The translations under genes were made by a program, and so were the position numbers. Below are positions 1 through 51,059 of a stretch of 51,059 nucleotides of DNA, piece by piece (the first letter of the stretch is position 1; each line of letters opens with the position of its first letter). The stretch lies in the NCBI GenBank assembly GCA_014879845.1, contig JACSRI010000195.1, positions 1-51,059 on the forward strand. Reading direction: 5' to 3'. The notes under the pieces were generated by a model. The model was given only the letters and a program-made list of their open reading frames with translations. It ran no database searches and was not told the origin of the DNA. This DNA is from Opitutaceae bacterium. GTDB lineage: Bacteria; Verrucomicrobiota; Verrucomicrobiia; Opitutales; Opitutaceae.

Positions 1-1
1 C

Positions 2-304
2 GCCGACGAGCCGATCTACGGGATCATCATCACGGCCTTCGACTTCAAGTCGGCCAGTACGTCGAAGCCGATCATCTTCTGGCAGACGCGGATCGGGCTG
101 CCCGCGAATGGCAAGTCGATGCTGCAGGCGCTCCCGACGATGATCATCGCCGCAGGCCCGTCCATCGGACGCGCCTCCGACAAGCCGATCCTGCGCGACG
201 CCGATGATGTGCGCAAGGGCCGGGTCGATTTCGGCGACCTGGAGGTCCTCGGCTACGAAGGCGAAGACGAGCAACCGCAGCGCTCGCCCGAGTCAACGAA
301 GTGA
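2..304 (+). CDS. C-terminus of a conserved hypothetical exported protein (partial)
   Basis: An open frame runs from the window edge to a TGA at 302-304, giving about 100 residues without a start; the gene begins outside the window. The readable part alternates hydrophobic strands (PIYGIIITAFDF, PIIFWQTRIGLP) with a small-residue segment around TMIIAAGPSIG and ends in an acidic, low-complexity tail. From memory it resembles the C-terminus of hypothetical exported proteins common in Opitutae, but I cannot name a family or function. It converges with the GH127 gene, with only 11 bp between the stops. The frame is supported by its codon pattern and uninterrupted reading. Confidence 0.6.
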   Translation, partial: ADEPIYGIIITAFDFKSASTSKPIIFWQTRIGLPANGKSMLQALPTMIIAAGPSIGRASDKPILRDADDVRKGRVDFGDLEVLGYEGEDEQPQRSPESTK

Positions 305-315
305 GGGGCAGCTGA

Positions 316-2745
316 TCACCGCGCGGGGGAGAGGTCGGTCGCGTCGGCCCGCAACAGTCGCAGGTCGAAGATCCCCCCGGCCAGCGAGCGGTCGCGGCCA
401 ACGAAGCGGACCGTCACACGGCCACCCGCAGACCCGGTCGCACCCGAGAGCACAGTCGCCGGCAGCACGTAGCGCTTTTCCACAAACTCCCCGGCCCGCG
501 CGCCATCGAGGTGCTCGGTCGCAAGCAGCGCATCGTTGACGAAGATGTCGAAATGCCGGTCCCGGTCCCACCCCGAATAGGTGACGGACAGGAGCACGTC
601 CGTCTCCCCGCGCGGATCGAGCGTGTATTGGAACCAGCGTCCGTGGCGCCAGCGGCGCCCCTGGAACTCGCCGGAGTCGGTTCCCTCGCCCGCGAAGCCA
701 TGGTCCACCTCGGGCTGCTGCTCGCCGACCGCGACCGCGTCGAGCGTGGCGGCCTCGCGCGCGAGACGGTCGCGCTCCGCAGCTGCCATGCGCTCCTGGC
801 GTGCGGCCAGGCCCTCCATCGTCGTGAGTTCCCAATACATCTGGTAGCGCGCGTCGTGCAGGCGGAAGAAGGGAACAAGTTCCAGCCCGTCGCTCGCCGC
901 TGGATGAGCGACATCGCGGAGCCGGAAGTGCATCGCACCCGCGGCCGGATCGGAGGCGATGTGTTGCGGCAGTTCCGCCGCCGTCGTGAGCAGCACCGGG
1001 ACGCGATCGAGCGGCACGAGCGGTCCGCGGGGGATGTGGGCGCTGCGCGAGTCACCCGCGCGCAGGCCATCGAGATCCTGCGTGCCCGCCGGATGGACCA
1101 TGACGATCGGCCCGTGCAGGATGGCGTGCCAGTCCGACCCGTCGGGCAGGCCCTCGACCGTCGTGCGCATCGGCAGCGCGAGCTCGACGCGGTCGCCATC
1201 GGCCCACATGCGCCGCACCGGCACGTAGGAGGAAGGCTGCGCGCCGGTCGCGACGACCTGGCCGTTGACCGACACGACCAGGCGGCCCGACTCCACCCAC
1301 GCGGGATGCCGCACATGCAGCGTGAACGTCGCCGGTTCCTTCAGCCGCAACGTCAGCTGCGTGCGCTCCTCATCCGGAAAGGCCGTCTCCTGCCGCAACG
1401 TGAGCCCGTGCTCAGGCACCTCGAGTTCCGAGGCGACGAATAGGTTCACAAAAAGCCCATCGGCGGCGCGCGCATAGATGAACCGCCCATAGCGGCCCGG
1501 GTTTTCCATGCCGGAGCCCACGCAGCACCAGAAGTGGTGTTCGGGCACCGAATACACGCGATAGTGCTCGGGACGGATCGGCGTGAAATACACGTAGCCC
1601 GGCACGGTGGGATGAATCGATGCGAGGATGTGGTTGTAGAGCGCACGTTCGTAGTAGTCGACGTGGCGCGCCTCGGGACCGGCCTCGAAGAGCTGCTCGG
1701 TCAGGCGCAGCATGTTGTAGGTGTTGCACGTCTCCGGGCCCTCGCGGTGCTCGAGGAGCGTGCGGAAGTTCGCGGGATCGTTGAAGTGCTCGGAGACGCT
1801 GTTGCCGCCGAAGGCGACGGAGCGGCGCTTTGTCACCGTGTCCCAGAAGAAGCGCGCGCCCGCAGCGGCCTGCGCATCGCTCGCGAGGGCGGAGATGCGC
1901 GCGAGACCAGCGACCTTGGGAATCTGCGTGTTGGCGTGCAGGCCGGTCAGCCGATCCTCGCCACGCATGAGCGGGTCGAGCACGGCGTGATGCGTGAAGC
2001 GGCGCGCCAGCCGCAGGTATTTCTCGTCGCCCGTGAGACCATAGATGTCGGCCAGCACCTCGTTCATGCCGCCGTGCTCGGCGCGCAGCATGTCCTGCAT
2101 CTGCTCGTCGGAGAGACCCGCGACGAGCTGGCCGGCCCAATCGCCAAGGCCGATCAGGACATCTCGCGCCTGCGCGCTGTGCGCGACGACGTGGGCGTCG
2201 CGCAGGCCGGCGAAGATCTTGTGCAGGTTGTACCACGGCACCCATGTGCCGTTGAGACCGAAGCCGTTGGCGTCGATCCGTCCGGCCGCGATGTCCTTCC
2301 ACAGCGCGCGCCCGCCGGGCACGCCACCGATGTAGCCGTCGCCGGCCGCTTCCTGGCAGGCCGCGAGTTCGGCCACCATCGCATCGAGCCGGCGGCGCAA
2401 CTCGCCATCCGGCGTGTCGGCACCGATTGCGATCATTCCAGCGAGGGCCGAGAGATAGTGACCGGCGGTGTGTCCATCGAGGCCGATGCGCTCCCAGTCC
2501 CCGTAACCGGGCTGGCGGGGCTCGAGACCGGCCTCGCGGCGAAACGGCGCGAGCAGCCGATCCGGGTCGTGCGCGAGCAGGTAGGCGCGATTGGCCGCGA
2601 TCGCGTCGGCGAACGGCCCGCTCGTAATGCGCACGGTTTCCGGGGCGAGGAGGCGGGCCGCCGGCAGCTCACCCGCGTTCGCGGCCGTCGCGAGCATGAG
2701 AACCGGCACAACAATCCGGATACAGAGAGGAAGACTGGACATCAT
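316..2745 (-). CDS. GH127-family beta-L-arabinofuranosidase, exported
   Basis: About 809 residues. The start at 2745 puts a signal peptide (MMSSLPLCIRIVVPVLML, cleavage near ATAANA) at the N-terminus; the frame stays open to 2817, but that extension is polar and unlikely to be used. The body is the (alpha/alpha)6-barrel of GH127 (old name DUF1680). The zinc/catalytic signature is complete: ETC near residues 338-340 and the Cys-Cys pair in FWCCVGSGMEN near 407-408, the first of which is the known nucleophile in this family. A beta-rich C-terminal module (roughly 680-800, with GEGTDSGEFQGRRWRHG) matches accessory domains often attached to GH127. Likely role: removal of terminal beta-L-arabinofuranose from arabinan or hydroxyproline-linked side chains in the periplasm. 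A LacI regulator lies 269 bp upstream. Substrate is a family inference; GH146 specificity cannot be excluded. Confidence 0.92.
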   Translation of the reverse strand: MMSSLPLCIRIVVPVLMLATAANAGELPAARLLAPETVRITSGPFADAIAANRAYLLAHDPDRLLAPFRREAGLEPRQPGYGDWERIGLDGHTAGHYLSALAGMIAIGADTPDGELRRRLDAMVAELAACQEAAGDGYIGGVPGGRALWKDIAAGRIDANGFGLNGTWVPWYNLHKIFAGLRDAHVVAHSAQARDVLIGLGDWAGQLVAGLSDEQMQDMLRAEHGGMNEVLADIYGLTGDEKYLRLARRFTHHAVLDPLMRGEDRLTGLHANTQIPKVAGLARISALASDAQAAAGARFFWDTVTKRRSVAFGGNSVSEHFNDPANFRTLLEHREGPETCNTYNMLRLTEQLFEAGPEARHVDYYERALYNHILASIHPTVPGYVYFTPIRPEHYRVYSVPEHHFWCCVGSGMENPGRYGRFIYARAADGLFVNLFVASELEVPEHGLTLRQETAFPDEERTQLTLRLKEPATFTLHVRHPAWVESGRLVVSVNGQVVATGAQPSSYVPVRRMWADGDRVELALPMRTTVEGLPDGSDWHAILHGPIVMVHPAGTQDLDGLRAGDSRSAHIPRGPLVPLDRVPVLLTTAAELPQHIASDPAAGAMHFRLRDVAHPAASDGLELVPFFRLHDARYQMYWELTTMEGLAARQERMAAAERDRLAREAATLDAVAVGEQQPEVDHGFAGEGTDSGEFQGRRWRHGRWFQYTLDPRGETDVLLSVTYSGWDRDRHFDIFVNDALLATEHLDGARAGEFVEKRYVLPATVLSGATGSAGGRVTVRFVGRDRSLAGGIFDLRLLRADATDLSPAR

Positions 2746-2878
2746 CGAGGATGAAAATTCGCGGTTGGAAGAAAGGCCGCCGGAAAGTCGTTCGGCATCG
2801 CGGTGGAGTCGCATCAAACGCGATCAGTGCAGGAATGCCAACCCGACACTCGCATCGGCTCGCGTTTCCGGCAGGAAT

Positions 2879-2910
2879 GGCCCCCCGGGCCCCAGATCAC
2901 CCGGGGGGCC
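2879..2910. terminator. GC hairpin between the LacI and GH127 genes
   Basis: An 11-bp perfect inverted repeat, GGCCCCCCGGG at 2879-2889 and its complement at 2900-2910, with a 10-nt loop. It sits about 105 bp past the end of the LacI gene and 134 bp before the GH127 start on the minus strand. It has no T-run on either side, so it may be a Rho-type or processing hairpin, or an operator, rather than a classical intrinsic terminator. Confidence 0.45.
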
Positions 2911-3014
2911 GAACCCTGTAGCTTGACCGAGAAAACAACGACGAAGGCACGGTGAATCCTCCCTCTCCCGCGGTCGCGGGGTGACGCGGTCGTGTCGCGA
3001 CGGCGATCATCACG

Positions 3015-4280
3015 TCAGGCGATCGATGCGCCGACCAACTCGGCGGCGCCGCCGCCCACGCGGAGCGCCAGTCCCGGGACGCGCTCGAGGCGCGGCATCG
3101 ATTCGCCGTCGCCCCATGCACCCTCGACGAGCGTGCGCGTCGGGATGCCCGGAGCTCCGCGCAAATTCTGCTGGAGAAGGTGCACGACCCTTTCGACCGC
3201 GATCGCGCCGACCGCGCGGTGGTTCTGCCGGATGCCGGCATCGCTGCGGCCCCCATCGGCTCGGTCCAGGTCGAGGAACGCGATATCCCGTGGCACCACC
3301 ATGCCGAGCATGGCGAGAATCGGCTGTATCCACGAACCCCAGCCGAGCAACACGTCCGGCTCGTGCCGCCCGATCCACTGCGCCAGGCGCCCGGCCTCGA
3401 TCTCGCTCAATCCGCCGCGCGAGGCGGCTTCCCAGTCAGGCGCCTCGCCGCGCAGGCCGAGCACCGGGACGACCGCGGACCCGGCCCGCGCCAGCTCCGC
3501 GGCGAACGCCTGCGCCCACGCACCATCGCTCGCCTCGTCGCACGCCTGCGGCAGGACCACGCCGATGCGGCGGTATCCGGCCTCGCGCGCGCGGCGGACG
3601 GCCAGTCGCAGGTTTCCGGCCGGGTCGGTGGTGACGCGGTGGATGAAGGGCGACACCTCGCGCGCGCCGATGGCCACCGCGCTGAGCCGCGCCCAGTTCA
3701 GGCCGGCCCATGACTGCACACCGCGGCCCAGCGTGAGGAAGACCACGCCGGTGATGCTGCGATGAAAGAGGATGTGGTTGAGTCGGCGCTGGCTCAGACC
3801 CGACTCCCCGGCCCAGAAGTGATCGAGGGTGAACCCGAGTTCGCCCGCGCGCGCCTGCGCGCCGCAGAAGTTGGCCTCGCACGCGGGATCGGCCCTCCAC
3901 CCGTATTCGCTCGGTCCATTCGTGACGAAAGCGATCGCCGCAGTTGCCTGCCTGCGCACGAGCCGGTTGCGGTAGGCGACCAGGGCCTGCACGGCCGGAT
4001 CCGGCGCATACCCCATCGCGGCGGCGATGCGGCGCACGCGCTCGCGCGTCGCCTTCGAGATCGACGTGCTGCCGCGCAACGCGAGCGAGACCGTGCTGTT
4101 GTGGACGCCGGCCGCGCGTGCGACGTCCTGCTGGGTCACGCGCAGCGCCGGCGCGGCGGTCTCCTGAGCGGGGGTCTCGAGGACCGGCGCCGAAGCGCAG
4201 CCGGGAGGCAATGGGGCGGGTGACATAACGTGGGGCAAGCGTGCGCGGGCGCTCTCCGACTCGTGGCGACCTGCGCCCAT
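3015..4280 (-). CDS. LacI-family transcriptional regulator
   Basis: 421 residues if started at 4280; an ATG at 4226 gives 403 and is equally possible, since neither has a clear ribosome site. The N-terminal 45 or so residues are a proline/alanine-rich extension, longer than usual in LacI proteins. The DNA-binding domain follows at about 48-93 (VTQQDVARAAGVHNSTVSLA, then the hinge-leading MGYAPDP). The rest is a periplasmic-binding-protein-like effector domain with the typical YRRIGVVLP and DIAFLDLDR strands. It lies between the GH127 and GH43 genes in the same direction and is the obvious candidate to control them by sensing a pentose or oligosaccharide; the effector is not visible from sequence. 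A 17-nt motif upstream of it recurs in the TonB-receptor promoter. Confidence 0.93.
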   Translation of the reverse strand: MGAGRHESESARARLPHVMSPAPLPPGCASAPVLETPAQETAAPALRVTQQDVARAAGVHNSTVSLALRGSTSISKATRERVRRIAAAMGYAPDPAVQALVAYRNRLVRRQATAAIAFVTNGPSEYGWRADPACEANFCGAQARAGELGFTLDHFWAGESGLSQRRLNHILFHRSITGVVFLTLGRGVQSWAGLNWARLSAVAIGAREVSPFIHRVTTDPAGNLRLAVRRAREAGYRRIGVVLPQACDEASDGAWAQAFAAELARAGSAVVPVLGLRGEAPDWEAASRGGLSEIEAGRLAQWIGRHEPDVLLGWGSWIQPILAMLGMVVPRDIAFLDLDRADGGRSDAGIRQNHRAVGAIAVERVVHLLQQNLRGAPGIPTRTLVEGAWGDGESMPRLERVPGLALRVGGGAAELVGASIA

Positions 4281-4341
4281 GTCGCACGCCCGCGATCACC
4301 GCGCACGCGATGCGCCCGGTCAAACGGGCATTGGTCATAAG

Positions 4342-4358
4342 GTCGGCTATGCCTGAAG
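4342..4358. promoter_or_regulatory. 17-nt motif shared with the receptor/CRTAC1 promoter region
   Basis: GTCGGCTATGCCTGAAG, 62 bp upstream of the LacI start (4280). It matches 16 of 17 bases with 15564-15580, in the divergent region between the TonB-dependent receptor and the FG-GAP gene. Here only the left half of the palindrome found at the other site is kept. The repeated sequence is seen directly; a role as a regulator binding site is inference. Confidence 0.45.
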
Positions 4359-4410
4359 GAAGAGGCCGCCCATCCGGCGCCGGCCCGTGCTTCCGTCCGG
4401 ATGAAAGGCC

Positions 4411-6114
4411 CTAATCGGCGCTGCGGTCGAGCCGTGCGTGCATGCCCACGGTCGCGCCCACGAAACCGCCGGCGACTCCCGTCGTGAGGAGCTTGGCGTC
4501 GGCATCCTTCACCAGCGTCTGCCACCCGCCGCCGTCCACCGCCCAGGCGAACGCACACGTCGGGCCATCGCCCTCGACGCGCAGCGCGAGTGTCGCAGTC
4601 GTCGCGGGCACGCGCGCCGTCTGCACGACCTGCGGCTCGCCGCGGGCCGCCTTCTCGAGAAACAGCTCGAGACCGTCTGCATCCCGGCGCACGCCAAGAA
4701 AGTAGTGGTGCCGTTCGTTCTGAAACGCCACGAGACCCGCCGACACACCTGGCGCCTGCGGCGGCACGAGCGACGTGGAGGCGGAGAATGCCACGTGTTG
4801 CACGCGCCGGCCGAGGTAGCTGGGATTGGAGCGGCCGGCGAGCGTCTCGCCGCGCGGCGTCAGGTGTATCCGGCCGGCGAAGTCGTCGATCGACCACCAC
4901 GAGGCACCGGCCGGCGGCGTGCGCAGCATGATCCACGCAGGCGAGAGCGCCGCGACGCGAAACTCGTCGTGCCACGCGAAGCTGCCGCGCAGCGGGAGCG
5001 ACGGATTCGCGACGACCGACACGCCCCCGGGAGTCGCACCCTTGAGCGGCACGCGCTTGCTCGGAGGCAGGATTGTCGGCCAGCCGTCGTCGGTCCACTC
5101 CACCGGCAGCAGGAACGTCTCGCGTCCCATGGGTGAGAAATTGCCCTCGTAGGGCCGCACGCCGAGAAACGTCGCCCACCAGCGGCCATCCGGGCCCATC
5201 TCGAGGTCGGCGTGCCCCACGCAAGTGACGGCACCGTCGGCCCGCGGATCGAGGTCGCGCTGCGTCAGGATGGGATTCATGCCCCACGGCACGTACGGTC
5301 CGTCGACCGCGCGACTGCGGAAGACGACCTGCGAGTGCCCGGGGCCGGTGCCACCCTCCGCGCACGAGAGGTAGTACCAGCCGTCGCGCTTGTAGAGATG
5401 CGGGCCCTCGATCCAGATCGGCTTGGTGGAGAGGTCGACGCCGCCGTTGACCAGCACGTTGCGCGGACCGAAGGTCGACATCGTCTTCGGATCAAACTCC
5501 TGGATACGGATGGCGCGATGACCGTCGTAGAGCGGCTTGCCCTCGGGGTCGTCGTTGTTCACCACCCAGGCGCGGCCGTCGTCGTCGAAGAAGAGCGACG
5601 GATCGATGCCGGTGAAACGCAGGATGTGTGGCTCCGACCAGGGACCGGCGGGATTGTCCGCCGTGAGCACGAAGTTCCCGTTGCTGCCGACCATCGTGCA
5701 GATCATGTAGAATTTTCCGCCGTGGTGCGTGATCGCCGGCGCGAAGATGCCTTCCGAGACGCGGAGCCCCTCGTAACGGAGCTGATCCGGTCGATCGATG
5801 GCGTGACCGATCAGCGTCCAGTTGACCAGGTCGCGACTGTGGAAGACCGGCAGCCCGGGAAAATAGGCGAAGGTCGAGTTGGTCAGGTAGTAATCCTCGC
5901 CGACGCGGCAGAGGCTCGGGTCCGGATAGAATCCGGTGAGGATCGGGTTGCCATACTCGCCCGGGCCGACCTCGGCGGACCGCGGGTCGACGCCCGAATA
6001 CTCGAAGCGGCCGAAGGAAACCGGTGCGGGATCGTCTGCACGCAGGAGCGGCGCAGACAGGCTCGCAACCAAAAGGGACCCGGTCAGGACCGGCGGGATG
6101 CGGGAGGTGATCAT
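4411..6114 (-). CDS. GH43-family beta-xylosidase/alpha-L-arabinofuranosidase, exported
   Basis: 567 residues from the ATG at 6114, which begins a good signal peptide (VLTGSLLVASLSAPLLRADD). An in-frame ATG at 6138 adds eight residues; the GTG further out is unlikely. The five-bladed propeller shows the three GH43 catalytic acids: base Asp65 in FYPDPS, Asp171 in TGIDPSLFF and general acid Glu236 in WIEGPHLY. The N-terminal pattern (NSTFAYFPGLPVFHSRDLVNW) is that of beta-xylosidase-type members. Residues from about 390 to the end form the beta-sandwich C-terminal domain common in such enzymes. It probably removes xylose or arabinose from arabinoxylan oligosaccharides in the periplasm. It is followed by the LacI gene and preceded by the response regulator, all on the minus strand. 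Xylose versus arabinose specificity cannot be decided. Confidence 0.92.
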   Translation of the reverse strand: MITSRIPPVLTGSLLVASLSAPLLRADDPAPVSFGRFEYSGVDPRSAEVGPGEYGNPILTGFYPDPSLCRVGEDYYLTNSTFAYFPGLPVFHSRDLVNWTLIGHAIDRPDQLRYEGLRVSEGIFAPAITHHGGKFYMICTMVGSNGNFVLTADNPAGPWSEPHILRFTGIDPSLFFDDDGRAWVVNNDDPEGKPLYDGHRAIRIQEFDPKTMSTFGPRNVLVNGGVDLSTKPIWIEGPHLYKRDGWYYLSCAEGGTGPGHSQVVFRSRAVDGPYVPWGMNPILTQRDLDPRADGAVTCVGHADLEMGPDGRWWATFLGVRPYEGNFSPMGRETFLLPVEWTDDGWPTILPPSKRVPLKGATPGGVSVVANPSLPLRGSFAWHDEFRVAALSPAWIMLRTPPAGASWWSIDDFAGRIHLTPRGETLAGRSNPSYLGRRVQHVAFSASTSLVPPQAPGVSAGLVAFQNERHHYFLGVRRDADGLELFLEKAARGEPQVVQTARVPATTATLALRVEGDGPTCAFAWAVDGGGWQTLVKDADAKLLTTGVAGGFVGATVGMHARLDRSAD

Positions 6115-6275
6115 CGGTGAAGGCGTTTGCAGATCCATGGGCGGCCGAAATGCGTCGCCCTTGTACGGGGATCGGCCGGCAGGTGGGCATCGAGACACGA
6201 CCGCCGGCCCGCGACGAGGGGAGCCGCACGCAGACGTCTGCATCACCGGGGCGGGCCCACGCCCCGCCGCCGGCG

Positions 6276-6914
6276 TCACTCGATCTGGATGATCCCGCGC
6301 TTGACTGCCGCCACGAGCGCCTGGGTCCGGTCCGAGACACCGAGCTTGGAGAAGATGTTCGCGACATGGATCTTCACCGTGCCCTCGACCACGCCCAGTT
6401 GCGCGGCGATTTCCTTGTTGCTGAGCCCCTTGGCGACGTGCTGGAGCACGTCGAGTTCCCGGGGCGAGAGCTGGGCGAGGAGCCGCTCGCCGATGCGCGC
6501 GGCCACCTCGGGCGGGATGTATTGCTCCCCATGGTACACCTTGCGGATGGCCTCGAGCAGACGGTCGAGCGCCATCTCCTTGACCACGAAGCCGGAGGCG
6601 CCGGCCTTGATCGCCTGGTAGACCTCCTCGCCCTTCGCGTAGTTGCTGAAGATCAGGATGCGCGGGTCGCCGAACTCCTCGCGCAGGGCGCGGATCGTCT
6701 CGATGCCGCCCATGCCGTGCATGCGCAGGTCGAGCACGACGATGTCGGGCCGGTGCCGGCGGTAGGCCTCGACGGCCTCCTGGCCGCTCTCGACGTCGGC
6801 CACCACCTCCATGTCCGGGGTGTCGCTGGTCGCCGTCATCAGGCCCATGCGGATGACCATGTGGTCATCCACCAGGAGAATGCGGATCTTCTCAAATTTC
6901 ACCGGTTTGGTCAT
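6276..6914 (-). CDS. NarL/LuxR-type response regulator
   Basis: 212 residues from the ATG at 6914, which shares its A with the kinase stop codon; a GTG one codon earlier (6917) is also possible. The receiver domain (about 10-125) has the acidic pair at Asp16/Asp17, the phosphoacceptor Asp62 in VVLDLRMHG, the switch Ser in ILIFSNYAKG and the conserved Lys in GFVVKEMA. The C-terminal GerE-type helix-turn-helix follows (LSPRELDVLQHVAKGLSNKEIAAQ, here split as LSPRELDVLQHVAKG and LSNKEIAAQLGVVEGTVKIH), a standard DNA-binding output. Coupled with the sensor kinase, it forms a complete two-component pair that is likely to control local glycan genes. Confidence 0.96.
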   Translation of the reverse strand: MTKPVKFEKIRILLVDDHMVIRMGLMTATSDTPDMEVVADVESGQEAVEAYRRHRPDIVVLDLRMHGMGGIETIRALREEFGDPRILIFSNYAKGEEVYQAIKAGASGFVVKEMALDRLLEAIRKVYHGEQYIPPEVAARIGERLLAQLSPRELDVLQHVAKGLSNKEIAAQLGVVEGTVKIHVANIFSKLGVSDRTQALVAAVKRGIIQIE

Positions 6915-9900
6915 CACGACTTGTCTTCCTCATGCACGGGTCGCGGCAGGACGACGCGGATCGTCGCCCCTGCGCCCGGAGAACTCTGGATCGTCAACTG
7001 CCCCTGCAGTTTCTTGGCGCGGCTGCGGATGCCGCGCAGGCCGAAGTGGCCGACATTGCCATCCATCGCAGCGCCGGGATCGAAGCCCACGCCGTCGTCG
7101 GTCACCGACAGCGTCACCGCCTCGGCCGCGTAGAGCAGATGGACGTGGATACGCGAGGCTGCAGCGTGACGCACCGCGTTGGTCGTGGCCTCCTGCGCGA
7201 TGCGCAGCAGGTTGTGCTTGGCGGCGCGCGGGAGCGCACACGGCTCGCCCTCGACCTCCACGTCGATCGCCGCCGGGCAGGAGTTGATGAATCCCGCGAG
7301 CCGGCGCAGCGCCTCCCCGAGATCCACGCCCTCGGAGAGCGGCGACTCCATGTCCCACACGGCGTGCTGCACCTCCTGGCGGGTGTAGGAGACCATGTTG
7401 CGCACGACGTTGAGCCGCGAGCGGATCTCGCCCGGCACCGAGCCGAGCTTGAGGGTCGAGTCGAGCTGGAGGATCGCGCCGCTCAGGCCCTGCTGCAGGC
7501 TGTCGTGGATCTCGCCGGCGAGGCGGTTGCGCTCGGCCAGCGTGGCGGCGTTGCGCGTCTCGTCGTTGAGCTTTTCCATCGTGGACTCGAGCTGGCTCGT
7601 CCGCTCGCGCACGAGTCCCTCGAGCAGGCGGTTGCGCTTGCGCACGAGGTGACCCGACCACCAGGCCACCGCGAGGACGGCGCCACCGAGCAGCACGACG
7701 TACCCGACAAACGCGTACGGCGTGCGGTGCCACGGCGGCCGGATCTCGAATGCCAGCGAAGCCACCGGCCGGGCCTGGGCCTGGCTCCCGGCGATGCGCA
7801 CCTGCAGCCGGTAGGCACCCTCGCGCAGGCCGTTGAAACTGAGCAGCGAGCCGGAGTCGTGGGTCGTCCACTCCTGGCCCTCGCCCAGCCGGAACTCGTA
7901 GACCGGCGCCCGCCGCCATCCGTACCCGCCCGCGAAGAGGCGAAACGACAGGTCGTTCTGCGCATAAGGCAGGACCAGGGGCCCGGCGTCCGGAAGGCCC
8001 GAGCGGAGCAGTTCGGTATTCGTCCCGGTGTCGAAGATCGAGACGAGCGTCGGCCGCAGGGCCACCCAGGTCGGGGCGCCGCGGCGCGGCTCCACATGAT
8101 GGAGCGCCTGGCCCGCCGCGATCCAGACGTCGTCCCCCGGCAGGATGTGCACGGTCGGGTAGCGGTCATTGATCTGATCGAAGCTGAAAGTATCCACAAC
8201 GTAATCACCGTCTCGCGGGGTGAAGGTGATCACCCCCTCGTTGTGGCTGGCCCAGATCACACCGCGACCGTCCTTGCGCGCGCGCGCCACCCACTCGGAG
8301 GGCCGGTCGAGCAGGGCCTCAAGCGCCGGGGCCTGGCACCAGTCGCCCGACTGTTCGTCGAAGAACCGGCGTTTTCCCCGCGCGGCACTCAGGATGACGA
8401 TATCGTCGATCACGCCGATGTTCACCCAGGTGGCATTGGTCCACGAATCGTTCTCGACGACATCGACCCGGATCGCCCCGTCCTCGAGGCGGACGCGCGC
8501 GACACCGCCGCCCCCCATCTCCACCCAGACCGAGCGCTCCGTCGCATGCACGATGGGCGTATAGACCAGCCCGGGAGCACGCGGCGCCGCCTCGCTCCAA
8601 GAGCCATCACGCCACCGCAGCACGGCGATCTCGGCTGTGCCGATGGCGTAACACAGGTCCTCGCCCACCATAACCAAATGCGAAAGATCCCGGATGTCCG
8701 CGACGCGCTCAAATCGTCCGTCGGGCTCCATTGTGAAGATGCCCTCGGCGCTGCCGACGAGCATGCGGCCGTTGTGTGCCGCCATGGACCACGCACCGCC
8801 CGGCGGCTGCGTCGGGGTCTCCTCGAACCGGCTTGGCCGACCGGGCCCGGACGGGATCGCCTCGAAGAGCTTGCCTTCCGTCGCGATGAAGAGTCGGTCG
8901 TCCCATCGCTCGACCAGCGGCCAGCTCACGGTCAGCCCGACCTTCTGCCCGATCGAGCTGATCGGGCTCCCGTAGAGCACCTTCTCGATCGTGTCCTCGG
9001 TCGCGACCCAAAGCACGCCGGGTTCGCGATTGGCCATGTCGGTGATCCGATGGTACTGCGTAAGGTTCAGCGCCGTCTGCAACTCCCCATCCTCGCCGAA
9101 GAGGAAGACACCCTGCCCGACCACCGCGATGGCCACGCCTCCGTCCACCAACCCCTGCAGCGCGCTGATGCGCCCGGAAACACCGATCCGTGTCAGTCCA
9201 TCCCACGGGCTGAGCGCCCGGCCGTCGAACGTCCACATCCGTCCCTCCGCCTCCGCGACGAGGGCGCGGTCGCGCCCGTGCGACGTCCCATACTCGATGA
9301 CGATCGGTGATCCAGTTGAGCGCACGACGGGCACGACCTCGCCGCGTGAGATGTCGACGAACTGCACGGCATCGCTGATCGAGGAGACGTACACGCGCTC
9401 GTCGATCGCGAAGGCTCCGGCCACTCCGCCGACAGCGAAGAACTGGTTCCGTCGGGTGGCGAAATCCAGAAACACCACGCCATTCCAGCTCACGAAGTAC
9501 ACGCCGGCACGCGTGGACACGATCTCGTTGAACGAAGCGGTCTGGATCCACTTCGGCACGTCCGGAGGTGCCAGCGAGACCGTGCGCAGCCGGCCATCGG
9601 TTCCGACCTCGACCAGGCCCCAGGTCTCGCGCGCCCCGTAGTAGGTGCGGCCGTCGGCACCCTGCGTGGCGCTCACCATCACGTGCCGGCGATTGACCTC
9701 GGTGTCGGCCAGGTTGATCCACACCGTGTCATTGAGCACCGCGTAGATGCCTTCCTGGATGGCGGCCAGGCGGCCGAAGCGATCGAAGTCGAGGTTGGCC
9801 CCACGCGCGACATAACCGATGTCCTCGAGCGAATACGCGCGCGTGGGCGGAAGGCCCTGAAACGTCGCGGCCACGGCCACGACGGCCGTCTGCGCCCATG

Positions 9901-9952
9901 CGAGCAGGACTGCCGCCGTCTGCCACGCGTATCCACTTTGTCTGACTCGCAC
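6914..9952 (-). CDS. Beta-propeller sensor histidine kinase (HisKA_3 type)
   Basis: 1012 residues from a GTG start at 9952, chosen because a GAGGA box stands 8 nt before it (9961-9965). A signal or anchor segment lies at about 12-30. Residues 35-640 form a large periplasmic region of repeated strands ending in WVA/W-D patterns, read as two-component-regulator propeller repeats. A Y_Y_Y-like sandwich follows (about 655-740), then one membrane helix (about 747-768) and a short coiled coil. The HisKA_3 dimerisation domain has phosphoacceptor His816 in AGEIHDSLQQG, and the C-terminal ATPase has N, G1 and G2 boxes (AQEATTNAVRHA, VTDDGVGFDP, HFGLRGIRSRA). This layout resembles Bacteroidetes hybrid glycan sensors, but the receiver and DNA-binding parts are on a separate protein here. 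Its ligand is probably an oligosaccharide (inference). Confidence 0.94.
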   Translation of the reverse strand: MRVRQSGYAWQTAAVLLAWAQTAVVAVAATFQGLPPTRAYSLEDIGYVARGANLDFDRFGRLAAIQEGIYAVLNDTVWINLADTEVNRRHVMVSATQGADGRTYYGARETWGLVEVGTDGRLRTVSLAPPDVPKWIQTASFNEIVSTRAGVYFVSWNGVVFLDFATRRNQFFAVGGVAGAFAIDERVYVSSISDAVQFVDISRGEVVPVVRSTGSPIVIEYGTSHGRDRALVAEAEGRMWTFDGRALSPWDGLTRIGVSGRISALQGLVDGGVAIAVVGQGVFLFGEDGELQTALNLTQYHRITDMANREPGVLWVATEDTIEKVLYGSPISSIGQKVGLTVSWPLVERWDDRLFIATEGKLFEAIPSGPGRPSRFEETPTQPPGGAWSMAAHNGRMLVGSAEGIFTMEPDGRFERVADIRDLSHLVMVGEDLCYAIGTAEIAVLRWRDGSWSEAAPRAPGLVYTPIVHATERSVWVEMGGGGVARVRLEDGAIRVDVVENDSWTNATWVNIGVIDDIVILSAARGKRRFFDEQSGDWCQAPALEALLDRPSEWVARARKDGRGVIWASHNEGVITFTPRDGDYVVDTFSFDQINDRYPTVHILPGDDVWIAAGQALHHVEPRRGAPTWVALRPTLVSIFDTGTNTELLRSGLPDAGPLVLPYAQNDLSFRLFAGGYGWRRAPVYEFRLGEGQEWTTHDSGSLLSFNGLREGAYRLQVRIAGSQAQARPVASLAFEIRPPWHRTPYAFVGYVVLLGGAVLAVAWWSGHLVRKRNRLLEGLVRERTSQLESTMEKLNDETRNAATLAERNRLAGEIHDSLQQGLSGAILQLDSTLKLGSVPGEIRSRLNVVRNMVSYTRQEVQHAVWDMESPLSEGVDLGEALRRLAGFINSCPAAIDVEVEGEPCALPRAAKHNLLRIAQEATTNAVRHAAASRIHVHLLYAAEAVTLSVTDDGVGFDPGAAMDGNVGHFGLRGIRSRAKKLQGQLTIQSSPGAGATIRVVLPRPVHEEDKS

Positions 9953-9960
9953 GTGATTGT

Positions 9961-9965
9961 TCCTC
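9961..9965 (-). promoter_or_regulatory. Ribosome binding site deciding the GTG start of the kinase
   Basis: GAGGA on the minus strand with an 8-nt spacer before the GTG at 9952. No ATG is available in frame near it. Clear Shine-Dalgarno boxes are rare in this window, so this one is informative. Confidence 0.6.
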
Positions 9966-9972
9966 GGGCCTC

Positions 9973-10031
9973 GGTGCCGGCGACCGTCGCGTCGACCGCT
10001 GCGCGTCCTGAAAAACTAGGAGCCGGCGACC
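9973..10031. promoter_or_regulatory. Direct repeat in the kinase/XylR-like divergent promoter
   Basis: Two direct copies of GG(T/A)GCCGGCGACC, at 9973-9985 and 10019-10031, match in 12 of 13 bases and are 46 bp apart start to start. They lie in the 264-bp region between the divergent kinase and XylR-like genes. AraC-family proteins usually bind direct repeats, so autoregulation by the neighbouring regulator is a reasonable guess. A 16-bp GC-only palindrome at 10068-10083 lies nearby, but is easily produced by base composition. Functional assignment is inference. Confidence 0.4.
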
Positions 10032-10216
10032 CAGCGTAAAGCGGTTTCACGCCGATCTCGTTCGCGTCGCGCGCCGGCGCGCGGACACCGCGCCGCACCT
10101 ATGCCGAAAGTAATACGCGCACGTCTGTCCAACGCCGGGTTGCCGCACCGCGGCCCGGCGTGCCTCCTTCAGCGCGCATCGGTCTACCCTCTCCCCCGGC
10201 TGCATGCCGGTCATGC

Positions 10217-11464
10217 ATGCACGCACCCCACCCCAAACGCATCCTGCTCGTGGCGCCGGCGGCGCAAGGCGCATTCCTGCGCGGCGTCGCGCGCTTCGCC
10301 CGCTCTGCCGACTGGCACCTCGTGACGAACGTGCTGCATACCGGTACGTTCCCACGCGGGTGGAAGGGCGACGGCATCATCGCGCTGCTCGCCTACCAGC
10401 CGGAACTGGCCAGCTTCATCGCCGGCTCCGGGATCCCTAGCGTGACCGTTGGCTTGACCGATGAGTACATCCCATCCGCGCGGGTGGAGCCCGACAACGT
10501 CGCCATCGGCCGGCTCGCCGCCAACCACCTGTTGGAACTTGCGCATCGCAACTTTGCCTGGGCGCCGTTCATCAACGACCGGCACAACCGCGAGCGTCTC
10601 TTCGGCTTCGAGGCCGTGCTGCGCGGACACTTGCGCTCCTGCGAGATCCTTCCGCCTCTGCATCGTCGCATCGGGCCCTACTGGCATGACGACTGGACAA
10701 ACCGGCGCGCCGGACTGGTCCATCGGCTCAAGGGCCTGCCCCGCCCGACGGCGGTGTTCGCCGCCAACGATTGCGTGGCCGCCGAGGTGGCGGATGCCTG
10801 CCGCGAGGCCGGACTCTCCGTCCCCGACGACATCGCGATCCTCGGCGCGGGCAATGACCCACTGGAGTGCGAGTCAGCCCACGTGCCGCTCTCGAGCATT
10901 GATCTGAACATGGACGCCCTGGCGTGCCGCGCTGCCGAGCTCCTTGCCGCGATGATCGAGGGGAAGGACCATCGCGGAGAATCGATCCGCGTGGCCCCGC
11001 GCGGTGTCGTCACGCGCGGCAGCACCGGGGCCGGCGGCTCCGCCAATCCCCGCATCGCCCACGCGCTGGCCTGCATCGCCGAGAACTACCCCGATCCGCA
11101 GTTCAGCGTCGCTTCGGTCGCCAGCGCCGTCGGCCTGTCGCGCCGGCAACTCGAGCGCGATTTCCGCCAGGCGACGGGCTGCACGTTGCGCGATATCATC
11201 GAGCGTTCGCGTATGAACGAGGCCTCGCGGCTGCTCAAGGACCACCCGCGGACCAAGGTGTCGACGATCGCCGAGCTGGTCGGCATCGCCGGAGCAGGGA
11301 ACTTCTTCCGCACGTTCCGGCGGCACTTCGGCGTGACGCCGACCGCTTACCGGAGTTCCCACGAGGAATCGGCGGGCGGGAACACCCGCGCGCACGACAC
11401 GCGCGCGACGGATTTCCCCACATCGGTGGCGGACCGTCCCGCGAAGCAACGCGATATCGCCTGA
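10217..11464 (+). CDS. XylR-like regulator: LacI-type sensor fused to AraC helix-turn-helix
   Basis: 415 residues from the ATG at 10217; the frame is open back to a GTG at 10160, but the protein fold starts at KRILLVAPAA. Residues 6-270 form a periplasmic-binding-like sugar sensor (PTAVFAANDCVAAEVADACR and VPDDIAILGAGNDP are the typical strands). Residues about 279-378 are a two-helix-turn-helix AraC domain (VASVASAVGLSRRQLERDF, then VSTIAELVGIAGAGNFFRTF). A charged tail of about 35 residues follows. This order is that of XylR, the xylose-operon activator, and of many uncharacterised glycan regulators. It is divergent from the sensor kinase and convergent with the TonB receptor gene. It probably activates pentose-related genes here when bound to a free sugar; which sugar is not visible. 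Confidence 0.93.
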   Translation: MHAPHPKRILLVAPAAQGAFLRGVARFARSADWHLVTNVLHTGTFPRGWKGDGIIALLAYQPELASFIAGSGIPSVTVGLTDEYIPSARVEPDNVAIGRLAANHLLELAHRNFAWAPFINDRHNRERLFGFEAVLRGHLRSCEILPPLHRRIGPYWHDDWTNRRAGLVHRLKGLPRPTAVFAANDCVAAEVADACREAGLSVPDDIAILGAGNDPLECESAHVPLSSIDLNMDALACRAAELLAAMIEGKDHRGESIRVAPRGVVTRGSTGAGGSANPRIAHALACIAENYPDPQFSVASVASAVGLSRRQLERDFRQATGCTLRDIIERSRMNEASRLLKDHPRTKVSTIAELVGIAGAGNFFRTFRRHFGVTPTAYRSSHEESAGGNTRAHDTRATDFPTSVADRPAKQRDIA

Positions 11465-11508
11465 CCCGGCGGCGCCGGCCTCCGGGCGACGGCGTCTGCA
11501 CAGCCGCG

Positions 11509-11547
11509 ACAAAACAAAGGGCCTCCGGGGCGATGCCCCGGAGGCCC
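11509..11547 (-). terminator. Intrinsic terminator of the TonB-dependent receptor gene
   Basis: A 13-bp perfect stem (GGGCCTCCGGGGC at 11519-11531, its complement at 11535-11547) with a 3-nt loop. Read on the minus strand it is followed by TTTGTTTTGT (11518-11509), so it is a good Rho-independent terminator 21 bp after the receptor stop. The + strand side has no T-run, but the hairpin may also stop transcripts from the converging XylR-like gene. Confidence 0.85.
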
Positions 11548-11567
11548 TGCGTATCATCTCACTTCGG

Positions 11568-14500
11568 TCAGAATGAGAAGGTATTCGTCATGAATATATA
11601 CTGCGGCGGCCTGATGCGGTAGGCGGCCGGGGTGCCATCCGGTTGGACAGTCACTGGCAACAACTCGTTGCCGACGCCGAGATTCGAGACGTTCAGCTGC
11701 ACGCGCCAGTCGACCTTGTCGTCGAACAGCTTGCGCCGGTAGCCGACCCAGATGTCGAAGTCGAGCATGGCCTCGTCGGTGTAGGGCGCGTTCAGGTCGT
11801 ACCCGATGTAGTTGGCTCCCTGCACCGGTGTGTAGGCGAGCGTCATCTCCGACTGGTAGCGGGCGGCACCACCGATACTCCACCCGCGGAACTTTCCCTC
11901 GCGGAAGTCGTAGTTGGTGACGACATTCACGTGCCAGAGACGGTTCTCCGGAACGACCGTGCCCTGTTCGGCGAGGCGGGCCTTGAGATCGCCATTGGCG
12001 TAGCCGTTCCAGTTCTCGCGGGCGTTGGCCGTGCCACCGGGACCCCAGATGCGCAGGTCGCCCATCACCGTCTCGTTCAGGCGGCGGTCGAAATCGAGCA
12101 GGTAGTCGATCATCGTCATCTCGCCGCCAGGGGCGAGCGTGGTACCGATGTTGTCGCGGTAGGACTTGATCTTCGAGGCATTGACCGAGAGGCGCCAGCT
12201 GTCGGTGACCTGGGCATGCAGCTCGAACTCATACCCCTCGGACAGCAGGTCCTCGGTGAAGCGGAAGCTGCCGAGCCCTGCCTCCGTGAAGTCAGTGCCG
12301 TCCCAGGCGAAACTCCAGGCCTCGCCCATCAGCTGCGGCAACGGAGCCATCTCCGTGAGCCACTGGTCCCAGGCGTTGATGACCGCCACCTCGAGGGCCT
12401 CGGCCTCGGCGAGCGTCTGGCCGTTGAGCGGACGGTAGTCGAAGTTCCACTTCGTCTGCGGATCGTTCGGCTCCGGCACCGGCAGGTCGCTGATGATGTT
12501 GTTGCCGTAGCGGGTGCTGTTCGGCTGGCTGCGGTTCTGGTAGTTGTATTTGATCTGGTGATATGCCTGGGCGTAGATGCCCAGGTTGTTGCCATAGTTC
12601 CAGAACTGCAGGCCTGAGGACGGGTTGTTCTTCACGGCCGACTCGAACTTGTTCACGCGGAGCGAATACTTGCCGTCGCGGGTGGACAGGATGATGCCCA
12701 TGTCCTCGGTCTCACCTGCCGGGAGCGGAAGATCCTGGCCCCAGTAGTCGCTGTAGACCTGGCCGGTCTGGAAGTTCTCCGACTCGTTGTAGGTCGCGCT
12801 GATGCTGACCGGCAGGCGACGCATCCACTGGCCGAGGAACGGCAGTTGGTCGAAGTGCGCCACCACACCCCAGCTGTTCGAATCCGCCTCGACCGGGCCG
12901 AGCGTCGTCACCCGGTAGGGGATTTGCGTCACGTCGTCGGTGCTGATGTCGCGGTTCCACTGCGTCTGCTTCTGGCTGACCTCGTCGTGCCGCTTGCCCA
13001 CCGTCGCGACGATGGAGTCGTCCCACAGCTTGGCCTGCCAGACGAAGGCGTAAGCTTCATTGGAGCGCTCATCCCAGTTACGCGAGTCGGTCAGGGCCGC
13101 GATGTTGCGCGGATCTGCGTCGGTCAACAGCTGCACCTCGCGGGTGACCCAGCCGACGTAGTTCGCCGGGTTCTCGGACTGGGTGGAGAGCGCCGGACCG
13201 CTCGGAAGGGCCGCGGTCACCTGGTTGTACCAGGGGTCGGCCGGATTCACGCCGGTGGCGTTCCAGGTCGAGTCGAAGTAGCGCAGCGTGGCGGTGGAGC
13301 CGATCGTCGGATCCCGGCCCGGCCCGCGCAGGCCGAAGTTGTCTCCAAGGCTGCTTCCAACCAGGCTGCCTCCGATGTAGACGCGGCGCTGGGGCACGAA
13401 GTCGGCCCAGAAGCGGCCGTTGTTGTCCTTGATCTCCTGGAACTGCGGGTGGTTGTAGTAGTCACCGATGAAGGTGCTCTTCACCCAGTTCTCGCCGTAG
13501 CGTTCGTAATCGTCGGTCGACACCATGCCGGTGAGCGTGTGCTGGCCGAGCAGGCGCCAGAACCATGCGCTCTCCTGGGACTTCGCGAAGTCGTGCGTCG
13601 CAAAGGCCGTGGCGCGCACGCTCTCACGGTCGGTCTGCGACCGGCCTTCGCTGTTGCCGACGGTGACGTAGGGGCGACCTTCACCGACGTTCGGGGTGCC
13701 GTCGAGGTACCAGCCGCCCTCGGGCGTGTTGGTGCCGTCGACCCAGCGGGAGTGCACGTCGATGTGGATGGCGTTGCCGACGGGATTGTAGCCTCCGCTC
13801 TTGTAGGTCTCGTCATGGTAGCCGATGTCCACGCCGATCTTGTCGTCGAAGAACGTCTGGCTCAGGGAGGCATCGTAGGTGACGAAGTCATACCACTCAC
13901 GCTTGATGCTCCCGTCGATCATGTGATCGTAGAAGTTGAAGATGCTCGTGTCCGAGATGTACTTGTTCTTCGCGAGCGAGGAGAAGGGCAGCTTCATCTC
14001 GGCCGCGTAGTCCCGGAAGCCGGGCATGCCGCGGGGCCCAGACGGCGCGAGGCCGCCGATGTTGCCGTCGCGTTCCCCGTTGGCGCCGATACCCAGGTAC
14101 GTGACCGGGTTGAGAGCCATGGCCGCGACCGCGACCGACGAGTCGCGCTCGAACTGGAACACGGAGCCGCCGAAGTACCCGGCGTACCCCGCGCCCTGAC
14201 CGCCGAGCAGGGGCTCGAAGTTGGGATTGGGGTTGGGAGGCGTGGCGTAGTCCTGGCGCTGGGAATCACCGCGGCCCGAGATCTGCCAGTTGGCATCGTT
14301 GAGCCAGGCCAGGTTGTAGGTCGGCGTATCGATGCTGAACCAGGGCGTGATGAAGTCCTCCGGCGGCATGTTGCGCGGCCGGTTGCTGGTCGAGGAGCCG
14401 ATCTCGCCGTTGAGCTTGATGATGGTGCGCGCGTTGCCCTTCTTGAGAAATCCCGGCTCATAGCGCAGCGCCATGTATTGCCGGTCGTTGTCCTCGAAGC

Positions 14501-15281
14501 CGGGCTTCTGCTTGAACTCGGTCGCATTGACGACCGCCGCGAGTCGCACCGCGAGTTCGTCGTCGACGAGTTCGCGGTTGAGATCCAGCGCGGTGCGCAC
14601 GCTGCCATACTGGTCGAGGCGAAGGCTGGCCTCGCCGAAGTTGCGATACGCGGCCTGCTTGCTGCGGGTGTTGATGACGCCGGCCGGGCTGCCCTGGCCG
14701 AAGAGGATGGCGTTGGGTCCGCGCTGGATGTCGACCGCGTCGACGTTGTAGCCGTCCCAGGGGACATTCGTCAGGTAGAGGTCGCGGGTGTTGTCTGCAC
14801 CGACAAGACCACGCACGCGGTTTGTCGACTGCGGGTTGGCGAACGCTGCGCTCGAGTCAGGCGAGATGCCGCCGCCCGATCCGGAGTAGTTGCCCATGAT
14901 GCCGCCCACCTCGGTGCCCAAGGTGTATTGGAGCAGCGACCGTTGATCCGTCGCACCGACGTCCTCCATGAACTGGCTGTTGTAGATGGAGAGGGAGGTG
15001 CCGAGGTCCTTGAGCTCGGTGCTCAGGCGATTGCCCGCGAGCGTGCGCGCGGTGACGTAGCCGTCGGCGGAATCGTCGGCCACGACCTCGAAAGGAGAGA
15101 GCGTGACCACATCCTCTTCGTCGCCCACATTCGCGGCGACTCCAGCGGTCGAGGCCTCCGGCGCCGCGGCGGTCGCCGGCGCGGGGGAGGTCGTTTGAGC
15201 CAGGGCCACTCCGGGGATCATCGCCATCGCGGCGACGAGGGGAGCGGCGGGGCCCGGTATGTATCTGCGTAGGTTTGCCAT
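11568..15281 (-). CDS. TonB-dependent outer-membrane receptor (large, Opitutaceae type)
   Basis: 1237 residues from ATG at 15281. A signal peptide (about 1-29, ending PGVALAQ) is followed by an alanine-rich linker and a TonB-box-like segment (VVTLSPFEVVAD, about 58-69). The plug domain follows (LGTSLSIYNSQFMEDVGATD, then VDIQRGPNAILFGQGSPAGV), and the remainder is the beta-barrel, ending in the aromatic C-terminal signature YIFMTNTFSF. At more than 1200 residues it is longer than siderophore receptors and fits the substrate-size receptors abundant in Opitutae. No SusD-like lipoprotein gene is nearby. It probably imports xylan- or arabinan-derived oligosaccharides, judging from the GH127/GH43 neighbours. 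It diverges from the FG-GAP/STT3-like/TPR triad. Confidence 0.94.
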   Translation of the reverse strand: MANLRRYIPGPAAPLVAAMAMIPGVALAQTTSPAPATAAAPEASTAGVAANVGDEEDVVTLSPFEVVADDSADGYVTARTLAGNRLSTELKDLGTSLSIYNSQFMEDVGATDQRSLLQYTLGTEVGGIMGNYSGSGGGISPDSSAAFANPQSTNRVRGLVGADNTRDLYLTNVPWDGYNVDAVDIQRGPNAILFGQGSPAGVINTRSKQAAYRNFGEASLRLDQYGSVRTALDLNRELVDDELAVRLAAVVNATEFKQKPGFEDNDRQYMALRYEPGFLKKGNARTIIKLNGEIGSSTSNRPRNMPPEDFITPWFSIDTPTYNLAWLNDANWQISGRGDSQRQDYATPPNPNPNFEPLLGGQGAGYAGYFGGSVFQFERDSSVAVAAMALNPVTYLGIGANGERDGNIGGLAPSGPRGMPGFRDYAAEMKLPFSSLAKNKYISDTSIFNFYDHMIDGSIKREWYDFVTYDASLSQTFFDDKIGVDIGYHDETYKSGGYNPVGNAIHIDVHSRWVDGTNTPEGGWYLDGTPNVGEGRPYVTVGNSEGRSQTDRESVRATAFATHDFAKSQESAWFWRLLGQHTLTGMVSTDDYERYGENWVKSTFIGDYYNHPQFQEIKDNNGRFWADFVPQRRVYIGGSLVGSSLGDNFGLRGPGRDPTIGSTATLRYFDSTWNATGVNPADPWYNQVTAALPSGPALSTQSENPANYVGWVTREVQLLTDADPRNIAALTDSRNWDERSNEAYAFVWQAKLWDDSIVATVGKRHDEVSQKQTQWNRDISTDDVTQIPYRVTTLGPVEADSNSWGVVAHFDQLPFLGQWMRRLPVSISATYNESENFQTGQVYSDYWGQDLPLPAGETEDMGIILSTRDGKYSLRVNKFESAVKNNPSSGLQFWNYGNNLGIYAQAYHQIKYNYQNRSQPNSTRYGNNIISDLPVPEPNDPQTKWNFDYRPLNGQTLAEAEALEVAVINAWDQWLTEMAPLPQLMGEAWSFAWDGTDFTEAGLGSFRFTEDLLSEGYEFELHAQVTDSWRLSVNASKIKSYRDNIGTTLAPGGEMTMIDYLLDFDRRLNETVMGDLRIWGPGGTANARENWNGYANGDLKARLAEQGTVVPENRLWHVNVVTNYDFREGKFRGWSIGGAARYQSEMTLAYTPVQGANYIGYDLNAPYTDEAMLDFDIWVGYRRKLFDDKVDWRVQLNVSNLGVGNELLPVTVQPDGTPAAYRIRPPQYIFMTNTFSF

Positions 15282-15679
15282 ATTGGGTATTGCTTCGAGC
15301 TAGCGAGCCACGTCCGGCAGTAACCGGACCGGACGGGGGTGTTGATTCGATCGGACTCCGAGAACGATGCTTGTGTAAGCTGTGGGCACCGGGTGAGGGC
15401 GACCACGGCGTGGGGAGGGGGATACGAACGCGCACCCGCCCGCCGCTGGCGGCGGCGATCGAGTGACGTCGCGACGAAAATACCAGTGCCCGCGTCGTCC
15501 GATCTACGGACGGTTTGCGACACTGCGGATCACCTTTTGCGGCGGCTGCACGCACGCGACGGCGTCGCCTATGCCTGAAGACATAGGCGACGCTATGCCC
15601 ACTGCGGATTTGCTGCACCAACCGCCGGCGGCAGCGTCAGTCACCTACTCCGAAGGAACCGCAGGCGCCTACCCTCGCC
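15282..15679. other. 398-bp divergent intergenic region
   Basis: This separates the TonB receptor (minus) from the FG-GAP protein (plus). No open frame with plausible composition or RNA gene is seen. The only structured element I can support is the palindrome/direct-repeat cluster at 15562-15599. Promoters for both directions must lie here, but no convincing -35/-10 pair is visible. Confidence 0.6.
15562..15599. promoter_or_regulatory. Palindrome with overlapping direct repeat, candidate operator
   Basis: A perfect 12-bp inverted repeat: GCGTCGCCTATG at 15562-15573 and its complement at 15582-15593, with loop CCTGAAGA. A further CTATGCC at 15593-15599 repeats the one at 15569-15575 in the same direction, 24 bp apart. 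The left arm plus loop (15564-15580) recurs with one mismatch at 4342-4358. It lies 81 bp upstream of the FG-GAP start codon and about 280 bp from the receptor start. It could be an operator or a 5'-leader hairpin; which regulator uses it is unknown. Confidence 0.55.
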
Positions 15680-18600
15680 ATGCCGGCCGCCCGCCCCGTC
15701 GTCCTCCGACCTCCCCGCACCTTGACGTCCGTCCCCTCGACCCTTTCCACGTTCGCCGGGTTTGCCGTCGCCTTCACGCTCGCCGCGCCCGCCGCCGGAG
15801 CCACCGACGGGCTCGCGCGCAACCATCTCCCCGCGCCGTCGCACCCCGCGGGCGCGACGCTGTTCACCACCCTGAGTCCCGAAGAGACGGGCATCACCGT
15901 GCGCAATCCCTACGACGACCCGTCGATGTGGGGAAAACGCTACCGCGAGTACATGGGTGGTGCGATGGGCTCTGGCGTCGCGGTGGGCGATTTCGACAAC
16001 GACGGCCGGGCGGACATCTATATCAGCACCAAGACCGCGCGCGGCCGACTCTACCGCAACCTCGGCGCCTGGAAGTTCGCCGACGTGACGGACGACGCCG
16101 GCCTCGGCGAGGCCGGCTCGATGCTCGGCTGGATCAAGAGCACCGTCTCGAGTTCCAAGACGATCGTCTGGCACCAGGGCGCGGTGTTTGCCGACATCGA
16201 CAACGACGGCTGGCTCGACCTGTACGTATGCCGCAACAACGCGCCGAACCTGCTCTTCATCAACCAGCGCGACGGCACCTTCGCGGAGCAGGCCGAAGCA
16301 CGTGGGCTCGCCGTGGTCGACGGCAGCGCCGTCGGCGCCTTCGCCGACTACGATCGCGATGGCTGGCTCGACGTGCTCGTACTCACCAACCAGGTCGACG
16401 GAACCGAAGCGGCCGGTCGCGCCGACCGCCTCTTTCGCAACATCGGTGACGGACGTTTCACCGAGGTGACGAAAGAGTCGGGCATCGCCGGCAACACGTT
16501 CGGCCATTCGGCCACGTGGTTCGAATACGACGGCGACGGCTGGCCCGATCTCTACATCGCCAACGACTTCGCCGGCCCCGACCGCCTCTATCGCAACAAC
16601 CGCGACGGCACGTTCACCAACGTGCTCGATGCCGCCGTGCCGCACACGCCCTACTCGTCGATGGGCGCCGACGTGGCGGACGTGGACAACGACGGGCACT
16701 TCGACCTGCTCGTCGCCGACATGGCGACGACCACGCGCGAGAAGGACCGCCGCGGCCTCGCCGCCTCGCGCGACGACGTACTCATGATGGGCACGCGCGC
16801 CGGCACCGCGCCGCAGTACATGCGCAACGCACTTCTGCTGAACACAGGCTTGGGCGTGTTTCGCGAGGCCGCGTGCTGGGCCGGAATCGACGCGACGGAC
16901 TGGACGTGGTCGCCGCGTTTCGAGGATTTCGACAACGACGGCTGGCAGGATCTCCACATCACCAACGGCATGGTCCGCGAGGCGAACAACGGAGATCTCC
17001 TCGCGCGGATGATGCGCGCCCTTTCCGATCAGGAGCGCATCAACGTGATGAAAAACTCGCCGCTCCTCGCCGAGGCCAACCTCGCCTACCGCAACGCCGG
17101 CGGCCTCGGCTTCGAGTCCGTCGGCCCCGCCTGGGGTCTCGACGAGGTCGGCGTGAGTTTTGGTTCCGCGACAGGCGACTTCGACGGCGACGGCGACCTC
17201 GACCTCGTGTATCTGAACTACGACGGCGGTGTCTCCGTCCTGCGCAACGACACCTCCGGGCACCACCGCGTATTGGTGCGCCTGCGCGGGACGCGGTCCA
17301 ATCGCTTCGGCATCGGCGCGATCGTGCGCATCGAGACGGCATCCGGCCATCAGGCGCGCACGCTGACGGTGGCACGTGGATACGCCTCGGGGAGCGAGCC
17401 GGTGGCGCACTTCGGGCTCGGCTCGGACGCGCGCATCGAGCGGCTGATCGTCGAGTGGCCCTCGGGCACGCGCCAGGTGTTCGACGATCTCGAGGCTGAT
17501 TCGGCGTACGTCATCACCGAGGCGGACGCGTCGGTATCGGCCGCCGCGGAGAACCCGGCGTCGCCGATGTTTCTCCCCGCGCCCGAGGCGCTCGGTCTCG
17601 CCGTTGCCGACGCGTCGACCCTCGCGATCCCGGACAAGGAGCAGGTCTTCATCCCATTTCGCACCGATCGCAGTGGTCCGGCCGTGGCTGTGGCCGACAT
17701 GGATGGCGACGGCCACGACGACATCTATCTCGGGGCCACGTCCGGCTCACCCGCGCGGCTCCTGCGCTGGAAAGCCGGCGCCTATCAGGCCGAGGCCGTC
17801 GACGGCGTGCCGGCCGGCAAAGTCGAGGATGGCCCGGCGCTGCTCTTCGACGCGGACGACGACGGGCGCCTCGATCTCCTCGTCACGAAGGCAGGAGTCG
17901 CGTCCGGCGCCTGGCCCGCCGCGTATCAGCCGATTCTCTACACTCAGGATGGCCGCGGGCTGTTCTCCCCGACCGACCGAATTCCCCAGCTCTCCGTCCA
18001 TGCCGGCGCGGCCGTCTCGGCCGATATCGATGGCGACGGAGACCTCGATCTCTTCCTCGGCGGACGCTCCGTGCCCGGCCGCTATCCCGAGACTCCGCAG
18101 AGCGCACTGTTGCGCAACGACGCGGGACGTTTCGTCGATATCACGGCGGCGACGCCGGGCCTCGAGCGCGTCGGCCTGGTGAAGAGCGCGCTCTTCCGCG
18201 ATGTCGACCGCGATGGCCGCACGGACCTCGTGATCGCCACCGAGTGGGGCCATGTGCGGTATTTCCGCAACACCGACGGAGCGACGTTCACCGACCGCAC
18301 CGCCGAGGCGGGATTCGACACGGGTGGCCGCGGCTGGTGGAACGGCCTCGCCGCCGCCGACCTCAATGGCGACGGCCGCCCGGACTTCATCGCGGGCAAC
18401 CTCGGGTTCAACACGACCTATCGCGCGTCGCCGCAGCACCCCGCGACGCTGCTCCACGGCGATTTCGCCCAGAATGGCACGAAGCTCCTGGTCGAGGCGG
18501 TCCACGACGGCGATCACCTCTTTCCGCTGCGCGCGCGCGTCGACCTCGGCGCACGCCTGCCCTTCATCCTGCGCAAGTTCCCGAAGAACGACGACTTCGC

Positions 18601-19318
18601 CCGCGCGCCGCTGTCGGCGATCTTTGGCGACGCCGTCGTGCGGGCTGCCACACGGCTCACTGCAGACAATTTCGCCTCGGGTGCCTTTGTGAGCCAGGCC
18701 GACGGACGATACTTGTTCGTTCCCTTCCCGCGGGTCGCCCAGATCGGACCGATCCTTGGCCTCGTCGCCGCCGATCTCGACGGCGATGGCGTCACCGACA
18801 TCGCCGCCACGCAAAACTCGGACGCCGCCATCCCACGATTCCACGGCGGCGTCGGGCTCGTCCTGCGCGGACGCGGCGACGGCTCGTTCGTGGCGCTCGA
18901 GCCGACCGAGTCAGGCGTCGTCGTCGCCGGCCACGCCCGAGGACTCGTCATCGTCGACGCCGACGACGACGCACGCCCCGACCTCCTTCTCACGCAACAC
19001 GGCGGCTCCGCCCTCGGACTTGGCAACCAGACTTCGTCTGTCGCGTGGTTGAAGATCCGCCTGGTCGACGCCCACGGCCTTCCGGTCGTCGCAGGCGCGC
19101 GCCTGACGATCCGGTTTTCCAACAACGCGACCGCCGACCTCGAGAACGGCCTGGGCGGCGGTTGGCTCAGTCAATCCAGCGCCGATCACTTCGTCGCGCA
19201 GCGACCCGACGCCCGAGTGCGGGAGGCATCCGTACGCTGGCCCGATGGCACGACCTCTCGGCATGCCGACGTCCCCGAGCACGGGACCTGGATGCTGCGC
19301 ACACCCCGCCAGCCATGA
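15680..19318 (+). CDS. Tandem FG-GAP/UnbV (CRTAC1-like) exported protein
   Basis: 1212 residues; a long signal peptide (about 22-41) indicates export. The protein is a doubled unit. Seven Ca-binding FG-GAP motifs of the form DxDxDGxxD stand near residues 101, 171, 222, 280, 333, 414 and 498, followed by a UnbV/ASPIC domain (about 528-617; RFGIGAIVRIETASG, IVEWPSGTRQVF). Seven more motifs occur near 672, 723, 781, 840, 893, 1031 and 1091 (the last degenerate, DADDDARPD), followed by a second UnbV-like end (about 1117-1212; ASVRWPDGTTSRH). This suggests two seven-bladed propellers, each capped by UnbV. The family is named for cartilage acidic protein 1; bacterial function is unknown, with binding to glycan or protein partners likely. 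The stop overlaps the next ATG (ATGA), so it is translationally coupled to the STT3-like gene. Confidence 0.93.
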   Translation: MPAARPVVLRPPRTLTSVPSTLSTFAGFAVAFTLAAPAAGATDGLARNHLPAPSHPAGATLFTTLSPEETGITVRNPYDDPSMWGKRYREYMGGAMGSGVAVGDFDNDGRADIYISTKTARGRLYRNLGAWKFADVTDDAGLGEAGSMLGWIKSTVSSSKTIVWHQGAVFADIDNDGWLDLYVCRNNAPNLLFINQRDGTFAEQAEARGLAVVDGSAVGAFADYDRDGWLDVLVLTNQVDGTEAAGRADRLFRNIGDGRFTEVTKESGIAGNTFGHSATWFEYDGDGWPDLYIANDFAGPDRLYRNNRDGTFTNVLDAAVPHTPYSSMGADVADVDNDGHFDLLVADMATTTREKDRRGLAASRDDVLMMGTRAGTAPQYMRNALLLNTGLGVFREAACWAGIDATDWTWSPRFEDFDNDGWQDLHITNGMVREANNGDLLARMMRALSDQERINVMKNSPLLAEANLAYRNAGGLGFESVGPAWGLDEVGVSFGSATGDFDGDGDLDLVYLNYDGGVSVLRNDTSGHHRVLVRLRGTRSNRFGIGAIVRIETASGHQARTLTVARGYASGSEPVAHFGLGSDARIERLIVEWPSGTRQVFDDLEADSAYVITEADASVSAAAENPASPMFLPAPEALGLAVADASTLAIPDKEQVFIPFRTDRSGPAVAVADMDGDGHDDIYLGATSGSPARLLRWKAGAYQAEAVDGVPAGKVEDGPALLFDADDDGRLDLLVTKAGVASGAWPAAYQPILYTQDGRGLFSPTDRIPQLSVHAGAAVSADIDGDGDLDLFLGGRSVPGRYPETPQSALLRNDAGRFVDITAATPGLERVGLVKSALFRDVDRDGRTDLVIATEWGHVRYFRNTDGATFTDRTAEAGFDTGGRGWWNGLAAADLNGDGRPDFIAGNLGFNTTYRASPQHPATLLHGDFAQNGTKLLVEAVHDGDHLFPLRARVDLGARLPFILRKFPKNDDFARAPLSAIFGDAVVRAATRLTADNFASGAFVSQADGRYLFVPFPRVAQIGPILGLVAADLDGDGVTDIAATQNSDAAIPRFHGGVGLVLRGRGDGSFVALEPTESGVVVAGHARGLVIVDADDDARPDLLLTQHGGSALGLGNQTSSVAWLKIRLVDAHGLPVVAGARLTIRFSNNATADLENGLGGGWLSQSSADHFVAQRPDARVREASVRWPDGTTSRHADVPEHGTWMLRTPRQP

Positions 19319-21756
19319 CGTCCGCGCGCCATCCGTCACCATCCGCACCTGCGATCCCGACCGGCCGCGCCGGACTGATGAGGGCCGCGCCGTGGCTGGC
19401 GCTGATCCTCCTGATGCTGGCATGGGTGATCCGAACCGACACGGCCCACGCACACCGGGTCGTCAGTCTCTCCGCGGAGGGGAGCGCACCCCCTGATATC
19501 GACGCGCATTCATCCACAGGATACGCGCTCGGCCAGCGGCACTTTCTCGGCACGCACGAGCGCGGCGACACCTACCGGTGGATCGCGGCTACACAGCACA
19601 TCCTGGTCGAGGGTCCGCTGGCCGACGTGCCCGCGATGGACAACGTCCCGCAAGGCCGGATCCAACTCGGGCCCCGACTCTACACCGTCTGGCTGGCCGC
19701 GTGCGCGTGGGTTCATCACGTGCTCTCGGGCGACCCACTCGCGCTCAGCGCGGAGCGAATGGCGCTTTGGGAACCAGTCATCACGCACGTCCTCGCTTTC
19801 TGTGCCGCGGTCGTCCTGTTCTGGCGACGCTCCGGCCCAGGCGGGGCCGTCGCAGTCGGCTTGGTGTTCGCGGCGTTTCCGCCGGTGCTCGCGCAGTTTC
19901 TACCGGGTGTGCTCACGCCGCGCACGTGGGCACTCCTGCTCGCCGCGGGCGCCCTGATCCCGCGGCGGACCCCGGGCGAGGCGACGACATCGCCGCATGT
20001 CGTCAGCACGGGGCGCGCGGTCGCAGCGGCATTGTCTCTCTGGCTCACGCCGGCGATCGGCTTCCCGGTAGTGTTGATCGCGGGGCTCTCCGGCGCGGCC
20101 TGCGTCGGCCACGATCGAGCGCGGGTGCCGTTCCTCGGCTGGTCGTGCCTCGGATCACTCATGACACTCGGGGCGTGGCTGATCGATCGCAGTCCATGGG
20201 ACCTGGCTGCCGGCGAACTGCGTTACGTCCATCCGATCTACGCCGTCGCGTGGCTCGGCCTGGGCGTCGCCCTCGATGGCTGGCAGCGACTCCGCAGGGG
20301 AGGAGTCCGACGCCTCTGGGCGGTGATTGAATTCGCCGCCGGGGCGATGCTCCTCGCGATACTCGTGTATGTGCAGGTGGCGCACCACGACCTCGGCTGG
20401 CTCTACCCCGGAGCCTCGTTGCGTCGCCTCACTTCGCTCGATGAGACGCGCGTATCTTCCTCCGCGGCCGCCTGGCTGGCTCAGGCTCCCCCGGCCGAAA
20501 CCGTGCTGACACTCGCACCGATCGTCGGAGCGCTCGCGGTGTTCGCCGCGGCCTTCGCCCGAGCGCGCCCCAGCTCGCCCCAGGACCGGCACACGCTCAC
20601 CACCGCGATCCTGCCGATGGTGGCTGTGTTCGCCGTCGGTCTCGTCCAACTGCGCCTGCTCGTCGTCGCGACACTCGTCGCCGTGCCGCTCATCCTCGAC
20701 CTAGCCGTCCGGACGTCGACGTCGGTTCGGCGCATCGCGGTCACCGCCCTGGGGGCCCTTCTTGTCGCGGCCCTGGCCGGCGAGAAGTCGTTGCCGCACA
20801 CGCTTCGCCGGTCGAACGATGCCGCCATGCCCAGCCCGGCCGACGTCCAGGCGCTCGTGCACCGCCACATCGCGCGCTGGATGGCGACCCATCATCCGCC
20901 CGGGTCCGTCGCCGCGCTCGCGCCTCCGGAGCTCTCCGACTCGCTGGTGTTTCATGGCGGCTGCCGTGTGCTCATGTCGACGGCTTGGGAAGCCTATGCC
21001 GGGCAGGTTGCCGCGTCGCGCATCCTCAGTTCGCCCGAGGCCACCGAGGCCGAAGCCGTCATCGAAAGCCGCGGGGTCACCCACCTCGTGCTGCCTTCGT
21101 GGGATCGCGTGCTGCCGCTGCTGACCAAGGCCCCGCTCGAGCCGGACAAGACCACGCTCCTCGCCCGACTCGACGTGTGGAAACTGCCCCCCTACCTGCG
21201 GCCGCTGCCCTACCATCTGCCTCCGGCACCTGGATACGAACGCGAGAAGCTCGCCATCTTCAAGGTGGTGCCCGCGCAGGAGGAGGCGTTGCTTCTGAGC
21301 CGGCTGGCCGAGTACTTCGTCGAAATGAACCGCGCCGAGCCCGCCGCGCTCGCCGCCAAGGTTCTCGACGAGGCTTACGCCGACGACCCCAACGCGAGGG
21401 TGGCGCGGGCGGCCGTCTGGGCCCAGCAGAAGAAGCCCGCGCTTTTCGAGCGCGAGTTCGAGGCGCTCGCCGCCGCCACGACCGCAGGCCAGGTGCCGTT
21501 TGAATGGGATCGCAGGGTGCAACGCGCCATCATCCTCGCGGTCGGCCGCCGCCCGGACCTGGCCCGCACCGAGATCGAGGCCTGCCTGACCGCGGCCACG
21601 CCGGACCTGGTTTTCGATCTCACGCCGATGCAGGCCCACCGCGTGGCCGAGCTCGCCCGGCGCTACTCACTCGACTTCCCGAGCCCGGAGACGGCGGCCG
21701 CGATCGCCGCGGTGGGTTCGGAGTATCGCGTATCCACCGACACGCGACCTCGCTGA
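19315..21756 (+). CDS. Divergent STT3/PglB-like GT-C membrane protein
   Basis: 813 residues from the ATG at 19315, which overlaps the preceding stop by four bases. About ten or more hydrophobic helices lie between residues 26 and 500. The first outer loop carries GTHERGDTYRWIA (Asp85) and then MDNVPQGR...GPRLYT (Asp109), matching the D-x-x-Y-x-x-R and D-x-x-P-x-G pattern of STT3-type oligosaccharyltransferases. After the membrane part, APPELSDSLVFHGGCRVLM and VTHLVLPSWD fit the soluble segment that in STT3 begins with WWDYG, but WWDYG itself is missing, as is the DHH motif. A helical C-terminal tail (about 660-813) is extra. I infer a GT-C fold glycosyltransferase relative with altered or lost sequon binding. 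The residue patterns are seen; the family link is my recognition and needs a profile search. A generic PMT-like enzyme is the alternative. Confidence 0.7.
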   Translation: MTSARHPSPSAPAIPTGRAGLMRAAPWLALILLMLAWVIRTDTAHAHRVVSLSAEGSAPPDIDAHSSTGYALGQRHFLGTHERGDTYRWIAATQHILVEGPLADVPAMDNVPQGRIQLGPRLYTVWLAACAWVHHVLSGDPLALSAERMALWEPVITHVLAFCAAVVLFWRRSGPGGAVAVGLVFAAFPPVLAQFLPGVLTPRTWALLLAAGALIPRRTPGEATTSPHVVSTGRAVAAALSLWLTPAIGFPVVLIAGLSGAACVGHDRARVPFLGWSCLGSLMTLGAWLIDRSPWDLAAGELRYVHPIYAVAWLGLGVALDGWQRLRRGGVRRLWAVIEFAAGAMLLAILVYVQVAHHDLGWLYPGASLRRLTSLDETRVSSSAAAWLAQAPPAETVLTLAPIVGALAVFAAAFARARPSSPQDRHTLTTAILPMVAVFAVGLVQLRLLVVATLVAVPLILDLAVRTSTSVRRIAVTALGALLVAALAGEKSLPHTLRRSNDAAMPSPADVQALVHRHIARWMATHHPPGSVAALAPPELSDSLVFHGGCRVLMSTAWEAYAGQVAASRILSSPEATEAEAVIESRGVTHLVLPSWDRVLPLLTKAPLEPDKTTLLARLDVWKLPPYLRPLPYHLPPAPGYEREKLAIFKVVPAQEEALLLSRLAEYFVEMNRAEPAALAAKVLDEAYADDPNARVARAAVWAQQKKPALFEREFEALAAATTAGQVPFEWDRRVQRAIILAVGRRPDLARTEIEACLTAATPDLVFDLTPMQAHRVAELARRYSLDFPSPETAAAIAAVGSEYRVSTDTRPR

Positions 21757-21771
21757 CGCCGGGTCGACCCC

Positions 21772-23601
21772 ATGGAGATGCCTCGACGCGACTCGCCACC
21801 TGCTTCGTCCCCGCCGACGATGGTCAGCCCGGGACGGTCGCACCGTCGCGCACGGGAGTGGCTAGCCGGTGGTATGATCGTGCTGATGGCCGTGCTCGCC
21901 GGCGCGGTCTGGATGCGGTCGCCACGCGTGGCGGATGCGCTTGACGCCGGCGAGCTTCCCGCGGTGCCGGACCTGTCCGCCCGGCCCGCCATCCTCGCCG
22001 ATTCGATCGCCGAGGCCATGGCGCTGGCGCACGTAAGCAGCTCGCGACTGGCGGGAGTCATCGAGCTGGGCCGGCTCTATCACGCCAACCAGCTTTCGCG
22101 GGAAGCGGAGACGTGCTGGGAGTTGCTGCGCCGTGCGCAGCCTGAGGAGCCCCGCTGGTGCTACTACCTCGCCGACCTGCGCCGCACCGCCGGCGACCAG
22201 GACGGCATGATCGCACTCCTGAAAGAGACCCTCCGGCTCGCTCCCGACTACGCCCCGGCGCGGCTTCAGCTTGCCAACGTCGAGCTGAAGACCGGCAAGC
22301 TCGTCGAAGCCGAGGCCAACTTCCGCCTCCGCCTGGACGCGCTGCCCCGGGATCCCTACGCCCGCCTCGGGCTCGCCCGCGTGGCCATGCAGCAGGGACG
22401 TGACAGGGAGGCACGCGGGCTGCTTGAGGCGCTGCTGCAGGACACCCCGCATTTCTCCACCGCCCACAACCTCTATGCCGGAATCCTCGCGGCCGCCGGT
22501 GACGAAGCCGAGGCGGCCCGCCATCGCTGGCTCGGGCAGGAAACTCTGCGCTTCCGCGAGGCGGAGGATCCCTGGCTCGACGAACTGGATACATGGTGCC
22601 ACGACTACGACCGGCTGTGTGCCCGCGGCACCCTCGAGTTTCTGAGCGAGCGCCACGATGCGGCCCGCGACCTTTTCACGCGGGCGATCCGGCTCCGACC
22701 CGACGTCCCCCAGGCGTATGAACTCCTAGCCGACCTGCACCTTCAGCGCCACAAACCGGACGAGGCGCGCGATCTGCTCGAGGCGGCCCAGCCGAAGCTG
22801 AACATCCAGCCATCGCATCACTTCTTCACGACACTCAGCCAGGCCAACCGCGAGTTGAAGCAACCCGCCGAGGCGATTCGCGTGGCACGCGAGGGCCTAG
22901 CCCAGGCGGAAAACACCCCCGAACTGCACGACGCCCTCGGGCTCGCGCTCGCCGAGGCCGGGCAACACGAGGAGGCCGTTCATGCCTGGCAGGCCGGCCT
23001 CGCGCAGCGCCCGGGCGACGCCAGCATGAACTACAACCAGGCGCTCTCGCTCCTCGAACTCCGACGGCTCGACGAAGCGCTCACGGCACTCGACCGCTCG
23101 CTCACGCTGCAGCCGACGTTTCTCCCGACACTTCTCCTGCGCGGCGAGATCGAGATCCAGGCGGGTCACCTCGAACTCGCGGAGAAGTTCCTGCGTCCCG
23201 CGATCGAGTCGCATCCTGAACATCCGCAGGCGCGCCGGCTGATGGCGGCGTGGCACCTGGGCATGGGTGGCGCAGCGAGCGCGGCGAACGACGCACCCGC
23301 CGCGGAACGGCACTATCGGGCCGGACTCGATCTCGTCCCCGATCATCCCGGACTCCTGCTTCATCTCGGCGTGACCTGCCTGTTGAATCGCCGATTCAAG
23401 CAGGCCGTCGACCCCCTCACCGCCTACCACACGCTGCAGCCCGATGATCCCCAGGGTTGCCTGTTTCTCGGTCAGGCCTACGCGGGGAGCCGGCAAGTCG
23501 ACAAGGCCCGCGAGATCCTGCACCGCGGCGCCCGACTCGCGGAAGAGGCTGGCAAGGGCGCGACCGCGGCGCGCTGCCGCAGGATCCTCGAGCAGCTGTA
23601 A
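21772..23601 (+). CDS. Membrane-anchored tetratricopeptide-repeat protein
   Basis: 609 residues starting 15 bp after the STT3-like gene, so in the same operon. After a basic N-terminus there is a single membrane segment (about 31-48, GGMIVLMAVLAGAVWM), which places the rest in the periplasm. Residues 70-609 are helical TPR repeats, many with the W/L/G/Y/A/A pattern (for example QAYELLADLHLQRHKPDEAR and TLLLRGEIEIQAGHLELAEK); I count roughly a dozen, some degenerate. TPR proteins act as scaffolds, so it probably assembles the FG-GAP and STT3-like proteins or their target. No enzyme motif is present. It converges with the esterase operon. Confidence 0.92.
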   Translation: MEMPRRDSPPASSPPTMVSPGRSHRRAREWLAGGMIVLMAVLAGAVWMRSPRVADALDAGELPAVPDLSARPAILADSIAEAMALAHVSSSRLAGVIELGRLYHANQLSREAETCWELLRRAQPEEPRWCYYLADLRRTAGDQDGMIALLKETLRLAPDYAPARLQLANVELKTGKLVEAEANFRLRLDALPRDPYARLGLARVAMQQGRDREARGLLEALLQDTPHFSTAHNLYAGILAAAGDEAEAARHRWLGQETLRFREAEDPWLDELDTWCHDYDRLCARGTLEFLSERHDAARDLFTRAIRLRPDVPQAYELLADLHLQRHKPDEARDLLEAAQPKLNIQPSHHFFTTLSQANRELKQPAEAIRVAREGLAQAENTPELHDALGLALAEAGQHEEAVHAWQAGLAQRPGDASMNYNQALSLLELRRLDEALTALDRSLTLQPTFLPTLLLRGEIEIQAGHLELAEKFLRPAIESHPEHPQARRLMAAWHLGMGGAASAANDAPAAERHYRAGLDLVPDHPGLLLHLGVTCLLNRRFKQAVDPLTAYHTLQPDDPQGCLFLGQAYAGSRQVDKAREILHRGARLAEEAGKGATAARCRRILEQL

Positions 23602-23609
23602 CCGCCTGC

Positions 23610-23632
23610 AACCTACGCGCCCTGCGCAAGGT

Positions 23633-23633
<1 letters not shown>
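23610..23633. terminator. Possible bidirectional terminator between convergent genes
   Basis: AACCT at 23610-23614 pairs with AGGTT at 23629-23633, with an inner GCGC/GCGC pairing, in the 31-bp gap between the TPR gene and the last esterase. The stem is short and imperfect and no T-run follows, so this is a weak call. Confidence 0.25.
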
Positions 23634-24595
<962 letters not shown>

Positions 24596-25729
24596 CTATT
24601 CCTTGAAGAATCGCTGCAGCGTCTCGGCCAGGTAGTGGCGGGCGTTCATCCAGGTGTGGCCGCCATCCGTGACGAGCGTGGCGTGTTCGATCTTCTTTTC
24701 CGTGAGGAAACCTTCGAAGGCAACCGCCTGCTGGTAGAGAAAGTCGCTCCGGCCGACGCCGAGCCAGAGCAGCCGGAGGCGGGCGTTGGTCTCGTCGGGC
24801 CGCGCGAAGAACCCGGCGAAATGCGTCTCGCAGACCTCCGGCGTGAGAAAGGCCGAGTAGGATGCGATCCACGCGAATTTGTCCGGATGGCTCAAGGCTG
24901 TGAACAGCGCCTGCCCGCCCCCGCGGGAGAACCCCGCGATGGCCCGGTGCTCGCGGTCGGTCACGATGCGGTAGTCGGCCTCGACCCTTGGCACGATCTC
25001 ACCAAGCAGCTCGTCGCAGAAGGCTCGATACATTGCGGCCACCTGCGGCGTGTTCGGGTCCGGCATGCCGCTGAGCATGTTGCCATACGGCATCACGACA
25101 ATCATCGGCACGGCCTTTCCCTCGGCGATGAGGTTGTCGAGGATGACATTGACGCGCCCGGCGCGAAACCACGTCTCCTCGGTGTCCGTCGTGCCGCTCA
25201 CGAGATAGAGCACCGGATACTTCGCACCGCTGGCGCGATAGTCCGGCGGCGTGTAGACGAGGTACGGCCGCGTGCGATTGAGCGCCCGGGAGTCGTAGAA
25301 ACGGTAGGTTACCTCCCCGCGCGGCACGCTCCGCACGGCGTGCAGCGACGGCGTCTCACCCGGGATGTCCACCAGGCTGGCCTTGAACCGTTCGTTCGGG
25401 AAGACGTCCGGGTTTGCGGGATCGGCCACGCCGACGCCGTCGACGACGAAGTTGTAGGGGTAGAGGTTGGGCTCGATCGGGCCGACCGTGATGGTCCAAA
25501 GGCCGGCCTCGTCCTTCTGCATCGGCAGCTTGGCCGGCAGAAACTGGCCGCTCAACTCAACCTTCAGCGCCTCGGTTGCCCGCAGACGAAAGGTGACGGT
25601 GCGGTCCGGATGAACGACGGGCGACTCGAGCGGCGGAGCACGGTGGCCCTGCGCGGCGGCGCCCAGGACGAGCGCGCTGGCGAGCAGCGTCGCAAAAACG
25701 GAGCGGAGGCGGGATGCGGATGATCTCAT
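24596..25729 (-). CDS. CE1-type esterase with N-terminal E-set (CBM48-like) domain, exported
   Basis: 377 residues. A signal peptide (about 8-27) is followed by a beta-sandwich of about 90 residues (VTFRLRATEALKVELSG, then LYPYNFVVDGVGVADP), the E-set/CBM48-like module that precedes many feruloyl esterases of this type. The catalytic domain shows YPVLYLVSGTTDTEETW, nucleophile Ser268 in GFSRGGG (Arg where Met is commoner), Asp in GVGRSDFL and His in TDGGHTWMNAR. The triad is complete. It sits 18 bp after the alpha/beta hydrolase gene and 48 bp before the related esterase. Likely role is deacylation of a decorated hemicellulose. Confidence 0.92.
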   Translation of the reverse strand: MRSSASRLRSVFATLLASALVLGAAAQGHRAPPLESPVVHPDRTVTFRLRATEALKVELSGQFLPAKLPMQKDEAGLWTITVGPIEPNLYPYNFVVDGVGVADPANPDVFPNERFKASLVDIPGETPSLHAVRSVPRGEVTYRFYDSRALNRTRPYLVYTPPDYRASGAKYPVLYLVSGTTDTEETWFRAGRVNVILDNLIAEGKAVPMIVVMPYGNMLSGMPDPNTPQVAAMYRAFCDELLGEIVPRVEADYRIVTDREHRAIAGFSRGGGQALFTALSHPDKFAWIASYSAFLTPEVCETHFAGFFARPDETNARLRLLWLGVGRSDFLYQQAVAFEGFLTEKKIEHATLVTDGGHTWMNARHYLAETLQRFFKE

Positions 25730-25747
25730 CGATCGCAGCGCCTCGCT

Positions 25748-26554
25748 TCAGTTCGCCGCAGCCGCTGCCGGCGTGTTCTTGTCGTGCACCGAGGCCTCGA
25801 TGAGCGTGGCCACGCCGCGCGGGTCCTCCTGCTGGGCCACGTGGCCGCCGGGGAAGGTGCGGATCGTCCAGCCGCGCGCGACGGCGCGCTGCCAGCTCTT
25901 GTCGGTCTTCGCGCGCTCCTCGGCCGACTTGTCCTTGGGCACGAACGCCACGTAGGTGACGGGCAGCGCAAGCGCGGCGGGATTCTTGTAGGAGACCGGT
26001 TGGTTGAAGCACTTGATCGACTGCTTCACGCTGTGCGGCGGCTTGTCGCCGGGCTTGACCCAGGGCACCTGCATGAAGCCATCGACAAAGCGCGCCGGGT
26101 CGCGCGGGCCGCGGTCGCCAAAGAGATCCCAGATGGACTCGCCATCATCCGGCACGGCGGCGTCCAGATACACCACGTGACGGATACGCTCGGGGATGCG
26201 ATCCATCACCCCGGTGATGACCATGCCGCCGTAACTGTGGCCGGTGAGCACGATGTCGTGCAGGTCCTCGAAGAGGATGAGGTTCACCACGTCGTTGATG
26301 TGGGTCTGCAGGTCGACATCCGTGCTGTTCAGGTGCATGCGCTCGCCGAGACCGGTGAGCGTGGCGCGATAGACGGTGTGGCCGTCGGCAGTGAGGCACT
26401 CGCCGGTGCGCTTCCACTCCCAGCCGCCAGCCGTGGCGCCATGGACAAGCACAAAGGTCAACTTCTCCGTGGTGTCGGCGGCGCGGGCCGCGATGGACGC
26501 GAACCATGTGGACGCGAAGAGAAACGCGATGAGTCGGATCAGGTGCATTTTCAT
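25748..26554 (-). CDS. Alpha/beta hydrolase, salicylate-esterase-like, exported
   Basis: 268 residues from the ATG at 26554, which opens a signal peptide (HLIRLIAFLFASTWFASIAA). An ATG at 26593 would put 13 polar residues before it. The fold is shown by FVLVHGATAGGWEW, nucleophile Ser107 in TGHSYGGM and the C-terminal His in FPGGHVAQQ. The overall pattern (short hydrolase, HG oxyanion loop, LTGLGER) is like plant methylesterase/hydroxynitrile-lyase relatives, which act on small aromatic or methyl esters. It differs from the CE1 esterases around it, so the operon carries several esterase folds. Substrate is unknown. Confidence 0.88.
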   Translation of the reverse strand: MKMHLIRLIAFLFASTWFASIAARAADTTEKLTFVLVHGATAGGWEWKRTGECLTADGHTVYRATLTGLGERMHLNSTDVDLQTHINDVVNLILFEDLHDIVLTGHSYGGMVITGVMDRIPERIRHVVYLDAAVPDDGESIWDLFGDRGPRDPARFVDGFMQVPWVKPGDKPPHSVKQSIKCFNQPVSYKNPAALALPVTYVAFVPKDKSAEERAKTDKSWQRAVARGWTIRTFPGGHVAQQEDPRGVATLIEASVHDKNTPAAAAAN

Positions 26555-26609
26555 AGGGTAAGTGCAGCGAACTCCGGGCAGCGATGACGACATCGGCGCT
26601 GAGCCGGGC

Positions 26610-28634
26610 TCATGGCGCAGCGCTCAGCACGGCGGCGTAGCCGCCTGCGGGCGCGAGCGTGAGTTCCAGGGTGTCGCCGGACGACACGGACGTCGTCGTC
26701 TCGGCAATCCGCTCCGGCTCGGTGGCCGAAGCGGGCGTGTCGGCAAAGGCGCGCAGGCTCCAGGGGCCACCACCGAGGAACGACAGCGGCACGCGCAAGG
26801 TGAGCGGCTCGTCTCCGTTCATCGCGGCGAGGTACCAGCGGGTGCCGGAACGGCGCGCGACGACCACATGCCGCGCGACGTCCGCAGCGAGCACGGCGGT
26901 CTCATCCCAGACCGTGGGCAGACCGCGGAAAAACTCCACGCCGGTCTGGCCGCGGTAGTGATCCGGGTGATCGCACAGGCAGAGCAGCGGGCTAAAGTAC
27001 ACCACGGTCATGGCGAGTTGACGGGCGCGCGTGCCGACGACCTCGGCCGGCGCGGTGACCTTGAACTCCTTCGCCGTGCGATTGAGAAAGCCCCCGGGCG
27101 TGAAGTCCATCGGGCCCAGCAGGCCGCGCGTGAACGGCATCGTGATGGCGTGCAGGGTGGTACACGCGCCGTCGCGGATCTTGTGATACTCGTTGCCGAG
27201 CACCCCTTCCTGCGTGATGAAGTTCGGCCAGGTGCGCGCGAGGCCGGTAGGCTTGTAGGCGCCGTGGAAGTTGACCAGGAGCCGATGGCGCGCCGCCGCG
27301 GCCAGCACGTCGGCATACCACCGCACGGTCTCCTGGCTGTCGCTGTTCATGAAGTCCACCTTCACTCCGGCGAAGCCCCACGCGGCGACCTGCGCGAAAA
27401 CCGTGTCGACACCCTGGCGCTCGAGATCGTGACAGTCGATCCAGAGGAGCAGCCTGACGCCGCGCTCGCGGGCGAAGCCGATGAGCCCGGGCAGGTCGAC
27501 ATGCGCGGCCGGCTTGGTCAGGTCGGACTTCGGGTTGTTCATCGGCTCGTACCAAAACCAGTCGATGAGCTGGTAGGAGAATCCCATCTCCGCCGCGAAC
27601 TCGATGTACTCGCGATGCGAGCGCGTGTCGCCGCGTGAGTTGAGTCCGGTGAAGCCCGGCTGGGTCGGGTTCCGTCCCGTCCACCACACATCCCAGGCCG
27701 TGATGCCGGGCCGGATCCACGACGTTTCCGCAAGCTGCGAGGGTGTGGCCAACGTCGCGACGAACTCGCTCGCGACGAGGTCCCTCGCCTCGCGGGCGAG
27801 TTGGATAACGCGCCACGGGCTGACCCGTCGCTCGCGCCCGACCACCAGGCCGCGGCCGTCCTTGCGCGGAGCGAGCGCCACACGCGCCCCCGGGCGCGGT
27901 GCGCCCGAGGCGTCGGGCCCGGCCGCGACGACGAACATACCGGCCCAGTCGAGCAGGTCCGATTCCGCAATCGCGGCAAACCCGTGCGGCAGCCGGACGA
28001 GCAGCGGCAGGACGTGCGGCCGCGCCAGGTTGGCGCCGAGCTGCGTGAGCTTATTTTCTGGATACTGACATTCCGCGCAGTCCGAATAGTCTCCCGCCCA
28101 GCACGCGAGGTCCGAGGCAAAGATGAACTCCGTGCGCTCACTGGTGACGACATACTCCTCGAGGCCCGGTTGTACGGGGATCTCATAACGCAGGGCGACC
28201 CCGTGGTCGTAGGCGCGTACGGTGAGCCTGAATCGCGCGGGCGCGTCGGCGCGTTCCTGCAGCGCGACCGACAGCTCGCGGTAGTGATCGCGGACGGTGC
28301 GGTTCTGCCCGAAGGGATTGTCCCAACTGCCGTCGTGCTCCGTGCGGGTCGCGCCCGTGAGACGCGTATCGCGTCCGAGCGAGAATCCCCCGGCAAAATC
28401 CAGCCCGAGGCGCGAGTCCACGATCACCGGCCGGCCGTCCATGCTGATGCGGTAGGTCAGGCCGGCGGAATCACCGACCGTTACGACGATGCGTCCGTCG
28501 GGCGACGCGATCGACTCCTCGGCCGCGCGCAGCGACGGCGCGCTCGACCCCGCGACCGCAAGCCATGCGGCTGCCGCGAGGCTCATCACAAGGCCGCCCG
28601 AGGGCTGGAGAGGACGAGGGATCATTCGGATCAT
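26610..28634 (-). CDS. GH97-family glycoside hydrolase, retaining (alpha-galactosidase-like)
   Basis: 674 residues. The start is the ATG at 28634, overlapping the GH3 stop as ATGA; the open frame that extends upstream to 29213 lies inside GH3 and is not coding. Signal peptide about 16-38. Then come the N-terminal beta-sandwich (SPDGRIVVTVGDSAGLTYRI), the TIM barrel (WVW-like segment ITAWDVWWTG, then LLIWIDCHDL) and a C-terminal sandwich. GH97 contains inverting and retaining branches. Here Asp427 (GVKVDFMNSD) and Glu476 (ITQEGVLGNEY) fit nucleophile and acid/base of the retaining branch, which includes alpha-galactosidases. It could also be an alpha-glucosidase. It belongs to the esterase/GH3 operon. 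Confidence 0.9.
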   Translation of the reverse strand: MIRMIPRPLQPSGGLVMSLAAAAWLAVAGSSAPSLRAAEESIASPDGRIVVTVGDSAGLTYRISMDGRPVIVDSRLGLDFAGGFSLGRDTRLTGATRTEHDGSWDNPFGQNRTVRDHYRELSVALQERADAPARFRLTVRAYDHGVALRYEIPVQPGLEEYVVTSERTEFIFASDLACWAGDYSDCAECQYPENKLTQLGANLARPHVLPLLVRLPHGFAAIAESDLLDWAGMFVVAAGPDASGAPRPGARVALAPRKDGRGLVVGRERRVSPWRVIQLAREARDLVASEFVATLATPSQLAETSWIRPGITAWDVWWTGRNPTQPGFTGLNSRGDTRSHREYIEFAAEMGFSYQLIDWFWYEPMNNPKSDLTKPAAHVDLPGLIGFARERGVRLLLWIDCHDLERQGVDTVFAQVAAWGFAGVKVDFMNSDSQETVRWYADVLAAAARHRLLVNFHGAYKPTGLARTWPNFITQEGVLGNEYHKIRDGACTTLHAITMPFTRGLLGPMDFTPGGFLNRTAKEFKVTAPAEVVGTRARQLAMTVVYFSPLLCLCDHPDHYRGQTGVEFFRGLPTVWDETAVLAADVARHVVVARRSGTRWYLAAMNGDEPLTLRVPLSFLGGGPWSLRAFADTPASATEPERIAETTTSVSSGDTLELTLAPAGGYAAVLSAAP

Positions 28635-31381
28635 AGCTTCACGGTCGCAGTTTTCCGGATGTCGGCCGACGAGGCCCCCGCGCCGATGGTCCAATCGCCG
28701 CCCGGGATGGCGTAATCCTGCTTCTCCACGCTCCAACGGCGCAGGGCGATGGCCGGCACGGTGATCGAGACCGTGCGCGTCTCGCCGGCCTTCAGGTGCA
28801 CGCGGCCGAAGCCGCAGAGCGCGCGGATCTCCTGCGGCCGCGAGGAGGCGGGCGGCGTGGCGTAGAGTTGCACCACGTCGTCGCCGTCGCGCGCGCCCGA
28901 GTTGGTGACGTCGACCGTCACGGTCAGCGCGCCCTGCCCGGCCGGCGCGACGCGGAGGTTTTGATAGCCAAACGTCGTGTAGCTCAGCCCGTGACCGAAG
29001 GCGTAGAGCGGCTCGCCCGCGAAGTAGCGGTAGGTCCGTCCCTTCATCGTGTAGTCGGAAAAGTCCGGCAGGTCGGCCGTCGAGCGATAGAAGGTGACCG
29101 GCAGGTGACCCGAGGGATTGACGAGTCCGAAAAGCACCTCGGCCACGGCACGTCCGCCCTCCTGGCCCGGGTACCAGGCCTGCACGAGCGCTGCAAGGTG
29201 CTCGTCCTCCCACGGCAGCGCCATGGCGGAGCCGCTGCAGTTGACCATGACGACCGGTTTGCCTGTGGCGTGCAGCGCCTTGATCAGGTCGGACTGCTCC
29301 TGGGGCAGCTCGATCGAGTCGCGATCAAAGCTCTCGCCCTCCTGCGCCGGCGTGATGCCGCCGACGTAGATGATCAGGTCGGCCTGCGCAGCCACCGCGA
29401 GGGCCTCAGCCTTCAGCTCCGCGACGGGACGATCCGTGGTGTTGTCCTGCCCGCTCCAGGGCGCGGAGCCGGGTTTGGTCGTAATCGGGCTGCCGACGGC
29501 GTGGAGAACCTTGATGTCGGGCTCGGCGATGCGCCGGATGCCGTCGAGGATGGAGATCGGGCGCGAAGCCGAGCCGTGGTAGTTGCCCTCGAGCATCGAC
29601 TTCGAGGCGGCATTGGGGCCGATCACGGCGATCTGCCTCCCTTTCGCGCGCCCGAGCGGGAGGATGCCGTCGTTTTTCAACAGCACGATCGACTGCCGCG
29701 CGAGTTCGAGCGCCACCTGGCCGTGAGCGGGAAGGTCGTTGTCGCGCAGCGTGTATCGAGAGAATGGAACCTCCTCGGGCGGATCGAACAGGCCGAGGCG
29801 AAACCGCGTCCAGAGCGTGCGGTAGAGCGCCTCGTCGAGTTCCTTCTCCGTGACGAGGCCCTGCTGCACGGCACGCACGAGGGCGTTGTAGTCGCCGCCG
29901 CAGCACAGGTTGCAGCCCGCCTTCACTGCGAGGGCGGCGGCCTCCTCGGCGGTCTTCACGTAGCGGTGCTGCTTTTCGCCGTGGATGTCTCGGATCGCGT
30001 CGCAATCGGACACGACGTAGCCGTCGAAACCCCAACGCTCGCGCAGCAGCTCCGTGAGGAAGAAACGACTGGCGCTCGCGGGCACGCCGTTGATCGCGTT
30101 GTAGGCACTCATCACGCCGGCGACCTGGCCCTCGCGCACGAGCCGCTCGAACTGCGGCAGGTAGGTATCGTAGAGATCGCGCTCGGAGACGACGGCGTTG
30201 AAGCGGTGCCGGTCGGGCTCGGGGCCGCTGTGGACGGCGAAGTGTTTCGCACAGGCCATCGCGAGCATGTGCTTCGGATCGTCGCCCTGGATGCCGCGGA
30301 CGAACTCGATGCCGATCTCCGCGGTGAGGAACGGATCCTCACCATAGGTTTCCTGGCCGCGACCCCAGCGCGGGTCGCGGAAGATGTTCACGTTCGGCGT
30401 CCAGTAGGTCAGCCCGGCCCACCACTTCGAGTCGCCGCCGTGGCGGTTGGCGTAGTCGTTGAACTTCGCGCGGCCCTCGATCCCGATGACTGTGCCCTGC
30501 TGGCGAAACAGCTGTGGATTCCACGAGGCCGCGCCGCCGACGGGCTCGGGGAACACGGTGGCGAAACCGTTGTTCGCGACACCATGCAGAGCCTCGTTCC
30601 AGTAATCATAGGCCGGCAGGCCGAGGCGCGGGATCCCGGGCGCGGCGTTCTTCAGCTGCGACACTTTTTCCGCGAGCGACATGCGGCGGATCAGGTCGTC
30701 GGCGCGCGTGCGCAGCGACCTGGACGAATCGCGCCAGATCGGGGCCTCCTTCACCTCGGGCGGCAGGAGCGCGGCCGCGCCGAAGGCATCAGCGAGTTCG
30801 TTGGCGGCGAAAGCCACGAGTTCGGCGCCGGCGCTGTCCTTGATCGCAATGGTGTTGAACTTCGCGCGACCCTTGCTCGCCGCGAAGGTCAACTTGAGCG
30901 GACCGCGCAGCGCGTCGTCGGACTTCTCGACGACGCCGAGGATCGTCGCGACCGTGCGCGCACCACCGGCCGCAGCGATGATGTCGACGTCTTTCGCGAG
31001 CACGAGATCACCGGCCGTCACATCGAACACATGCTCGCCGGCGCCGCTCGCGACCATCTCAACGGCGCGAATCTCGATCCCATAGCGGCCGGCCGGCAGG
31101 TTGGCGATCGTCACGGTGAAGCGCGGGCCGTTCACGTCCTCGAGGAAATCGTCGGCGGCGGCCCCCGCGCCTTCGACGCGCGGGTACGGCGGGTCGGTGC
31201 GATGCGCGAACTCCCCGCTCACGCTCACGAGTCCGCCGCAGGTCGTGCAGGTCTCGTCGGCGGCAAAAGCCGCTGCGCTGAGAAACATCACGCCCGCGGC
31301 AAATACACCGGCTGATCGCAGCAGCGGGCGGAAAAGCAACCAGGAGGTCATCGTGGCGGTTCTCATCGGGTTCTCGTCCAT
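28631..31381 (-). CDS. GH3-family beta-glycosidase with N-terminal malectin-like domain, exported
   Basis: 916 residues from the ATG at 31381, preferred because GAGG (31390-31393) stands 8 nt upstream; the ORF back to 31465 overlaps the carboxylesterase. A signal segment (AGVFAAGVMFLSAAAFAAD) is followed by a carbohydrate-binding, malectin-like sandwich (about 45-190). The GH3 barrel follows, with nucleophile Asp459 in VVSDCDAIRD, and the alpha/beta domain has the acid/base Glu at 681 or 683 in QEGESFDRD. A fibronectin-III-like C-terminal domain ends the protein. The general layout resembles beta-xylosidase/beta-glucosidase members. Substrate (xylo- or gluco-oligosaccharide) is not decidable. 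Its stop overlaps the GH97 start, so the two are made together. Confidence 0.93.
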   Translation of the reverse strand: MDENPMRTATMTSWLLFRPLLRSAGVFAAGVMFLSAAAFAADETCTTCGGLVSVSGEFAHRTDPPYPRVEGAGAAADDFLEDVNGPRFTVTIANLPAGRYGIEIRAVEMVASGAGEHVFDVTAGDLVLAKDVDIIAAAGGARTVATILGVVEKSDDALRGPLKLTFAASKGRAKFNTIAIKDSAGAELVAFAANELADAFGAAALLPPEVKEAPIWRDSSRSLRTRADDLIRRMSLAEKVSQLKNAAPGIPRLGLPAYDYWNEALHGVANNGFATVFPEPVGGAASWNPQLFRQQGTVIGIEGRAKFNDYANRHGGDSKWWAGLTYWTPNVNIFRDPRWGRGQETYGEDPFLTAEIGIEFVRGIQGDDPKHMLAMACAKHFAVHSGPEPDRHRFNAVVSERDLYDTYLPQFERLVREGQVAGVMSAYNAINGVPASASRFFLTELLRERWGFDGYVVSDCDAIRDIHGEKQHRYVKTAEEAAALAVKAGCNLCCGGDYNALVRAVQQGLVTEKELDEALYRTLWTRFRLGLFDPPEEVPFSRYTLRDNDLPAHGQVALELARQSIVLLKNDGILPLGRAKGRQIAVIGPNAASKSMLEGNYHGSASRPISILDGIRRIAEPDIKVLHAVGSPITTKPGSAPWSGQDNTTDRPVAELKAEALAVAAQADLIIYVGGITPAQEGESFDRDSIELPQEQSDLIKALHATGKPVVMVNCSGSAMALPWEDEHLAALVQAWYPGQEGGRAVAEVLFGLVNPSGHLPVTFYRSTADLPDFSDYTMKGRTYRYFAGEPLYAFGHGLSYTTFGYQNLRVAPAGQGALTVTVDVTNSGARDGDDVVQLYATPPASSRPQEIRALCGFGRVHLKAGETRTVSITVPAIALRRWSVEKQDYAIPGGDWTIGAGASSADIRKTATVKL

Positions 31382-31389
31382 GGCTGGTG

Positions 31390-31393
31390 CCTC
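31390..31393 (-). promoter_or_regulatory. Ribosome binding site deciding the GH3 start
   Basis: GAGG on the minus strand, 8 nt before the ATG at 31381. It favours this start over the ATG at 31465 and over later ones at 31366 and 31351. Confidence 0.55.
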
Positions 31394-31394
31394 G

Positions 31395-32954
31395 TCATTT
31401 CGCCCACGCCGCGCCCTCGGGCGTGCGGCGCCAGGCGAAATAGGCGTCGAGCACGGCGAGCGCATCCGCGCTCGGGACGGCGCCGACGCGGGCGGTGTCC
31501 CTGAAGTGCATCACCTGCGGACTGTCCGCGGTGTAGCGCGGCCAGGGCGGGACGCCCTCACCGTTGGGATCGCCACGCTTGGCGAAGTTTGTCCAGTAGG
31601 TGGATACGGTGTCCGAAATCGCCCAGTCCCCGGGTGTCAGTTTGCTGTCACCGCGGTCGAGCGTCTGGAAGACGTAGGGCACGTCGACGCCGTGCGGCAT
31701 GCCGTGGTCGGCCTCGGGCGAGTCCGCCGGCCGCTCGGGATGCTGGTCGAAGTAGTAGTAATATACCCGGGACTTTCCTGTGCGGGCCTGCAGCGTCGCC
31801 CACGCCCAGGTCTGCCAGCCGAAGGCGGCATCGCGCATGAGATCGCGCGCCGTCTTCGGGACCGTCGTCTCGGTCGCGGGATAGGCGGCGAGGAGTTTCT
31901 CCGCAAACGGGCCGTAGCGCCCCGCGACGTTCGCGCGATATTCCCCGGGCGTCTTTTCGCGCGAGAAACTCAGGCCTTCGTCGGAGTTGTAGCCGACGAG
32001 GATGTCGACGTCGTTGTAACGACCCGCCTCATACAGCCGGTGCTGGTCGTCCGGGATGACCCAGCCGTCGACGATCGGCCACGCGGCACCGCTCCCCCAC
32101 CCGGCGGGCAGCTTGTCCGGCGACAGGCGGCGCAGCTCGGCGATGGACGAGACTCCGGCCTTCTGCACGTAGGCCGCACCCGAGGCCTCGGCCTGGGTGA
32201 GCGTGCGCATGTTCTCGCCGGGATAGGTGGTCGGCCGCGTCGGGCCGAAGGAACCGCCGCTCTGCGAGATCGCGCCGCGAAACAGGCCCTTCGCCTCGGG
32301 CGAGGCGCAGAGCATGCTCACCGCGATGCCACCCGCCGATTCGCCAAAGATGGTCACACGGTCCGGGTCGCCGCCGAAAGCCGCGATGTTGCGCTGCACC
32401 CACCGCAGGCCGGCGATCTGGTCGAGCAGCCCCCAGTTGCCGGAGGTCTTGCGCGGCGACTCGGCGCTGAGCTCGGGATGCGCGAGGAAGCCCAGCGGGC
32501 CGACGCGGTAGTTGATCGTCACCAGCACCACGCCCTTGCGCGCGAGGTGCTCGCCGTTGTGGACCGGCGTGCTGTTCGAACCGAAGGAAAAGCCTCCGCC
32601 GTAGATCCACACGAGCACCGGCACCTTGTCGGTCGGTGCCGTCGCTGGGGTCCAGATGTTCAGGTACAGGCAGTCCTCGCTGACCGGTCCTTTGCCGTCG
32701 CCCTGGTAGGGATCTGGGCCGAACGCCACGGCGGCGCGCACGCCCTCCCAAGAAGCGGCCGGCTGCGGCGCCCGCCAGCGCAGGTCGCCGACCGGTGGCG
32801 CGGCGAACGGGATGCCCTTGTAGACCGTGAGGTCGCGCTCGACGACACCCTGGACAAGGCCGGTCTCGACCTTGACCGGCGCCGGCGAAGGCGACTGGGC
32901 CAGGGCGTGCGCGGCAGCTTCCAAGGCAAGGCAGGCGATCAGTATGGATTTCAT
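31395..32954 (-). CDS. Type-B carboxylesterase, exported
   Basis: 519 residues with a signal peptide (MKSILIACLALEAAAHALAQ). It is a standard carboxylesterase/COesterase: VYKGIPFAAPPVGDLRW near the N-terminus, EDCLYLNIW, the oxyanion GGGF, nucleophile Ser206 in FGESAGG, and the catalytic His in MPHGVDVPYVF. The usual Glu lies between them (NSDEGL). Such enzymes hydrolyse a broad range of esters; in hemicellulose loci they often remove acetyl, methyl or aromatic groups. The start is 4 bp after the stop of the first esterase of the operon, and the stop is 13 bp before GH3. Confidence 0.93.
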   Translation of the reverse strand: MKSILIACLALEAAAHALAQSPSPAPVKVETGLVQGVVERDLTVYKGIPFAAPPVGDLRWRAPQPAASWEGVRAAVAFGPDPYQGDGKGPVSEDCLYLNIWTPATAPTDKVPVLVWIYGGGFSFGSNSTPVHNGEHLARKGVVLVTINYRVGPLGFLAHPELSAESPRKTSGNWGLLDQIAGLRWVQRNIAAFGGDPDRVTIFGESAGGIAVSMLCASPEAKGLFRGAISQSGGSFGPTRPTTYPGENMRTLTQAEASGAAYVQKAGVSSIAELRRLSPDKLPAGWGSGAAWPIVDGWVIPDDQHRLYEAGRYNDVDILVGYNSDEGLSFSREKTPGEYRANVAGRYGPFAEKLLAAYPATETTVPKTARDLMRDAAFGWQTWAWATLQARTGKSRVYYYYFDQHPERPADSPEADHGMPHGVDVPYVFQTLDRGDSKLTPGDWAISDTVSTYWTNFAKRGDPNGEGVPPWPRYTADSPQVMHFRDTARVGAVPSADALAVLDAYFAWRRTPEGAAWAK

Positions 32955-32958
32955 GGAT

Positions 32959-34182
32959 TCAGTTCGCGGCGTCGTGCTGCTCCGCCCGCCAGAGGCCGGG
33001 CAGGAAGCGCTCGTGCAGGAGGTGGCGCCAGGTCGACCAGTCGTGGGCGCCGTAGCCGCCGACGTAATACTCGTGCTCGATGCCGTGCTTCGCGAGCGCC
33101 TGGCGCAGGTTTTCGCTGCGCTCGCCGAACCGGCCGGCCGCCTCGATCGAACCCAGCCCGACGAAGAGGTAGTCGATCTTTGCGTTGACGTCCGGCGTGT
33201 TCAGGAAATCCGCGAGCGACTTCTCGCTATCCGTATCCCCGGCGCTGAGCACGCCGAAGGAGGCGAAAAGGTCGAGCGAGTTGAGTCCGACGAACATCGT
33301 GTGCCGCCCGCCCATGGACAGGCCGGAAAGCGCGCGGCCGCGCGGATCGCGCCGGACGGAATAGGCGCCCTCGACCAGCGGAATGACATGCCGGCGCAAT
33401 TCTGCCTCGAATCTCTCGAACGTGATCTCGACGTGTTTGGGATGGTTGCGATGCACGACCTGGTTGTTCGGGATCACGATCACCATCGGCACCGCCCGGC
33501 CCTCGGCGAGGAGGTTGTCCATGATGAAGTTCACACGGCCGTCGTGGATCCAGTTGTGCGGCAGTTCGCCGCTGCCGCCGACGAGGTAGAGCACCGGGTA
33601 GGTCTTCGCGCGGTCGTACCCGGGCGGCGTGTACACATAGAGGTCGCGCTCGCCGCCCGTGACTTCCGAGTGATAGATGTGGCGGGTGATCGCGCCGTGC
33701 GGAACGGGCCGCGCGTCGTACCAGGCCGGGCCTTCGCCGTGGACGACGAGCTGGCTGTAGGGTGGCATGCCGGTGAAGGAGGCGATGGTGTTGCTCGGAT
33801 CCGCCACCTGCACGCCATCGATGCGGATCAGGTAGGCGTAGATATCGGGGCGCAGCGGCCCGAGCGTAAGCGTCCAGATGCCGTCCTCGCCCTTGGTGAA
33901 GGGCAGGGTCTCGCCCCACGCGCGGCCGAGGGCGGCGAGCACGGCGCCGTTGAGTTCGACGGTCTGCGCCGCCGGCGCGCGCACGCGGAACGTGACGGTG
34001 CGGTCGGCGTGGACCTCGGGGGAGTTGAGCGGCGCGCTGAACGGCGTGAGCCCCTCGGCGTTGCGGTGCGGATCCCAGTCGAGGTTGACGTTGGCCTGCT
34101 GGGCGCGCGTCGCGGGGACGAGGGTGATCAAGCCGGCCAGCATGGCGGCGCGGCTCAGGATACGCACGGCGGAGGAGATCAT
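32959..34182 (-). CDS. CE1-type esterase with N-terminal E-set domain, first gene of the operon
   Basis: 407 residues from the ATG at 34182, which begins a signal peptide (SSAVRILSRAAMLAGLITLVPATRAQQ, seen in pieces: SRAAMLAGLITL, VPATRAQQ). The frame is open to 35070, but the extra region is not protein-like. After an E-set/CBM48-like sandwich (VTFRVRAPAAQTVELNG, DIYAYLIRIDGVQVADP) comes the CE1 domain: YPVLYLVGGSGELPHNW, nucleophile Ser289 in GLSMGGRH, an acid residue near FVGLGSIEAAG (Asp not obvious; Glu may serve) and His in YGAHDWSTWRHLL. It is paralogous to the 24596-25729 protein. The operon runs from here through carboxylesterase, GH3, GH97, alpha/beta hydrolase and two more CE1 proteins. 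Confidence 0.92.
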   Translation of the reverse strand: MISSAVRILSRAAMLAGLITLVPATRAQQANVNLDWDPHRNAEGLTPFSAPLNSPEVHADRTVTFRVRAPAAQTVELNGAVLAALGRAWGETLPFTKGEDGIWTLTLGPLRPDIYAYLIRIDGVQVADPSNTIASFTGMPPYSQLVVHGEGPAWYDARPVPHGAITRHIYHSEVTGGERDLYVYTPPGYDRAKTYPVLYLVGGSGELPHNWIHDGRVNFIMDNLLAEGRAVPMVIVIPNNQVVHRNHPKHVEITFERFEAELRRHVIPLVEGAYSVRRDPRGRALSGLSMGGRHTMFVGLNSLDLFASFGVLSAGDTDSEKSLADFLNTPDVNAKIDYLFVGLGSIEAAGRFGERSENLRQALAKHGIEHEYYVGGYGAHDWSTWRHLLHERFLPGLWRAEQHDAAN

Positions 34183-35214
34183 GGGTGCGAAGGAAATCTC
34201 ACAGGACCCGGAAGGCCGGCTCAGGACCGCGCCGGAGTCGCCGTATGCATCGACAACCGCGGCTGCAGCCGTCATCGACACCCAACCAGCGCGCGCCATG
34301 GCGCGCTCGGAAACCGCTGGATCGAGGCGGGGGTGGGTCCGCGCCATACGAACCCGGCAATCGGGGCAAGAGCGAGAAGCGTGGGTGTGGGGCATCGCGG
34401 CAGACAGCAGACCCGCCATGCTGCAACCCGCCCACCACAGGACCGAGACAGGTTTTGTTCTGACAGTCGCGCAAGTCGGTTGAGTGCGGACGTCGCGATC
34501 TTCCGTCCTTGTCGGCCGCCGAGAAACGCGCCCCCGCTCGCGCCGGGTCTGCGCCGGCACAACACGGCGGTGGCGCAGTGATTTCGTACGCCGTTGTGCC
34601 TCCGCATGCAGTGCGGGTCCGGTGTCGCGCGTCGACCGCAACACGCGAAACAGGCGCGTCGAAGCGTGATGACTCCACCACCCTAACCCCAACCACTCGG
34701 CCCCGCACATGCGCGTCACGACCGAGCTCATGCGCGAGCGTCGCGGCCCCGCCGAGATCATGGGCATGGTGGATCGCATCGGCAGGCAGTACCGGCGAGA
34801 TGCCTGGTCGGTGAGGGAGCCGCCCACTGCCCCGTTTCCAGTCTTCCCGTGCATCCAGAGCCCATCAGAAACACGGCCACCCGCGCAGCAGCCGGAGCGT
34901 ACGAACATGCACGACGTGTCCGAGCGCCGCGCTCCGATCGTCACGACCAGCCGGCTCGAATTGCGCCTAGGTCGATCGGTTGCGCGATCGCTCACGCAGG
35001 ACCGGCGGAGCCATTCGCCTCGACGCTCCCGAGTTCCCCCACTCCCTTCGGAGGCAGCGTTGGTCTCCATCGATGTCGATCCGTTCTGCGCACGATGTCA
35101 CAACCGCAACATCAGCCGCTGGCACGATACCTCGAGCCTCTCGGCCGAGACCGAGACCATCCTCTCACGCAACTCATTCACGCTGCTGCCCGAATTCTCC
35201 GGACGAAGGCCATC
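34183..35214. other. 1-kb region without a convincing gene
   Basis: Between the esterase operon and the MFS gene, both on the minus strand. All open frames here are arginine/proline/serine-rich, with no domain I recognise, and overlap one another, as expected for non-coding GC-rich DNA. Structured elements seen: a 16-bp palindrome GCGCGCCATGGCGCGC (34291-34306) and a hairpin with arms GGCACAAC (34556-34563) and GTTGTGCC (34593-34600), extended by GGCG/CGCC after a 2-nt bulge. The operon promoter should lie in the proximal part. A decayed gene is possible but I cannot trace one. Confidence 0.5.
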
Positions 35215-36522
35215 TCAGACCTCGCTGGAGACTGCAGTGCCGTCCAAGCGCAAGGGCTCGAGGCGGGGCACCAAGACATGAAAGATCACAAACGCCGTGA
35301 TGTAGGCGAAGCTCGCGACGAAAAAGATGCTGACGAGACTGCCCGTACGGACGAGCACGACCCCGCTGAGAAGTGACATCAACATCGCCCCGATCTGCCC
35401 GGCCGTGCCACCAAACCCGACCACCGAGCCCACCGCCTGAGGCGGGAAGAGGTCGGAGACCGTGCAGAAGAGATTCGAGGTGAGGGCTTGGTGCGCGGCA
35501 TGCGCCAACGCCACCAGCGTGATGATTGGCCAGAAATGGTCGGCATAGACAACAAACACGGATGGCAACGCCAGGCAGCAGGACAGGAGCATCGCGAACT
35601 TGCGCGCACGCGTGAGATCCCAGCCATTCCTGATCCAGTGCGAGGTCAGCCAACCCGCACCAATGCTGCCCAGATTGCCCACGAGGTAGACGACGACAAG
35701 AGCCGGACCGTACTCACTCGGACCGAGATCGAATTTCTGACTCAGGAACAGCGGCAGCATCGCCAGATACCAGTGCCAGATCGCATCGGTCATGAACTTG
35801 AAGTTGACATAGGCCCAAGTCTCCCGCCGCCGAAGCAGAACCAGCCAGGGAGTCGGCCGCGGTGCACCCGGGATTCCCGGGGCCGCAGCCAGGGCGCGGG
35901 TTCCTGGTGAGGACCGCGGGCCGTCGATCGGGGGGCGGTAGAGCCAGAGCCAGAGCGCCAGCCAGACAAATCCGGTCGCGGCGGCTGCGACAAACGTCGC
36001 CCGCCACCCGAAGCCCGGAAGAATCCAGGATACGAATACCGGGGCGAGAACCGCGCCGAGATTTGATCCGCTCTTGAAAATGCCGGTGGCAAGTGCGCGC
36101 TCCTCCACCGGGAACCACTCGGCGACAACCTTGATCGCGCCAGGCATGTGGCTCGGTTCGGCCAACCCGAGCAGGAATCGGACGACCTTGAACCCGAGAA
36201 CTGTGCCCATGGCGCCGTGCAGGACTGCAGCAAGACTCCACGAGGTCACGGCCACGGCGAAGCCGAGGCGCGTGCCGGCCCAATCGAAGAACTTTCCCGC
36301 CGCGATGAACCCCAAGGCGTAGGCGAGCTGGAACCAGAACACGATCGACGTGTAGTCCTCGGGCGTCCAACCGAGCACACGGATCAATTCCGGAGCCATC
36401 ACTCCAAGGATCTGTCGGTCCAGGTAGTTGTTGGCCGTGACGAGCAACAGCAGTCCGCACACGACCCAGCGGAATCCACTTGGACGGCGCGGTACGGCGC
36501 CTGCGTCGATGTCGAAGCTCAT
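35215..36522 (-). CDS. MFS transporter, ACS family (ExuT-like)
   Basis: 435 residues from the ATG at 36522; a GTG 70 codons upstream would add arginine-rich nonsense. Twelve membrane helices are predicted by eye. The signature NNYLDRQILGVMAPEL in helix 1 and FFDWAGTRLGF in the helix 2-3 loop match the anion:cation symporter family, whose members take up hexuronates and other organic anions across the inner membrane. Helix 4-5 carries FLLGLAEPSHMPGAIKV. It precedes, on the same strand, no other transport gene; the LacI gene lies 154 bp upstream in the same direction. With the uronate-releasing enzymes further on, uptake of glucuronate, galacturonate or a small oligosaccharide is likely. It is a distant paralogue of the transporter at 43077-44405. 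Confidence 0.92.
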   Translation of the reverse strand: MSFDIDAGAVPRRPSGFRWVVCGLLLLVTANNYLDRQILGVMAPELIRVLGWTPEDYTSIVFWFQLAYALGFIAAGKFFDWAGTRLGFAVAVTSWSLAAVLHGAMGTVLGFKVVRFLLGLAEPSHMPGAIKVVAEWFPVEERALATGIFKSGSNLGAVLAPVFVSWILPGFGWRATFVAAAATGFVWLALWLWLYRPPIDGPRSSPGTRALAAAPGIPGAPRPTPWLVLLRRRETWAYVNFKFMTDAIWHWYLAMLPLFLSQKFDLGPSEYGPALVVVYLVGNLGSIGAGWLTSHWIRNGWDLTRARKFAMLLSCCLALPSVFVVYADHFWPIITLVALAHAAHQALTSNLFCTVSDLFPPQAVGSVVGFGGTAGQIGAMLMSLLSGVVLVRTGSLVSIFFVASFAYITAFVIFHVLVPRLEPLRLDGTAVSSEV

Positions 36523-36676
36523 CGATGTTTCGCGGCGGGACCTGGCGCGAGCCACGATGCCATCCCGAGCAACACCCCATCGACCCACGCATCGATCGCG
36601 CCGGCTGGCGCACCAATCGGATCCCGGCGCGACGCACGGTGCCCCGCCCGGACCGCACGGACGATCAGACACTCGC

Positions 36677-37723
36677 TCAAGAAGTCGCCTCCACCAGCCG
36701 TGCCCGGGTCGTGCGCCCTTCGATCCAGACACCGTCGATCAGCAACCGGTGCGGCAAGGCGGGGACGCCCCGCTCATTGCGGTGCAGCATGCCGGCAACG
36801 AAGTCCACCGCCGCGGCACCAACAGACTCCGAGTTCTCGTTCACGCCCGAATGCTCGTCTCCCGGATTCATCGGACTAAGGTAGGCAACTCCCATGTCCT
36901 GCGGAACAGCGATGCCTCGTGCCCTCAAGGCAGACAGCGTCTGAGGCACCTTTGAGACAACCGCGTCGGGACGTTCACGCAGCAGCCATGCCTCGAAACT
37001 CGTCTCGTCCCAAGCATCGAGCAGCAGCGGCCTGAGATGCTCCCGGCCCCCCTCGGCGTATTGCTCGACCAGATAGCCGGCGAGCCAGTTGTTATCCACG
37101 CGGTCATCGCTCGACTTGAGCATCACCAACCCGACGCGCCGATAGCCCCGCATGGCAAGTTCATGCAGCGCGAGACGGATACAGCGAAACTGATGGGCGC
37201 AGACCAGATGCAGCGGCGGGGACGAGAGTGAGTATCCGATGGCCACGGCCGAAAACTGCGGCCAGTCCAGCCGAAGCACCCCACCCGCCATCGGGAGCGG
37301 TGCGATGATCAGTCCCGTGATGTTCCGGGTCCGCAGTATATGGCTCGCACGGCGCGCGGTCATGCCAGGCTGGCAAAGCCAGAACTCCTCGAGCTTGTAG
37401 CCGAGTGCCTCGGCCCGTGCCCGGGCGCCCTCATATTGCTCCCGGAAGATGGTGTTCCGACGCCATTGGTCTCGCTCCGGAAACGCCGTCACCCATGCCA
37501 ACGTGGCCCTGTACTCGACCGGACGGAGGCTGAGGCGGTAGTTCGCGAGAGATGCCAGCATTGGGTCCGGCACGTAGCCCAGTTCGCGGGCGGTGCTCTG
37601 CACCTTCTTGCAGGTGGCGCGTGACAGCCGAGGATGGTCGCGCATCGCCAGCGAGACCGTGGAAAAGTGCACTCCCGCAGCTTTGGCGATATCGCGCAGA
37701 GTCACTCGTCTACCGATCGGCAT
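36677..37723 (-). CDS. LacI-family transcriptional regulator of the uronate/hexosamine locus
   Basis: 348 residues from the ATG at 37723. The longer frame to 37780 starts at TTG and would run over the palindromic operator. The DNA-binding domain is at about 7-52 (VTLRDIAKAAGVHFSTVSLA, MRDHPRLSRAT, LGYVPDP). The rest is the sugar-sensing domain, with YRRVGLVMLKSSDDR and VPQDMGVAYLSP strands. It is divergent from the second TonB receptor and upstream of the MFS gene. The intergenic palindrome at 37771-37792 probably binds it, and the same core occurs in the GH20/GH2 promoter. The effector is unknown. Confidence 0.93.
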   Translation of the reverse strand: MPIGRRVTLRDIAKAAGVHFSTVSLAMRDHPRLSRATCKKVQSTARELGYVPDPMLASLANYRLSLRPVEYRATLAWVTAFPERDQWRRNTIFREQYEGARARAEALGYKLEEFWLCQPGMTARRASHILRTRNITGLIIAPLPMAGGVLRLDWPQFSAVAIGYSLSSPPLHLVCAHQFRCIRLALHELAMRGYRRVGLVMLKSSDDRVDNNWLAGYLVEQYAEGGREHLRPLLLDAWDETSFEAWLLRERPDAVVSKVPQTLSALRARGIAVPQDMGVAYLSPMNPGDEHSGVNENSESVGAAAVDFVAGMLHRNERGVPALPHRLLIDGVWIEGRTTRARLVEATS

Positions 37724-37770
37724 GGGAGGACCGGCAGCAGACGGCCGAGCTTCTGCACTGGCGAGTGCAA

Positions 37771-37792
37771 TGTTCAACAAATTGACTGAACA
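37771..37792. promoter_or_regulatory. Candidate LacI operator in the LacI/TonB-receptor divergent promoter
   Basis: Nested inverted repeats: TGTTCA (37771-37776) with TGAACA (37787-37792), and inside them TCAA-CAAA-TTGA (37774-37785). The core TCAAC-AAA-TTGAC recurs as TCAAC-TTG-TTGAC at 47041-47053. It lies 48 bp upstream of the LacI ATG and 106 bp upstream of the receptor ATG. LacI-family proteins bind palindromes of this size; binding is inferred. Confidence 0.55.
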
Positions 37793-37897
37793 CTCCCTGT
37801 CGCGTTCGGAGCAGCAGGGCTAAGGCTCCGTTCCAGGGTCAGATCGGCAAACCACCAAACCAGACAGTCTCTCGGCCAGACCAACGACGTTCAACCC

Positions 37898-40822
37898 ATG
37901 CATCAAAGCCCTCATCGCCTCGCACGCCTCCTGAAGGCAATGTCCGTTGCCCTCGTCCTGCCTGCGGTCCTCTGCATCAACGCATTCGCGCAAGCCACCG
38001 GTTCCATCTCCGGAACTGTAACGGATGACTCCCAAGATCTCGTGGTTGGGGCAATCGTCCGTCTGGAGAACCTGGGCCTGTCGGCTGTCACGGATCGCAC
38101 CGGCCAGTTCCGCATCTCCGGTGTGCCCACCGGCAGCTACAGCGTCGTGGCCGACTACCTCGACTTTCAGCCCGAGACAAAGTCGGTCACGGTTTCGGAG
38201 GGTGCGGAGGCCCAGGTCGATTTCTCGCTGTCATCCGGGATGATCGTGCTCGCGGAAATCCGAGTGGAGTCTGTCCGCGAAGGACAATCGCGCGCCATCA
38301 ATCAGCAGAGGTCGGCCGATTCCCTCAGAAACATCATCTCCTCGGACACGATCGGCAATCTGCCGGACCGGACCGTGGGCGAGGCCCTGGGCCGTCTGCC
38401 CGGCGTCAACGTGGTCGACGACTCCTACGCCAGCGTCCGCGGCGTCGCCGCCGAGCACAATGCCGTCACTCTCGATGGGCAGCGCCTCATGGCGTCGAAC
38501 GACATCTACTCGACCAACGTCCAGGACGATACGCGAGCCGTCGACCTCTCATTGATTCCGGCGGAAATCGTCGGCGGCATCGAGGTGCTCAAAGTCCTCA
38601 CCCCCGACAAGGACGCCGACTCCCTGGGCGGCACGATCAACCTCGTCACGCGAAGTGCCTTCGAACTCAAGAACCGGAGCATCAACGGAAAGCTGGAATA
38701 CATCGTCAACAACTACGGCGACAAGGCCGGCTGGGCCGGCTCGTTCTCCTACATGGACGTGCTCAACGATGCCGGCACGCTCGGCCTCAGCACGACCTTG
38801 ACGTATCGCAACGAGGACAAGGCCTGGGACAGCTACGAGATCACCTACTACGACGCGGACGCGATTCCCGTCGGCAACTCCGGCAGCGGCACGGCCGGCT
38901 CGATCGCCGCCGTCGGCGACGAAGGTATCCAGGAGTTCGATGTGCGCCACAACTTCGAGGAGAACACCAAGATCGGCGCCACGGCCAATCTCGACTGGAA
39001 GGTATCCGACTCCACCGAATTGCATTTCCGCACGTTCCTCGAACATGGAAAGCGCGACGGCGGCCGCTACCGCAATCGGGCTCGCGCCCTGTCGCGGTGG
39101 AACGCGGACTCCACCGCTGATCTGCAGAGTGGAAACCAGATCCGGTTCGTGAACCTCTATGAGGACGGGACACGCACGCAGGACCTGCTCCGCCTCGGCA
39201 TCGACGGGATGACCCAGCTCGGCGACGGCCAGCTCGACTACGCCATCACCTACGGACGCGCTGAGCAGGAGGCCGACCGCGAACGCTATGTCTTCGAATA
39301 CGCCACCAACGCCGTGCGCCGCGCCTACTCCTGGACGATGGACCGCACGGATCCGCAGCTGCCCGTATTCACGATGACCAACATCGCCTCGGGCGCCAAC
39401 GGTCTCTACGACAACCTCGCGGATCGGAGGCTCACGCTCGTCCGATTCCACAATGCCGAAGAGGACGAAACGGACCTGACCGGCAAGGTCGACTACTCCA
39501 TCCCGCAGACGCTGGGAAATCGCACCATCCGGTGGAAGGTCGGCATCAAGTCGCAGAACAAGGATCGTTCCTCGCGGCCCATCATCGACGACTACACGCC
39601 GCCGTCTTCGGCCGTGCCCACCTTCTCGCAGTTTACGGTGACTTCTGAGCCGCGCGATGTCCTCAACGGCAGCATGGAATCGATGGGGCCGTACGTGTCG
39701 CTCGACGAAGTGATGGCGAGCTTCCGCGCCAACCAGAGCGCCTACACCAAGGCCACGGCCGGTGAGACGCTGGTTCTGCAGGCTCGCACCTACGATGCGA
39801 GCGAAGACATCTTCGCCAGTTACGCCATGGCCTCCACCGAGGTCGGCAAGCTGGAGATCATCGGCGGCGTTCGCTGGGAACACACCAAGACCGGCTACAC
39901 CTGGATCGCCGATCCCGATGGTCCCTCCCGCGGCGGAAACTCCTACGACGACCTCTATCCCAGTCTCCTCTTCAACTATCGCCTCACGCCGAACCTGGTG
40001 GGCCGCCTCTCCTGGACCAACACACTCTCGCGCCCGAGCTACGGCGACTTGGTTCCCTACAGCGTCAACGAGGACACACAGTCGGAATCGGGCAACGGTG
40101 GCGTCGAGCCCAGCGACTATCCCGAGACGGTGCAGATCTTTCTCGGCAATGCCGACCTCGTGGCCCAGCAGTCGCAGAATTTCGACCTCTCGCTGGAATA
40201 CTACATCAAGCCGGCCGGCGTGCTTTCGGTCGCGCTCTTCCGCAAGGAGCTGAGCGATGTGATCTATCGCAGCCAGTGGAAGGATCCGGACGATGCGTTC
40301 ACGATCTACTTCCAGGAGCGCAACGGCGGCAAAGGCACGACCGACGGCATCGAGATCTCCTGGCAACAGGCCTTCACTTTCCTGCCCGGTCCGCTCGATG
40401 GCTTGGGTATCAACGCCAATGCGACGTTTATCGACGGTTCGTCCGTCCTTCAGGAACTCGTGCCCGGGACGACGGATACGTATCGCTCCTACAAGGTCGA
40501 TTTCCTCCCTGAGCAGCCGGAGACGGTCTACAACGTGCAGCTCTGGTGGGAGAAATATGGATTCACTGCTCGTGTCGCGCTCAACTACGTGGACGAGTTC
40601 GTCCGGACTTCGGGCGGCCTCACGTCGTATTCGGTCAACAATGAGGCGTCACGTTGGGACGCGTCCGTGAGTTATCGCCTGAACGAGAACTTCATCATCT
40701 ACCTTGAGGCCAAGAACCTCACCGAGGAAGTGACCGCCTGGTACGCCACCCGATCCAGCCGCCCGGAGGACTACGACTTCCGCGGCCGCACGTTCAACGG
40801 CGGGGTCAAGTTCCGCTTCTGA
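37898..40822 (+). CDS. TonB-dependent receptor with N-terminal carboxypeptidase-regulatory-like domain
   Basis: 974 residues. Signal peptide about 14-32 (SVALVLPAVLCINAFAQ). A CarboxypepD_reg-like sandwich follows (about 34-113; GSISGTVTDDSQDLVVGAIV, then GQFRISGVPTGSYSVV), then a plug (TVGEALGRLPGVNV, VTLDGQRLMASND, VLKVLTPDKDADSLGGTIN) and the barrel, ending in RTFNGGVKFRF. This build is like the oligosaccharide receptors of the CAP family and SusC relatives, but no SusD follows. It differs clearly from the receptor in the first region, which lacks the regulatory-like domain. The likely substrate is a uronic-acid and amino-sugar containing oligosaccharide, judged by the neighbours. Confidence 0.94.
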   Translation: MHQSPHRLARLLKAMSVALVLPAVLCINAFAQATGSISGTVTDDSQDLVVGAIVRLENLGLSAVTDRTGQFRISGVPTGSYSVVADYLDFQPETKSVTVSEGAEAQVDFSLSSGMIVLAEIRVESVREGQSRAINQQRSADSLRNIISSDTIGNLPDRTVGEALGRLPGVNVVDDSYASVRGVAAEHNAVTLDGQRLMASNDIYSTNVQDDTRAVDLSLIPAEIVGGIEVLKVLTPDKDADSLGGTINLVTRSAFELKNRSINGKLEYIVNNYGDKAGWAGSFSYMDVLNDAGTLGLSTTLTYRNEDKAWDSYEITYYDADAIPVGNSGSGTAGSIAAVGDEGIQEFDVRHNFEENTKIGATANLDWKVSDSTELHFRTFLEHGKRDGGRYRNRARALSRWNADSTADLQSGNQIRFVNLYEDGTRTQDLLRLGIDGMTQLGDGQLDYAITYGRAEQEADRERYVFEYATNAVRRAYSWTMDRTDPQLPVFTMTNIASGANGLYDNLADRRLTLVRFHNAEEDETDLTGKVDYSIPQTLGNRTIRWKVGIKSQNKDRSSRPIIDDYTPPSSAVPTFSQFTVTSEPRDVLNGSMESMGPYVSLDEVMASFRANQSAYTKATAGETLVLQARTYDASEDIFASYAMASTEVGKLEIIGGVRWEHTKTGYTWIADPDGPSRGGNSYDDLYPSLLFNYRLTPNLVGRLSWTNTLSRPSYGDLVPYSVNEDTQSESGNGGVEPSDYPETVQIFLGNADLVAQQSQNFDLSLEYYIKPAGVLSVALFRKELSDVIYRSQWKDPDDAFTIYFQERNGGKGTTDGIEISWQQAFTFLPGPLDGLGINANATFIDGSSVLQELVPGTTDTYRSYKVDFLPEQPETVYNVQLWWEKYGFTARVALNYVDEFVRTSGGLTSYSVNNEASRWDASVSYRLNENFIIYLEAKNLTEEVTAWYATRSSRPEDYDFRGRTFNGGVKFRF

Positions 40823-40834
40823 TTCTCGCACGGG

Positions 40835-40878
40835 GGTGCAGCCTGGCGGTGTTTGCTCGGAGTCCGCCAGGCTGCACC
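40835..40878. terminator. Strong hairpin after the TonB receptor gene
   Basis: A 15-bp perfect stem (GGTGCAGCCTGGCGG at 40835-40849 and its complement at 40864-40878) with a 14-nt loop, 12 bp after the receptor stop. No T-run follows. It may end or stabilise the receptor transcript before the NagB operon; read-through at reduced level is possible. Confidence 0.6.
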
Positions 40879-40972
40879 GAAGCGGCGCGGCCCACGTCCC
40901 CAAAACGCTTGGCTCCGGGCCCGGACCGTTTGCCAGGTCTCGGGGCAGATGCAGTCACCGATTTTTCGCACC

Positions 40973-41803
40973 ATGAGTGTTTCGTCGACATCATCCCGTT
41001 TCCTCGCTGATCGCCTGAAGGTGGAGGTCCATCCGAATCGCGCCGCCTTGGGTCTCGCGGCCGCCCGCGCCGCGGCCTCACACCTCGCCGAGGTGATCAC
41101 CCGTCAAGGCCACGCACGCGTGATCTTCGGTTGCGCCCCGTCGCAAAACGAGTTCCTCGCCGGGCTCCGCGACCCGGTGGCGACCGGCGTCGCGATCCCA
41201 TGGGACAAGGTGACGGCGTTTCACATGGACGAGTACATCGGCATGCCGCCGCACTCGGCTCAGAGTTTCCGTCGCTACCTGAAGGAGCACCTGCTGGACT
41301 GGGTTCACGTCGGCCAGTTTCACGCGCTCGCCGGCGAGGCGACCGATATCCCGGCGGAGTGCGCCCGTTATGGCGCGCTGCTCGCGGCCGCGCCGATCGA
41401 TCTCATCTGCCTCGGCATCGGCGAAAACGGCCATCTCGCGTTCAACGATCCGCCGGTCGCCGACTTCGACGATCCAGTTCTGGTTAGAACCGTCGAGCTC
41501 GAGGAGGTCTGCCGACGCCAGCAGGTTTTCGACGGCTGGTACTCCAGCATCGATTCCGTGCCGCGCCATGCGCTATCGCTCACGATACCGGTCTTCCGCA
41601 ATGCCCGCCGACTGAGCATCCATGTGCCGGGGCCCCGCAAGGCGGCGGCAGTCCGCGCCACCGTTCAGGATCCAGTCACGACGGCGTGCCCGGCGACGAT
41701 TCTGCGTTCGCATCCGGACGCCACCCTCTACATCGACCGTCACTCGGCCGCCGACTTGTTCAACTCCACCCCGTCCACCCGCAGTCAGGCCGGCGAGTCA
41801 TGA
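40973..41803 (+). CDS. nagB: Glucosamine-6-phosphate deaminase-like protein (NagB family)
   Basis: 276 residues from the ATG at 40973; an ATG at 40949 is also possible. It is cytoplasmic (no signal). The NagB fold is shown by the active-site loop FHMDEYIG (Asp86), and GIGENGHLAFNDP with Asn152 and the catalytic His154; E. coli has Asp at the Asn position, while Bacillus enzymes have Asn. Known reaction: glucosamine-6-phosphate to fructose-6-phosphate plus ammonia. No NagA deacetylase or kinase is in the window, so it may work on another amino-sugar phosphate or rely on genes elsewhere. The stop overlaps the next gene (ATGA). Confidence 0.85.
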   Translation: MSVSSTSSRFLADRLKVEVHPNRAALGLAAARAAASHLAEVITRQGHARVIFGCAPSQNEFLAGLRDPVATGVAIPWDKVTAFHMDEYIGMPPHSAQSFRRYLKEHLLDWVHVGQFHALAGEATDIPAECARYGALLAAAPIDLICLGIGENGHLAFNDPPVADFDDPVLVRTVELEEVCRRQQVFDGWYSSIDSVPRHALSLTIPVFRNARRLSIHVPGPRKAAAVRATVQDPVTTACPATILRSHPDATLYIDRHSAADLFNSTPSTRSQAGES

Positions 41804-43080
41804 AGCACCTCGCCGGGTTCGCGCTCATCTTCGCCTTTCCGTGCGCCATGGGCGCGGCGGAGCCGGTGGGGGCGCTCCACGACCGCGTGCTCTCGGCCAT
41901 TCGCATCGGCGCCAACTATACGTGCGACGTGCTCCTGGATGAGGAAGGGAAGTCGCGCTGCGACTACGACATGATCACAGGCCGCTGGCAGCCCTACGAA
42001 CCAGCGTGGCACACGGGACAGCTCATCCTCGGCCTGGTCGAATCCTATCGCGTCACCCACGAGCCGAGGTTTCTGGCTGGCGCGCGCCGCGCCGGCAACT
42101 GGTGGGTGAGCCTCGAGATCCGGGACCACCCCCGCCTCAAGGGCATGGTCCGTGCGGTGCATGGCGCCGGCGTCAACTACATCGTCTTCGCGACCGTCTC
42201 GGATGGCACCCCCGGCCTCTTCGCCCTCTGGCGCGAGACCGGGGACGAGCGCTACGCCGCCGTCCCCACCCGAGCGGGCGAGTGGATGTTGCAGCATATG
42301 TACGACCGCGAAAACGGCGTCTTCTACGACGCCGTCGATCCCGAGACGGGCGAAGTTCAGAAGGTCGAAAGCCCCTTCTGGGAAGGGCGGACCGAGCAGA
42401 AGTTATACGATCTCGCGCGCCCGAACAACGAGGGCTCGATCTTCAAGGACATGTATCTGTTCACCCACGACGAACGATACCGGCAGGTGTTCATCGAGCT
42501 TTGCGACAGTCTCGTGGCGAAGCAGGGCCCGGAGGGCATGTGGATGGACTTCACTCCCAACAACAAGGCGGAGGGTCGCCTCCACCCGCGCTTCAACCTC
42601 TGGTACGCCGAGTCGCTGCTCGAGGGCTACGACCTCACCGGCGATCGACGGTATCTCGAGAGCGCGGTCCGGACGTTGCAGGCCTACACCCGTCTTCAGA
42701 AAAAAGACGGGACCATCTTCTACACGAACTACCTCGACGGTCGCTCGACTCCCAACTCCCCATCCGGCTCGACCGTCGCGCTGGCCGGCCTGCTCTGGCT
42801 GCGCGTCACGCGCTTGGGCGCCGGCACCGACTTTGAGGCCAACATCGAGCGCTCGCTCGAGTGGATCCTCGCGAACCGCTTCGCCGCGGACCACCCCGAT
42901 CGCAACGTGGCGGGAGGCTTCATCGACCTTCGCTCCAGCGGACAGAAGAACCGACTCGTCCAGCGCGACCTCGGCACCTCCTTCGCCCTGCGTTTTCTCG
43001 CGGCCTACTACCGCGACCGTTTGGCAAACGCCACTGGCGACGCCACATCTCCGTCACCGACACCGCCGTCACACCCATGA
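41800..43080 (+). CDS. Exported six-hairpin glycosidase-like protein
   Basis: 426 residues, starting inside the nagB stop codon. A short signal peptide ([19 protein letters not shown]) is followed by repeated helical hairpins ([54 protein letters not shown]), which is the (alpha/alpha)6 pattern of GH88/GH105, GH154 and epimerase-like families. I cannot pick the family or the catalytic acids with confidence. Being coupled to NagB and an ExuT-like transporter, it probably releases a sugar in the periplasm that the MFS protein then imports; a beta-glucuronidase, unsaturated glucuronyl hydrolase or epimerase are the options. Confidence 0.8.
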
Positions 43081-44405
43081 GTCCGACTGCCTCCCACCCA
43101 GCACCCGCAAAACCGGTTCGTCGGACCATCGCGGGCCTGCGCTGGTGGATCGGCGGCATGCTCTTCGCGTCGACAGTCGTCAACTACATCGACCGCCAGA
43201 CGCTCGCGGCCCTCGCCCCGTTCCTCAAGGAACAGTACGCGTGGACCAACCAGGACTACGCGACGATCGTGATCGGCTTTCGCATCGCGTATGCGATCGG
43301 CATGACGGCCCTCGGCCGCCTGATGGATCGGATCGGGACGCGGCTCGGGCTGACCGTCACCGTCGCGGCCTACTCCATCATCGCCATGTTGACGCCGCTG
43401 GCTACGGGCCTGCGCGGATTCATCGGTTTCCGTTTCCTGCTGGGTCTAGCGGAGTCGGCGAACTGGCCGGCGGCCACCAAGGCGGTCTCGGAGTGGTTCC
43501 CGAAGCACGAGCGCGGCTGGGCCGTGGCGCTCTTTGACAGCGGCTCATCCATCGGCGCAGCCATCGCTCCCGCGATGGTGATCTGGCTCTATCACAACCT
43601 TGGCGGCTGGCGCCCGGCATTTCTGGTCACAGGCACGCTGGGGTTCCTGTGGATCATCGCCTGGCGCTTCATCTATCACCCGCCTGAGACGCACCCGCGA
43701 CTGAGCGAGGCCGAACGCGAGATGATCCTCGCCGACCGACGCGAAAACCAGATCGTCGCGGGCACCGACGAAAGCCCTCGCCCGCGCATGCGCGACCTGC
43801 TCCGCGTGCCCCAGACCTGGGGCGTGATCATCGCCCGGTCGTTCTCGGATCCGGTGTGGTTCTTCATCACCGACTGGTTCATGGTCTATCTGGTCGCAAA
43901 GGGCTTCCGGCCGGAGAACACGCTGATTGCATTCTGGATACCGTTTCTCGCCGCGGACCTCGGCAACTTCGCGGGCGGTGGCATCTCGAGCTGGCTGATC
44001 CGCCGGGGTTGGCCCATCGGACGTGCGCGCAAGGTCGTGGTCGCGTTCGGCGCAATCGGCATCACGCTGCTCATCCCGGCCACCGCGCTCACCAGTCTCT
44101 TCGCGATCGCCGGCCTGTTCGCCGTCGCGACATTCGCGTATGCCGCCTACTCGACGATGGCCATTGTCCTGCCGTCGGACCTGTATGAGACCCGATCCGT
44201 CGCGACGGTGAGTGGCTTCTGCGGCACAGCCTCGGCCACGCTCACGATCTGCTCGACCTTCCTCATCGGCTGGATCTCGGATCGCTATTCGTTCGAACCG
44301 ATCCTCATCGGAGCGAGCATCATCCCGCTGGTCGGTGCGATCCTGGTCCTGCTCCTGGTGCGCAACACGCGGGGCACCGGTCCGGCATTTCTCCGCAAGA
44401 TCTGA
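43077..44405 (+). CDS. MFS transporter, ACS family (ExuT-like), in the NagB operon
   Basis: 442 residues from the ATG at 43077, overlapping the preceding stop (ATGA). Twelve helices by eye. The N-terminal [15 protein letters not shown] and [13 protein letters not shown] patterns and [17 protein letters not shown] identify the anion:cation symporter family, typified by the hexuronate transporter ExuT. Hence proton-coupled import of a uronate or related acidic monosaccharide across the inner membrane is likely. Its translational coupling to NagB and an exported hydrolase suggests the three act on one substrate. Specificity is inference. Confidence 0.92.
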
Positions 44406-44466
44406 GCAGGACCTCCGCCAGCGCCCGAGCCCGGCCACCCCGCACAAAACGTGACCGACCCTCGCC

Positions 44467-46965
44467 CTACTCGCGCGGGCCGCGAATGATGTAGCGGTGT
44501 TTTTGGCGCCGGACATCGACTTCAGGCAACGACATCGCGACCTGCCAACGCTGCCCGGCATCGGGCGGAAGCAGTTTCAGCAACACCGCGTTGCGGCCGG
44601 CGCGCAGCGGGAGCGTGACGCGGTAGCTCTTGTCTGCGCATGCCTGCGGTTCGATGCGACTCCCGTTCACGATCAAAACCAGTTCGCCGGTGTAGTCGAT
44701 ACGCGCCTGGCAAGCGCTCTCGGCTGCGGCGACGATGTGGGCGAATGCGTAGACCACGCCGCCGCCGTCCGCGCGCCGATCCTCCAGGTCGAGACACGAC
44801 GCGAGTTCGGACGAGAATTTCTCCCAGCGTCGCACCACGCCCGAAGCGTCCGAAAAACGTAGACCGGGCGTCGGTGCGACCTTCGCTTCCCCGCCGACCG
44901 AGGCGAGCAGATCCGGAGCCTCCGCGAGCGAAGCCGCCGTTCCGGCATCGAGCGGTCCTGTGAGCAACCAATAGGTGAAGAACTGCCCCTCGACCGCGCG
45001 AATGCCGACCGGTTCCGGCGCTCCAGGCTGCCTCCCGGCCACGCTCGCGCGCAGTGTCCCCAAGGCCTCGAGCCGCGCCGTGTCCGCCGCCAGTGCTTCC
45101 GTCGTCCAGTGATCGCGATTCTCCACGAACCAGAGCCGGCGCAGGGTTTCGCGCAGCACCTCCTGGCGTGCGATGAACCCATCGATTGCCGCAAGATCGA
45201 GCGGACGTTCCGATGCGCCCGCGAGCGCGAGGCGCAGGTCGGCATGGAACTTGAGCTCATCGACGGTCCACCTCCACGCCGCCACGTCGTGCGTCGATTG
45301 CCCCGGGACGGTGTCCAGAAGGGAGAGAGCGCGCGCCGCCACATCCCGCACCGCCGCCCACCCCTCCGTGTTGAGGGCCAGCGTTTCGCCGCGCCGCGGC
45401 ATGATCCGGTCGTCGCGCCAACTGCAGTCCATCCGCCATGTCGGATACAGGCCGGCCAGTTCGTTCCAGACGGTGAGAAACCGAGCCAGCGTCGCATGGG
45501 GATCGCCGTGTACGCCCAATCCGAGACGTTGATCAAAACTCGACTCGTGATCCCCGCCGGGGTGCCACGCCTGCTCGGCTCCGAGCGCGACGCCCGTCCA
45601 ATCGCGCGCGAAAAGGTGCACGCCACCATCGTCCCAGACCGTCGTCAGCACGCCTTCGGCGCCGTGCGCGACGCCGGTCGCCGCGAACCGCGGGATGTTG
45701 GCGCGGTACTCCGTCTGATCCGGCGACAGCCGATCGGAGTTGAGCACCCCCGGGCAGACGATCACGGGGAAACCTCGCTGGCGGAAGGGAGCGACCTGCC
45801 CGTCAAAGTCAGCCTCTCCATCGTAGTTCCAACTCGCGATCGTGACGGAGCGGGGCAACTGCTCGAGCAACTCCCGGTGCGCGAGGGCCATGTCGCCCCA
45901 CAGGATCGCGCGGTGCCCACCTTGCTCGACCCGCTCGATCAACGGCTGCATGTGCGCTGCGTAAAGCGCGGCTGGCGTGCTACCCTGCTGCGCCGCGACA
46001 TCCCCGAGGTCGAAGGCCTCGTCTCCATTGAGCAGGAACCACGGCGATGAAAACGCCGGTATCATGTCGCCGACTACGTCGCGCAGAAAATCGATGACCC
46101 GCGGATCCGCCGGCTTGAGCATGCGGTGAGTTGCCGCCATGTCCGCGTAACCGTCTCGCTGCAGGATCTTCTCAAAATGTCCGAGCGTCTGAAAGCCCCC
46201 GACCAGTTCGACGTGATAGGCTGCGGCGTACGAGGCGAGATCACGAAACTCCTCCAGCGGTATCGCCGTCGGTGGCGCGAAACCAGGATGTGACGGGACG
46301 CGCACGACGTCCTCGATGTACCACACCATGCGGTTGATCTTCAGTTCGGCCAGCCGCCGGATCTGCTCACGCATGTAGTCGCGATTCGGCAGCGGCCCGC
46401 GACTGATGTCGTCCATCACACCGCGGAAGGAAAACACCGGCCAGTCCCGCACCATCACGGCGGGGAGCGGTGCGCCCTCCGGCGTGGCGCGCAGGATCTG
46501 GCGCAACGTCTGCAACGCATAGAACAAACCGGCTTCGCTGTTCGCAGCCGCGGTGACACCGTCGTCATCGATGCGCATGACGTAGCCCTCGGTGCCGAGT
46601 GCCGCATCCACCACCAGCCCGAGTTGCGCACAGCGCTCCCTGAAGCGTGCGTCCTGCGCCGGAAAGCCCAGGGCGATCTCGGCCGTGCCGTCGGATGCCG
46701 CCACGGCGCCCCGTCCGTGCCAGAGACGCAGGCGCTCTTCGAGCGACCCGGAGAAGTCCGCGCGAGTCCCGCGCGGCACCCGAAAGCGCAGCGGCCTGTC
46801 ACCCGGAGGAGCAAACGCTCCCGACAGTTCCGTGACCGCCCGTGGCATCGGCACCACAGGCAGGATCGCTGCAGCCGTCGGCAAAGTGGAGAACCACACC
46901 AGACCAACCGCGAACACGGCGAGCCGGCAGCGTTTGACGCAAGACAAGAGAGCGGAGCATGGCAT
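44467..46965 (-). CDS. GH20-family beta-N-acetylhexosaminidase, exported
   Basis: 832 residues. Signal peptide about 13-33 (LAVFAVGLVWFSTLPTAAA). An N-terminal GH20b-like domain (to about 165) leads to the barrel with VFSFRGVMDDISRG and the catalytic Asp315-Glu316 pair in LNGDEAFD, the substrate-assisted catalysis signature. Downstream are ASWNYDGEADF and TTVWDDGG (substrate-binding Trp/Asp). A long C-terminal part (about 500-832), helical then beta-sandwich, is not typical of short GH20 enzymes. It should remove terminal N-acetylglucosamine or galactosamine in the periplasm. It diverges from the beta-glucuronidase gene across a shared palindrome and converges with the MFS gene. Confidence 0.9.
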   Translation of the reverse strand: MPCSALLSCVKRCRLAVFAVGLVWFSTLPTAAAILPVVPMPRAVTELSGAFAPPGDRPLRFRVPRGTRADFSGSLEERLRLWHGRGAVAASDGTAEIALGFPAQDARFRERCAQLGLVVDAALGTEGYVMRIDDDGVTAAANSEAGLFYALQTLRQILRATPEGAPLPAVMVRDWPVFSFRGVMDDISRGPLPNRDYMREQIRRLAELKINRMVWYIEDVVRVPSHPGFAPPTAIPLEEFRDLASYAAAYHVELVGGFQTLGHFEKILQRDGYADMAATHRMLKPADPRVIDFLRDVVGDMIPAFSSPWFLLNGDEAFDLGDVAAQQGSTPAALYAAHMQPLIERVEQGGHRAILWGDMALAHRELLEQLPRSVTIASWNYDGEADFDGQVAPFRQRGFPVIVCPGVLNSDRLSPDQTEYRANIPRFAATGVAHGAEGVLTTVWDDGGVHLFARDWTGVALGAEQAWHPGGDHESSFDQRLGLGVHGDPHATLARFLTVWNELAGLYPTWRMDCSWRDDRIMPRRGETLALNTEGWAAVRDVAARALSLLDTVPGQSTHDVAAWRWTVDELKFHADLRLALAGASERPLDLAAIDGFIARQEVLRETLRRLWFVENRDHWTTEALAADTARLEALGTLRASVAGRQPGAPEPVGIRAVEGQFFTYWLLTGPLDAGTAASLAEAPDLLASVGGEAKVAPTPGLRFSDASGVVRRWEKFSSELASCLDLEDRRADGGGVVYAFAHIVAAAESACQARIDYTGELVLIVNGSRIEPQACADKSYRVTLPLRAGRNAVLLKLLPPDAGQRWQVAMSLPEVDVRRQKHRYIIRGPRE

Positions 46966-47037
46966 CGTGAGTATTCGTCAAGGCAGCCGGAGCCCGGCCG
47001 GGACTCAAGTCGACGGAAGAAATCGATCGGCGAACGT

Positions 47038-47055
47038 CGGTCAACTTGTTGACCG
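47038..47055. promoter_or_regulatory. Candidate LacI operator in the GH20/GH2 divergent promoter
   Basis: CGGTCAACTTGTTGACCG, a perfect palindrome with 7-bp arms and a 4-nt centre, in the 134-bp gap between the GH20 and GH2 starts. It shares TCAAC-N3-TTGAC with 37774-37786 near the LacI gene. Shared control by that regulator is inferred. Confidence 0.6.
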
Positions 47056-47099
47056 CTACCCCGTTTTACCCGCCGCAAGCCACCGGCTTTTTCACCACC

Positions 47100-49016
47100 A
47101 TGACTCGTCGACCGCGTCTACCCTGGTGGCTCGCCTGCGCGTGCTTCGCTCACGGCCTCGCTCTCCTTGCTCAACAACCGATGGTGGACGGCCTGCTGAG
47201 CCATCCCCCACTGCCCCAGGAGTTGCGCACTCAGGGTCTGGCCCCGTTGCCCTGCAACCTCTATGGCCGCGAGCGCGTCGACTTGAGCGGCACCTGGCAG
47301 TTCCTCGTCGACTCGGTGGAGCGGGGTCTGCGCAACCAGTATCCGCGATACACGATCCCCAAGGACGAGAAGCAGGCACCGGTCGGCGGCCCCCTCGTCG
47401 AGTACGACTGGGATTCCGCGCCGGATATCACGGTCCCGGGCGACTGGAACACACAGAGCAACGAGCGGCTGTTCTGGTATGAGGGCCTCGGCTGGTATCG
47501 GCGGCGTTTCCCGGCTCCACCTACCTCAGGCGATCGCCGCTACTTCCTCTATTTCGAAGCCGCCAACTATCGCGCCCACGTGTACCTGAACGGATCGCCA
47601 CTGGGAGTCCACGAGGGCGGCTTCACGCCGTTTGCTTTCGAGGTCACCGACAAACTCGTGAGCGACAACTCGCTCGTCGTCGGCGTCAACAATCGACGCC
47701 AGTATGGCAACGTTCCGGGCTCCGATGCGGATTGGTTCAACTATGGCGGCATCACCCGCCCCGTCTGGCTCGTGAGCACCCCACCGACGTTCATCCAGCA
47801 CGCCGTGGTCACACTCCGCGATGCCGAGACCGGGCCGATCATCACATGCACCGTGACGCTCGACGGCCGGGACGCTGCGGACACACCCGTCACGCTTCGC
47901 ATCCCTGAACTCGCGATCGAACTCGACGCCACCACCGGAGCGGACGGCCGCGCGACGATCGAGCTGCCCGCACCCCGCCACCTTGAACGTTGGTCGCCCG
48001 AGACACCCCGGCTCTATCCGATCGTGCTCTCCACCGCAGAGGACACGATCGCAGACCGCATCGGCTTCCGCACCATAGCGACGCGCGGCCACGACGTACT
48101 GCTCAACGGCCGTTCGATCTACCTGCGGGGGATCTCCATCCATGAAGAGCGCCTTGGCACGCGCGAAGACGATGGCGGCCGCAGGCTCGATTGGGATGAC
48201 TCGCGCCGCCTGCTCACCGAAGCGCGCGCCCTCGGATGCAACTTCGTCCGTCTCGCACACTATCCGCACTCGGAGAAAACGACGCGCCTGTGCGACGAGC
48301 TCGGCCTGCTGGTCTGGAGCGAGATCCCCGTCTACCAGGAAGACATCGCCTACGACGATCCGCACACGCTCGAAGTCGCTCGCCAGATGCTCGCCGAAAT
48401 CATCACCCGCGACCAGAACCGAGCCTCCGTGGTGGTATGGAGCGTGGCCAACGAAACCCCGCTCACCGAGCCACGCCTGAGATTTCTCCGCACCCTGATC
48501 GCCGATGCTCGTGCGCAGGACTCCACCCGGCTGATCTCGGCCGCGCTCAATCGCAGCATCGCGAGCACACTCACGGAAATCGTGATCGACGATCCGCTCG
48601 GCGCCGATCTGGACTTGCTCGCGTACAACACGTACGCGGGCTGGTACGGCCCGCTCGCCCCCGGCGACATCACCTCGATCACATGGCGCAGCATCTACGA
48701 CAAGCCGATGATCCTCTCCGAGTTCGGCACCGACGCCAAATTCGGCGTGCATGGCGTACGTGAAGCGCGCTGGACCGAGGAGTACCAGAGGTGGTTCTAC
48801 GAGCAAACGATCCACAATGCGAATACCGTGCCGTGGATCCGCGGCCTGTCTCCGTGGATTCTCAAAGACTTCCGTTCGCCACGTCGCTACCGGACCGACT
48901 ATCAGAACTACTGGAACCGCAAGGGACTCATTTCGGAGACCGGCCAGAGAAAGCTCGCCTGGCAGGTGCTGCACGACTTCTACCAGCACCAGGCTGACGC
49001 GCCCGCGGCTCGCTGA
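47100..49016 (+). CDS. GH2-family beta-glucuronidase, exported
   Basis: 638 residues from the ATG at 47100 (a TTG at 47046 lies inside the palindrome). Signal region about 8-25. The order is sugar-binding jelly roll (DLSGTWQFLVDS, WYRRRFPAP), immunoglobulin-like domain and TIM barrel with FVRLAHYPHSE. Acid/base Glu452 (WSVANETP) and nucleophile Glu541 (ILSEFGTD) are present. An N-x-K motif, Asn606-Arg-Lys608 in YWNRKG, matches the residues that bind the carboxylate in known beta-glucuronidases, so glucuronic acid (or galacturonic acid) specificity is well supported. The acid released would feed the ExuT-like transporters. Confidence 0.92.
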   Translation: MTRRPRLPWWLACACFAHGLALLAQQPMVDGLLSHPPLPQELRTQGLAPLPCNLYGRERVDLSGTWQFLVDSVERGLRNQYPRYTIPKDEKQAPVGGPLVEYDWDSAPDITVPGDWNTQSNERLFWYEGLGWYRRRFPAPPTSGDRRYFLYFEAANYRAHVYLNGSPLGVHEGGFTPFAFEVTDKLVSDNSLVVGVNNRRQYGNVPGSDADWFNYGGITRPVWLVSTPPTFIQHAVVTLRDAETGPIITCTVTLDGRDAADTPVTLRIPELAIELDATTGADGRATIELPAPRHLERWSPETPRLYPIVLSTAEDTIADRIGFRTIATRGHDVLLNGRSIYLRGISIHEERLGTREDDGGRRLDWDDSRRLLTEARALGCNFVRLAHYPHSEKTTRLCDELGLLVWSEIPVYQEDIAYDDPHTLEVARQMLAEIITRDQNRASVVVWSVANETPLTEPRLRFLRTLIADARAQDSTRLISAALNRSIASTLTEIVIDDPLGADLDLLAYNTYAGWYGPLAPGDITSITWRSIYDKPMILSEFGTDAKFGVHGVREARWTEEYQRWFYEQTIHNANTVPWIRGLSPWILKDFRSPRRYRTDYQNYWNRKGLISETGQRKLAWQVLHDFYQHQADAPAAR

Positions 49017-49021
49017 TCCTC

Positions 49022-49039
49022 CCGGGTTTCGGAGCCCGG
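49022..49039. terminator. Small hairpin after the GH2 gene
   Basis: A 7-bp stem (CCGGGTT with AGCCCGG, one G-T pair) and TCGG loop starting 6 bp after the GH2 stop. No T-run follows. Possible terminator; weak. Confidence 0.3.
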
Positions 49040-49154
49040 TTCGCGCACCGCGGCTCCGCGAGTTCGTCCGGCTGATTGGTCGCGCCGAAACGCCTTCATT
49101 GTCACCGTACCCGCAAGCCCACGCCCACCGTCTACTCCGGCACACACGCGTTCC

Positions 49155-50579
49155 ATGCACCTGCCCCATCCAACGTTGAGCCGCCGCCGGTTCCTCACGG
49201 GCATGACACTCGCCGCCACCGCGACCGCGACTCGCCCGCGAAGGAGCTACGCCGCCTCATCACCCGGCGGAGACTCCGCGTCAGCTGATGCCTGGCACCA
49301 TGCTGAGACGATCCTGGCCCGGATCCGCGTGCCGAGTTTTCCGCTCCGGCGCAGTTCCGTCCGCGATTTCGGCGCGCGCGCTTCAGCCGATGTCGACGCG
49401 CGCCCGGCGTTCCTCGAGGCGATCAATTCATGCAACGCCATGGGCGGCGGCACCGTGACCGTCCCCGCAGGCGACTGGCGACTCGACGGTCCGATCATGC
49501 TCAAGAGCAACGTGCGGCTGCACCTCGAGGAGGGCGCACGACTGCACTTCAGCACCCACGCGGATCACTACCTCCCGCTCGTGCTCACCCGCTGGGAAGG
49601 CACCGAATTGTTCAACTACTCGCCGTTCATCTTCGCATACCAATGCACCAACGTGGCGTTGACCGGACCGGGTGTGATCGACGGCCACGGCACCACCACG
49701 TTCGCCGCCTGGCGCGACCGACAAAAACCAGCGCAGCGCCGACTGCGCGACATGGGCGGCCTCGGCACAGCGGTACACGAGCGCATTTTCGGACCCGACC
49801 AATGGCTGCGTCCCTCCTTCGTGCAGTTCTTCGGCTGCACCAACGTGCTGATCGAAGGCGTCACGCATGTCGACTCGCCGTTCTGGTGCCTGCACACGAT
49901 CGCCTGTCACAACGTGACCGTGCGCCGGGTCAGAGTAGACAGCATCCGCATCAACAACGATGGCGTCGATATCGAGTCGTGCAGCGATGTCTTGATCGAG
50001 GACTGCGAACTGCGCTGCGGCGATGACTGCATCGCCCTGAAATCGGGCCGCGACCAAGACGGCTGGCGGCTCGGTCGCCCAACTGAGAATGTCGTGCTCC
50101 GCCGGATCCGTATGGAGGCGCCAACGACAGGCTCGGGGCTGGCCATCGGCAGCGAGATGTCCGGCGGCGTCCGCGCGATATTCGGGGAGGACATTCAGAT
50201 CGGCCGCGCCCCCGTCGCCCTCAACATCAAAGGCAACCTCGACCGCGGCGGGTGCGTCGAGCAGGTGCACCTCCGCCGCTTTGCCGTCGAAAAGGCTGAT
50301 ACGTTCATACTCTTCACGACCGCGTATCAGGGATATCGCGGCGGGCAGCATCCACCGGTCTTCCGCGATTTCGACATCGAGGAGGCATCCTGCCGCGCGG
50401 CGGTCGTCCCGATTCACGCGGTCGGTGTTCCGGACGCCCCTCTCCAGGACATCCATCTGCGCCGGGTCGCGGTCGAGCACGCAGAGCAGCCACCGCGTAT
50501 CGACCAGGTTTCCGGATTCCACGCCGACGATGTGGTCATCAACGGCACACCCTGGCCCACGCCGGTTGCCCCGGGCTGA
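49155..50579 (+). CDS. GH28-family glycoside hydrolase with Tat signal
   Basis: 474 residues. The N-terminus SRRRFLTGMTLAATATAT is a twin-arginine signal, so export is in the folded state. The body is a right-handed parallel beta-helix (repeats such as CTNVLIEGVTHVDSPFWCLH and CSDVLIEDCELRCGDDCIAL) with GH28 catalytic acids: Asp269 in NNDGVD and Asp290-Asp291 in GDDC. The third usual motif, G-H-G, reads GSGLAIGSEMSGGV, so the conserved His is absent; activity may be altered. Family roles include polygalacturonase, exo-galacturonosidase and rhamnogalacturonase. It follows the GH2 gene on the same strand, with 138 bp between. Confidence 0.9.
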   Translation: MHLPHPTLSRRRFLTGMTLAATATATRPRRSYAASSPGGDSASADAWHHAETILARIRVPSFPLRRSSVRDFGARASADVDARPAFLEAINSCNAMGGGTVTVPAGDWRLDGPIMLKSNVRLHLEEGARLHFSTHADHYLPLVLTRWEGTELFNYSPFIFAYQCTNVALTGPGVIDGHGTTTFAAWRDRQKPAQRRLRDMGGLGTAVHERIFGPDQWLRPSFVQFFGCTNVLIEGVTHVDSPFWCLHTIACHNVTVRRVRVDSIRINNDGVDIESCSDVLIEDCELRCGDDCIALKSGRDQDGWRLGRPTENVVLRRIRMEAPTTGSGLAIGSEMSGGVRAIFGEDIQIGRAPVALNIKGNLDRGGCVEQVHLRRFAVEKADTFILFTTAYQGYRGGQHPPVFRDFDIEEASCRAAVVPIHAVGVPDAPLQDIHLRRVAVEHAEQPPRIDQVSGFHADDVVINGTPWPTPVAPG

Positions 50580-50588
50580 AACAGGCAC

Positions 50589-51059
50589 ATGTCTTCTTTC
50601 CCGATGTACCGGCCCACCCGACCTGATCTTCGTCGCCTTCCCGCTCGCGCAATCGCTGCCACATGGTCGGCGTGCGTTGCGGCGCTGGTCCTCTGTCACG
50701 CCGCGTCCGCCCTACCGTTGCATGCACCGGTGTATCTCGACCTGGCACCGACCGTGGAGCCGCGGCCGAACTCGGTCGTGTTGACCACGGCCGACACCTT
50801 CGATCCCGCACGGGGCTTGGGCTGGGTGCGTCCACCTTCGGAGGGTTTCACCAATCCAGACTTCGGGCCGTTGCGGTCCCCCGCGCTGAACGACGGCGTA
50901 GCTGGAACTGATTTCTCCCTGCGGCTCAATCTGGCGCCCGGCCCTTGGACCGCCTTGGTCTTCATCGATGACGGCTACAGCAACGCACACCAAGTCGCGA
51001 TCGATGTGGATGGTCATCCCATCGTGCACAGCACTCGCCGGTTCGGCGTCGACGCCGAA
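50589..51059 (+). CDS. N-terminus of an exported protein with galactose-binding-like domain (partial)
   Basis: Starts with ATG 9 bp after the GH28 stop, so probably co-transcribed, and runs open to the window edge (157 codons). A basic start and hydrophobic segment (about 21-42, IAATWSACVAALVLCHAASA) form a signal peptide. The mature part shows a beta-sandwich pattern (TADTFDPARGLGWVRPP, then RLNLAPGPWTALVFIDDG), similar to the N-terminal sugar-binding modules found before rhamnogalacturonan acetylesterases and polysaccharide lyases. The catalytic part is outside the window. Enzyme class cannot be told; a pectin-active role fits the GH28 neighbour. Confidence 0.7.
   Translation, partial: MSSFPMYRPTRPDLRRLPARAIAATWSACVAALVLCHAASALPLHAPVYLDLAPTVEPRPNSVVLTTADTFDPARGLGWVRPPSEGFTNPDFGPLRSPALNDGVAGTDFSLRLNLAPGPWTALVFIDDGYSNAHQVAIDVDGHPIVHSTRRFGVDAE

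Follow-up and report, generated by a model that had tools for sequence, protein, structure and literature searches.

A putative pseudo-oligosaccharyltransferase paired with a doubled FG-GAP protein beside a TonB-dependent receptor in Opitutaceae

The window, i.e. the whole stretch of 51,059 nucleotides analysed here, contains a set of tightly packed genes for envelope proteins. The first, FGGAP2 (positions 15680..19318, + strand), codes for a doubled FG-GAP/UnbV protein of 1212 aa with ten FG-GAP_3 and two UnbV_ASPIC stretches in Pfam. It is followed by STT3L (19315..21756, +; 813 aa), a predicted inner-membrane protein whose STT3/AglB fold is deduced from an AF2 model and PDB matches, and whose start overlaps the FGGAP2 stop in an ATGA at 19315-19318. 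After a gap of 15 bp comes the gene of a TPR protein with a hydrophobic N-terminal segment (21772..23601, +; 609 aa; Pfam TPR; 483 bits with the family HMM). A TonB-dependent receptor (TBDR; 11568..15281, − strand; 1237 aa) is encoded divergently across an intergenic region of 398 bp (15282..15679). It scored 1511 bits with the TBDR HMM; a Plug stretch and NCBIfam hits to TonB receptors were also detected, each of them under the cut-off. This arrangement of overlap, gap and divergent receptor had been described in the initial annotation and is borne out by the coordinates. The gene calls were made with an in-house script, and start positions might be misplaced. Third-position GC of the TBDR, FGGAP2, STT3L and TPR frames ranges from 0.82 to 0.89. 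The window contains neither a tRNA nor an Rfam family at gathering score.

The receptor lies in a glycan-utilisation context. As in SusCD-type polysaccharide utilisation loci, it is accompanied by glycan-active enzymes, namely GH127, GH43, GH97, GH3 and esterases, and a feruloyl-esterase NCBIfam match was found below the cut-off. The locus may well be a glycan-uptake locus of the arabinoxylan type. No Pfam match to SusD/RagB was present among the 28 window proteins scanned, which represent 26 of the 27 gene calls. Pfam domains identify three regulators nearby: a sensor histidine kinase with a Y_Y_Y domain (6914..9952, −), its partner response regulator with Response_reg and GerE domains (6276..6914, −) and an AraC-type regulator with a periplasmic-binding-protein domain (10160..11464, +). 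The latter is presumably XylR-like, and a protein of 51-52% identity occurs in loci L041-L043.

STT3L proteins are encoded in several copies per genome in many Opitutaceae, and their linkage to FGGAP2 greatly exceeds the chance level. Across six single-contig genomes of the family, 20 of 21 STT3L genes were located within 5 kb of FGGAP2 and 18 within 500 bp, compared with a random expectation of 0.38 on average and 4 at most (20,000 trials). Three of these genomes hold 15 STT3L genes, 14 of which had a P0004-type TBDR within 10 kb, where random placement gave 1.1 on average and 6 at most; TBDR matches were merged by coordinates before counting. Of 37 instances of FGGAP2, 13 lacked an STT3L inside 5 kb. 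The distances of STT3L and FGGAP2 covary strongly (Mantel r 0.88, n=47). Covariation with the receptor was also seen when the window's orthologues were included (STT3L-TBDR 0.70, FGGAP2-TBDR 0.57; n=30). Without them, r was 0.86 for STT3L-FGGAP2 (n=37), as opposed to 0.42 between STT3L and TBDR and 0.26 between FGGAP2 and TBDR (n=20). Pairs of FGGAP2 and STT3L reside beside nutrient receptors in soil and marine verrucomicrobia. The conserved unit is the FGGAP2-STT3L dyad, usually near a TBDR.

These data bear on the proposal that the three packed genes form one conserved envelope machine tied to the receptor and share a neighbourhood in relatives. For the dyad this holds, TBDR, FGGAP2 and STT3L being together in 9/9 orthologous loci. 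The strict triad had to be rejected as a unit: TPR adjoins STT3L in 0/9 orthologous loci, and a TPR protein of the family (>250 bits) was found in 13 of 48 loci of the FGGAP2-linked clade described below. The TPR protein is an optional module member. Its NCBIfam matches, e.g. PrsT, lie under the cut-off with the exception of T3SS_chap_SctY (71.1 vs 70 bits), which we read as a generic TPR match.

The histidine kinase and response regulator are present in 9/9 orthologous loci (L041-L049), where the kinase lies downstream of STT3L or just beyond. This constancy would fit a dyad acting mainly as a trans-envelope sensor, in which FGGAP2 or the TBDR reports cargo via STT3L/TPR to the two-component system. 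However, both regulators accompany only 11/48 loci of the clade, and the kinase carries a Y_Y_Y sensory part of its own, which makes a sensor role quite improbable.

FGGAP2 begins with a signal-peptide-like segment, as judged by eye from the sequence. The N-terminal half of its AF2 model (pLDDT 81.9) superimposes on murine CRTAC1 (9etn_A) with a Z score of 40.8 and an rmsd of 2.5 over 456 aligned residues (25% identity). The C-terminal half matches other propellers and represents a second one, in agreement with the earlier description of the protein as doubled. The order found in CRTAC1 and other ASPIC/UnbV proteins, an FG-GAP propeller followed by a UnbV_ASPIC domain, recurs in FGGAP2. In contrast to CRTAC1, the protein is bacterial, comprises a second propeller and a second UnbV stretch, and is encoded in a TBDR locus. 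A similar setting exists in Bacteroidota. On a plasmid of Hymenobacter volaticus, a doubled FGGAP2 (a VCBS-repeat protein) directly follows SusC/SusD in a GH127 locus with GH3 also beside it, so that a TBDR and a doubled FG-GAP protein again share a glycan-enzyme context; a SusD is present there, unlike among the scanned window proteins. The 27 kb seen of this locus contain neither STT3L nor a TPR protein of the family, indicating that FGGAP2 belongs to uptake loci independently of STT3L.

STT3L escapes recognition by family models. The window protein gave no Pfam or NCBIfam match at E up to 0.01, and PF02516, the model of the catalytic oligosaccharyltransferase (OST) subunits STT3, AglB and PglB, matched none of the 24 family members tested, that of the window among them, at E ≤0.1. 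Nevertheless, the label STT3-like given initially is right by predicted fold. The AF2 model (pLDDT 88.4) has the many transmembrane helices and the periplasmic soluble domain of an OST-type GT-C protein and aligned with AglB (3waj) at Z 19.7 over 525 residues. OST chains head both the Foldseek and the VIA lists; the 19 Foldseek rows at E ≤0.001 are all OSTs, and the first 14 chains lie at Z 17.7-19.7. DPY19, a mannosyltransferase, is close with 17.6. PIG-U (7w72_U), presumably a GT-C-like GPI transamidase subunit without transfer activity, shares the type of fold (Z 11.3), but it is eukaryotic, has other partners and is structurally far less similar to STT3L than the OSTs are. The membrane and soluble domains of STT3L are predicted to resemble those of STT3, AglB and PglB, and the first loop carries a DNxPxGR motif in STT3L as well as in intact verrucomicrobial STT3-type relatives. 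STT3L differs from the catalytic subunits in lacking a PF02516 match and the full acid set, in its linkage to FGGAP2 and the TBDR, and in a C-terminal TPR-like helical domain (residues 656-802; 21280..21720, +; structure rows such as 4hnx_A covering 656..802).

A single branch of the STT3L tree (SH-aLRT 99 with the motif columns removed) divides 54 proteins on the FGGAP2 side, including that of the window, from 31 on the other side. Among these aligned proteins the full OST acid set, consisting of the EL1 Asp, Asp-x-His and the TIXE Glu, is present in 0/54 on the FGGAP2 side vs 30/31 on the other, where EL1 Asp, Asp-x-His and EL5 Glu reach 31/31, 30/31 and 31/31, respectively. An alignment-free search for all three motifs gave 0/54 vs 31/31. 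The two groups had been set by the DHH motif and FGGAP2 linkage, so that the DHH count is partly a product of the grouping itself. The EL1 and EL5 counts played no part in the definition, and the groups coincide exactly with the sides of the branch in motif-free trees. The tree is unrooted; loss of the active site, rather than gain, is the presumed direction of change.

In the window protein, D85 (19567..19569, +) occupies the EL1 position of the first Asp of the OST DXD motif, a column that is Asp in 5/54 and acidic in 25/54 of the clade. According to the alignment, T201-P-R203 (19915..19923, +) replaces the second DXD motif, which is Asp-His-His in other-side relatives, and V380 (20452..20454, +) falls in the column of the TIXE Glu, with E377 three residues upstream. 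Within the clade, Asp-x-His survives in 11/54, the EL5-column Glu in 5/54 with an acid at most three residues off in 37/54, and a loose TIXE-like pattern in 21/54. W558-E559 (20986..20991, +) corresponds to YWEN in intact relatives, whose Trp is present in 31/31 on the intact side and 24/54 in the clade and is likened to WWDYG by position and similarity only. Fifteen columns conserved on the other side are lost on the FGGAP2 side, six of them being OST-motif positions (D85, H202, H203, E380, Y557, W558). D63 (42/54), D109 and R115 are conserved in the clade, and the motif D109-N-x-P-x-G-R115 (19639..19659, +) is kept on both sides. Columns were assigned by alignment and by motif identity with AfAglB, whose second motif is Asp161-His-His163 in the available excerpts of PMC8342417 (see also those of PMC7226087), not by residue-level superposition. 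Sequence-profile mapping of STT3L to solved OSTs produced no alignment of the OST membrane domain, and the residue mapping therefore relies on motif identity.

Loci L041-L100 were chosen non-randomly from a ranked match list, with weaker matches sampled in part. One of 62 STT3L proteins (<700 aa) was left out before alignment, and L136 was omitted as a duplicate of L155. L080, L084, L096 and L099, overlooked by the gene-calling script, stand outside the tree; the former two are degenerate and the latter two retain the motifs. For 23 proteins, including L100, absence of linkage was judged on stretches of 7-20 kb, some of which end at contig ends. L101-L126, 14 of which repeat loci already in the set, enter no count.

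The missing acid set (0/54 vs 30/31) argues against the glycosylation by STT3L that had been suggested initially. Many GT-C enzymes work without a metal, so that absent OST ligands are no proof of inactivity. STT3L might be an active GT-C glycosyltransferase with metal-independent, DPY19- or PMT-like chemistry and FGGAP2 or the TBDR as substrate. Its fold, the proximity of DPY19, the tight pairing with one possible substrate and the residues D109, E147 and D291, whose columns hold an acid in 98, 98 and 96% of clade members, would be compatible with this. However, these three columns are acidic to a similar extent among the intact proteins (1.00, 0.87 and 1.00) and thus appear structural, and the lost columns include the OST-motif and the YWEN/WWDYG-like positions. 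Twelve columns were gained on the FGGAP2 side, but the acids among them (E578, D597) are confined to the soluble domain and absent from the membrane part. Moreover, no donor-synthesis gene was seen in the window's module, neighbours at other loci being labelled for module families only. We consider such an enzyme unlikely, though not negligible. Placed in a glycan-utilisation locus and endowed with an OST fold, STT3L might instead be a periplasmic processor of imported glycans or of lipid-linked sugars. Apart from the active-site loss, glycoside hydrolases and esterases of the locus already cover degradation, and known enzymes with an OST fold transfer sugars, which renders this role very improbable.

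Loss of active-site residues, broken copies in a symbiont MAG (L124) and internal stops in a few listed STT3L copies could also reflect a decaying relic that lies near FGGAP2 by chance. Yet STT3L is under purifying selection (dN/dS 0.14-0.28 in five pairs), most listed copies are open across most of the query, and the covariation with FGGAP2 is strong, so that decay is hardly credible. A further possibility, that STT3L assists an intact STT3 of its own cell, was judged unlikely. PF02516 was found in one of nine module genomes (G000, contig C171) and in 4/14 controls, all archaea. An own-genome paralogue in L010 passed its cut-off (26.7 vs 24.5 bits). As PF02516 detects just 2/8 intact relatives of STT3L, its scarcity alone weighs little against a helper role. 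Profile A1, which does detect intact relatives elsewhere, retrieved 21 STT3L genes from the six genomes at E up to 1e-20; 18 of them were examined, and all 18 (17 and L080) are degenerate, none being intact.

With its catalytic residues lost, STT3L is probably a dedicated partner protein and not an enzyme. We give roughly even odds (about 0.5) to STT3L being a pseudo-oligosaccharyltransferase recruited as the inner-membrane partner of FGGAP2 in glycan-uptake loci. FGGAP2 would be exported and fold into two propellers, the first of them CRTAC1-like. STT3L, the sister of verrucomicrobial STT3-type proteins with a retained OST active site one branch away, would combine an inner-membrane OST fold with the periplasmic and the C-terminal TPR-like domain. 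It may have kept the ability of OSTs to hold a polypeptide, perhaps also the polyprenyl lipid, while no longer transferring sugar. By binding FGGAP2 on the periplasmic side as this protein emerges from the translocon, STT3L could serve as its dedicated docking or escort factor. FGGAP1 lipoproteins and anchored TPR proteins, both optional, might then hand FGGAP2 on to the outer membrane. There, FGGAP2 would act as a SusD-like glycan-binding or capping partner of the TBDR, with feruloylated arabinoxylan fragments as the presumed cargo in the window. More tentatively, and at somewhat under an even chance, a whole verrucomicrobial STT3 lineage may have lost its sugar-transfer chemistry and turned into an inner-membrane partner for a double propeller of the CRTAC1 type, which would stand in for SusD at TonB receptors.

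Our literature search returned nothing on the FGGAP2-STT3L module among the matches listed, consistent with the initial view that it has no assigned function. The present analysis provides a testable role for a family beyond Pfam and NCBIfam recognition. Intact and disarmed OST-fold proteins one branch apart constitute a natural set for separating catalytic from peptide-handling OST functions. If true, the proposed role would represent a novel architecture for glycan uptake as well as an OST that is catalytically dead and acts as a protein-export or assembly factor, and it suggests how SusD-less bacteria may equip their TonB receptors.

Gene calls on the window bore out the initial annotation in its four genes and their spacing: a TonB-dependent receptor (TBDR; 11568-15281, minus strand), the doubled CRTAC1-like FG-GAP/UnbV protein FGGAP2 (15680-19318, plus strand), the STT3-fold membrane protein STT3L (19315-21756, plus strand), which shares an ATGA overlap with FGGAP2, and a TPR-repeat protein gene (TPR; 21772-23601, plus strand) that follows STT3L after 15 bp. 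Domain searches placed GH127, GH43, GH97 and GH3 proteins and esterases around them, together with a Y_Y_Y histidine kinase and response regulator and an AraC-type regulator carrying a sugar-binding-type domain; among the esterases a feruloyl-esterase model matched below its own cut-off. We take these genes for an arabinoxylan-type utilisation locus. The 28 window proteins scanned, which cover 26 of the 27 gene calls, include no SusD match. Another TBDR, different in type and carrying a CarboxypepD_reg domain, lies at 37898-40822 with MFS, GH2, GH20 and GH28 genes close by, seemingly a separate locus.

We think that STT3L is a pseudo-oligosaccharyltransferase. The window protein goes unrecognised by Pfam and NCBIfam alike, and PF02516 matches none of the 24 relatives in alignment A3. 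Its AlphaFold2 model (pLDDT 88.4, from 24 sequences) best fits the catalytic subunits of oligosaccharyltransferases (OSTs), with Z 19.7 over 525 residues for archaeal AglB (3waj), 17 to 19 for yeast and human STT3 and about 13 for bacterial PglB; the C-mannosyltransferase DPY19 reaches 17.6, and residues 656-802 match TPR proteins structurally. Among eight intact-type relatives, PF02516 matches two and the archaeal STT3 model TIGR04154 seven at E up to 1, far under its 450-bit cut-off. Those tested with PF02516 included a paralogue from the same genome (contig C171) that exceeds the cut-off.

In a tree of 85 STT3L proteins built without the motif columns, one branch (LG+G4, SH-aLRT 100) divides 31 proteins with OST motifs, the intact side, from 54 others including that of the window, the FGGAP2 side. 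The same single branch came out under the LG+C20 mixture after further columns had been dropped (SH-aLRT 99); both were quick searches giving unrooted trees with long branches flagged. In excerpts of a study of AglB, the metal ligands are Asp47 of the first DXD motif and Asp161 and His163 of the second (Asp-His-His), and Glu360 of TIXE acts via a water (PMC8342417); excerpts of another source give the equivalents in PglB and yeast (PMC7226087). The intact side carries AglB-type motifs, DHH plus forms like TIAE, with the first DXD Asp (EL1) and the TIXE Glu (EL5) in 31/31 and Asp-x-His in 30/31 (one DHQ), so that 30/31 hold the full set. By alignment columns the full set occurs in 0/54 proteins of the FGGAP2 side, even with neighbouring positions allowed, and a search of ungapped sequences found all three motifs in 31/31 versus 0/54. 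Survivors on the FGGAP2 side are an acid in the EL1 column (25/54), Asp-x-His (11/54) and Glu in the EL5 column (5/54); an acid lies near the latter column in 37/54, a loose TIXE-like pattern by itself still matches 21/54, and two proteins retain DHH but lack the EL1 Asp and EL5 Glu. The window protein retains D85, has T-P-R in place of D-H-H, and carries V in the Glu column, three residues after E377. Fifteen columns are at least 90% conserved on the intact side and below 50% on the other (D85, H118, W119, H202, H203, Y288, Y292, R301, E303, V304, N305, E380, Q445, Y557 and W558), six of them OST-motif positions. Twelve are newly conserved on the FGGAP2 side, including W522, E578, W596 and D597 of the soluble domain, and the membrane part has no acid among these twelve. 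This residue pattern fits a loss of OST chemistry with a putative binding surface kept or gained. Because the trees are unrooted, we infer that the acids were lost rather than gained, on the basis of their identity with the archaeal OST acids.

Five pairs of FGGAP2-side proteins give dN/dS values of 0.14-0.28, which marks purifying selection. In six single-contig genomes, all 18 STT3L examined (of 21) are degenerate, and PF02516 matches were obtained in only one of nine module genomes, so the degenerate form seems not to depend on an intact STT3.

Genomic company follows the same division. In the stretches examined, a doubled FGGAP2 (>300 bits) lies within 5 kb of 0/31 intact proteins versus 50/54 others. 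The six single-contig genomes hold 21 STT3L genes (one split into two matches) and 37 FGGAP2 genes, fragments merged: 20/21 STT3L are within 5 kb of FGGAP2 (random mean 0.38) and 18/21 within 500 bp, while 24/37 FGGAP2 have STT3L within 5 kb. A TBDR of type P0004 is at most 10 kb from 14/15 STT3L in three of these genomes (random mean 1.1). STT3L distances correlate with those of the nearest FGGAP2 at r 0.88 (47 loci), STT3L with TBDR distances at 0.70 and FGGAP2 with TBDR distances at 0.57 (30 loci). Once the window's orthologue clade was removed, the values were 0.86 (n=37), 0.42 and 0.26 (n=20 for both); of 2,000 permutations, 40 reached the last and none the other two. The two genes are divergent in 30 cases, convergent in 5, FGGAP2 then STT3L in 11 and the reverse in 1, so the pair is retained and the operon layout is not. 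The main rival to a pseudo-oligosaccharyltransferase, a glycosyltransferase whose active site differs and which modifies FGGAP2, would likewise account for this pairing. In a Candidatus Synoicihabitans palmerolidicus MAG (L124, 6407-12191) both genes are in several open fragments each, as if the pair had decayed together.

Going by the titles of the records, all 26 named loci with STT3L relatives belong to Opitutaceae or other Verrucomicrobiota. In the family, 83/200 genomes encode relatives at an E-value of 1e-8 or lower, often several copies each; of 387 genomes drawn from across the phylum, 33 do so at 1e-15 or lower, only two candidates per genome being scored.

Several intact relatives have other neighbours. 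Four loci (L094, L096, L098, L099) place intact STT3L beside TBDRs; three of them contain, with no doubled FGGAP2, a CRTAC1-like match of roughly 510 aa, which sits within ORFs some 1,400 aa long in L094 and L096, possibly an intermediate stage. Tandem pairs of intact STT3-type genes with OST motifs kept (L145, 7589-11600; L146, 8445-12280) come from another family of the phylum. On contig C171 of the window's genome (12001-32000; L010, genes at 9338-11758, 11768-13747, 13783-15714, 15987-16667 and 16781-19999), an intact STT3-type protein adjoins a TBDR and two multi-TM TPR-repeat proteins, which we take to be TMTC-like; one matches PMT_2 below cut-off. With a presumably GT2-like protein, judged from its N-terminus, this is a candidate true protein-glycosylation locus.

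The proposed triad of FG-GAP, STT3-like and TPR genes held in the linkage of the first two to a TonB receptor and failed for TPR. All nine orthologous loci contain TBDR, FGGAP2, STT3L, kinase and regulator, and TPR adjoins STT3L in 0/9. The kinase and regulator pair lies beyond TBDR in the window (6276-9952); in the nine orthologues, where the pair is of the same kind each time, it stands on the side of STT3L. One orthologous locus (L043) has a TPR of the same family past TBDR, at the edge of the stretch examined, and four have a single FG-GAP protein of roughly 430 aa (FGGAP1) on the TBDR side. Among the 48 FGGAP2-side loci having an aligned STT3L, FGGAP2 (>600 bits) is found in 44, TBDR in 35, FGGAP1 in 15, TPR (>250 bits) in 13 and both kinase and regulator in 11; these are lower bounds because no stretch exceeds 20 kb and some stop where the contig does. 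A second locus of the window's genome (L004) unites TBDR, TPR, FGGAP1, STT3L and FGGAP2. By simple patterns, a lipobox occurs in 6/11 FGGAP1 versus 0/48 FGGAP2, and 8/12 TPR proteins show a hydrophobic segment at the N-terminus. The conserved unit is the dyad of FGGAP2 and STT3L near a receptor, and TPR is accessory.

In the FGGAP2 model (pLDDT 81.9), residues 26-592 match murine CRTAC1 (Z 40.8, 25% identity) and the second half diverse propellers, LGI1 first at Z 30.1. A plasmid collection gave two records with a relative that matches over 80% or more of its length: in Hymenobacter volaticus it stands right after a TonB receptor and SusD, with GH127, a beta-L-arabinofuranosidase and GH3, and in Gemmatirosa two lie in tandem. 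No STT3L was found in either stretch examined, so FGGAP2 looks like an uptake-locus protein first, and STT3L like something added in Opitutaceae and their near relatives. Contig C111 of the window's genome carries five CRTAC1-like FG-GAP/UnbV genes in a row, some single and some doubled, with no STT3L match in that stretch.

Literature searches gave no description of a module of FGGAP2, STT3L and TBDR among the matches listed; the component folds are known, and within the reach of these searches neither their combination nor the inactive OST-like branch has been described. Linkage, covariation, folds, residue differences and selection were computed, and we infer contact, escort, location and cargo: STT3L would receive or hold FGGAP2 on the periplasmic side and may help to bring it to the receptor.
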